Positions 1 to 38,378 of a stretch of 38,378 nt of DNA are shown piece after piece. The stretch is from Candidatus Cacconaster stercorequi (GTDB lineage: Bacteria > Bacillota > Clostridia > Oscillospirales > Oscillospiraceae): the NCBI GenBank assembly GCA_018064925.1, contig JAGHUH010000010.1:1-38378 (forward strand), read 5' to 3'. The first letter of the stretch is position 1. Each line of letters opens with the position of its first letter. The position numbers and the translations under genes are program-made. The notes beneath the pieces are model-generated. The model was given only the letters and a program-made list of their open reading frames with translations, did not search any database and was not told where the DNA came from.

Positions 1-70
1 GTGGCTCAGTTGGTAGAGCAGCTCACTCGTAATGAGCAGGTCGCCGGTTCGAGTCCGGCCACAAGCTCCA
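1..70 (+). tRNA. tRNA-Thr (anticodon CGT), 5' end cut by window edge
   Basis: The sequence folds as a tRNA from acceptor position 7 onward. The D stem is gctc/gagc (4-7 with 16-19). The anticodon stem is gctca/tgagc (21-25 with 33-37) around the loop ctcgtaa, giving anticodon CGT, which reads threonine ACG codons. The T arm is gccgg-ttcgagt-ccggc (43-59). The 3' acceptor strand is cacaagc (60-66), then discriminator T and an encoded CCA (68-70). The first six acceptor bases lie before the window; base 1 pairs with the first base of the 3' acceptor strand. Confidence 0.95.
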
Positions 71-111
71 AGCAAAAAGACCGTCCCATTGGGGGACGGC
101 CTTTTTGCTTT
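70..111 (+). terminator. Terminator of the tRNA-Thr gene
   Basis: A long inverted repeat begins at the CCA end: aagcaaaaa plus gaccgtccc on the left, and gggacggc plus ctttttgctt on the right, with a short attg loop. The GC-rich core followed by a T run is a typical intrinsic terminator. Confidence 0.85.
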
Positions 112-116
112 ATAAC

Positions 117-178
117 TCGCCGGACGAGAAGTTTATACCCCCTTGCGGGGTAAGTCCGGCCACAAGCTCCAAGCAAAA
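117..178 (+). repeat. Degenerate second copy of the tRNA-Thr 3' end (att-like scar)
   Basis: Bases 153-178 repeat bases 52-77 exactly (26 bp: end of the T arm, acceptor strand, CCA and the start of the terminator). The 5' side of the T stem (tcgccgg) also recurs at 117-123, matching 41-47. Between them the T loop is replaced by about 29 bases that form their own hairpin (tacccc/ggggta, 136-152). This is either a decayed tandem tRNA copy or a target-site duplication left by an element that integrated at the tRNA 3' end. No integrase is visible. The rest of 179-352 holds nothing I can name beyond a weak promoter-like pair (ttgcca 240-245, taatgc 263-268). Confidence 0.6.
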
Positions 179-352
179 GAACGCCACCCGGAAACGATTC
201 CATAGAGCAGCTGTTTTGTTTTGGAAGTGATTTTTGAAATTGCCATTTGTAAGATAAAATCATAATGCCAAGGATAATAGACTGCAAAAGAAAAGCGTCG
301 GCGTAGATGATCGGCTTTGCGGAATCTGAATAACGGACGGTAGGGTGATATT

Positions 353-581
353 GTGGAAAGAAAACAGCATCAGATAAAAGTGGGGCTCGCACTGGGCTTT
401 GTGTTAGTTATACTGGGGGGCTGCTTCGGTGCTCATAGCCAGCATCCGATACGGTGTTTTAGAAGAGCATGCGCACATTGAACAATCCCAGACGAAACAG
501 ATCGAATTTGTGGATCAGGCGCTCCATAATGTGATCGGCGTTTATCACAGTATGATACATCAGATGTTCCGGGCAATTTAA
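353..581 (+). pseudogene. Frameshifted small one-TM membrane protein
   Basis: A GTG start at 353 follows an AGGGTGA-type ribosome site. The frame encodes a short charged N-terminus and a hydrophobic helix (VGLALGFVLVILG), then runs into the G6 tract at 415-420. The first frame stops after about 42 codons. Moving to the adjacent frame at the G run continues the membrane helix and then a helical stretch (RYGVLEEHAHIEQSQTKQ and onward) to a TAA at 579-581, for about 75 residues in all. The layout, a TM helix followed by an extracytoplasmic helix, resembles the N-terminus of chemoreceptors or small sensor fragments, but I cannot assign a family. A five-G tract would restore the frame, so this may be a true pseudogene, a slippage-prone gene or a sequencing error. 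Confidence 0.45.
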
Positions 582-600
582 TATGGAAGAAGAAACAGAG

Positions 601-637
601 AACGCTCTGCCGACTGTGGCGGTTGGCAGGGCGTTTT
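601..637 (+). terminator. Intrinsic terminator
   Basis: aacgctctgcc and ggcagggcgtt form an 11-bp stem with one G-T wobble around a 13-base loop, followed by a short T run. It lies directly after the frameshifted membrane-protein gene. Confidence 0.7.
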
Positions 638-715
638 ACTGTGGCGAGATATTGACGGATGTGGTAAAATAAAAGGTAAGATTTAAAAATCTATGGGTTT
701 GAGCACAACCTAAAT

Positions 716-1291
716 GTGGCTCGATATGTTATGGCGTATATTCCTGAGAAGCATCAAAAATATGATTTATTACCAAGAAGCAGAAAGCACGGTGGAGAAG
801 TGTTTTCTTATCCTCCGCTTTTGGATACCTTGGAAAAATATCTTCCGGAGGGATACAACATGATGCCTTATGGATATGATAGTTATGATGCTTACTATAC
901 AGAAATGGATATGTATGCATCTAAGTGGTTTCAGGACGAGAAAATAGCTGATTTATATAAGAAGTTCAAACAAGAAATGCGTCAGATGAATATTAAAGAA
1001 CATTGGTCGGTTCTTAGGTATGTTGGGAAAAGTGATGAACGATTATTCGGACTTACTCATGGAAACATCTACTATTGGCCATGTAGTTTGGATAGACCTG
1101 TGTACGAAGGTGTTATCGATGACGAAGAATTTACATCATATTGGTATTCAACTGAAGCAAGCGACTGGGAGATTCTTGAGGACCCTACAGGCATGGCATA
1201 CAGAACTATTTATGAAAAGGGAAAAGGATATACCAGCAGAAAAAGATATGAAAATGTGATGAACCAATTACATAAGATGGCTGAAGAGTAA
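716..1291 (+). CDS. Hypothetical protein, AT-rich orphan
   Basis: This is an open frame of 191 codons from a GTG start; an in-frame ATG at 731 is the alternative. Neither has a convincing ribosome site. The protein is soluble, with no signal peptide or membrane helix. It is rich in Tyr, Trp and acidic residues, for example near EHWSVLRYVG, NIYYWPCS and EILEDPTGMAYRTIYEKGKG. I do not recognise a named domain. Base composition is clearly more AT-rich than the phosphatase and dapF genes that follow. Lying just after a tRNA-associated repeat, it may be a horizontally acquired leftover. The sequence looks like a real folded protein rather than a random frame, but its function is unknown. Confidence 0.6.
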   Translation: MARYVMAYIPEKHQKYDLLPRSRKHGGEVFSYPPLLDTLEKYLPEGYNMMPYGYDSYDAYYTEMDMYASKWFQDEKIADLYKKFKQEMRQMNIKEHWSVLRYVGKSDERLFGLTHGNIYYWPCSLDRPVYEGVIDDEEFTSYWYSTEASDWEILEDPTGMAYRTIYEKGKGYTSRKRYENVMNQLHKMAEE

Positions 1292-1498
1292 GGACTTAGT
1301 TAACATCGATTCATATTGTGAGAGTAGTATTTGCACCCCTGTCTACTACGGTTCTACTACTACAGCTTGCGGGGGCTTGCACTATTTTGCCCTATTCCGG
1401 CAAAACTGTGACAGAAAAACAGGAAATACATAAGAAAAATGATGCCGTAAACGCAAGCAAATCGAGGCAGAATACGGCATTTGAGGAGTTATACAGAA
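1292..1498 (+). other. Intergenic stretch, no supported gene
   Basis: It contains one weak open frame (GTG at 1318, 62 codons) with no ribosome site and an unconvincing protein that overlaps the next gene. I see no clear promoter or terminator. The last bases carry the GAGGAG ribosome site (about 1483-1488) of the phosphatase gene. Confidence 0.4.
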
Positions 1499-1945
1499 AT
1501 GATTAAAGTTTTATTTATCTGCCACGGCAATATCTGCCGCAGTCCTATGGCGGAGTTTGTGATGAAGGAGCTGGTGCGTCAGCAGGGACGCGAGGACGAA
1601 TTTTACATCGCATCGGCAGCTACCAGCACCGAGGAAATCGGCAACGGCGTATATCCTCCGGTGCGAAAGCTGCTGCGTGCCCATGGCATGGACTGCGGCG
1701 GCAAGACGGCGCGGCAGATGACGGCGGCGGATTATGATGCGTTTGATCTGCTCATCGGCATGGACGAGGCCAATGTGCGCAATATGAAGCGCATCTGCGG
1801 CGGCGATCGGGACGGAAAAATCAAAATGCTGCTGGATTACACGGATCATCCCTGTGCTGTGGCTGATCCGTGGTACACCCGGGATTTCGAGGCTACATGG
1901 CCCGATGTCAATGACGGCTGCCGCGGATTGCTGCGTCAGCTTTGA
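1499..1945 (+). CDS. Low-molecular-weight protein tyrosine phosphatase
   Basis: This 148-residue cytosolic phosphatase has the family's N-terminal P-loop: VLFICHGNICRSP has the C-x5-R signature, with Cys8 as nucleophile and Arg14. The C-terminal general-acid loop is VADPWYTRDF, the usual DP[WY] motif. Length matches the family (about 150 residues). ATG 1499 is chosen because GAGGAG lies eight to ten bases upstream; the longer TTG frame at 1481 has no ribosome site. It is followed by dapF after a 77-base gap with no obvious terminator, so the two may be co-transcribed. Such enzymes dephosphorylate tyrosine (or arginine) phosphoproteins; the substrate here cannot be told from sequence. Confidence 0.9.
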   Translation: MIKVLFICHGNICRSPMAEFVMKELVRQQGREDEFYIASAATSTEEIGNGVYPPVRKLLRAHGMDCGGKTARQMTAADYDAFDLLIGMDEANVRNMKRICGGDRDGKIKMLLDYTDHPCAVADPWYTRDFEATWPDVNDGCRGLLRQL

Positions 1946-2022
1946 CAGATGGCACCGCGATGGCGTATAATAAGCGGGAACAGACGAATGGACTGTCCAT
2001 CGGCGGGCAGAGGAGGAAACGA

Positions 2023-2859
2023 ATGAAATTTTGGAAAATGAACGGCGCAGGCAATGATTTTATCATTATCAACAATATCGAGGAGCAACTGCCAGAGGCG
2101 TGCTTTTCGACGCTGGCAAAGACGCTGTGCGAGCGGCATCTGTCCATCGGCGCCGATGGCCTGATGGTGGTGGACAAGCCCCGTCAGGGCGGCGACTATC
2201 GGATGCTGTTCTATAATTCCGACGGCAGTATGGGCGAGATGTGCGGCAACGGTGCCCGCTGCATCTGCCGCTATGGATATGAAAACGGATTGGCCGGCGA
2301 AGTGCAGATCGTGGAAACCACGGCGGGCATTGTGACCGGTCAACGCATGACAGAGCGGCTCTACCGTGTGCGGCTCAATGACCCCTCGGTGGTGAAGCTG
2401 GATCTGCCGCTGGAGGTGGATGGCAAGACCTGGATCGGCTCCTATGTGGAGTTGGGCAATCCCGGCATCCCTCACGCGGTGGTGGCCGTGGAGGACTTGA
2501 AGAACTATCCGGAACGGGCGCTTTTTGATCTGGGATGCAAACTGCGCTATCATCCGGCATTTCCCAAGGGGGCCAATGTGAATTTTTACGAGATCACAGG
2601 GCCTGATCGAGTATATGAGCGCACCTATGAACGGGGGGTAGAGGATTTTACCTACGCCTGCGGCACCGGTACCGGATCTCTGGTGACGGTGCTGACACGG
2701 CAGGGCAAGGTCAGCGGACACGATGTCCATGTGACCATGACCGGCGGCGAGCTGATTATCGACATCCATAAAAACGGTGACGGCGAAGATCTCCTGCTCA
2801 CCGGCTCCACCAATATCGTGGCAAAGGGTGAGGTCACCGACGAAGAACTGGCAATCTGA
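2023..2859 (+). CDS. dapF: Diaminopimelate epimerase
   Basis: It interconverts LL- and meso-diaminopimelate in lysine and peptidoglycan synthesis. The protein of 278 residues starts MKFWKMNGAGNDF, the canonical DapF start. The two catalytic cysteines are visible: Cys74 in MCGNGARC and Cys213 in YACGTGTGS, each the Cys of one half of the pseudo-symmetric fold. GNPGIPHAV is the conserved substrate-binding loop. ATG 2023 is preceded by AGGAGG with good spacing, so the frame's TTG at 1942 is not the start. A terminator follows within 12 bases. It indicates a DAP-type cell wall. Confidence 0.97.
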   Translation: MKFWKMNGAGNDFIIINNIEEQLPEACFSTLAKTLCERHLSIGADGLMVVDKPRQGGDYRMLFYNSDGSMGEMCGNGARCICRYGYENGLAGEVQIVETTAGIVTGQRMTERLYRVRLNDPSVVKLDLPLEVDGKTWIGSYVELGNPGIPHAVVAVEDLKNYPERALFDLGCKLRYHPAFPKGANVNFYEITGPDRVYERTYERGVEDFTYACGTGTGSLVTVLTRQGKVSGHDVHVTMTGGELIIDIHKNGDGEDLLLTGSTNIVAKGEVTDEELAI

Positions 2860-2870
2860 ATGAAAACAGA

Positions 2871-2906
2871 ACATCCGGCAGACAAGTTGTCTGCCGGATG
2901 TTTTTT
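2871..2906. terminator. Strong terminator between convergent dapF and Na/Pi gene
   Basis: acatccggcagacaa and ttgtctgccggatgt form a near-perfect hairpin of about 15 bp followed by six T. It ends the dapF transcript. The preceding gaaaaca stretch gives a weaker T-rich tail on the other strand, so it may also serve the converging gene. Confidence 0.9.
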
Positions 2907-2925
2907 CGTATGTTTGGAATTTTCT

Positions 2926-4683
2926 TTACAGACTAAATCTGCGGCGGTACTCATCGTAGTACTTGGCAAAGGTTTCGGATTTTACTTCCCGCAGACTGTT
3001 CAGATACTCATGGGTGTCAAAGTCGTCAGACTGCAGCTCAATCATGGCCACGCCGATGTTGCTGCAGTGATCGGCTACACGCTCATAGTTGGTGACCAGA
3101 TCATTGAACACGAAGCCGTGGTCATAAGTGCATTGTCCCTGACGCAGACGCTCTACATGGTGCAGCTTCATTTCGTCGCACAGCCCGTCGATGATCTCCT
3201 CCAGCGGCTCGATGCGGTTGGCGGAGAGTATATTGCCGTTGATGAATGCGTCGATGGCCAGATACAGGATCTCGGTAACGGCACCCTCCATCACGGTCAG
3301 CTCATGGGCACCGGCGTCGGAGAAGCTGATGTTCTTATCCTTGATCTCCCGGGCGGATTCGGCAATATTCAGTGCGTGGTCGGAGATGCGCTCAAAGTCG
3401 GAGATATTGTGCAGGAATTTACTGACGGCCTCGCTTTGATCGGTAGTCAGGGACTGACTGGTGATCTTCATCAGATAGGTACCCAGCTTGTCCTCGTAGC
3501 GGTCCAGTGTTTCCTCCAGCTCGGCCACGGCACGGAATCCATCCGCGGTGTAGTGGCTGCGCAGGGCAATGGCGTCCATGATGTTTTGCTGTGCTTTTTC
3601 CGCCATGGAATTGGTGACCAGACGGCTCTGCTCAATGGCCAGTGCCGGATGGGTGAGGAAGCGTTCTTCCAGACGATCCATATCCAGATCGGCGGGCTGC
3701 TTGCTGGTGGGCTTTTCCCGTACCAGCATACAGGCCAGCTTTTCGATGAGTCGGATAACGGGGAAGAGCACCACCACGGTGACCAGACGGAACATGGTAT
3801 TCAGTGCGGCCACGGTCACAGCCGACATGGTGGCGTTCAGGAACGAGAAGGGATGCAGGGCGTTGATGGCGTAGAACACCACACCGCAGAAAACAGCACC
3901 GAAAATGTCAATGAGCAGATGCACCACAGCGGTGCGCTTGCCGTTGATGTTGGCACCCAGAGAACTGATCAGTACGGGCAGCGCGCCGCCCACGGCGATA
4001 CCCAGGATGATGGGATAGGCGGTGGAGAAGCTCAACGCACCGGTCATGGCCAATGCCTGCAGGATACCCACAGCGGCGGCAGAACTCTGGATGATGGCGG
4101 TGAATACCATACCCACCAGAATGCCCAGCGCGGGATTGGAGAACTTGGTCATCAGACTGATGAAGGATGCACTCTCCCGCAGGGGAGTGACGGCGGCGCT
4201 CATGGCGCTCATGCCGTACATCAGCACGGCGAAGCCCAGCAGGATGTTGCCCACCTGGTGGTTGGAGGGCTTTTTGCTGAACTTGCGCAGATAGATGCCC
4301 ACGATGGCGAACAGGCCCGTGATGGTGGCACTGGAGAAGAGCTCCACCCATCCGCCGCCGCTGATGGAGCTGAGGCAGATGATCCAGCCGGTGATGCTGG
4401 TGCCCAGAATGGAGCCGAGAATAATGGAGATGGCGTGACGGAACTGCATCATGCCGGAGTTTACGAAGCCGATGACCATCACGGAGGTGGCGGACGAGGA
4501 CTGGATCAGCGCGGTGACGCCGGTGCCCAGCAAAATTCCCTTCAGCGGACTGCTGGTCAGGCGGTAAAGCACCACCTCCAATTTGTTGCCGGCCACGATA
4601 TTCAGGCCGTCGCCCATCAGAATGATACCGTACAAGAAAAGTGCCAGACCGCCCAGCAGCGACACAATGTTTGCAATACCCAT
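2926..4683 (-). CDS. Na/Pi-cotransporter family protein with C-terminal PhoU-like domain
   Basis: This 585-residue membrane protein has the two inverted Na/Pi-cotransporter repeats, each with its QSS signature: QSSSAT at 61-66 and QSSAA at 199-203. About eight hydrophobic segments lie in the first 330 residues. After a short charged linker (RLIEKLACMLVREKP), residues about 350-585 are helical and PhoU-like (for example LEETLDRYEDKLGTYLMKI and RISDHALNIAES). The family imports phosphate with sodium, or serves phosphate/nucleotide signalling, at the cytoplasmic membrane. ATG 4683 is chosen because GGGAGGG lies upstream and the conserved N-terminus begins there; the frame extends 59 codons further with no domain. 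It stands alone, with its own promoter. Confidence 0.92.
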   Translation of the reverse strand: MGIANIVSLLGGLALFLYGIILMGDGLNIVAGNKLEVVLYRLTSSPLKGILLGTGVTALIQSSSATSVMVIGFVNSGMMQFRHAISIILGSILGTSITGWIICLSSISGGGWVELFSSATITGLFAIVGIYLRKFSKKPSNHQVGNILLGFAVLMYGMSAMSAAVTPLRESASFISLMTKFSNPALGILVGMVFTAIIQSSAAAVGILQALAMTGALSFSTAYPIILGIAVGGALPVLISSLGANINGKRTAVVHLLIDIFGAVFCGVVFYAINALHPFSFLNATMSAVTVAALNTMFRLVTVVVLFPVIRLIEKLACMLVREKPTSKQPADLDMDRLEERFLTHPALAIEQSRLVTNSMAEKAQQNIMDAIALRSHYTADGFRAVAELEETLDRYEDKLGTYLMKITSQSLTTDQSEAVSKFLHNISDFERISDHALNIAESAREIKDKNISFSDAGAHELTVMEGAVTEILYLAIDAFINGNILSANRIEPLEEIIDGLCDEMKLHHVERLRQGQCTYDHGFVFNDLVTNYERVADHCSNIGVAMIELQSDDFDTHEYLNSLREVKSETFAKYYDEYRRRFSL

Positions 4684-4720
4684 AGACGCAAACCCTCCCA
4701 CGATAATGATTGTATCATTC

Positions 4721-4749
4721 AGTATACAGGAAATGCGGCACTTTGTCGA
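4721..4749 (-). promoter_or_regulatory. Sigma-A promoter of the Na/Pi-cotransporter gene
   Basis: On the minus strand, -35 TCGACA (4744-4749) and -10 TATACT (4721-4726) are separated by exactly 17 bases and lie 38 bases upstream of the ATG at 4683. Confidence 0.7.
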
Positions 4750-4887
4750 CAGGAAAAACCATAAAACCCATACAAAAAAGCTGACGCATTTTGTGTGCAG
4801 TTCCATACCATAATAACAGACGACCGGCGGATTGATTGCGAAAACACTGCGCCGAAGCAAAAGATCCTTTTCGAAGAAAAGTCATTC

Positions 4888-4916
4888 TTGCCAAGCCATT
4901 CCCATACGGTTATAAT
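4888..4916 (+). promoter_or_regulatory. Sigma-A promoter of the small-multidrug-export gene
   Basis: -35 TTGCCA (4888-4893) and a perfect -10 TATAAT (4911-4916) with a 17-base spacer, about 50 bases before the start at 4965. It is divergent from the Na/Pi gene's promoter. Confidence 0.85.
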
Positions 4917-4964
4917 AAAGCCGTTACACCCATGAAACATTCGGAATAATCAGGAGTGGATACT

Positions 4965-5444
4965 ATGCTGACACACTGTTTGGTCGTATTTCTGGTCTCT
5001 ATGGTGCCGCTGATCGAGCTGCGCGGTGCGATCCCCTACGGCGTGGCGTTTGGCTTGCCGTTGTGGCTGACCTATCTCATTGCCATTGTGGGCAATATGC
5101 TGCCGGTGCCCATTATTTATCTCTTTGCCCGTAAGGTGCTGGTCTGGGGCAAGGATAAGCCCGTCATCGGCGGCTTTTTTACCTGGTGTCTGGAGAAAGG
5201 CACTCACGGTGGTGAAAAGCTGAAGGCCAAGGCGGGCCGCGGCCTTTTCTGGGCGCTGCTGCTGTTCGTGGGTATCCCGCTGCCGGGTACCGGCGCGTGG
5301 ACAGGGACGCTGGCCGCCAGTTTGCTGAACATGGGGCTGAAAAAGAGTACGCTGGCCTGCATGGGCGGCGTACTGCTGGCAGGCTGCATTATGGGCATCC
5401 TCAGCGTGCTGGGCGTGTCGGCCTTCGGCGCCATCGTGGGATAG
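4965..5444 (+). CDS. Small multidrug export family membrane protein
   Basis: The protein of 159 residues has four to five hydrophobic segments. Its N-terminal segment contains PLIELRGAIPYGVAFGLP, and a central GIPLPGTGAWTGTLAA loop is typical of the Sm_multidrug_ex family (COG2426). Members are small integral membrane proteins; the drug-export label is historical and weakly supported, so transport function is inferred only. ATG 4965 is chosen over GTG 4956 because CAGGAG (4951-4956) is then correctly spaced and would otherwise overlap the start codon. It has its own promoter upstream and shares a hairpin terminator with the converging (p)ppGpp synthetase gene. Confidence 0.88.
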   Translation: MLTHCLVVFLVSMVPLIELRGAIPYGVAFGLPLWLTYLIAIVGNMLPVPIIYLFARKVLVWGKDKPVIGGFFTWCLEKGTHGGEKLKAKAGRGLFWALLLFVGIPLPGTGAWTGTLAASLLNMGLKKSTLACMGGVLLAGCIMGILSVLGVSAFGAIVG

Positions 5445-5458
5445 AGAAAAATGAAGAA

Positions 5459-5493
5459 ATATCAGGGCACGGCGTCTCGCCGTGCCCTGATAT
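5459..5493. terminator. Bidirectional terminator
   Basis: atatcagggcacggc and gccgtgccctgatat form a perfect 15-bp stem with a 5-base loop. It lies between two convergent genes. On the minus strand it is followed by a T-rich tract, so it fits best as terminator for the minus-strand gene, and probably for both. Confidence 0.85.
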
Positions 5494-5507
5494 TATGTAA
5501 TAATGTA

Positions 5508-6197
5508 TTATTTGATTTCTTCCAGATATTCCGCGCCCTTGCCCTGATAGATGTTCTGCATCTCGCGATCCACCTCGAAAATGGCCTCGGAGCACACCCG
5601 CAGACGATTGGCGTCGTTGTCGCTGAAGGCACGGCTGGATTTGTAGCGCAGCTCATGCTCAAGACTGGCCCACATATCCATGGCAATGGTGCGCAGTTGG
5701 ATCTCTACCGGCAGCTGCAGCGTTCCCTCGGAGATCACGATAGGCACATTGACGATCAGGTGCAGACTGCGGTAGCCGGACTCTTTGGGAGCCTTGATAT
5801 AATCGGCCTCGCGGATGACCTGAAAGGATTCGCTGCGGGTCAGCAGACTGCGCAGATAGTAGATATCGTCCAGATAGTTGCAGATGACACGAATACCGGC
5901 CACATCCTGAATGTGGGCATAGATATTGTCGATGGTCACATCATAACCGCGGCGGCGGAGCTTTTCGGCAATGCTGTCCGGCGTCTTGATACGGTGCTCA
6001 ATGTGGTGGATGGGAGAGTGGTCATACAGACTGGCAAACTCTTCATCCAAAATCTCCATCTGCGTCACGGCGACCTTCAGCGCACTGCGATACAGGTGAT
6101 TGACTCGCACCATACCCTGCGCCAACTCCTGCTGTTTGGGGGATGCGCCGTTGGGGACGGGGATGTTCTTCAATTTGATACTACCCTTTTCAACCAT
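5508..6197 (-). CDS. Small alarmone synthetase, (p)ppGpp synthetase (RelQ/YjbM-like)
   Basis: It transfers pyrophosphate from ATP to GDP or GTP to make (p)ppGpp, the stringent-response alarmone, in the cytosol. The 229-residue protein is a single RelA/SpoT synthetase domain without HD hydrolase, TGS or ACT domains, the size of small alarmone synthetases. Visible motifs are HRIKTPDSIAEKLRRRG (nucleotide-binding basic stretch, 68-84), QDVAGIRV with metal-binding Asp98, YIKAPKESGYRSLHL (133-147), and VEIQLRT with catalytic Glu165. The start has GGAGGAG about ten bases upstream. A monocistronic unit ends at the shared hairpin. Without a hydrolase domain, (p)ppGpp breakdown must come from another gene. 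Confidence 0.93.
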   Translation of the reverse strand: MVEKGSIKLKNIPVPNGASPKQQELAQGMVRVNHLYRSALKVAVTQMEILDEEFASLYDHSPIHHIEHRIKTPDSIAEKLRRRGYDVTIDNIYAHIQDVAGIRVICNYLDDIYYLRSLLTRSESFQVIREADYIKAPKESGYRSLHLIVNVPIVISEGTLQLPVEIQLRTIAMDMWASLEHELRYKSSRAFSDNDANRLRVCSEAIFEVDREMQNIYQGKGAEYLEEIK

Positions 6198-6649
6198 CGT
6201 CCATGCTCCTCCATTTTTTTGCTATCATGTAAATTACATTTTAGCGCAGATGTGTGACCTGCGTGTGAACAACGGGAAAATTTTGCCGCTGACTTTTCTT
6301 ATTATAATGGGTCGAAGCAGGCAGGTCAATACAGAGCAGGGAGGCAAAGCGGTGGAATAGCGCCGAGTGGGCGGTTGGCTGCCTGTGCATTTATCATGCA
6401 AACAATCTGCTTTGCAGAACAATATCGTGCAAAAGCGTCAAAACAGGCGGTGTTAAGAGAGATTATCTTGTTTTTTTCGTGGAGGAGAGGGGCGAATGGA
6501 GATTAATGGAAATTTTGGAGCGTTGACAGTTGTTTTGACCAATAATTCAGAATATTTTTTTGATGAGCTGTCAATTGTATTTTTCAATTGGATAGTGTAT
6601 CATATAAATGTCAAAGTTTGGCTTTTCTATTGCTTAAGGAAAGCCATGA
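6198..6649 (+). other. Intergenic region before the atp operon, with a doubtful 59-codon ORF
   Basis: About 450 bases separate the divergent (p)ppGpp synthetase start from the atp promoter. A possible ORF runs 6496-6675 (59 codons) after a good GGAGGAG site, but its AT-rich hydrophobic protein has no recognisable feature and its end overlaps the atp promoter. Other items are a TATAAT near 6302-6307 without a good -35, a small hairpin tctgc-ttt-gcaga near 6408-6420, and a caattg inverted pair near 6573-6590. None is convincing on its own. Confidence 0.35.
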
Positions 6650-6678
6650 TTGACAAAATGATAAAGTATTGTTAAAAT
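6650..6678 (+). promoter_or_regulatory. Sigma-A promoter of the ATP synthase operon
   Basis: A perfect -35 TTGACA (6650-6655), a 17-base spacer and -10 TAAAAT (6673-6678) lie in an AT-rich stretch, about 145 bases before the first atp start. The leader between them has no obvious attenuator. Confidence 0.85.
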
Positions 6679-6821
6679 TATATTAAGAATGTGAATAAAT
6701 TGTAATCACCTGCGACTTTTCTGCAATTTATTCACAGTTTATTTACAATTATCGCTGTAGCCGTTGCTATACGGGGAATAATCGTATCTGTGCAATGAAG
6801 CAAGGCGGATGGAGGTGCCCG

Positions 6822-7127
6822 ATGGCGACTGGACAATATATCATAGGCGGCCTGATCGGGTTGGTTTTCGGCACCGGTGTGGCGTGCTTGAGCGCATGGC
6901 TGTCCGCCCGCAGCTTGGAGACAAGCAAAACAACACTGGTGCTGGGTGTCAGTTTTCTGCGGCAGTTATTTGATATTGCGGCGTTGCTGATCGTGTATCT
7001 GCTGCGCAATGTGCTGCCGTTTCCACTGTATGCTCTGCTGATTGGTACGGCGCTGGGTCTAAGCATCGGCGGCATTGTGCTGGCGGCACGAATCGGCAAG
7101 AAAATGGACAAAAAACAGAAGAATTGA
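6822..7127 (+). CDS. atpI: ATP synthase operon protein I (AtpI-like)
   Basis: This small membrane protein of 101 residues is the first gene of the atp operon. It shows about four hydrophobic segments (IIGGLIGLVFGTGVACLSAW, LRQLFDIAALLIVYLLRN, LYALLIGTALGLSIGGIVLA) and a charged lysine-rich tail, which fits the AtpI family thought to help c-ring assembly or Mg2+ supply. ATG 6822 is chosen because GGAGG lies six bases upstream; the ATG at 6795 adds nine residues without a ribosome site. Sequence identity in this family is low, so the name rests mainly on position and topology. Confidence 0.75.
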   Translation: MATGQYIIGGLIGLVFGTGVACLSAWLSARSLETSKTTLVLGVSFLRQLFDIAALLIVYLLRNVLPFPLYALLIGTALGLSIGGIVLAARIGKKMDKKQKN

Positions 7128-7175
7128 TGGATAGAAGTAATTAAATTTTGAAAGTTTAGGTAGAGAGGTGAGAAT

Positions 7176-7847
7176 ATGGAAAATACCGCGAATGTACTGT
7201 TTTCCATTGGCCCGCTGGAGGTAACGAAAGCAGTGGTGTCCATGTGGGTCATCATTGCGGTTATCGGGATTGTCAGTTTTATCGCCACACGGCGATTGAA
7301 GGATGTACCCGGCCCCATCCAGAATGCGGCGGAAATGGCAGTGGCAAAGCTGCAGGATTATTTTACCGGCAATATGGGCGCTGAAAATGCGCGCCGCTAC
7401 TTCCCTGTGATGGCCACATTCTTTGTGTTCATTGTGGTGAGTAACTATTCCGGACTGCTGCCCGGTGCAGGAAAGCTCTTTTCCGTGCCCACGGCAAACC
7501 TGTCTACCACGGCAGGTCTGGCGCTGATCGCGTTTTTCACCACGCATGTGGTGGGCGTCAAGCGCAGGGGCTTTGTGGGGTATCTGAAAACCTTCCTGAC
7601 TCCCTTTGCCGTGATGCTGCCCCTGACGCTGATCGAGCAGCTGGTGCGTCCGCTTTCTCTGGCGCTGCGACTGTACGGTAACCTGTACGGCGAGGAAATG
7701 GTCACCGAGCAGTTGGGTGAGCTGTTCCCGCTGCTGCTGCCGCTGGTCATGCAGGTATTGAGCCTGCTGTTCTGCCTGATTCAGGCTGTCGTTTTCACCA
7801 TGCTGCTGTCGGTGTACGTCACCGAGGCGGTGGAAGACGAGGAGTAA
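7176..7847 (+). CDS. atpB: F0 subunit a
   Basis: The stator channel subunit of the F-type ATP synthase, 223 residues with five to six membrane segments. The essential arginine is Arg165 in SLALRLYGN (position of E. coli Arg210), and the flanking LIEQLVRPLSLALRLYGNLYGE block is the family hallmark. It forms the two half-channels that pass ions to the c ring. An AGAGAGGTGAGA ribosome site precedes the ATG at 7176. It is second in the operon, followed by atpE after a short AT-rich gap. Confidence 0.95.
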   Translation: MENTANVLFSIGPLEVTKAVVSMWVIIAVIGIVSFIATRRLKDVPGPIQNAAEMAVAKLQDYFTGNMGAENARRYFPVMATFFVFIVVSNYSGLLPGAGKLFSVPTANLSTTAGLALIAFFTTHVVGVKRRGFVGYLKTFLTPFAVMLPLTLIEQLVRPLSLALRLYGNLYGEEMVTEQLGELFPLLLPLVMQVLSLLFCLIQAVVFTMLLSVYVTEAVEDEE

Positions 7848-7901
7848 TTTGTTCACAATTTTAAAGTAAGGAATAAAACAAAATTTTAGGAGGAAACAAG
7901 T

Positions 7902-8129
7902 ATGACTTCAGGAATCATCGCATTGGCTGCCGCATTGGCAATCGCACTGAGCACCATCGGCCCCGCTATCGCGCAGGGTACCACCGCATCCAAGGCCATG
8001 GAGGCTATGGCTCGCCAGCCCGAGATGGCCAATACCATCCGCTCCAACATGATCATCGCTCTGGCTCTGATGGAGGCCCTGACCATTTACGGCCTGCTGA
8101 TCGCCTTCATGCTGATCGGCAAGATTTAA
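7902..8129 (+). CDS. atpE: F0 subunit c (rotor ring proteolipid)
   Basis: A 75-residue hairpin of two membrane helices with the conserved polar loop ARQPE (37-41). The ion-binding carboxylate is Glu58 in helix 2. Gln25 is at the position of the Na+ ligand Gln32 of Ilyobacter, but the residues after the Glu are Ala-Leu rather than Ser-Thr, so the full Na+ site is not present and proton coupling is more likely. The helix-1 packing motif, usually GxGxGxGxG, reads TxGxAxAxG (18-26), with alanines at two positions. AGGAGG is well placed before the ATG. Confidence 0.96.
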   Translation: MTSGIIALAAALAIALSTIGPAIAQGTTASKAMEAMARQPEMANTIRSNMIIALALMEALTIYGLLIAFMLIGKI

Positions 8130-8160
8130 TCGACGCAGAGAAGAAAAGGAGGCACACACT

Positions 8161-8589
8161 TTGAGCATAAATGTGTCAGAAGTGATCTGGACCATCATTT
8201 GCTTCTTTGTGCTGCTGTTCGTGCTGAAAAAGTTTCTCTTTGACCCGCTGATCACCTTTATGGACGCACGCAAAGCCCGGGTGGAAGCCGGGATGGTTGA
8301 GGGCCGCGAGGCGCAGCGGAAAAAAGAGGAGAACGAAAATGCTCTGCGTGAGAGCTGGAAAAATCGCAGTATCGAAGCGAAGGAGCTTCTGGCAGCGGGA
8401 AAAGCTGCTGATGAGAAGGAGCGCGCCAAGGTACTGAGCCAGGCACAGGCAGAGGCGGCGCAGACCATGCGTGATGCCCGCGAGCGCGTGAACGAGGAGG
8501 GTGAGTCCGCCCGTCACGAGGTAAACGAGCAGATGGATGAGCTGGTGACGGTCTTGGCGCAGCAACTGCTGCAGAACGAGGCAAAGTAA
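8161..8589 (+). CDS. atpF: F0 subunit b
   Basis: Peripheral-stalk subunit of 142 residues: one N-terminal membrane helix (EVIWTIICFFVLLFVLKKFLF) followed by a long charged coiled coil to the C-terminus. It starts with TTG, supported by AAGGAGG eight bases upstream. It is somewhat shorter than usual (about 160). The next gene begins with another b-type segment, so the stalk is probably a b/b' heterodimer rather than a b homodimer. Confidence 0.92.
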   Translation: MSINVSEVIWTIICFFVLLFVLKKFLFDPLITFMDARKARVEAGMVEGREAQRKKEENENALRESWKNRSIEAKELLAAGKAADEKERAKVLSQAQAEAAQTMRDARERVNEEGESARHEVNEQMDELVTVLAQQLLQNEAK

Positions 8590-8602
8590 TGTGATTAAAA
8601 AC

Positions 8603-8629
8603 AGGAGAGGGGTGATGAAGCGGACATGA
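8603..8629 (+). promoter_or_regulatory. Overlapping five-codon ORF (MKRT) and ribosome site before the fusion gene
   Basis: AGGAG (8603-8607) is ideally spaced for ATG 8615, which encodes only MKRT and stops at TGA 8627-8629. The fusion gene's ATG (8626-8628) overlaps that stop as ATGA. The fusion start itself is 13 or more bases from the nearest purine-rich site. Translation of the long protein may therefore depend partly on re-initiation after the mini-ORF. Confidence 0.4.
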
Positions 8630-10866
8630 CCGGAAAAGATATTTTATTTGCGGTAATCAACTTTGTAATCTTGTTTGGCGCACTGTTTTTGATCACGCGA
8701 AAGATGATCGTGAAGATGTTCCGGGATCGAAAAGATCAGATCGCACAGGAACTGGAACAGACCGAGCGAGCCAAGCAGGAAGCGAAGAATCTGACTGCCG
8801 ATGTGGAGCGGGCGCAGCAGGAAGCGGCGCAGCGCGAACAGGAGCTGATCAGCGATACAAAGCGCCAGGTGCAGGAAAACAGCGAGGCGGCGGCTCAACG
8901 CGGACGCGATGAGGCACAGGTCCTGTTGGAAAACGCTGCAAAGGCAGAAACGCAGATGCGTGAAACGATGCGCGGTCAGGTCAGCGCCGAAGCCATTCGA
9001 CAGGTGGCGGAGCAGACCGGCGAAGTGCTGAAGGACAGCAAATTTGCGGATGCTCGTCAGGCGATGGTCGGGCGCTTCATTGAACAGGTAAAAGAATTGG
9101 TGGCAGCAATGCCGAGTGATATTTTGACTATGAATGAACTGAAGAAATTAAATATTTCTATCGCCAGTCCTGAACCGCTGTCGGACGAGGAGATGAAGAA
9201 GCTGACGCAGATCCTCTGCGAGACCTTCATTTCCTGCCGCAACGAGGTGGATGAGAATTTGATTGGCGGCGTGCGGATGCGCGTCGGCGATACGGTGTAT
9301 GACGGCACACTGGCACATTCGCTGGATCGACTGAGCCAGGAGGTGGAGAACAATACCCGCGCCGAGGATGAAGCGGAGCAGACCATGATGGATGATATCC
9401 GCGAGCACCTCAAGAACGCCGATGCCGATATTGATGTGTTCCAGACCGGTGAGGTCATCAGCGTCGGCGACGGTATTTGCCGTGTGGCCGGCCTGGCCGA
9501 TGTCATGGCGGGTGAAATGCTGGCCTTTGAAGGCGATCTGCGCGGCATGGTCATGGACCTGGAAAAGGAAAATGTGGGTGTTGTTTTGCTGGGCGATTTC
9601 TCCCACATTCAGGAAGGCGACAGCGTTCGCCGCACCGGACACATTATCGAAGTGCCCGTGGGCGCGGCGATGTCCGGCCGCGTGGTGGATGCACTGGGTC
9701 GTCCTGTGGATGGCAAGGGCCCCATCAAGAACGACGGCTTCCGCGCCGTGGAGAGTCCTGCACCCTCCGTGCTGAATCGTCAGCCGGTGAAGGTGCCCCT
9801 GCAGACGGGTATCAAGGCCATCGACGCACTGGTTCCCATTGGCCGCGGTCAGCGTGAGCTGATCATCGGCGACCGTCAGACCGGTAAGACCGCTATTGCT
9901 CTGGATGCCATTATCAATCAGAAGGGCAAGGGCGTGCAGTGCATCTATGTGGCCATCGGGCAGAAGGAATCCACCGTGGCCAATGTGGTGCAGAAGCTGA
10001 CCGAGTGCGGTGCCATGGAGTACACCACCGTGGTGTGTGCCCACGCATCCGAGCCGGCTCCCATGCTGTATATTGCACCCTATGCCGGTGCTGCAATCGG
10101 TGAATATTTCATGTATCAGGGCAAGGATGTTCTGATCGTATACGATGACCTGAGCAAGCAGGCAGCCGCTTACCGCGAAATTTCCCTGCTGCTCCAGCGC
10201 CCGCCAGGACGCGAGGCCTATCCCGGCGACGTGTTCTATCTGCACTCCCGTTTGCTGGAGCGTGCAGCAAAGCTGGATGACGCCTCCGGCGGCGGCAGCA
10301 TGACGGCACTGCCCATCATCGAAACGCAGGCGGGTGATATTTCCGCCTATATTCCCACCAATGTGATTTCCATTACCGATGGTCAGATCTTCCTGGAGAC
10401 CAATCTGTTCCATTCCGGTATTCGTCCGGCAATCAATGTGGGTCTGTCCGTGTCCCGTGTCGGCGGTGCCGCACAGATGCCCGCCATGAAGCAGGTGGCA
10501 GGTCGTCTGCGTACCGATCTGGCACAGTACCGCGAACTGGCATCCTTTGCCCAGTTCGGCTCCGATCTGGATAAGGCAACCCGCGCTACGCTGACCCGCG
10601 GCGAGCATATGACCGAGCTTCTGAAGCAGAATCAGTATGCCGCTATGGAAGTTGAGGAGCAGGTGATTGCCATCTTTGCCGCCAACGAAGGCTTTGCCGA
10701 CGATGTGGCGCTGACGGATATGGCACGCTTTGAGGCCGAAGTCGTTCCCTATGTAAAGACGGCTATGCCCGAACTGGTGGAGACCATCCGGGCGGGCAAG
10801 AAGATTCCTGCCGATATGCTGGAAACTCTGCGCGGTACCATTCGTACCTTTAAGGAAACATTCTGA
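8626..10866 (+). CDS. atpA: Fused ATP synthase subunit: b'-type stalk, delta C-terminal domain, alpha
   Basis: One uninterrupted 746-codon frame carries three subunit regions. Residues 1-165 are a b/b'-type stalk: membrane helix [18 protein letters not shown], then a long Glu/Gln/Arg/Lys coiled coil ending in the b-like segment near [14 protein letters not shown]. Residues about 172-240 match the C-terminal domain of delta ([39 protein letters not shown]). The N-terminal six-helix domain of delta is not visible. From about 245 to the end is a complete alpha of about 500 residues: [14 protein letters not shown] (278-291), Walker A GDRQTGKT (415-422), arginine finger Arg611 in [10 protein letters not shown]. 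There is no separate atpH or atpA in the operon. Mycobacteria are known to have a b-delta fusion; I recall no described b'-delta-alpha fusion. Domain calls are secure; how the chain is assembled is unknown. Confidence 0.93.
9375..9390 (+). promoter_or_regulatory. Candidate internal ribosome site and start for free alpha
   Basis: GGAG (9375-9378) is followed after six bases by two in-frame ATG codons (9385, 9388; residues 254-255). Starting here would give a 493-residue protein beginning [18 protein letters not shown], which lines up with the normal alpha N-terminus to within a few residues. A stronger AGGAGGTG (9338-9345) sits 39 bases before the ATG and could act as a standby site. It may also be chance, since GAG-rich codons are common in this helix. 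Confidence 0.4.
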
Positions 10867-10902
10867 GCCGATTGATCCGGCAGAGAAAGGAGGGGAGGAA
10901 TC

Positions 10903-11769
10903 ATGGCCAATATGCGTGAGATCCGCGCGAGGATCTCCAGCGTGAAAAACACCCAGCAGATCACCAAGGCAATGAAGATGGTGGCTGCGGCAAAGCTGCG
11001 CCGCACAGAGGGCGGTATGGCTGGCATCCGTGCCTTTGCCCAGCAGAGTCAGGAGATCTTGGATGAGCTGCTTACCGGGGAAAATCACTATTCCAACCGA
11101 TTCCTTGCCCCACGCAAGGAAGTAAAGCGCGTTTGCTATGTGCTGTTTATCGGCAGCCGCGGACTTTGCGGCGTGTATAACCACGCGATATTACGCTATG
11201 CCCAGGATATTCTGGCGCAGGAGAAGCGTGATGCCACGGTGGTGGTATGTGGCCGATGGGGACGCGATGTGATCGCCCATGCAGGCTTGCCGGTCAGCAA
11301 GACCTTTGCTGAATTGAGCGATACGCCCAATATGGACGAGGCGCTGCAGGTATCCGAATATCTCAAGCGGATGTACTTGAGCGGCGAGGCGGATGAAATT
11401 CATCTGATCTATCAGCATTTCCGCTCTGCACTGCAGCAAATCCCCAGCACCATGCAGCTGCTGCCGGCAACCCCGGAGCGAAGTGGCGATGGAACAGCAA
11501 ACGACTATATCTTTGAGCCGGATGCCGAAAGCATACTGGAAAATGTGATGCAGCTGTATCTGAACAATACGGTGCTTTCCGTGATGCTGGAGGCCAAGGT
11601 GGGCGAGCAGGCCGCTCGTATGACCGCCATGAGTACGGCTACCGACGCCACGACGGAACTGATCGGCGAGTTGAGCTTGAAGATGAACCGAGCCCGTCAG
11701 GCGGCGATCACCACCGAGATCGCGGAGATCGTCGGCGGTGCCAACGCTTTGAAAAAAGCAAAAAAATAA
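10903..11769 (+). CDS. atpG: F1 subunit gamma
   Basis: The central rotor shaft, 288 residues. The N-terminal helix reads ANMREIRARISSVKNTQQITKAMKMVAAAKLRR, typical of gamma, and the C-terminal helix carries the signature SLKMNRARQAAITTEIAEI. The middle holds the Rossmann-like domain (YVLFIGSRGLCGVYNHAI). AAAGGAGGGGAGG precedes the ATG, 36 bases after the fusion gene's stop. Normal length and no odd features. Confidence 0.96.
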   Translation: MANMREIRARISSVKNTQQITKAMKMVAAAKLRRTEGGMAGIRAFAQQSQEILDELLTGENHYSNRFLAPRKEVKRVCYVLFIGSRGLCGVYNHAILRYAQDILAQEKRDATVVVCGRWGRDVIAHAGLPVSKTFAELSDTPNMDEALQVSEYLKRMYLSGEADEIHLIYQHFRSALQQIPSTMQLLPATPERSGDGTANDYIFEPDAESILENVMQLYLNNTVLSVMLEAKVGEQAARMTAMSTATDATTELIGELSLKMNRARQAAITTEIAEIVGGANALKKAKK

Positions 11770-11800
11770 TGCTGTCTTTTCAGATAGCAGAATGGAGTAA

Positions 11801-13189
<1,389 letters not shown>

Positions 13190-13198
13190 GAGGTGTCT

Positions 13199-13612
13199 AT
13201 GAAAGATCAGATCCATCTCCGAATCGTCACAGCCGGCGGCACGGTATATGATGGTCAGTGCAGCTATGTGGAGCTTCCGTTGGAAGGCGGTGGCATCGGC
13301 GTGCTCAGCGACCATGCACCAACCATTGGCGCTGTGTGCGACGGCGTGGTGAAAAGCCGCAGCGATGCAGGCGAGGAATGTATCGCTGTGGGACAAGGTG
13401 TGGTTAACATTGCACACAATGAGATCATTGTCCTGACGCGTACAGCCGAGTGTGCAGAGAACATTGATGTTCAGCGTGCGGCAGATGCCGAAAGGCGTGC
13501 CCGTGAGCGTCTGACTGATAAGAACGGCGAATGGGATACGATGCGCGCCGAAGCAGCGCTGTATCGCGCAATTGCGCGCCAGAACGCTGTTCGCATGAGC
13601 GGAAGAGAATAA
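13199..13612 (+). CDS. atpC: F1 subunit epsilon
   Basis: The rotor-foot and inhibitory subunit, 137 residues. The N-terminal beta-sandwich has IRIVTAGGTVYDG-like and GIGVLSDHAPTIG motifs, followed by a two-helix C-terminal domain (ERRARERLTDKNGEW to the end). ATG 13199 is chosen because AAGAGG lies five bases before it; the GTG at 13193 overlaps that site. It begins nine bases after the beta stop and is the last atp gene before a strong terminator. Confidence 0.94.
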   Translation: MKDQIHLRIVTAGGTVYDGQCSYVELPLEGGGIGVLSDHAPTIGAVCDGVVKSRSDAGEECIAVGQGVVNIAHNEIIVLTRTAECAENIDVQRAADAERRARERLTDKNGEWDTMRAEAALYRAIARQNAVRMSGRE

Positions 13613-13621
13613 TGACAGCTG

Positions 13622-13650
13622 AAAAGGCACCCGAAAAGGGTGCCTTTTTT
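13622..13650 (+). terminator. Terminator of the ATP synthase operon
   Basis: aaaaggcaccc, loop gaaaa, gggtgcc and TTTTTT: a 7-bp GC-rich stem extended by A-T pairs into the T tract, starting 10 bases after atpC. Confidence 0.95.
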
Positions 13651-13726
13651 CGTGCAAAATTCAGTATTCATTTCACCGAATGGTTGATTTCACCAATAAA
13701 TCTTCATTTTTTTGACAAACTGACAA

Positions 13727-13755
13727 TTGTTTTTTTTCCCGTTCCCGTGTAACAT
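13727..13755 (+). promoter_or_regulatory. Probable promoter of the CHAP hydrolase gene
   Basis: -35 TTGTTT (13727-13732), 17-base spacer, -10 TAACAT (13750-13755), in an AT-rich stretch about 65 bases before the start codon. A better TTGACA at 13712-13717 lacks a -10 at the right distance. Confidence 0.5.
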
Positions 13756-13819
13756 ATCATTGAAGTGTTATTGCCTTGTCCCGGTGACGGGGCAGTACAC
13801 AGAGAGAGAGGAAAAGAAT

Positions 13820-14929
13820 ATGAGAAAGCGACTATGCTTATTGCTGATAGCGTTGGTGATACTGGTGTCGTCGATGCCGTCTGTGGCGTTCGCATCACAG
13901 AGTCGTAAAAGCTACTTTAGCAAAAATTACAAGCTCAGCGGTGACGGGGCAAGGGATATTGTGGCAGTTGCCATGGCACAAAAGGGAAAAACGGAATCCA
14001 AACTGCATTATACCGAGGGATGGTGCGCAGATTTCATCTGCGATTGTGCGGAACTGGCAGGCGTATCGGATCTGATTCCGCGTTCGGGAGATTGTTCTGG
14101 CCTGAAAAGGGAAACAATTGCCTGCGGTGCGGCCCATTGGAACTACAAGACAAGCAGTACCGTCAAGAATGTGCGGATGGGTGATATCCTTGTTTTAAAT
14201 CATGGTGAGCATGTTGCCCTTGTTGAAAGCGTTGGCACCACATACATCCACTGCATCGAAGGGAATTGGAGCGATAAGGTCTCCTATGTTGACCGGTATA
14301 AGGTGAACAGTCGCAATAACAACTGGCGTCAGGTAATTACAACGGTTATTCGGCCGGACTATTCCCGCCTCAAGGCACCGGACAAGCCCGCTATCACCAG
14401 TGTTGTCAATACTGCGGACGGAATTACCGTTAAATGGAACCGGGTTTCCGATGCGGATTGCTACAGAGTCTATCGCAGAGTAGGTGATGGTGGGTGGAAG
14501 CTGCTCAAAACTGTTAACACAACGAGTTATACCGACCAATCGCAGATTTCCAACGGAAAAAAGTATCAGTATAAGATCATTGCCTGCAAGACAGTGGGAG
14601 GCACCGTCTATAAGAGTGCGTATTCCGATATTAAAACGATTTATCGCCTGACCCGTCCGGCCATTTCCAGTGTTGTCAATTCGGCAACCGGAAAAGTCAC
14701 GGTGAAGTGGGCGAATAATACCGAGGCCACGGGCTATCAGGTGAAATATGTTACGGGTACCACCACCAAAACCGTGTATGTCAAAAAGGGGTCTGCGGTC
14801 AGCACCGTGCTGTCAAAGTTGACTAAGAAAAGTACATACAAAGTATCTGTTCGCGCCTATAAGAGCGTGAATAATAAAAATTATTATTCAGCATATAGTG
14901 CTGTTAAGAGCGTCAAGGTCATAAAGTAG
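13820..14929 (+). CDS. Secreted CHAP-domain cell-wall hydrolase with two fibronectin III domains
   Basis: The 369-residue exported protein has a signal peptide (RKRL charged start, hydrophobic LLLIALVILV, cleavage after AFA at 25). Residues about 42-178 look like a CHAP/NlpC-type amidase or peptidase: Cys69 in EGWCADF, His131 in NHGEHVALVESVG, and IEGN (146-149) supply the usual catalytic set. Two fibronectin type III modules follow (about 189-280 and 284-369, each opening with PAISSVV- or PAITSVV-like strands and SYT/YKV edges). There is no sorting signal. ATG 13820 has GAGAGAGGAAAAG upstream. It lies 1.5 kb before the ECF sigma gene, in the same orientation as the T4SS cluster, and could supply the wall-opening activity such systems need; that link is inference. 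Confidence 0.82.
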   Translation: MRKRLCLLLIALVILVSSMPSVAFASQSRKSYFSKNYKLSGDGARDIVAVAMAQKGKTESKLHYTEGWCADFICDCAELAGVSDLIPRSGDCSGLKRETIACGAAHWNYKTSSTVKNVRMGDILVLNHGEHVALVESVGTTYIHCIEGNWSDKVSYVDRYKVNSRNNNWRQVITTVIRPDYSRLKAPDKPAITSVVNTADGITVKWNRVSDADCYRVYRRVGDGGWKLLKTVNTTSYTDQSQISNGKKYQYKIIACKTVGGTVYKSAYSDIKTIYRLTRPAISSVVNSATGKVTVKWANNTEATGYQVKYVTGTTTKTVYVKKGSAVSTVLSKLTKKSTYKVSVRAYKSVNNKNYYSAYSAVKSVKVIK

Positions 14930-14982
14930 CGATGCTGTCCGGACAAGCAATATACTTTTGATAAGAAAAAGAAGAGTGCGAT

Positions 14983-15972
14983 ATGGATGAACACAAGATG
15001 GGTTCCACGGAACAATTTAAGCAGCATATCAGAGACTATTTGGAATGGTGGATTGCGCACTATTTCGATGAGAAAGAGCAAGGTAGAAAGCAGCAGCACA
15101 TCGAAGAATTTTTCCGCGGTATGACGGAGCAATATGGCACTGTGCAGGAAGTAAGCTGCATGGTAAGTCAATATTTGACAGAGTATCAGGGCAAACTCCG
15201 GGAGTTGGATGATACACTTCAGGAACTGATGAAGAACGATTCGGACGACGAGGAAGAACGGAAGAAACGGCGCAAGCGTATGATTGCGTGGATACTATGG
15301 TACGATTGGGAACGCAAACAGGGTAAACCTCGTTTTCCGAAAATTCCACCGGAATTGCTTCGCCCGTTGCTTTTGACGGCCCCACCGCAGAGGCTGGAAA
15401 TTTTTCTGCAGAATATAAAAGCCTTCCTGATAGTGGTCAGGTCCGTTGATGAGAAACTGGAAAGTGCCGATATATCCCCAAAACTGGCGGAGGCGGAGAT
15501 GGAGGCAACATTACTGGAGCTGTATGGGATCTTCATTCGCCAGCGATGGAATACGATAGATGAATTTTTGGGATTTACCGCGCAGGCACAGTACATTGTG
15601 GAAGAAATTGAACGCGAAATACCGGCAATTCCTGCAGATATGTGGCAGCAGATGCAGGTGCTGCAGGGAGCGGTAAAAGTTGGTGAAATCTTTGCAAAAG
15701 AGAAGCGGGGATGGAATATGATACATCAGCCGCAGTTGAGCGCAAATGAAGAAAAACAGGCAAAGGATGATATTCTTTTCGGAAGTTGTGTGAAGAAAAT
15801 GCTGCAGGAGCGGAATGATCCGAAAAAATGTGCTGCGTTTTTCCGGGAGTTGAGTCGTCTGAAAAGTACGGACGAGTTGAAGGCAAAGGTATTTCAGAGT
15901 AAAACGATGGCGCAGACGCAAAAAGTAGTTGAGCGGCATTTGTCCATCGAACCTGTGAGTATTAAAAAATAA
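14983..15972 (+). CDS. Hypothetical cytoplasmic protein, highly charged
   Basis: 329 residues, rich in Glu, Lys, Arg and Gln, with no signal peptide and no clear membrane helix. It is almost entirely helical by appearance. A very basic patch EERKKRRKRMIAWILWYDWER lies near residues 91-111, and PRFPKIPPELLRPLLL follows. I do not recognise a family. ATG 14983 follows AAGAAGAG in GATAAGAAAAAGAAGAGTGCG, a weak ribosome site. It is 53 bases after the CHAP gene with no terminator between, so the two may be co-transcribed. Confidence 0.7.
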   Translation: MDEHKMGSTEQFKQHIRDYLEWWIAHYFDEKEQGRKQQHIEEFFRGMTEQYGTVQEVSCMVSQYLTEYQGKLRELDDTLQELMKNDSDDEEERKKRRKRMIAWILWYDWERKQGKPRFPKIPPELLRPLLLTAPPQRLEIFLQNIKAFLIVVRSVDEKLESADISPKLAEAEMEATLLELYGIFIRQRWNTIDEFLGFTAQAQYIVEEIEREIPAIPADMWQQMQVLQGAVKVGEIFAKEKRGWNMIHQPQLSANEEKQAKDDILFGSCVKKMLQERNDPKKCAAFFRELSRLKSTDELKAKVFQSKTMAQTQKVVERHLSIEPVSIKK

Positions 15973-16420
15973 CGGAACGGGTCAAGAGGCTTTTCGAAAA
16001 CGAAATCCGGAGGAGACTTCGATGCCGGAAATACAAAAACCAAGCCATAAGAAGATCTGGCCAATACACGGCATAGAACGGTACGCCTTATGACATATTT
16101 GGTATGGGTGCAGAGTGAAAAAAACATGCTCTATCTATAGGATCAAATACCAATCATTCCGCAAAAATTTGGGGAATTTGCCGGAATATGTCCTGTTTTG
16201 GAACAGGCTTGATATGGATTGAAGCGTATAATAAAAGAGAGTACTATCGCCCGGGGGAAGTGTTTGATGCAAATTTCCATGGTGAGGCGATTGGTATACT
16301 TGTTGTTCCTTTATACACAAAGCATTTTCCCGATAGTTAAGTGCAAACCTCGTTTTTGCCTGGCGGTAGAGTAAAAATAAAAAACAGTGTAACCATTTTG
16401 AAAATGAGGGGGTGTTCTAT
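15973..16420 (+). other. Intergenic region with a 23-codon ORF and possible coding remnants
   Basis: A short ORF at 16022-16093 (MPEIQKPSHKKIWPIHGIE...) has a very good GGAGGAG site six bases upstream. Its stop overlaps an ATG at 16090 that opens a second 16-codon frame. Further on, around 16200-16338, a third frame reads WIEAYNKREYYRPGEVFDAN and continues protein-like to a TAA at about 16338, but has no start. This pattern suggests a decayed gene. A TATAAT at about 16226-16231 lacks a proper -35. No terminator is seen. Confidence 0.4.
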
Positions 16421-16879
16421 GTGGATGCAGAAGAAATCGTTTACCAATATGCAGACATGGTATACAAAATCGCATATCGCTATACGGCTAATTTTGCAGA
16501 CGCAGAGGATATTTTCTCGGCAACATTTTTGAGATATTTTAAAAAGGATCGCTGTTTTGAGAGTGAAGAGCACCGCAAGGCATGGCTGATTCGCGTGACG
16601 ATCAACTGTGCAAAGCAATTGCTGGGAGAGCGAATGAATTATCAGGAGCTCGATGAGAGAGTGGCGGCGGAAGAATCCGAAACATCGCAGGATGAAATAT
16701 TGGCGCTGCGCGATGCAATTGAGAAGTTGCCTGCGAACCAGAAAGAAGTTATTACACTGTTTTACTTACAGGAGCTTCCTGTGAAGATGATTGCAGAAAT
16801 TCTCGGGAAGAGTGAAAGCGCGGTAAAAATATTGCTTTTCCGTGCGCGGAACCAGCTTCGGGTGTATTTAGGAGACTAA
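16421..16879 (+). CDS. ECF-type RNA polymerase sigma factor
   Basis: 152 residues with the two-domain plan of ECF sigma factors. Region 2 spans about 1-70 (YQYADMVYKIAYRY, then DAEDIFSATFLRYFKK and HRKAWLIRVTINCAKQLL). Region 4 spans about 95-150 (LRDAIEKLPANQKEVITLFY, then the helix-turn-helix IAEILGKSESAVKILLFRARNQL). GTG 16421 is chosen because GAGGGGG lies eight bases upstream; the GTG at 16412 would touch that site. It precedes a small soluble protein gene by three bases and then the T4SS cluster, so it is a candidate regulator of that cluster. No membrane anti-sigma factor is seen next to it. Confidence 0.92.
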   Translation: MDAEEIVYQYADMVYKIAYRYTANFADAEDIFSATFLRYFKKDRCFESEEHRKAWLIRVTINCAKQLLGERMNYQELDERVAAEESETSQDEILALRDAIEKLPANQKEVITLFYLQELPVKMIAEILGKSESAVKILLFRARNQLRVYLGD

Positions 16880-16882
16880 TTT

Positions 16883-17329
16883 ATGGACGAAATGACAATC
16901 AAAGAGAAGATGGTTGCTGCCCTGAATGAGCCGCCGGTACCGCAAAGCCTGGTGGAGCGGACCGCAGTGCGGGCACAGGCATTGGTTGCCGGACGGGAAG
17001 CAGAACACCGACTTCGTGAGGGGGATGTGCTTTCCGATGCCGAGCGCCTGTATCTGGCTGCGCAGAGCACCATTGGGCATCTGATGATGACGCGTGAGCC
17101 TCCGGAAAACGCGACAAATCGCGGGATGCTGCAGCAGTTAATGGAAAATGAAAAATTTCGCGTGTTGGCGGATTGTCCGCCGAATCGGTTTCTTGCTGAA
17201 CTAAATAATGGCACATTGCTCCGAAAGCTGAGCAGTCAAATGGCAGCAAAGAAGGAGAACGGTGTAATCACGGAGAAAACGCCTATCGGTCTCCATGCGG
17301 TCAGAAAGAAATCAAACCCGATTTTGTGA
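16883..17329 (+). CDS. Hypothetical soluble protein, partner of the ECF sigma gene
   Basis: 148 residues beginning three bases after the sigma-factor stop, with its ribosome site (TTAGGAGAC) inside the end of the sigma gene, so the pair is almost certainly one operon. The protein is acidic and basic in patches, mostly helical, with no membrane segment and no zinc-binding HxxxCxxC pattern of ZAS anti-sigma factors. Position suggests a regulator of the sigma factor, but the sequence itself does not show it. No family recognised. Confidence 0.75.
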   Translation: MDEMTIKEKMVAALNEPPVPQSLVERTAVRAQALVAGREAEHRLREGDVLSDAERLYLAAQSTIGHLMMTREPPENATNRGMLQQLMENEKFRVLADCPPNRFLAELNNGTLLRKLSSQMAAKKENGVITEKTPIGLHAVRKKSNPIL

Positions 17330-17439
17330 CATAGTGTGGCTTAAATCAGGAAAATCAAAGTGTCCATCATGCCGTGATCTGGCATAGGAATATATTGTAT
17401 GTAAAACGATATGAACATCAATAACTGGAGGAAAGAACA

Positions 17440-17832
17440 ATGAAAAAGACGAACTTTAACGGAAAGCGTATCTGTGCACAGGTTGTTACGGCACTTGTGT
17501 CCATGGTGATGGTGACCAGCACTGCTTTTGCTGCTGATTTTTCCAACGTGTATGTACCTATTGTGGAGTTGCTGAACAGCCTGCTGGGTCCCCTGCTGGC
17601 CATCGTCAGCGCCGTGGGCGGCCTGTATTGCGTGCTGCTGGGCGTGAAGTATGCCAAGGCAGAGGAGCCCCAGGAGCGTGAGAAGGCCAAGACCCATCTG
17701 AAGAACGCTATCATCGGTTTCGTGCTGATCTTTGTGCTGATTCTGGCAATGAACCTGATGCTGCCCATCATGAAGAACTGGGTCAATAAGTCCATCATCG
17801 CCAAGGGCGGCAGCGCTGTATTTACCAAGTAA
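17440..17832 (+). CDS. VirB2-like type IV secretion pilin
   Basis: A 130-residue exported protein. The signal peptide is long (1-31, cleavage near AFA-AD). The mature part has two hydrophobic helices (about 43-68 and 89-110) joined by a short, strongly charged loop (KYAKAEEPQEREKAKTHLK). This is the size and topology of VirB2/TrbC pilins and of the small two-helix subunits encoded before VirD4 and VirB6 in Gram-positive T4SS. CTGGAGGAAAG precedes the ATG. It heads the secretion cluster and is separated from the sigma pair by about 110 bases, so it could have its own promoter. The pilin call rests on topology and context, not on a unique motif. Confidence 0.75.
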   Translation: MKKTNFNGKRICAQVVTALVSMVMVTSTAFAADFSNVYVPIVELLNSLLGPLLAIVSAVGGLYCVLLGVKYAKAEEPQEREKAKTHLKNAIIGFVLIFVLILAMNLMLPIMKNWVNKSIIAKGGSAVFTK

Positions 17833-17917
17833 TTCGAATAGCGAACGCTGCAAATTCTTAAAGCACATAATGCGCACTTTGCGCACTCCGACAGTCCGGA
17901 AAAGGAGAATGGTTTAC

Positions 17918-20797
17918 ATGAACAGTTTTGTTAGTCAATTGAAAAATGGAACGAGGAGATTGTTAACCGTTCTCCTTGCCGGTCTGATGGCGCTGTCGTT
18001 GGTCCCCACGATCGCCATGGCAGGTGGCGCAGATGCCACCACAGGCACGACGAAGGATATCTATGTATGGAAACGCGTGAAGTCCCAGGCAGATCTGCCT
18101 ACGGACAAAGCGGATCATCCCGTACTGATTTGCTGGGGAAGCTGGTATCTGACCGGCAGCGGAAACGACGGCAGAACCAAGTACGACGGAACAAAATGGG
18201 ACAGTATTGACGGCACGGAATTCCCCACCGGTAACGAATATCCGATTCCGACAGATGATAATTGTGACCGCTTTTACACTGACAATCCCATGACAGACTG
18301 GAGAATCCAGTATGTCAGAAATGACTCGGACAACGCCAAGGCGCACCAGTACTTTATCAAATTCGGTGCAAATCAGTGTTATCATTTTGACGGCTACGAT
18401 GACTGGGATTGGAAGACGGGTACGCCAAAGGATTGCCGTGAAGAGCGATGGACCTTCATGACGAAGGAATTAAGTTGTAAGTATGCCAGCAAAATAGACA
18501 ATAAGACGCGTGTTGTGATCTTTTGCAATGTTTCCGGCCGTGATACGGGCTTTGAGTATACTGGCAATCATGCATTTGGATACTGCAATTCCACATACAA
18601 TTACGATGAGTTTGCGGTTTATATCGGTAAAAAAATTCAGGCCAATGTTATTGGCGGTAAAATCATTGAAAGAGGCCAGACACTGCATATATCCGGCGAT
18701 TATTACATCAGACAGGGCGAAACACTGACCATCTGCCCGGGTGGCACACTGGTGGTATCCGGTCATCTGTATAACAGCGGGAGCATTCAGAACAAGGGCA
18801 CCATTGTCATGAAGAAGGACGCCTGCATCACGAAGGGATTTGAATCCATGGGCAGTATGATCTGCAGCGGCTCTGAATTCAACATGGAAGATTACTATGG
18901 GAAGAAAGAAAAAGCGTGCGAGGATCAGCTGACTGACATTCAAAAAGAGAAAGCCACGGTGGATGAAGAGCAGAAGGCAGCAAAGGACATTTTGGATCAA
19001 GAAACTGCCAATGTGGCGGCATGCAAAAAGAACAACAGCACGGAACTGGATGTTCTGGAGGCAGTGGAGTCTAAAATTATCAAGCTAAATGAAGATTTTA
19101 CAGATCTACAGGAAGTCCTGGAGTATTATGAAAGCAACGGAGAGACTGATCTGGCCGGTGAAGCACAGATAGAATATCAGCAGTGCAAGGATGAATTGAC
19201 CAAATATGGTGATATCCGCGCGGTAATCACAGATGATGAGGAGACATTCCTTCAGGCAGCGGCAATAGGAGTGGATAAAAATGGCAATGCAAAAAAAGAT
19301 CCGAAAATAGAAGCGGAACTGAAGGAACGGTGGAAGACGGCAAAGGAAAGCTTCACGGAACTGAAAGAGAATAAGAAGCATATAAGTGTGGAAGATGTGC
19401 ATAGCGCATATGATGCGGTAACGGAAGCCGAGAAAAAGCTGGAAGATGCGCAGGCCAAGTTTAACGAGAAGGATGAGACACTCAAAGCGCTGGAGAACCA
19501 GATAAAAGAGCTAAAGGCCACTGAGGAGATGTACGAGGCCGCGAAAAAAAAGGCCGGATCTGTTATGCAGGGTGAGGGTGACCTGATTATGATGGGAGGT
19601 TCCCGTCTGGCGCTGGATGATGTCGCGGGCAACCTGCAGATAGACAATGGCGCCTGCATGGAGTGCGGTGGCTTGATTATCAGCCCCAACAGCATCGAAC
19701 TGTCGAATTCCGAACTTCACATTCGTAAAGGCGGCGTTTTGCTCAGTAGTTTTAAAATGGAACACAATCTGCTGATGCTGCAGGATCTGGCCGCAAAAAA
19801 ATTCGATGATGGCGTTGATCGCGATCAAGCCGATTCGTGGAAAGATTATTTCAACGGACTGCAGCCGGATTTGACGAAGGAAGCAGGCATCGTATTTGAT
19901 GAACAATCCCATGTTACGGTAGACGGTACCTATGTACAGGGCGGTGCCAAGAAGATTGGCATCGATGATATGACTCCGGTTCCGGTAGGTGGTAATACGC
20001 GCCTGAGTGCGGTCGGCAAAGCCGGTGAAAACGATTCTTCCACCGAGGATCGTATCCAGACATATGAAAATAGCATGATGCTGTCCAACGGGGCGCTGCG
20101 TACGGAGCGTGTCGACGGCAGCGCCATAGAAACGATATCGAACGGCGACGAGGTTACGCGTCAGACCACCTTCGGTGCTGACGGCAGTATCTCCCGCGGC
20201 TCCGTCAAAAATGCGGATGGGACAACCGCAATATACAGCAAAGCGAAAAATGCTTACTACACTGATTACTGGACGGTAGACGGAGTAAACTATGACCAGA
20301 ATAGTGACGGTATCAGTCCCAAAACCGTGTGGCAGTATGCTGATGGCGGCAAAGAAGTTATTGACCGCACCAAAAACATTGGCGAAATCTACATGGCAGA
20401 CGGAACGCTGCTTTGCACCTATACCATTGATACCGAGGAAACCAAAGCGGATGGTGAAACCGCTGTAAAGTGTGTCGGCTATACATATAAGTACAGCGAT
20501 CATACGGAAAAACGGGATGCCAACGGAAATATCCTCTCGGCTACTTATACGGATGGTGCCTTCAAGGGCGCATCCTATCAGTGCGAAGCGGCCTATTACA
20601 GTTCCAATAGTAATTGGAAAGCCGGTACATTGCTGTGGACGGTGACATCTGCAAAAGGTGTTCAGTTTACCTGTACGGCATACAAAAAAGGCTCGAATGA
20701 TGTGGTGGTCTCCTGCGGAGACAAGACATTCCACTATCAGTACGGCGATGCAGGAGCACCCTACCCGGCAAAATATGTCGGCAGGTCTTCCCTGTAA
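17918..20797 (+). CDS. Large secreted beta-solenoid protein with coiled-coil insert
   Basis: 959 residues with a signal peptide (RRLLTVLLAGLMALSLVPTIAMA, cut near 34-36). After a Trp/Tyr-rich N-terminal domain, residues about 240-325 are short repeated strands of beta-helix type (GTLVVSGHLYNSGSIQNKGT). They are interrupted at about 328-546 by a long charged coiled coil (DIQKEKATVDEEQKAAKDIL and onward), and the strands then resume (GEGDLIMMGGSRLALDD; NLQIDNGACMECGGLIIS). The C-terminal third has Tyr/Gly/Asp-rich YADG/TYTDGA strands. There is no LPXTG or membrane anchor. ATG 17918 is chosen by the AAAGGAG site ten bases upstream. It is probably a surface or exported component of the T4SS locus; function unknown. 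Confidence 0.75.
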   Translation: MNSFVSQLKNGTRRLLTVLLAGLMALSLVPTIAMAGGADATTGTTKDIYVWKRVKSQADLPTDKADHPVLICWGSWYLTGSGNDGRTKYDGTKWDSIDGTEFPTGNEYPIPTDDNCDRFYTDNPMTDWRIQYVRNDSDNAKAHQYFIKFGANQCYHFDGYDDWDWKTGTPKDCREERWTFMTKELSCKYASKIDNKTRVVIFCNVSGRDTGFEYTGNHAFGYCNSTYNYDEFAVYIGKKIQANVIGGKIIERGQTLHISGDYYIRQGETLTICPGGTLVVSGHLYNSGSIQNKGTIVMKKDACITKGFESMGSMICSGSEFNMEDYYGKKEKACEDQLTDIQKEKATVDEEQKAAKDILDQETANVAACKKNNSTELDVLEAVESKIIKLNEDFTDLQEVLEYYESNGETDLAGEAQIEYQQCKDELTKYGDIRAVITDDEETFLQAAAIGVDKNGNAKKDPKIEAELKERWKTAKESFTELKENKKHISVEDVHSAYDAVTEAEKKLEDAQAKFNEKDETLKALENQIKELKATEEMYEAAKKKAGSVMQGEGDLIMMGGSRLALDDVAGNLQIDNGACMECGGLIISPNSIELSNSELHIRKGGVLLSSFKMEHNLLMLQDLAAKKFDDGVDRDQADSWKDYFNGLQPDLTKEAGIVFDEQSHVTVDGTYVQGGAKKIGIDDMTPVPVGGNTRLSAVGKAGENDSSTEDRIQTYENSMMLSNGALRTERVDGSAIETISNGDEVTRQTTFGADGSISRGSVKNADGTTAIYSKAKNAYYTDYWTVDGVNYDQNSDGISPKTVWQYADGGKEVIDRTKNIGEIYMADGTLLCTYTIDTEETKADGETAVKCVGYTYKYSDHTEKRDANGNILSATYTDGAFKGASYQCEAAYYSSNSNWKAGTLLWTVTSAKGVQFTCTAYKKGSNDVVVSCGDKTFHYQYGDAGAPYPAKYVGRSSL

Positions 20798-20866
20798 AAG
20801 ACTGACAAGAAAATACCGTTTTTCTGACAAAAAGCGGTGTTGTATCGAAAGATTATAAGGAACCGT

Positions 20867-20906
20867 GTGCTGCGCTCTGAAATGGGATTTTTTTGGAGTG
20901 CAGCAC
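20867..20906 (+). promoter_or_regulatory. RNA hairpin covering an upstream ribosome site before virD4
   Basis: gtgctgcgctc (20867-20877) pairs with gagtgcagcac (20896-20906), 11 pairs with one G-T, around an 18-base loop ending in seven T. The 3' arm contains most of the GGAG (20895-20898) that would serve the ATG at 20907. The next start, GTG 20937, with its own AGGGAGG, stays free. The hairpin may limit translation from the upstream ATG or be a processing site. Confidence 0.55.
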
Positions 20907-20936
20907 ATGAGTGCATGGAAAAGGGAGGTCACGCGC

Positions 20937-22973
20937 GTGAAAAAAGGAAACCCCGCTCTCAAGGATAAGATGGGTGGCGCACTCGAAAAATTGGGAAAAG
21001 GACGATATACCCTTTATATTCTGCTGGGCATTGTGGCCTCCGGCGTTGTGGGATTCTTGCTGCGTAATGTTGTTTCCAGTATCGGCGATGTCGTGATGGG
21101 CAACGGCGTTTCTGTGGATTTCGGCGTTTTGCTGGATTGGCAGACCTGGCTGATCGGTTTGGTATTTGTGGGCATATTTGCCCTTGTCAGTGCAATCAGC
21201 AACGGTTTTCACTTCAGCGGCATGGGAGGAGCGTTATCCTCGAAGAAAAAAGCGGATGTCAATAGTGTGCTGGAGAACAGCCGCTTTATGACGGAAAAAG
21301 AACGCGATAAGTATTATAAGCCCCGTGTGTATGAGGATCTTGATGGACTGAAAAGTCATAAAGAGGACGGCGTTCCGGCTCGCGCTATTGTGGATAAAAA
21401 GGGCCAGCTCCAGATCAATTTTATCAACGGCGTCCATTCTCTGGTTGTCGGTTCTACCGGTTCCGGTAAGACGACCACATTTATTAACCCCATGATCCAA
21501 CTGCTTGCCGCCACAAGCTGCGGCAGCTCCATGATTATGACAGACCCCAAGGGCGAGCTGTTCGATCTGCATTCCCAGTATCTGAAGGATCGCGGATATG
21601 ATGTGCTGGTGATGGATCTGCGCGATACCTATTCCTCCTGCCGTTGGAATCCGTTGGACGCCATTTGGGATATGTATCAGGAGTTTCTGGACGCGGGTAA
21701 GGGCATTATTGCCCACCGCGACAATATGGCCGACTATCCGGATCTGAATCAGGTGGATGGTCTGGCCGAGCCGGATGCGGTATGGTGTGAGTGGCGCGGC
21801 AAGGCATATGCCGATTTGCAGCACTGCTATGATGATGCGGCATCCGCAAAGCAGAGAATTTACGATGAGATGTATGAAGATTTGAGCGATCTTATTTCGG
21901 GAATTTGCCCGATTACCAATGAAAAAGATCCGTTGTGGGAAAAAGGTGCGCGCTCCATCGTGATGGCGACCTGTCTTGCCATGCTGGAGGACAGCGAAGA
22001 TTCCCGTCTGGAAATGACAAAGGAAAAATTTAACTTCTTCAACCTCAATAAGATTTTAACCAACAGTGAAAATGAGTATCAGGCACTGAAGGATTATTTT
22101 GCCGGCAGAAGCGCGCTGTCGCAGGCGGTAACGCTGTCCCGGCAGGTGCTGGCGGCGGCTGATCAGACGCTGTCGAGCTATATGTCCATTACATTTGATA
22201 AGCTCTCGATTTTTAATGACCGTGGCATCTGCGGCCTGACATCTGCCACAGATATTCACGCCGAGCAGTTTGCCGAGAGACCGACGGCGCTGTTCTTGAA
22301 GATTCCTGATGAAAAGGACACGCGCCACGGTCTGGCATCATTGTTTGTGCTGAGTATCTATAAAGCGCTGATCAAGGTGGCATCCGCGCGGGATGATTTG
22401 TCCCTGCCGCGGAATGTGTACTTTATCATGGACGAGTTCGGTAATATGCCGAAGATCGAGAAATTTGATAAAATGATTACCGTTGGTCGTTCCCGTAAGA
22501 TCTGGTTTAACATGGTGGTTCAGAGCTACGCCCAGCTGAAAAATGTTTACGGCGAGGGCGTGGCGGAGGTCGTCAAATCCAACTGCGGCATGAAGATGTT
22601 CATCGGATCCAACGATATTGATACCTGCAAGGAATTCAGTGAGCTGTGCGGCAATAAGACAGTGCGAACGGTATCCACCTCCTCCAGTGTGGGCAGCCGT
22701 GAGGGCGATGTCAATGTGTCCAACCAGCTGCAGACCCGCCCGCTGATCTATCCCAGCGAGCTGCAGAAGCTGAACAACAAGGAATCTACCGGTAATGCGG
22801 TGATCGTTACTTTCGGCAATTATCCGCTGATGACCAAGTACACACCGTCGTATAAGTGTAAGTATTATCATTTCGGGCGCATGAACCTGGATGACATTCG
22901 TTCCCATGTGTTCCTTGCGGATAAAGTATTTTACGATATCAATGCACGCAATCGGCTTATTTTAGGCGAATAA
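20937..22973 (+). CDS. VirD4/TraG-type T4SS coupling ATPase
   Basis: 678 residues. Two N-terminal membrane helices (YTLYILLGIVASGVVGFLL; WLIGLVFVGIFALVSAIS) anchor a cytoplasmic ATPase. Walker A GSTGSGKT is at 172-179 and is followed by TDPKGELFDLHSQYLKDRGY, the family signature. Walker B is YFIMDEFGNMP, with Asp499-Glu500. The end carries SELQKLNNK and the usual C-terminal strands. VirD4 proteins recruit substrates to the secretion channel. GTG 20937 is preferred (AGGGAGG eight bases upstream); ATG 20907 would add ten residues but its site is in a hairpin. No relaxase gene lies in the window, so the cargo may be protein. Confidence 0.94.
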   Translation: MKKGNPALKDKMGGALEKLGKGRYTLYILLGIVASGVVGFLLRNVVSSIGDVVMGNGVSVDFGVLLDWQTWLIGLVFVGIFALVSAISNGFHFSGMGGALSSKKKADVNSVLENSRFMTEKERDKYYKPRVYEDLDGLKSHKEDGVPARAIVDKKGQLQINFINGVHSLVVGSTGSGKTTTFINPMIQLLAATSCGSSMIMTDPKGELFDLHSQYLKDRGYDVLVMDLRDTYSSCRWNPLDAIWDMYQEFLDAGKGIIAHRDNMADYPDLNQVDGLAEPDAVWCEWRGKAYADLQHCYDDAASAKQRIYDEMYEDLSDLISGICPITNEKDPLWEKGARSIVMATCLAMLEDSEDSRLEMTKEKFNFFNLNKILTNSENEYQALKDYFAGRSALSQAVTLSRQVLAAADQTLSSYMSITFDKLSIFNDRGICGLTSATDIHAEQFAERPTALFLKIPDEKDTRHGLASLFVLSIYKALIKVASARDDLSLPRNVYFIMDEFGNMPKIEKFDKMITVGRSRKIWFNMVVQSYAQLKNVYGEGVAEVVKSNCGMKMFIGSNDIDTCKEFSELCGNKTVRTVSTSSSVGSREGDVNVSNQLQTRPLIYPSELQKLNNKESTGNAVIVTFGNYPLMTKYTPSYKCKYYHFGRMNLDDIRSHVFLADKVFYDINARNRLILGE

Positions 22974-22996
22974 GCCATCGTTGAGGAGAAAGTATT

Positions 22997-23947
22997 GTGA
23001 AAAAAGTATTTTTTCTGACAATTACAGTATTGTTGCTGATGATGCAGATCACCGTGCCCGTATTTGGCGCAGAGATTGATATGAATTACGAGGGCGAGAT
23101 CGACAGCTTTACCGGCACACCGATTCATGAAAGCAGCAGCGAGATGGTTGCGGCGGAGCGTGTATCCGTTGATGAAAATACATATTATGATCGCACAAAT
23201 GGTGCGTTCGTCTATACGACTGCCAACGGTGCCGAGATCCTTTCAACGGCGGCAAGCGGTATGGTGACAACCAATGCGGTTCAGATCACTGTTCCGACCG
23301 GTGTGGCTACGGAGCTTTACCGCGACGGCAAGGTAGTGGATACCCCGAACCTGAGCAATATTTCTGAGCCGGGAAGCTATGTGCTGATTGTCAACAATAG
23401 TGGTCAGGTGGCACAAAAGATTCAGTTTACAATTGTGAATAGCGTTACAGGCGCGCTAAACGAATATATCATGCCTGATGGCTTTTCTGTTACCCAGGTC
23501 ATGCGGGGCGACGAGAGTGTGTCGTCCGGCGCATCAAAAGTCGATTTAAGCGAAGAGGGTACTTATACCATTACATATACCTGTCAGGCAACCGATATCT
23601 CGTATCAATTGAACATTACCGTGGATCACACACCGCCCAAGCTCGCTTTGGAGGCAGTGGTCAATGATGTGGCTAAGGGACCGGTGGACATCTCTGATCT
23701 GGAGCAGGGCGCAACCATTTCTATCCAATTGGATGGTGAAAAGATTGCCTATACCGATCAATTGACCCGCAGCGGCAGCTATGTGATTACGGTACAAGAT
23801 GAGGCGGGAAATGCCAATACATACAAGTTTGTGATACAGGTTTATTTGAATATCAGCAGTTTGGCTTTTTTTGCTGTAACCTCGGCTGTGGTTATCGGCG
23901 TAATCGTGTATCTTATTTACAAGAGAAAGCATTTAAGAACACGATGA
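22997..23947 (+). CDS. Exported one-TM protein with Ig-like extracellular part
   Basis: 316 residues, GTG start with TTGAGGAGAAAG upstream. It has a signal peptide (KKVFFLTITVLLLMMQITVPVFGA), an extracellular region of beta-sandwich character (strands such as GSYVLIVNNSGQ, GTYTITYTCQA, SGSYVITVQDEAGN; the last with DHTPPKL before it resembles bacterial Ig-like modules), then a single C-terminal membrane helix (SLAFFAVTSAVVIGVIVYLIY) and a basic tail KRKHLRTR. The topology is therefore type I, outside-facing. It lies between virD4 and the VirB6-like gene, a place where a channel accessory or surface component would fit. No named family recognised. Confidence 0.75.
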   Translation: MKKVFFLTITVLLLMMQITVPVFGAEIDMNYEGEIDSFTGTPIHESSSEMVAAERVSVDENTYYDRTNGAFVYTTANGAEILSTAASGMVTTNAVQITVPTGVATELYRDGKVVDTPNLSNISEPGSYVLIVNNSGQVAQKIQFTIVNSVTGALNEYIMPDGFSVTQVMRGDESVSSGASKVDLSEEGTYTITYTCQATDISYQLNITVDHTPPKLALEAVVNDVAKGPVDISDLEQGATISIQLDGEKIAYTDQLTRSGSYVITVQDEAGNANTYKFVIQVYLNISSLAFFAVTSAVVIGVIVYLIYKRKHLRTR

Positions 23948-23992
23948 GGTGCGAGAATTTGAACGAGGTCACCAAAATGGGGGATACATATC

Positions 23993-26164
23993 ATGGGAAT
24001 CATTGATAAAGCGATAAATGCAATTTCGGGTGTGGTGAGCAAAATCGGCGACTATGTCGGCGATGCGATTACTACTGCCATCAGCAATTTCATCGGAAAG
24101 ATTCTGTACTACATTACCAATGCGTTTATGTGGCTGGTATCGGTGATGCAGCAATTATTTGATGTGTTCTCCGGCTCTACAAAGGTAGAATACAGCGGTG
24201 ACCATATGTATTTGATCGATGTGTTCTTCCGGAATAAAAGTGTGACCAATGTGTATTGGGCAATTACTTTTCTGGGCATCGTCTTCGTCATGATGTTTAC
24301 GCTGATCTCTATTCTGCGTAAGAGCTTTGATTTGGGCGATAAGTTGCAAAACAAATCCATGGGCGGCATTTTGACGGCGACATTCAAAAGCATTTTTATT
24401 ATGCTGATCCTGAGCTTTGCCTTGAGTGCGGCATTAAATCTGACCAATCTGGCAATCAATCGAATCGGCTATGCCTTTGATAATGCGGATTCATTTTCCG
24501 AGCCGCAGGAGATCCATTTTACAGATGAACAGTATGCCACCATGGCACGCATTTATAGAACCATTGGCAATTACTCTCTGAACCCATCGTATAACAGCTC
24601 TTATAACTTGAATAGCTGCTATAACGATATTCGGCAGGATTTGTCCTATCTGGAGCAGCAGGGCGTATTTGACTTGGTGTATACGACGAAAGAGATCACA
24701 AAATCAGGCGAAGAGGCAGTTGTTGATACCTGGCAAAGCGCATTGCAGGAGCTCGTTTATGCGCAAGATCCTTCTGTGGAGTTGAGTCTGGATATCCGCC
24801 ATGATGAAGTATCCACATCGCTGCTGCATATTATGGATGTTTTAAAGAGCAATGCCAAATTCTATCCGCTGGAGAGCTATAAAAACACATATTCTGTGGC
24901 AAATGGTGTCAGCCTGGATCGCGTGCTGTTCCTTTCCGGTACAACCAGCGCCGCAATCAACAATAAGTATAATCAAAACCCCTATTTGACAGACGGATTG
25001 CGCGGTGCATTTTATACCGGCGACAAGAGCATTTACAGCTTTAGCGATGTCAAGAGCGCATTTGATATTGGCGTGACAGGCATCAGCTATCTGTTCATTT
25101 GGGTTCTGGCATATTTCACGCTCCGAAATTTGCTGCGCTGTATATTCAGCTGCATTCTGCGAATTTTCGGCATGATTTCTCTGTATATCGTTGCACCGTT
25201 GACGGTGGCATCCATGCCGTTGGATGACGGCGAGAAGTTTAAGCAGTGGATATTGAACATGGTCGTGCAGGGGCTCGGCGTTCTGGGCGTCATTATTCCC
25301 ATGCGTCTGATTATCCTCTTTGCACCCATTGTGTTAAGTCCCGATCTGGTTTTGTTTCAGTCGGTTTCCCTCAACTTTATTGCCAAGGTACTGCTGATTG
25401 TAGGCGGATTGGAAGCGGTAGAGGGCTTCAGCAACATCGTTACGGGTATCCTGACCAACAACAGTGCGATGACCGCGATGCATAGCCATGAAGCGGCCAA
25501 CCGTATGGGCGATATGGCATTTGACTGGGGTGTTGGCAAGACAAAGGCAGCGGGCCGCTTTGCTGGAAAGGTTGCCAGCGGCATTGGTACGGTAGCTTCT
25601 ACCGCAGCAGGACTTGCTTCTGATGCAACCGGTCTTACGGCGCTTGGCCAAAAGGTTGCCGGAGTGGCGCAAAGTGCATACAGCGGTCTGAAGAATTTCG
25701 GCAGCGCCATCCAGAATGGATGGAATGCTTTTGCCGAAGGCGGTGGACTTCCGGGCCTTGCCTATCATGCTGCCCGCAAATCGCCGAGCGATCAGGCCGT
25801 GCAGGCTGCCACCATTGGTGGTCTCAGCGGACAGGGAAACAATCCGGCGGCCGGTAACCTGCATAGCCAGACCGGCGGTATTGGCGATAACCTGCATGAC
25901 CAGATTGGCGGTACTGACGGTCAGTTAGGTAGCGTTGGCAGCATTGGCGGTACTGACGGTCAGTTAGGCAGCGTTGGTAGCATTGGCGGAAACCTTGGTG
26001 ACCAGACAGGTGGTATTACAGGCAGCAATCCAATCAATCAAAGCAACAGCAGCAGTCACTTGGGCAAGAGTGACTTTACTCCGAATATCGGAAACAACAC
26101 GAATGTACTGAAATCCCCGCCGCCTCCCCGCAGTTCAATGGGCGGTAAGGATAAGAAGTCATAA
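23993..26164 (+). CDS. VirB6/TrbL-like polytopic T4SS membrane protein
   Basis: 723 residues. It opens with an amphipathic stretch and a helix (GKILYYITNAFMWLVSVMQQLF), then YWAITFLGIVFVMMFTLISIL and FKSIFIMLILSFALSAALNL. A soluble domain of about 180 residues follows (about 165-345), then a second bundle of helices (SYLFIWVLAYFTLRNLL; SLYIVAPLTVAS; GVLGVIIPMRLIILFAPIVL; FIAKVLLIVGGLEAVEGF). The C-terminal 220 residues are Gly/Ala/Ser-rich and low in complexity, with a tandem repeat. This plan matches VirB6/TrbL inner-membrane channel proteins of Gram-positive T4SS, placed as usual just before virB4. The name is by topology and context. Confidence 0.82.
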   Translation: MGIIDKAINAISGVVSKIGDYVGDAITTAISNFIGKILYYITNAFMWLVSVMQQLFDVFSGSTKVEYSGDHMYLIDVFFRNKSVTNVYWAITFLGIVFVMMFTLISILRKSFDLGDKLQNKSMGGILTATFKSIFIMLILSFALSAALNLTNLAINRIGYAFDNADSFSEPQEIHFTDEQYATMARIYRTIGNYSLNPSYNSSYNLNSCYNDIRQDLSYLEQQGVFDLVYTTKEITKSGEEAVVDTWQSALQELVYAQDPSVELSLDIRHDEVSTSLLHIMDVLKSNAKFYPLESYKNTYSVANGVSLDRVLFLSGTTSAAINNKYNQNPYLTDGLRGAFYTGDKSIYSFSDVKSAFDIGVTGISYLFIWVLAYFTLRNLLRCIFSCILRIFGMISLYIVAPLTVASMPLDDGEKFKQWILNMVVQGLGVLGVIIPMRLIILFAPIVLSPDLVLFQSVSLNFIAKVLLIVGGLEAVEGFSNIVTGILTNNSAMTAMHSHEAANRMGDMAFDWGVGKTKAAGRFAGKVASGIGTVASTAAGLASDATGLTALGQKVAGVAQSAYSGLKNFGSAIQNGWNAFAEGGGLPGLAYHAARKSPSDQAVQAATIGGLSGQGNNPAAGNLHSQTGGIGDNLHDQIGGTDGQLGSVGSIGGTDGQLGSVGSIGGNLGDQTGGITGSNPINQSNSSSHLGKSDFTPNIGNNTNVLKSPPPPRSSMGGKDKKS
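25907..25984 (+). repeat. Two 39-bp tandem repeats in the VirB6-like gene
   Basis: Bases 25907-25945 and 25946-25984 are near-identical 39-mers, each encoding GGTDGQLGSVGSI; they differ at only two or three silent bases. Weaker related GG-D-Q units flank them (TGGIGDNLHDQI before, GGNLGDQTGGI after). The unit keeps the reading frame, so copy number can vary without breaking the protein. Confidence 0.85.
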
Positions 26165-26227
26165 GATGATCCTGAGAAATAGGATCAGAGGTCCAATAAT
26201 TTTCTTTGAGTAAGGCGGTGTACCTAA

Positions 26228-29200
26228 ATGCGACTCATACCCGGTAAAACAAAAGTTCAGGTGGAGTTTTTTAAGGGTGTAACCGTAGGAGATATGATAG
26301 TCGGCGGTCTTGCCGCAGTTATGATCCTGCTGGTGTTTACCTCAACCATACCCGGTAAATTGCCGATCGCTATTGGTCTGATCATTGTAGCGATTGCGTT
26401 GCTGGTGCGTCTGGACACAGAGCCGAATTATGTCTATCTGTTGCACATTATGCGTCACTTTGCCTATCGGCGCCGTTTTGAGCGTACATTTGATGATGCT
26501 ACGCTCAAGCGGATGCAGACAGAGAACAAGGACAAGGTTGCATTTGAAAAGCTTTTCCAGGAGGAAGAGAAGGAAGAAAGCGCTGACGAGCGCAAAGAAC
26601 GACGCAAGGCAGAGCGGGCAGAACGCAAAGCAGAGGATAAGATACTCAAAAGCAGAAAGGCTACAGAAGCAGAGAAGGACGCCATCTATCTCAAGCGCGC
26701 CCAGCGGAACAGCGCAAAAAAACGATCCAATAGTGCCAAAAAAGCAAGCAACGCAAGCGCCTATGATATGGAAAATATTGTGGCCTTTACGGGGATTGCG
26801 AATAATCTCATTGAATATGCCGGAGAATATTTCGGCGCGGCAATTGAGATCCCGCCGGTTGAGTTCCGCTTTATGTCGGAAATGCGCCGCGCAAACTCCA
26901 TTGAAAACGGCTTGGGCAGCGTACTTCGTGTATTGCCGCCGGAATATGCGGCCAATATTGTAAAGATCGAGCGTCCTGTCAGCTATGATCGTTACCTTGA
27001 TAATGAGTATGATAAATTGGACAGCCTGCGTTTGTCCTATGAAAAGGGGCTGTTGACGGAAGAAGAGCTGAAAAGCCGCGTGGAGGTTTTGTACGATCGT
27101 ATCAACGATCTGCGCAATCTTTGCTATAATGAAAAGGTCATGCTGCCTTTTTATTATGTGGTACTGTTTAATAGTGATCGCCAGCAGCTGGAGAATATGG
27201 TGCAGAGCGCCATCGGAAATTTGCAGCGCGGCGAAATGAATCCGCATCGTTTGGATACCAAGGAGTTGGCTGTATTTCTGAAGTATACCAATCAGGTGGA
27301 TTTTGATGAGCGTGATATTGATCAGATCGATCCGGCGCATTATGCCCTGTGGGCGATGCCGGAGCAGGTACATATGAAGGGTCGTACGGTAGTAGTCAAT
27401 CAGATTATCACGCATAATATGCGAATTGCGAACTATCCCAGCATCGTCAATGATGCGTGGCTGGCTAGCGTTTTGTCGCTGCCTGCCACCAAAGTGGTCA
27501 TTAAGTGCACGCCCATGGATCGGGGAAAGTCGATTCGCGCCATTGACCGCTCCATGCAGGAATTGCGCAGCCAATATATGAATACCGGCGTGGATTCCAG
27601 ACGCCTGGAGCTGCAGGAGCATATCCAGACATTGGCAAATCTGCTGTCTATGCTGCAGGGTGACAATGAAACGCTGCTGGAGCTGAATGTTTATGTGACC
27701 GCATATGACATTCATGCCACCCGTGCCGACGACTCGATGATCCAGCCGCCGCCCTCCTGCCTTGCCAGCATCGCTAATATGAAGCGGCTGGTGCGGCGTA
27801 CCTATCAGGAACAGGGCATGACGCTGAACAACATGGAGTTCGATCAGGTCAATGCGTTCATTGCTTCACAGGTCAGCGCATTGGATCCTATGTGCGGAAA
27901 GGGTCGTGGCGTTCCCAGCAACTCCATTGCGGCTGCGTATCCGTGGGTATTCGCCAGTGTGTCGGATGAAAAGGGCGTAAAGCTGGGCAGCTCGGATGGC
28001 GTTCCCGTATTTGTGGACTTTTTCCGCCGCGACAGCGAGCGTGTCAACTCGAACATGGTAATCGTGGGTAAATCCGGTTCCGGTAAGTCCTATGCCACGA
28101 AGAGTATTCTGACCAATCTGGCTGCGGATGGCGCAAAGATCTTTGTCATCGACCCTGAAAATGAATATACAGAGCTTGCGGAAAACCTGAAGGGCAAGTT
28201 TATCAATGTGGGCAATGCGAAATTCGGTCGCCTGAACCCGTTCCATATCATCACGGCCCTGGAGGACGATGAAGCCAACGGCTCCACCGTATCCGGCAGC
28301 TATGCGACGCACTTGCAGTTTTTGGAGGAATTCTTCCGCCAAATTTTGCCGGATTGCGAAAAGGATGCCATGGAATACCTCAACAGCATGATTGACCGTA
28401 TGTATACCAATATGGGGATTACAGCGGAAACAGATCTGTCCAAGCTGCGTCCGGAAGATTATCCGGTATTTGACGACCTGTACGATGCGGTTCTGGCGGA
28501 GTTCCAATCCACAGATAACGAATATATCCGCTCCATGCTTCGTACCCTGATGAATTATGTTGCGAAGTTTTCCAACGGCGGACGAAATGCCAATATTTGG
28601 AACGGCCCGTCCTCCGTTACCACGGCGGAAAACTTTACCGTGTTCAACTTCCAGAGTCTGCTGGCAAACCGAAACAGCTCGATTGCCAACGCACAGATGC
28701 TGTTGGTGCTGAAATACATTGATAATGAGATCATTAAAAACCGCGACTACAATACCAAATACGGATTGAACCGCAAAATTGTGGTGGTCATTGATGAGGC
28801 ACATGTGTTCATTGATACCAAGTACCCGGCGGCACTGGACTTCATGTACCAGTTGGCCAAGCGTATTCGTAAGTATAACGGTATGCAGATCGTGATTACC
28901 CAGAATATCAAGGACTTCGTTGGCTCGGAGGAAATTGCCCGAAAGTCCACCGCAATCATCAACGCCTGCCAGTACAGCTTTATTTTCCCGCTGTCGCCGA
29001 ATGATATGGGCGATTTGTGTACGCTGTACGAAAAGGCGGGTGGCATAAACGGCATCGAGCAGGAGCAGATCATCAATGCGCCCCGCGGTCAGGCATTTGC
29101 CATTATGAGTCCGCAGAGCCGCTCAACCTTCCAGATCAATGTTCCGAAGGACATGGTAGCCATGTTTAAGGAGCAAAAATATCAAAGCAACTATTTTGCC

Positions 29201-29971
29201 TATGCCGAGGGCGAGGCCAACTGGAGAGAATTCCTGGGCGACAGCAAAGAAAAGCACGATATGCTGCGCGTGGAGGCGGATATCGTTGAACAGATCATTC
29301 AGGAAGAAAAAGAACGGAATACGGTATTGTTTGAGGAAATCAGCGAGGAAGAATTTGCCGCTGAGATGGAAAGCAAGGAAGAACAGAAGGCCGTTGCGTT
29401 TGAGGAGGAAATTCCTGAATTCGATGTGGATGAAGGAACACATCCTGCATACGCAGAAACGCTGTCTGTAAATCCGACTGCGGCACCAGTGGAGGCTCCG
29501 TCTGCGATTCCGCAGGTTATTGTACAGGCACCGGCCTCGTCCAGCGAGACAGAGAGAATTTTGAGCGAGCTGCTTAAGCAATTCTCTTATGACAGCATGA
29601 GAGAGGAGATCCGGCGCAGTCTCCGCGAGGAAATGAAAATGGAGCGGCCGGCACAGGAGAAAGTCGAAATCGCGCCGCAGCCTGAAGAGGACAGCGTGGC
29701 GCTTGGCTCCATCTTTAACGAGGATGCCATGGCAGAGGCACAGCGTCTTGCCGAAGAGACCTTTACCGTGGAGGAGTCTGAACCTATTGACGAACCGGAC
29801 GAAGGTACCGACACCGATAGCGAAGCAAGCTTTGATATTATGGCGATGCTTCTGGCTGAAGCGGAGCAGATGAAGGATATTTCTGCCATTGAGATGATGG
29901 AGACCTACGATGAAAAGACCATTGAAATTTCCTTGCAGGATCTGTCAAGCTATCTTGTGAAGAACAAATAG
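26228..29971 (+). CDS. PrgI-VirB4 fusion, T4SS motor ATPase
   Basis: 1247 residues. The first 90 look like a PrgI/VirB3-type module: FFKGVTVGDMIVGGL, two membrane helices (GGLAAVMILLVFTS; LPIAIGLIIVAIALLV), then HIMRHFAYRRRFERTF. A Lys/Arg/Glu-rich linker (about 95-180) follows, then a VirB4 ATPase with Walker A GKSGSGKS (614-621) and Walker B VVVIDEAHVF (Asp856-Glu857). After about residue 1000 there is an acidic, low-complexity tail of some 240 residues (for example EEISEEEFAAEMESKEE), unusual for VirB4. VirB4 powers assembly and transport. ATG 26228 follows AAGGCGGTG. In most Gram-positive systems PrgI and VirB4 are separate genes. Confidence 0.92.
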   Translation: MRLIPGKTKVQVEFFKGVTVGDMIVGGLAAVMILLVFTSTIPGKLPIAIGLIIVAIALLVRLDTEPNYVYLLHIMRHFAYRRRFERTFDDATLKRMQTENKDKVAFEKLFQEEEKEESADERKERRKAERAERKAEDKILKSRKATEAEKDAIYLKRAQRNSAKKRSNSAKKASNASAYDMENIVAFTGIANNLIEYAGEYFGAAIEIPPVEFRFMSEMRRANSIENGLGSVLRVLPPEYAANIVKIERPVSYDRYLDNEYDKLDSLRLSYEKGLLTEEELKSRVEVLYDRINDLRNLCYNEKVMLPFYYVVLFNSDRQQLENMVQSAIGNLQRGEMNPHRLDTKELAVFLKYTNQVDFDERDIDQIDPAHYALWAMPEQVHMKGRTVVVNQIITHNMRIANYPSIVNDAWLASVLSLPATKVVIKCTPMDRGKSIRAIDRSMQELRSQYMNTGVDSRRLELQEHIQTLANLLSMLQGDNETLLELNVYVTAYDIHATRADDSMIQPPPSCLASIANMKRLVRRTYQEQGMTLNNMEFDQVNAFIASQVSALDPMCGKGRGVPSNSIAAAYPWVFASVSDEKGVKLGSSDGVPVFVDFFRRDSERVNSNMVIVGKSGSGKSYATKSILTNLAADGAKIFVIDPENEYTELAENLKGKFINVGNAKFGRLNPFHIITALEDDEANGSTVSGSYATHLQFLEEFFRQILPDCEKDAMEYLNSMIDRMYTNMGITAETDLSKLRPEDYPVFDDLYDAVLAEFQSTDNEYIRSMLRTLMNYVAKFSNGGRNANIWNGPSSVTTAENFTVFNFQSLLANRNSSIANAQMLLVLKYIDNEIIKNRDYNTKYGLNRKIVVVIDEAHVFIDTKYPAALDFMYQLAKRIRKYNGMQIVITQNIKDFVGSEEIARKSTAIINACQYSFIFPLSPNDMGDLCTLYEKAGGINGIEQEQIINAPRGQAFAIMSPQSRSTFQINVPKDMVAMFKEQKYQSNYFAYAEGEANWREFLGDSKEKHDMLRVEADIVEQIIQEEKERNTVLFEEISEEEFAAEMESKEEQKAVAFEEEIPEFDVDEGTHPAYAETLSVNPTAAPVEAPSAIPQVIVQAPASSSETERILSELLKQFSYDSMREEIRRSLREEMKMERPAQEKVEIAPQPEEDSVALGSIFNEDAMAEAQRLAEETFTVEESEPIDEPDEGTDTDSEASFDIMAMLLAEAEQMKDISAIEMMETYDEKTIEISLQDLSSYLVKNK

Positions 29972-30002
29972 AACGGGAATTGAGTCTTAAAGGAGATTAC
30001 GC

Positions 30003-30302
30003 ATGAAAGTAAGACTGATCAATCGCGGCACCAAAGGAGAACTGTTGCTTGAGGGCCGACTGGATGCGGTTACATCCCAGGAAGTGGAGAAAATTTTCAA
30101 TGATATGGCCCAGCGGTTTGACTGCGTAGTGTTGAATATGGCAGATTTGACATATATTTCATCCGCAGGTCTCCGTGTAATCAAGCTGCTGCATATGAAA
30201 ATGAGAAAGAAAAACGGAGAGCTATTGCTGATCAATGTCAACAAAATGGTGATGGAAGTGTTTGAAATGACCGGATTTGTTGGCTTGCTGAAGATACAAT
30301 AA
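30003..30302 (+). CDS. STAS-domain protein, anti-anti-sigma (SpoIIAA/RsbV) type
   Basis: 99 residues forming a single STAS domain: strand LLLEGRLDAVTSQEVEKIF (14-32), CVVLNMADLTYISSAGLRVI (41-60), and GELLLINVNKMVMEVFEMTG. The phosphorylatable serine is expected at Ser54 in YISSAGLRV. Such proteins bind and are phosphorylated by serine kinases that act as anti-sigma factors, or serve in other partner-switching switches. AAAGGAG precedes the ATG, 31 bases after virB4, so it belongs to the operon. No kinase or PP2C phosphatase is visible in the window. Confidence 0.92.
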   Translation: MKVRLINRGTKGELLLEGRLDAVTSQEVEKIFNDMAQRFDCVVLNMADLTYISSAGLRVIKLLHMKMRKKNGELLLINVNKMVMEVFEMTGFVGLLKIQ

Positions 30303-30387
30303 GGCGCAGGCGATAGCAGATTATTGAAGAAAACGACGGCTTTTTATGCGATGGCATGATTCAACACCGCATTGGGAGGAAACAGAA

Positions 30388-33300
30388 ATGCTGAGAGACA
30401 GGCAGAAAAAAGAGAATACTGCAGAGTATACAGTATGGGGAAGACGGGTAATGGCACTGATCCTTTGCCTCGTCATGGCGCTTTCCCTTGTCCCTGCCTA
30501 TGCTGTAGAAAGCGGGAAGAAAGATGCCGATGCTGAAACCGCTGCTGTGGTGACGAAAACTGCGGCCAAGACCGATTCTGCTGCAGGGGACACTACCCGG
30601 AAAAAAAGTACGGTGAATAGCACCAAGATTACCTCCCTGAAAAACACCTATTTGCTCCGCGTCGGAACCGGCACAAATGGCGGCAACGGCGTGCAGTACA
30701 TCGGTGTCCGCTATGAAGATACGAATGGAATAACGCGCACGAAGTATATCTATCCCCATGAGAATGATCTGGCAGACGGATATCAGCTGGCTGAGAAAAA
30801 GGCAACGAAGGGCGATACGCGCTCGGAACGACTGAAGATTACAAAGAAAATTACCGGATATATCCCCGATAATGAAAGCAATGACCAGCATACCGGCCTG
30901 CAGGCTGCCAGCAGCGATGATTTCCTGTTTCAGACCAATTATGAGATCAAAAAAGTCATTGGTTTCGATATCTATATCGCCGCAGGAAAGAATGCGGAGT
31001 GGAGCGGTAAGAGCATCTATCTGTATCAGGTGGACACCATCGACGGCATAGATATGGCCGGCTATTTTTCCAACAATTATTATATTTCCTTTAGCGGCAA
31101 AGTATATGCCAGCTGGGTCAACCAGTCCGGCAACAGCTTCACGCTGGACGCAAGTCTGGATCAGGTTTTCCATCTCAGAGATAAAGAGGACGGCTTCAAA
31201 GCCTATGATGATCACCCGGCCTATAATAGCAATACATCGGAATACCTGATTAAATTTGACATTGCCGATATTTACGGAGGCGGAATTGAAGCATTGGCCA
31301 CGGAAGTGGAGGACGATAAGCGCTTTTCTGATGTCATCGAGGCGCTGACTGTCCGAATTACCTACCTGGATTGTTATGGTGAGGAATGCGTGGTGAATGT
31401 GCCGGCCATTACCAGTATGCTGGATTGGGCGGCAGAGCTGGGCATGATCGGGAAAAAACCCATCAACCAGCTGGTGGGTATTGCCCAGCAGGGTGAGAGC
31501 ATTATGTTCCCCTGTACACTGCCCGGATTATCGGATGCGAACTTTACAATAGACGGAGAGAAAGACGGTAAAGGAAAGCTGACAAGCAACTGCATCAAGT
31601 CCATCAAATTCATTTACGGAACCTGCGCAGATGATATGGCCGGGATCCATGCGTCCGCTACAGAAAAGCGTACCAGAAGAGAGGCAAAACTGAAGACAGA
31701 TACATTGAACATTTCCGGTATCCAGATTTACGGCAGCAAAGCCGTGGAGGCGATGCGTGCGAGCGAAGTGACAAAGAGCAAGACATTCCTGCAATTCCCG
31801 TCACTTGAGGGTCAGACGCCGATATGGGCCTATGCAACCCCTGCCGGTGCAGGACCGCTTTCAGTTGCCCCAGCAAATGGGAATGTAAAATCGAGTAATT
31901 GGATCGACCTGACAGCGATGCTCTCGAAAAACGCCAAAAGCAGCAGCAACGCGAAGGGAACTTATTTGGCAGTTATCACCACAGACAATATCAAAAAGGC
32001 AGGAACAACGGAAGATGTCTCGATGACGCTTTCGTATCTGTCCACTACCGGTGAAGAAAAAAAGAGTGAGGTTTATGTCCTGAGCAACAAGGCCAAGGAG
32101 TACTATGGCTATTGGCCCAGCAAGAATGAAGCCGATGCCGCGTATCTGGTCGGAATGAGCGCCGGGCAGAAGCTGATCATCCAGATCGACATAGATGATG
32201 TAAACATTTTCAAGAGCGCCACATTTAAAATGAGCAGTCACGCCACAGATGAGTGGCAGATGAGCGATCTGAAAATTTACAGGGTGAATGAGATCGGCCC
32301 ACGAACTGCCCGATGGATCGACGAAACATCGGATCCCGCTTATGCAGAGTTTACCGACCGCATTTATTCCCGTGCGTTCGTGCCCAATGAGAATACCCTT
32401 GTTGCGCACTATCCCAACGCGAAGGATGCGGAGGGCGGTGAGTACAGCAAGTTCTATCTGGATGGCGATGGCAATTCCAAGACCATCAAATTTGGTGAGG
32501 AAACATCGGGTGATATTTCGGAGGGCGACAAGGATATCAACTGGAAGGATATGCAGTACTCCATGACATACGAGCAGACGAAGATGGATCTGGGCTTTGC
32601 CAAGTCTGCGATTACCTATGAAGTGGATGTCAATGTTGCCGGCGATGAGCAGTCCAATATGGATGACGGTGACTGTGGTTCTAACAACCTGTTCTATTTC
32701 AAACTGATATTTGAGGGCGGCGCCAGTGCGTATGTCCTTGCCAATCAGCAGTTGACGGCTGATGGCTTCCGCTCCGGTCGGACAGAGACATTTTATGTGT
32801 CGACCAACGAGGACTACGGTTCTCTGGAATCCATTTCGATTGTTCCGTTGGGAAACAGCGACAGCGATAATCAGGATCCCTACGATAAACTGAATATTTC
32901 CAGCATCGCAGTGACAAGAGAGTGCGGCGGCGCTCTTTCAAAGACCTGGAAAATTGACAATGTGGGTTGGATCAGCATGGATTACTATGATTCCGCAGAG
33001 GAGCAATCCGCAAGCGGCCGCCGCGGGCGCAGCGAGGGCGAGATTGCCAACAACTATGTGGTCAGTTCTCAGGGCTACAGCGTCAACCTGCTGTTCCAGA
33101 TGGTAACTGACAGCTATACGGGCAATGACCAGACCTTCAAGGGTTCTCTGCTGGCTGCGATTGAGTATTACGACAAGAGCGGTATTTTGTGCAAAAAGAG
33201 CATCGATGTTGTGCGCGCCATGTACGAATATGCCAATAAGACGCCGTCATATTACACAGCCACATACTCTAACGATGACGGCGAGCAGTCAACCTGTGCC

Positions 33301-35328
33301 ATGAGCAATGAGCAGTTTATGCTGCGCGGCGATCATACAGACCGCTTCATTGTCAGTCTGATGGATGTCAAGCAGATCAAGAGCATCAAGCTCACCGGCA
33401 GCAGCGAAAAAACCACGACCTGGAATCTGAAGCAGATTACCGTCAATCAGCTCGAATCCGATGGTGTGGTGCAGATGACCGAAAATGACGAGTACAAGCG
33501 TACTGGCAAGGTCGGTGCGGAGATTTCCACAAGCACAAGCGTTACCGGCTATCAGATGAGTTTGACTGGTCCCGGAGCGACGGCAGGAGAGTTGGGCGGA
33601 CAGGTGATCACCGTGGTCAACTTTGCTTCCAACGATATTACGGTCAATGAAAGTGATACCGAATGGACTGCCGATGTGAAGCGAGTGCCGAACAATACAA
33701 ACGATACATTGAATATGTATGTGTATATGCGAGATCCTGCAACGATGGATCCCACAGCACCCGGTCAGACAGATATGGATGATTACCGGATGGATGCAGC
33801 AATTACCTGGCACAGTGCCGTAATGGGAGACAAGACATACCAGACCAACCTTAAAGCATTGTCCGCAGATAAGGGCAACCGCGTGTTTTATGCACGGGGT
33901 ATTAAGACAAAGGGGCTGGACTGCGTCAATGAGGTGACGCTGCGTGCTTCCAGTGCCGAACTGGTCTATGCCTATGTGGATCATGTTGTGATCCAGCATG
34001 TACGATCCGGCGTGACGATCAGCTCCTATTATGTGGACTTTGGCAATGTGAATGTACAGAATCAGCAGTCTGCACGGCCCGATCAGAGCGCACCGGCAGT
34101 AACCGGTGACAGACAGGTTGTGAAGCTGTACTTCGCCCCGAGTACCATCGGCGCATATATCAATCCGGAGGTCAACGATATCGTGGTTTCGATCCGATAT
34201 AAGACCAGCAATGACACCGGCCTGAGCAACAGTCATTATGATTCCTACAATGCGTTCCTGGGCGATATCCTGAATAAAGAAGATGGATCGCAGAAGTATT
34301 CATGTATCCGGCCGGGTATGACTGCGGAGCTTGAGTTCAACGAGCAGTATGTCAGCGAGATCATCGGCATTACAGTCAGTACGGTCGGTAACCTGAATGC
34401 AACGCTGTCCGGCGCTTGCGCGGGAATTTACACGGCCGGCAATGAAAACCCAACATGGTGCGGCTTTACCGGTCATGCGCTGAGTGTGGTACCGTATACG
34501 ATGACTGTCAGCAAATCCAATGTGGTGCCTGTGAAGATGGTGATCACCAGCAGAACGGCGGCACAGGATGCCAGCACCGGTGCGGATGTACCGGTTCGCA
34601 TGATGATGGACTATATCACCGCGACCAGCAACACGGAGAAGACCTATGTCATTGACAACATCCGTGATTACTGCAGCTCCGGCGACTTCAGGTACAGCGA
34701 AGAAAATCATTCTGCAACCGTTGAATTCTGTATGTTTGATGTGGGTTCCATCCGCTCGATCACACTGACGCCGTATACAAATAACGGCAACGACGCCATC
34801 TGGAGCGTGCAGACAGCCTACTTCGAGGCGGCAATCGGCAATCAGAGCGTGACATGCAATTACGAAAACCCAGATGATGGAACAACGGTGACCAACAGCT
34901 CGCCGTTCGTAATGAATGTCATGGGTGCGGTAACTGTTTCGTTAAAGGCAACGACAAATAATGCCGGAGGCACAACCACAATGCGTCAGACCGGTGCCAA
35001 TGGAACAGCCAACATTGCAACGGTTTGCAACAATCCTGTGACGATTGCGGCGACAGTTCAAAACTCGCTGCAGGGAGTAAATTCGTATAGCGTGAGCGTA
35101 AAAGAAAACAAGGACGGCGTCCTGTGGGATGCCGGCAATCTGATCACTTACGATACAGATGACGAGGGAAATGCCGTTATGGTGTTCAATGCAACCAAAG
35201 CGGGCAACTATGTCGTCACGGTTACATCCCAGGAGATGATGTCTTCGTCTGCCAGTCTGAACATTGCAGTGGGTGCATCAGCGAATACTATGCCGGAAAA
35301 TAACGGAGAAGCAGGGCAGACCGAATAG
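30388..35328 (+). CDS. Giant secreted protein with PLAT/LH2-like repeats
   Basis: 1646 residues with a signal peptide (GRRVMALILCLVMALSLVPAYA, cut near 39). The exported part appears to be about seven degenerate copies of a beta-sandwich module. Each has an early strand pair (YLLRVGTGTNGG; YEVDVNVAGDEQSN; SVNLLFQMVTDSYTG), then a late signature of the form I-x-S-I-x-[IL], a gap, W-x-[IL]-x-x-[IV]-x-[VI] (for example IKSIKLTGSSEKTTTWNLKQ; IRSITLTPYTNNGNDAIWSV). This is the pattern of PLAT/LH2 domains. There is no LPXTG, S-layer or membrane anchor. ATG 30388 is chosen by GGGAGG eight bases upstream. It may be a surface adhesin or a cargo of the T4SS; the domain assignment is by eye. Confidence 0.75.
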   Translation: MLRDRQKKENTAEYTVWGRRVMALILCLVMALSLVPAYAVESGKKDADAETAAVVTKTAAKTDSAAGDTTRKKSTVNSTKITSLKNTYLLRVGTGTNGGNGVQYIGVRYEDTNGITRTKYIYPHENDLADGYQLAEKKATKGDTRSERLKITKKITGYIPDNESNDQHTGLQAASSDDFLFQTNYEIKKVIGFDIYIAAGKNAEWSGKSIYLYQVDTIDGIDMAGYFSNNYYISFSGKVYASWVNQSGNSFTLDASLDQVFHLRDKEDGFKAYDDHPAYNSNTSEYLIKFDIADIYGGGIEALATEVEDDKRFSDVIEALTVRITYLDCYGEECVVNVPAITSMLDWAAELGMIGKKPINQLVGIAQQGESIMFPCTLPGLSDANFTIDGEKDGKGKLTSNCIKSIKFIYGTCADDMAGIHASATEKRTRREAKLKTDTLNISGIQIYGSKAVEAMRASEVTKSKTFLQFPSLEGQTPIWAYATPAGAGPLSVAPANGNVKSSNWIDLTAMLSKNAKSSSNAKGTYLAVITTDNIKKAGTTEDVSMTLSYLSTTGEEKKSEVYVLSNKAKEYYGYWPSKNEADAAYLVGMSAGQKLIIQIDIDDVNIFKSATFKMSSHATDEWQMSDLKIYRVNEIGPRTARWIDETSDPAYAEFTDRIYSRAFVPNENTLVAHYPNAKDAEGGEYSKFYLDGDGNSKTIKFGEETSGDISEGDKDINWKDMQYSMTYEQTKMDLGFAKSAITYEVDVNVAGDEQSNMDDGDCGSNNLFYFKLIFEGGASAYVLANQQLTADGFRSGRTETFYVSTNEDYGSLESISIVPLGNSDSDNQDPYDKLNISSIAVTRECGGALSKTWKIDNVGWISMDYYDSAEEQSASGRRGRSEGEIANNYVVSSQGYSVNLLFQMVTDSYTGNDQTFKGSLLAAIEYYDKSGILCKKSIDVVRAMYEYANKTPSYYTATYSNDDGEQSTCAMSNEQFMLRGDHTDRFIVSLMDVKQIKSIKLTGSSEKTTTWNLKQITVNQLESDGVVQMTENDEYKRTGKVGAEISTSTSVTGYQMSLTGPGATAGELGGQVITVVNFASNDITVNESDTEWTADVKRVPNNTNDTLNMYVYMRDPATMDPTAPGQTDMDDYRMDAAITWHSAVMGDKTYQTNLKALSADKGNRVFYARGIKTKGLDCVNEVTLRASSAELVYAYVDHVVIQHVRSGVTISSYYVDFGNVNVQNQQSARPDQSAPAVTGDRQVVKLYFAPSTIGAYINPEVNDIVVSIRYKTSNDTGLSNSHYDSYNAFLGDILNKEDGSQKYSCIRPGMTAELEFNEQYVSEIIGITVSTVGNLNATLSGACAGIYTAGNENPTWCGFTGHALSVVPYTMTVSKSNVVPVKMVITSRTAAQDASTGADVPVRMMMDYITATSNTEKTYVIDNIRDYCSSGDFRYSEENHSATVEFCMFDVGSIRSITLTPYTNNGNDAIWSVQTAYFEAAIGNQSVTCNYENPDDGTTVTNSSPFVMNVMGAVTVSLKATTNNAGGTTTMRQTGANGTANIATVCNNPVTIAATVQNSLQGVNSYSVSVKENKDGVLWDAGNLITYDTDDEGNAVMVFNATKAGNYVVTVTSQEMMSSSASLNIAVGASANTMPENNGEAGQTE

Positions 35329-35358
35329 GGTGAAATACCCTATTCGGCTTTGCCGAAT
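35321..35358 (+). promoter_or_regulatory. Two mutually exclusive hairpins at the end of the giant gene
   Basis: ccgaatagggt (35321-35331) pairs perfectly with accctattcgg (35337-35347). The segment attcggc (35342-35348) can instead pair with gccgaat (35352-35358). The two stems share bases and cannot form together. The first includes the TAG stop of the giant gene. No T run follows, so it is not a standard terminator; it may be an RNA processing or translation control element before the next gene. Confidence 0.5.
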
Positions 35359-35384
35359 GCATGAGAATTCAGGAGGAATACGCA

Positions 35385-36539
35385 GTGAGTAAGAAGATAT
35401 GCATAGCAATTGCCGGTGCGATAGCGGCACTGGCAGCAATTCTGCTGATTGTTCGTGTAGCCGCGCCAAAGGAAATGCAGGATAGCGGCGACAAAAATTC
35501 CCGCTATTCGTATTCCTATGAAAAGAAAGATTCGGGAATGATCATGCACATTGCGGGAGAAGTGCCCAAGGGTTATCAATGGATCGCGCAGACGGATTTT
35601 GACTGTGTTTCTGTTGAAGAGAAGAAGCAGGATGGGAAGAAAGCCGATTTTGTTTTGCACTCGGTCAATTCCGGCGCCGGAAAAGTCATCTTCAGTTTGC
35701 AGAAGGACGATGATGTTCTGCTGGATCGCATCTATGAGATCGAGGTGGAGCTGCAGGTCGATCTTAATCTGGAAATGACGATCAACACCAACTATCATCG
35801 CGAATTGAGCGGTTTGCTTCACAGCCGGACGGATACATTCCACTGCGCCGCCGCCTCCTTAAGTGACGGAACGCTTGGAATTTACCTGCAGGATGACAGT
35901 GGAAGTGCGTGGAATGTAAAAACAGAGAATGACACGGTGGAGGTCCTGCCTGGCAGCATGGATGAAGAAAATCATGTTAGACGCTATGTTGCTATCAGCC
36001 GGACAATTGGCAGTGATACCATCAAGGTTTGTAATGCCGACACGGGTGAAGGTGTGGAGCTGTATGTGACAACAGACTTGCTGGGAAAGGCAGACCTGAT
36101 CGATCAGAAAATCGTATACGATAATGGGGGAAGCGTCTATGCCGATGACTATACTGTGCTGATTGGTCATACCGCATTGCCCAAGGAGGCCAAAGCATCC
36201 GGCAGCGGTATGACGCAATGGATCTCCCAGAAAGATCATGTGACCACCTATACCGTGGGGTATGTTGTGTTTACATATGCAGACAGGAATTGGACACTGT
36301 ATGCGTCGGATCTGGTCGGTACGGATGACTTTGCGTCTGACAGCAAAAAGAACGCCACCAAAAAAGATACTGTTCAGGTATCTTCCGCGAAGGCCAATAT
36401 CTATTGTGCTGACGGCGGCAGTGTGGCAGTATGGACGGATGACAATGGCTTTTGTTACCTGCTCAGGGGTGCTTCTGCAACGCAGGACGATATCAAGCCC
36501 GTTGTTAAGTCGCTGATGAAGGTGATACGCCATGGATGA
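35385..36539 (+). CDS. Membrane-anchored extracellular protein of the T4SS locus
   Basis: 384 residues, GTG start with AGGAGG eight bases upstream (the ATG at 35361 lacks a site). A short basic start (SKK) and one hydrophobic helix (ICIAIAGAIAALAAILLIVRV) anchor a soluble outside domain. It is beta-rich with several Asp/Gly turns. The last 30 residues (VAVWTDDNGFCYLLRG through VKSLMKVI) resemble the end of DUF4367-type domains. The N-in, one-helix layout would also fit a VirB8-like scaffold, but I see no VirB8 signature. Its stop overlaps the next start by eight bases, so the two are translationally coupled. Confidence 0.72.
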   Translation: MSKKICIAIAGAIAALAAILLIVRVAAPKEMQDSGDKNSRYSYSYEKKDSGMIMHIAGEVPKGYQWIAQTDFDCVSVEEKKQDGKKADFVLHSVNSGAGKVIFSLQKDDDVLLDRIYEIEVELQVDLNLEMTINTNYHRELSGLLHSRTDTFHCAAASLSDGTLGIYLQDDSGSAWNVKTENDTVEVLPGSMDEENHVRRYVAISRTIGSDTIKVCNADTGEGVELYVTTDLLGKADLIDQKIVYDNGGSVYADDYTVLIGHTALPKEAKASGSGMTQWISQKDHVTTYTVGYVVFTYADRNWTLYASDLVGTDDFASDSKKNATKKDTVQVSSAKANIYCADGGSVAVWTDDNGFCYLLRGASATQDDIKPVVKSLMKVIRHG

Positions 36540-37074
36540 ACGCACAAAGGAGATCCGGCGGATTTTGACGGGTTTTATTACCAGTGACGCAGAGAGCGGT
36601 GCAATCATGGCGGCACAAAATATCTTTCAGGTGCGGACAGATAGTCTTTTCAACGGAGCGGATGGTGCCCGTTATTTTGGCTTGCGCGTTGAAAAGCATC
36701 AGTATCAGTGTCAGGAAAAAGATGTTCCAAGAGTGCGAAAAAGGTGTGCAAGGGCATTTTTCTACATGGGACGGCGAGCTTACATATTTACCGCGCCGGA
36801 ATCATTGGCCATGCTTTACCGACCCGCCTTTCATAATCCCACGGTTGTTACTTTAGAAGCTGAAGAAAATCGGTTTTTGCTGTGTGTATATACAGCGCGG
36901 ACATTGCTTGCATCATTTCACATTAAGCACACCATGAAAAAAATAAGCGAGGTATTGCCCGAGGAAATGAAAGAAACCGATGTTACGATGACGCCCGTGT
37001 GCATTGAACAGAGCACGGAGAAAAAGCATGATCGGAAATCAACGCAGGATCAGCCAGAGGACGAAGAGAACTGA
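36532..37074 (+). CDS. Hypothetical cytoplasmic protein, coupled to the preceding gene
   Basis: 180 residues with no signal peptide or membrane helix. The ATG lies inside the end of the preceding gene (overlap 36532-36539), which indicates translational coupling. The N-terminus is charged (MDERTKEIRRILTGF); the middle is mixed alpha/beta (ARAFFYMGRRAYIFTAPES; TVVTLEAEENRFLLCVY); the last 45 residues are acidic, polar and probably disordered. No family recognised. Being paired with a membrane-anchored outside protein, it may be its cytosolic partner. Confidence 0.7.
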   Translation: MDERTKEIRRILTGFITSDAESGAIMAAQNIFQVRTDSLFNGADGARYFGLRVEKHQYQCQEKDVPRVRKRCARAFFYMGRRAYIFTAPESLAMLYRPAFHNPTVVTLEAEENRFLLCVYTARTLLASFHIKHTMKKISEVLPEEMKETDVTMTPVCIEQSTEKKHDRKSTQDQPEDEEN

Positions 37075-37144
37075 TACATATATCAGGCGTCCGGTTGGCG
37101 CATCATTTGCTGTGCAATAAGAAAAATTTGAGGGGTGAACTGCT

Positions 37145-38378
37145 ATGCCAAATGAAAACGAAAATATCCAGGAAAACAGTGAACAGGCAGCAGCGCAGGA
37201 ACAAAAAAATCAACCGGAACAAAACAATCAACCGAAAGAGGAAAAAAAGAAAAAGAATAAAATGCCCATGCCCGGCGGCCCCGGTGGTTTGCGTTTAGAG
37301 CATGAGTATCAGGTTCTGTTTGGAGATAACGGGTCAGAGGCGGATGCCGCGCCGCGTGCCCCGCAGGCGGCAGCGCCGAGCCGTGCGCAGAACGACACCA
37401 AGTCCGGTGGCGGCAGTACGGACGAAAGAGTGCAGCGTCTGGAAGCAGAGTTGGCGCAAATGAGAGCCGCGATGCAGCGGATGCAGGCGGAAATCCAGCA
37501 GCTAAAGGCAGGAAAAGCACCTGTTCAGAAGAGCGAAAAGCTGGAAAATCAACCGACGATATTGGGCAAAAATGGCATGATCCCCAACGATGGGACATCC
37601 GTTTTGGAAGGCGCGATGTTGAGCCATCTGCGCCAGCTCAACGGCAACAAAGATATTCCGCAAAAAGTAAAAGACAATATTCATCAGATCATGCAGAATG
37701 GTGAAAAGAGCGATGCTGATCTGTGGAAAGTTGTTCACGAGAAAAAGGAAGGCGAACCGATTTATGCAGGCGGCATGGTGCAGGATATTGTTGCCAAGAA
37801 TGGCCTTGTCGACTATGTCTTTGCGAGCAAATCGACGGATGTGATGGAACAGCTCGGTCAGGATGATTTCCCTGCCCAGTGGAAGAAGATGACAACGCTT
37901 TCCCCGAATGTGCGTTTTGCATCCGACTATCTGCATGACAAAGCATTTTTTACAAAGTACATATTTACCAGGGCGGGAGCTGAAGAATTGCCAATGTCCA
38001 TGGATAAGGGACTGAAGAAGTGGGACGAGTATATCAAGGCAAATAAGGATCCGGAGCAGCTCTTCATGGCATCGAAGATCGAATCGGAAAAGATGGCCAT
38101 CAAAGCCGGTCTGATCAAACCCGCCAATGCGGTATCCAACGAAGAAAAGCTGCTGACTCACCTGCAGAAGATCAACGGTGGCAAGGAAGTATCCCCAAAG
38201 ATAAAGGAGAACCTGCATCAGGTGCTGACCGAGGCAAAGACAAGCAGGCAGCTGCTGAAGCAGGCAATGGACGGCCAGAAGGATGGAGAATCCATTTACG
38301 CAGGCAAGCTGGTCCCGGCCATTGTGGCGGGACGGAACATATCGGACTTTATTATGGGCAGCTCCGGCGAGGAGATCA
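37145..38378 (+). CDS. Hypothetical protein with coiled coil and duplicated domain, runs off the window
   Basis: The frame is open for 411 codons to the right edge. ATG 37145 follows GAGGGGTG by seven bases. Residues 1-40 are a Gln/Asn/Glu/Lys-rich low-complexity stretch, then PMPGGPGGL, a short Ala/Pro linker, and a coiled coil at about 93-121 (DERVQRLEAELAQMRAAMQ). Two related modules follow at about 152-231 and 330-411. Shared positions include LxHLxxxNGxK, KxKxNxHQ, GExIYAG and IVA. A linker rich in Lys and aromatic residues separates them. There is no signal peptide. No family recognised. As a cytosolic protein encoded after the T4SS genes it could be an effector or a docking factor. Confidence 0.8.
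   Translation, partial: MPNENENIQENSEQAAAQEQKNQPEQNNQPKEEKKKKNKMPMPGGPGGLRLEHEYQVLFGDNGSEADAAPRAPQAAAPSRAQNDTKSGGGSTDERVQRLEAELAQMRAAMQRMQAEIQQLKAGKAPVQKSEKLENQPTILGKNGMIPNDGTSVLEGAMLSHLRQLNGNKDIPQKVKDNIHQIMQNGEKSDADLWKVVHEKKEGEPIYAGGMVQDIVAKNGLVDYVFASKSTDVMEQLGQDDFPAQWKKMTTLSPNVRFASDYLHDKAFFTKYIFTRAGAEELPMSMDKGLKKWDEYIKANKDPEQLFMASKIESEKMAIKAGLIKPANAVSNEEKLLTHLQKINGGKEVSPKIKENLHQVLTEAKTSRQLLKQAMDGQKDGESIYAGKLVPAIVAGRNISDFIMGSSGEEI

Follow-up and report, generated by a model that had tools for sequence, protein, structure and literature searches.

In ordinary FoF1 enzymes, the N-terminal domain (NTD) of subunit delta lies on the threefold axis. V/A-type ATPases carry two or three EG stalks on the head, and the mycobacterial b-delta fusion contains a full delta and ends before alpha. 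Fusion of b and delta has been described for Gordonia and Mycobacterium (PMC5709465, in the sections available). The closest parallel to the locus reported here is engineered. In Bacillus PS3 FoF1, Ueno et al. (2025) removed residues 2-104 of delta and joined what was left of it to alpha (PMC12229609; statements from this paper, here and below, come from the sections of it available). The resulting enzyme carried as many as three stalks and a-subunits, and its H+/ATP ratio was 5.8 ± 0.4, compared with 3.0 ± 0.2; the relation given is N(H+/turn) = Nc x Na. By cryo-EM, particles with 0, 1, 2 and 3 stalks made up 15, 51, 26 and 8%, respectively, the low stalk number being put down to loss during grid preparation, and the authors concluded that the delta NTD restricts the number of stalks to one (PMC12229609). 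They also stated that every ATP synthase to date has just one a-subunit, FoF1 enzymes with several not having been identified. They suggested that nature may use the same route to several stalks and named natural delta-alpha fusions in Acidaminococcus fermentans and in UniProt entries G4Q3K6 and A0A1I2C5T3 (PMC12229609). The engineered deltaN-alpha structure is PDB 9JC1, cited in the data section of the paper.

The window, by which we mean the whole 38,378-nt stretch of DNA analysed, contains at positions 8626-10866 (+ strand, as for all parts of the gene) a single open frame of 746 codons with no internal stop, assigned by ORF, Pfam and NCBIfam analysis to a 746-aa triple fusion in which b' is followed by the delta C-terminal domain (CTD) and an entire alpha. 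The b' part (8626-9120, aa 1-165) consists of a membrane helix, a coiled coil and a delta-binding tail, with ATP-synt_B (PF00430) at aa 7-130 and the tail aligned to canonical b. It is followed by the delta CTD (9127-9342, aa 168-239), where OSCP (PF00213) is matched over profile positions 96-171 of 172 and the NTD is absent. A linker (9343-9384, aa 240-253), variable in sequence and near-constant in length in the clade, leads into alpha (9385-10863, aa 254-746), which is spanned by NCBIfam atpA (TIGR00962, E = 3e-238) and contains ATP-synt_ab_N (274-338), ATP-synt_ab (395-610) and ATP-synt_ab_C (617-742). An AlphaFold2 (AF2) monomer model of moderate quality (mean pLDDT 73.6, pTM 0.54, 13 alignment rows) predicts b' helices at 3-134, 138-158 and 163-172, strands and helices of the delta CTD between aa 176 and 242, and low confidence in the linker (pLDDT <50 at 245-249); as a monomer prediction, it has no bearing on assembly. 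The alpha P-loop (GDRQTGKT), its SVSR arginine finger and the P-loop of beta are present, and the key residues of alpha are invariant in the 13 alignment rows; two other triple fusions have the P-loop variants GDRQCGKS and GDRQSGKT. We take these stretches to be functional catalytic sites. Assignment of alpha to the N-ATPases was rejected, as TIGR03324 scored 632.8 bits against a cut-off of 750.5 and TIGR00962 scored 791.6 against one of 484.45. The first-pass annotation had placed the domain limits correctly to within a few residues as judged by Pfam and NCBIfam. The catalytic residues that it described as kept are found in the sequence, and its claim that the stalk is covalently tied to F1 holds, b', delta CTD and alpha being in one chain.

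The fusion gene lies in an F-type operon that contains a, b, c, alpha, beta, gamma and epsilon, all on the + strand; the complete delta (NTD and CTD) of an F-type enzyme is represented by the CTD only. At the head of the operon, an ORF without a Pfam or NCBIfam match (6795-7127) encodes a small hydrophobic protein of 110 aa, which from its position we take to be atpI-like, as in typical atp operons. Next come Fo subunit a (7176-7847; PF00119, E = 3.8e-47), containing LALRLYGN, presumably the essential-arginine stretch, and subunit c (7902-8129; PF00137, E = 3.1e-20), whose stretch MEALTIY, with E then A, we assume to be as in H+-type rings. E then A was found in c of 54 of the 70 triple fusions scored and ET in one, and the pattern was unmatched in 15. 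A separate subunit b without a C-terminal delta-binding tail (8161-8589; PF00430, E = 5.5e-16), ending ~20 residues short of canonical b, precedes the fusion, and gamma (10903-11769; PF00231, E = 3.4e-90), beta (11804-13189; TIGR01039, E = 6.3e-244) and epsilon (13193-13612; PF02823 and PF00401) follow it. In contrast to V/A-type ATPases, the recognised parts of the operon are F-type. The order a-c-b-[b'-delta-alpha]-gamma-beta was complete in 22 of 80 related loci when simple motifs were used, at least one member being missed or mis-called in the others. Outside the operon, a Na/Pi cotransporter with PhoU domains is encoded upstream (2926-4860, - strand), and conjugative-transfer genes lie a few kb downstream (20865-29971), including a T4SS coupling protein (20865-22973) and a TraG-like ATPase (26228-29971).

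When aa 163-325 were searched against the sequences of solved structures, chain 9jc1_I of the engineered enzyme was the best match (E = 6.2e-27; runner-up, 4.6e-17), with an alignment colinear through the delta CTD, the linker and the N-terminus of alpha. Foldseek with the AF2 model placed 9jc1 chains I, K and J as the top three; the rmsd was ~19 Å for the matches listed, so only the ranking was used. The distance between the delta motif and the alpha barrel is 54-60 residues in 76/76 triple fusions scored, compared with 58 in the engineered chain and 54-63 in 10 of 11 double (delta-alpha) fusions scored. In its architecture, the gene is of the deltaN-alpha type, with the delta NTD missing and the delta CTD in frame with alpha. 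Like the engineered PS3 FoF1 (9JC1), it has lost the delta NTD and joins the delta CTD to alpha by a linker of near-equal length. Unlike that enzyme, in which the b2 dimer is free, it is natural, carries b' in front and is accompanied by a separate b without the delta-binding tail. The natural doubles (A. fermentans, G4Q3K6 and A0A1I2C5T3 in the available sections of PMC12229609; here L022, L024, L026, L164 and L171) share the delta CTD on alpha and the absence of the NTD, but in the doubles found here b is separate, of canonical length where measured (9/15), and their position in the alpha tree is another (AU p = 0.00013 against one clade). The mycobacterial b-delta fusion (PRK13428) resembles the triple fusion in having a b-type stalk protein on delta and a second b alongside. 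The triple fusion is not of that type, however, since it has the delta CTD only and its chain continues into alpha, and PRK13428 was absent from the best 25 of the 56 matches to it.

The genome that contains the window is a draft of 1.83 Mb in 46 contigs, 88.5% complete. A profile search of it detected one OSCP match, inside the fusion, and a search with the fusion as query found one alpha, the fusion itself, and otherwise matched beta only. In a set of 60 genomes, 14 have a near-full-length, stop-free match to the fusion, namely this genome, ten others of its genus, one of the same family (G035) and two of other families of the order (G054 and G055); two further matches were broken by a contig end (G019) or covered the tail only (G025). 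Among 394 sampled genomes of the order, 18, from families f1, f18, f19, f20 and f23, match over b' and delta, one of them (G425) as two pieces in one frame. A scan of GTDB contigs gave 371 related stretches, of which the best 80 were retained as named loci. By profile count, b', delta CTD and the alpha N-terminus are in one frame in 77 of these 80, and b'-delta-alpha is unbroken as far as the DNA goes in 76, seven of which run to a contig end. The exceptions are L095 and L119, where b'-delta and delta-alpha are separate frames; L071, fused but with an alpha frame that stops early beside Ns; and L116, a single MAG with an in-frame stop inside b' (L116:4274-4276). Locus records name Clostridia, Oscillospiraceae, Ruminococcaceae and similar groups, many from rumen or gut, and bacterium MS4 (L070), a strain name that gave no match in the literature. 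A candidate quadruple fusion, b-b'-delta-alpha (L013 and L106, same contig), was rejected, as Ns break b and the b tail is out of frame. The triple fusion is a trait of a large clade, not a one-off. Searching samples of genomes from the class (391) and the phylum (398) with the delta CTD and alpha N-terminus returned, among the matches listed, no stop-free frame of triple length beyond the window's own; stop-free delta-alpha frames of 583-691 residues were found in at least 35 of the 391 class genomes. Such frames, of 604-659 residues, also occur in at least 10 sampled genomes from other classes of the phylum.

These results bear out the first-pass annotation in calling the gene a real triple fusion, in one open frame and present in 77 of the best 80 of 371 stretches, within an operon otherwise complete that has no atpH; there is no separate delta in the operon, and the genome's one OSCP match is in the fusion. 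The domain combination that it proposed to look for, here b', delta CTD and alpha N-terminus in one frame, is present in those 77 loci. Of the two observations that it said would overturn its reading, neither a stop or frameshift between the b'/delta part and alpha (frame unbroken in 76 of the best 80 loci) nor a separate complete atpH or atpA elsewhere in the 88.5% complete draft was found.

As for the missing NTD, 19 of 19 chosen genomes (14 with triple fusions, four with doubles and one with a separate short delta) contain one OSCP match each, and a complete separate delta was found in none of the 19. In 15 genomes the match does not begin before profile position 93; in the other four it begins at 19, 35, 74 and 80, which we read as extension of the match into the b' helix. 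PF00430 gives two b-type matches in 13 of 14 carriers of the triple fusion, the one to the fused b' lying below the Pfam cut-off in three cases; in the remaining carrier (G017), it matches only b, also below the cut-off. Because the delta NTD is absent, more than one stalk would be possible. The separate b also differs from the canonical protein. Of the 15 triple-clade loci for which b was sought, 11 yielded it, and in nine of these it has 139-147 residues, ~20 short of the canonical end (the longer ones have 229 residues in L079 and 160 in L119). The missing ~20 residues are presumably the delta-binding stretch of canonical b. By alignment, the fused b' retains a stretch matching this tail, which runs directly into the delta CTD. 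The median b lengths found with motifs, 141 for triples (61/76), 161 for doubles (9/15) and 162 for canonical loci (14/31), may be off by several residues or include mis-hits (L011, L156). We also observed that the C-terminal part of the L079 b looks repeated and that L027:1420-1638 encodes a free-standing delta of 72 residues, CTD only, beside an ordinary alpha, possibly an intermediate or an alternative route to several stalks.

In a tree of 125 alpha sequences, the 76 triple fusions and the two split forms make up one clade (SH-aLRT 100), in which the architecture is kept in 76 of 78 rows, and canonical lineages lie between this clade and the doubles. The part of the tree with the doubles also contains three canonical rows and one full-delta fusion, so a single origin of the doubles need not be assumed. 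The 125 rows are the 168 loci with a recognised alpha minus repeats, near-copies, short rows and rows with X. The alpha pattern missed 21 loci, including triple fusions L041, L067, L088, L089, L126, L129 and L131 and, among those with stop-free delta-alpha frames, L167, L168, L178, L182 and L183. Rows were classed as triple (T), double (D) or canonical (C) according to how far the frame extends ahead of alpha, with L055, L180, L187, L095, L119 and L116 set by hand. For the AU test, 64 of the rows were used, the long-branch rows L025 and L018 being left out. The triple clade has support of 100/99 in this tree, and joining triples and doubles in one clade was rejected (AU p = 0.000128, lnL 126 lower), which excludes descent of the triple fusion from the delta-alpha doubles found here. 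The root was not inferred, and gain and loss are not separable from the tree alone; even so, the combined change, in which delta loses its NTD and is joined to alpha, probably had at least two origins and would then be convergent.

Two variant architectures bear on what the fusion does. In the split forms L095 and L119, inside the triple clade, the delta linked to b' is degenerate (14.3 and 16.3 bits; cut-off, 22.3) and the one linked to alpha is intact (37.3 and 45.1 bits), which is consistent with every alpha needing a delta. As b' has been cut from alpha in these two, its bond to the rest of the chain appears dispensable. The split regions are L119:3983-6499 and L095:2611-5251, and the b'-delta protein of L095 apparently has two delta-like repeats. 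Full-length delta, NTD included, is fused in frame to alpha in L180 and L187 (one genus, with ~202 residues ahead of the barrel; open frames of the same total length recur in six genomes of that genus) and also in L055. Because such fusions exist, fusion to alpha alone is not proof of several stalks; with a full delta, three copies on the axis could hardly be accommodated.

Considering these observations together, we propose that a complex with several stalks is the normal state of this enzyme, and give this reading a probability of roughly 0.58. The reasoning leans on the engineered enzyme, whose chains are the best sequence and fold matches and whose linker is of similar length. The short separate b of most loci, purifying selection on b', delta CTD and alpha, and the lack of a conserved internal start also speak for it. 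Against it speak the scarcity of three-stalk particles in the engineered preparation, the full-delta fusions, the split forms, the longer b of L079 and L119, a second alpha fragment in one carrier (G017) and the window's own weak internal start. Alpha is present three times in F1, and no other alpha was found in the eight carriers at least 94% complete (G018, G007, G002, G004, G011, G035, G054 and G055), where the other matches listed are ≤32% identical and appear to be beta and V/A-type-like proteins; each F1 would therefore contain three b'-delta units. As b' is covalently attached, b', delta CTD and alpha would be made 1:1:1. In our model, each of the three alphas carries its own delta CTD and its own b' half-stalk, each b' would pair with one free b via the coiled coil, and each b-b' pair would recruit one a-subunit; the short separate b would reach F1 mainly via b'. 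This would give a composition of (b'-delta-alpha)3 beta3 gamma epsilon b3 a(2-3) c(n), in which the peripheral stalks would number up to three. Two to three times as many protons would then pass per ATP according to N(H+/turn) = Nc x Na, allowing ATP synthesis at low proton-motive force or fast proton pumping against a weak one. For the fullest version, a natural F-type enzyme with three stalks and three a-subunits, independent of the doubles found here and with each alpha wired to its own membrane stalk, we see even odds.

One alternative is that all three alphas are fused but a single b' makes contact with b and a. The other two b' would lie idle in the membrane, and the enzyme would be an ordinary one-stalk one with extra anchors. 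The engineered particles, most of which had one stalk (51%) or none (15%), speak for this, as does the fact that the genome does not fix the amounts of a and b produced; the low stalk count was, however, ascribed to loss in grid preparation (PMC12229609, in the sections available). Moreover, an idle b' could be freed again at no cost, but purifying selection acts on each of b', delta CTD and alpha (omega 0.24-0.36, 0.14-0.35 and 0.08-0.11, respectively) and the architecture is retained in 76 of 78 rows of the clade. We regard idle anchors as unlikely, if worth serious attention. We hold it for distinctly improbable that free alpha is made too, by internal initiation or proteolysis of the linker, giving one fused and two free alphas and a single stalk. 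At the start of alpha in the window, GGAG stands six bases ahead of ATG ATG (9375-9390, + strand), a putative internal start with a best duplex of -5.8 kcal/mol, and a stronger site is found in L003 (-10.3 kcal/mol); in this one genome, internal initiation may occur at this weak start. The site is unconserved across the clade. An anti-Shine-Dalgarno duplex reaching -6 kcal/mol was found in 19/76 triple linkers versus 29/31 canonical alpha starts (controls: 176/604 windows inside alpha and 29/37 gamma starts), the linkers as a group are weaker than the alpha-body windows (one-sided p = 0.0006), and no start codon is present in the linker region of 11/76. The 76 triples, scored with a wider alpha-motif pattern than before, thus do not support a conserved internal start. 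An earlier scan had the same outcome: 106 loci were reduced to 80 distinct ones, and 66 were scored, 14 being missed by the alpha-motif pattern (L013, L095, L106, L116 and L119 were omitted beforehand, and L010 gave no frame). The linker, variable and poorly predicted in the AF2 model, could be cleaved, but there is no sign of a conserved cleavage motif; over its 11-16 codons, three of the four pairs compared have an omega of ~1 and the fourth has 0.25, so that its length is kept and its sequence is rather free.

The remaining two alternatives to a multi-stalk enzyme concern its direction and the gene itself. We think it very improbable that the enzyme is mainly an ATP-driven pump, with a fusion that makes the machine sturdier or orders its assembly and does not serve to raise the H+/ATP ratio. 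Use of FoF1 for pumping is common among fermenting gut bacteria. In addition, several carriers, such as G018, G007, G002, G004 and G011, have matches of 27-31% outside the atp operon that we read as V/A-type-like, so these carriers may possess more than one rotary ATPase; the direction, synthesis or pumping, is nevertheless not readable from sequence. A link to Rnf was considered and dropped, since the Rnf/Nqr family PF03116 is present in 13/13 carriers and equally in 18/18 relatives without the triple fusion and hence does not discriminate. That the fusion gene is degenerate or made by assembly, with a working delta and alpha elsewhere, is extremely improbable. The genome is an 88.5% complete draft, and in another carrier (G017, 73% complete) a contig begins with a fragment of a second alpha (G017:C77:1-495; 166 residues, 63% identical to the window's). 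Against this, the same frame recurs in 76 of the best 80 loci, and in the eight carriers named above no second delta was found, the other matches listed being at most 32% identical; for the clade, the shared unbroken frame and the lack of a second delta refute the idea.

A delta that lacks its NTD and is fused to alpha, the design so far built in the laboratory for multi-stalk enzymes, thus occurs in a large natural clade of gut-type Clostridia. The first-pass annotation knew of no described case of its fusion. This does not stand for delta-alpha without the delta NTD, which was engineered and noted in A. fermentans in 2025 (PMC12229609, in the sections available) and is prior art. It stands for the b' extension, as no report of a b'-delta-alpha fusion was found in the titles and abstract openings returned from 5.39 million open-access papers. 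That annotation had neither drawn the consequence that three alphas per F1 imply three b'-delta units nor stressed the absent delta NTD as the feature permitting more than one stalk. If the form with three stalks and three a-subunits is real, FoF1 would no longer be limited to a single stalk and a single a-subunit, and the H+/ATP ratio could be up to three times c/3. With several stalks, this ratio, a constant of bioenergetics, would gain a second evolutionary dial besides c-ring size, in anaerobes near the energetic limit. The existence of multi-stalk ATP synthases in nature becomes testable from one operon.

Finally, doubles of delta CTD and alpha are widespread in Clostridia (L022, L024, L025, L026, L162-L165, L170, L171, L176, L186 and L189), far exceeding the three cases named in the available sections of PMC12229609. 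In one genome of the window's genus (G012), a double of the other lineage (L024) is present instead of the triple fusion, with a c subunit that is longer and of another type, possibly reflecting replacement of the operon by transfer.
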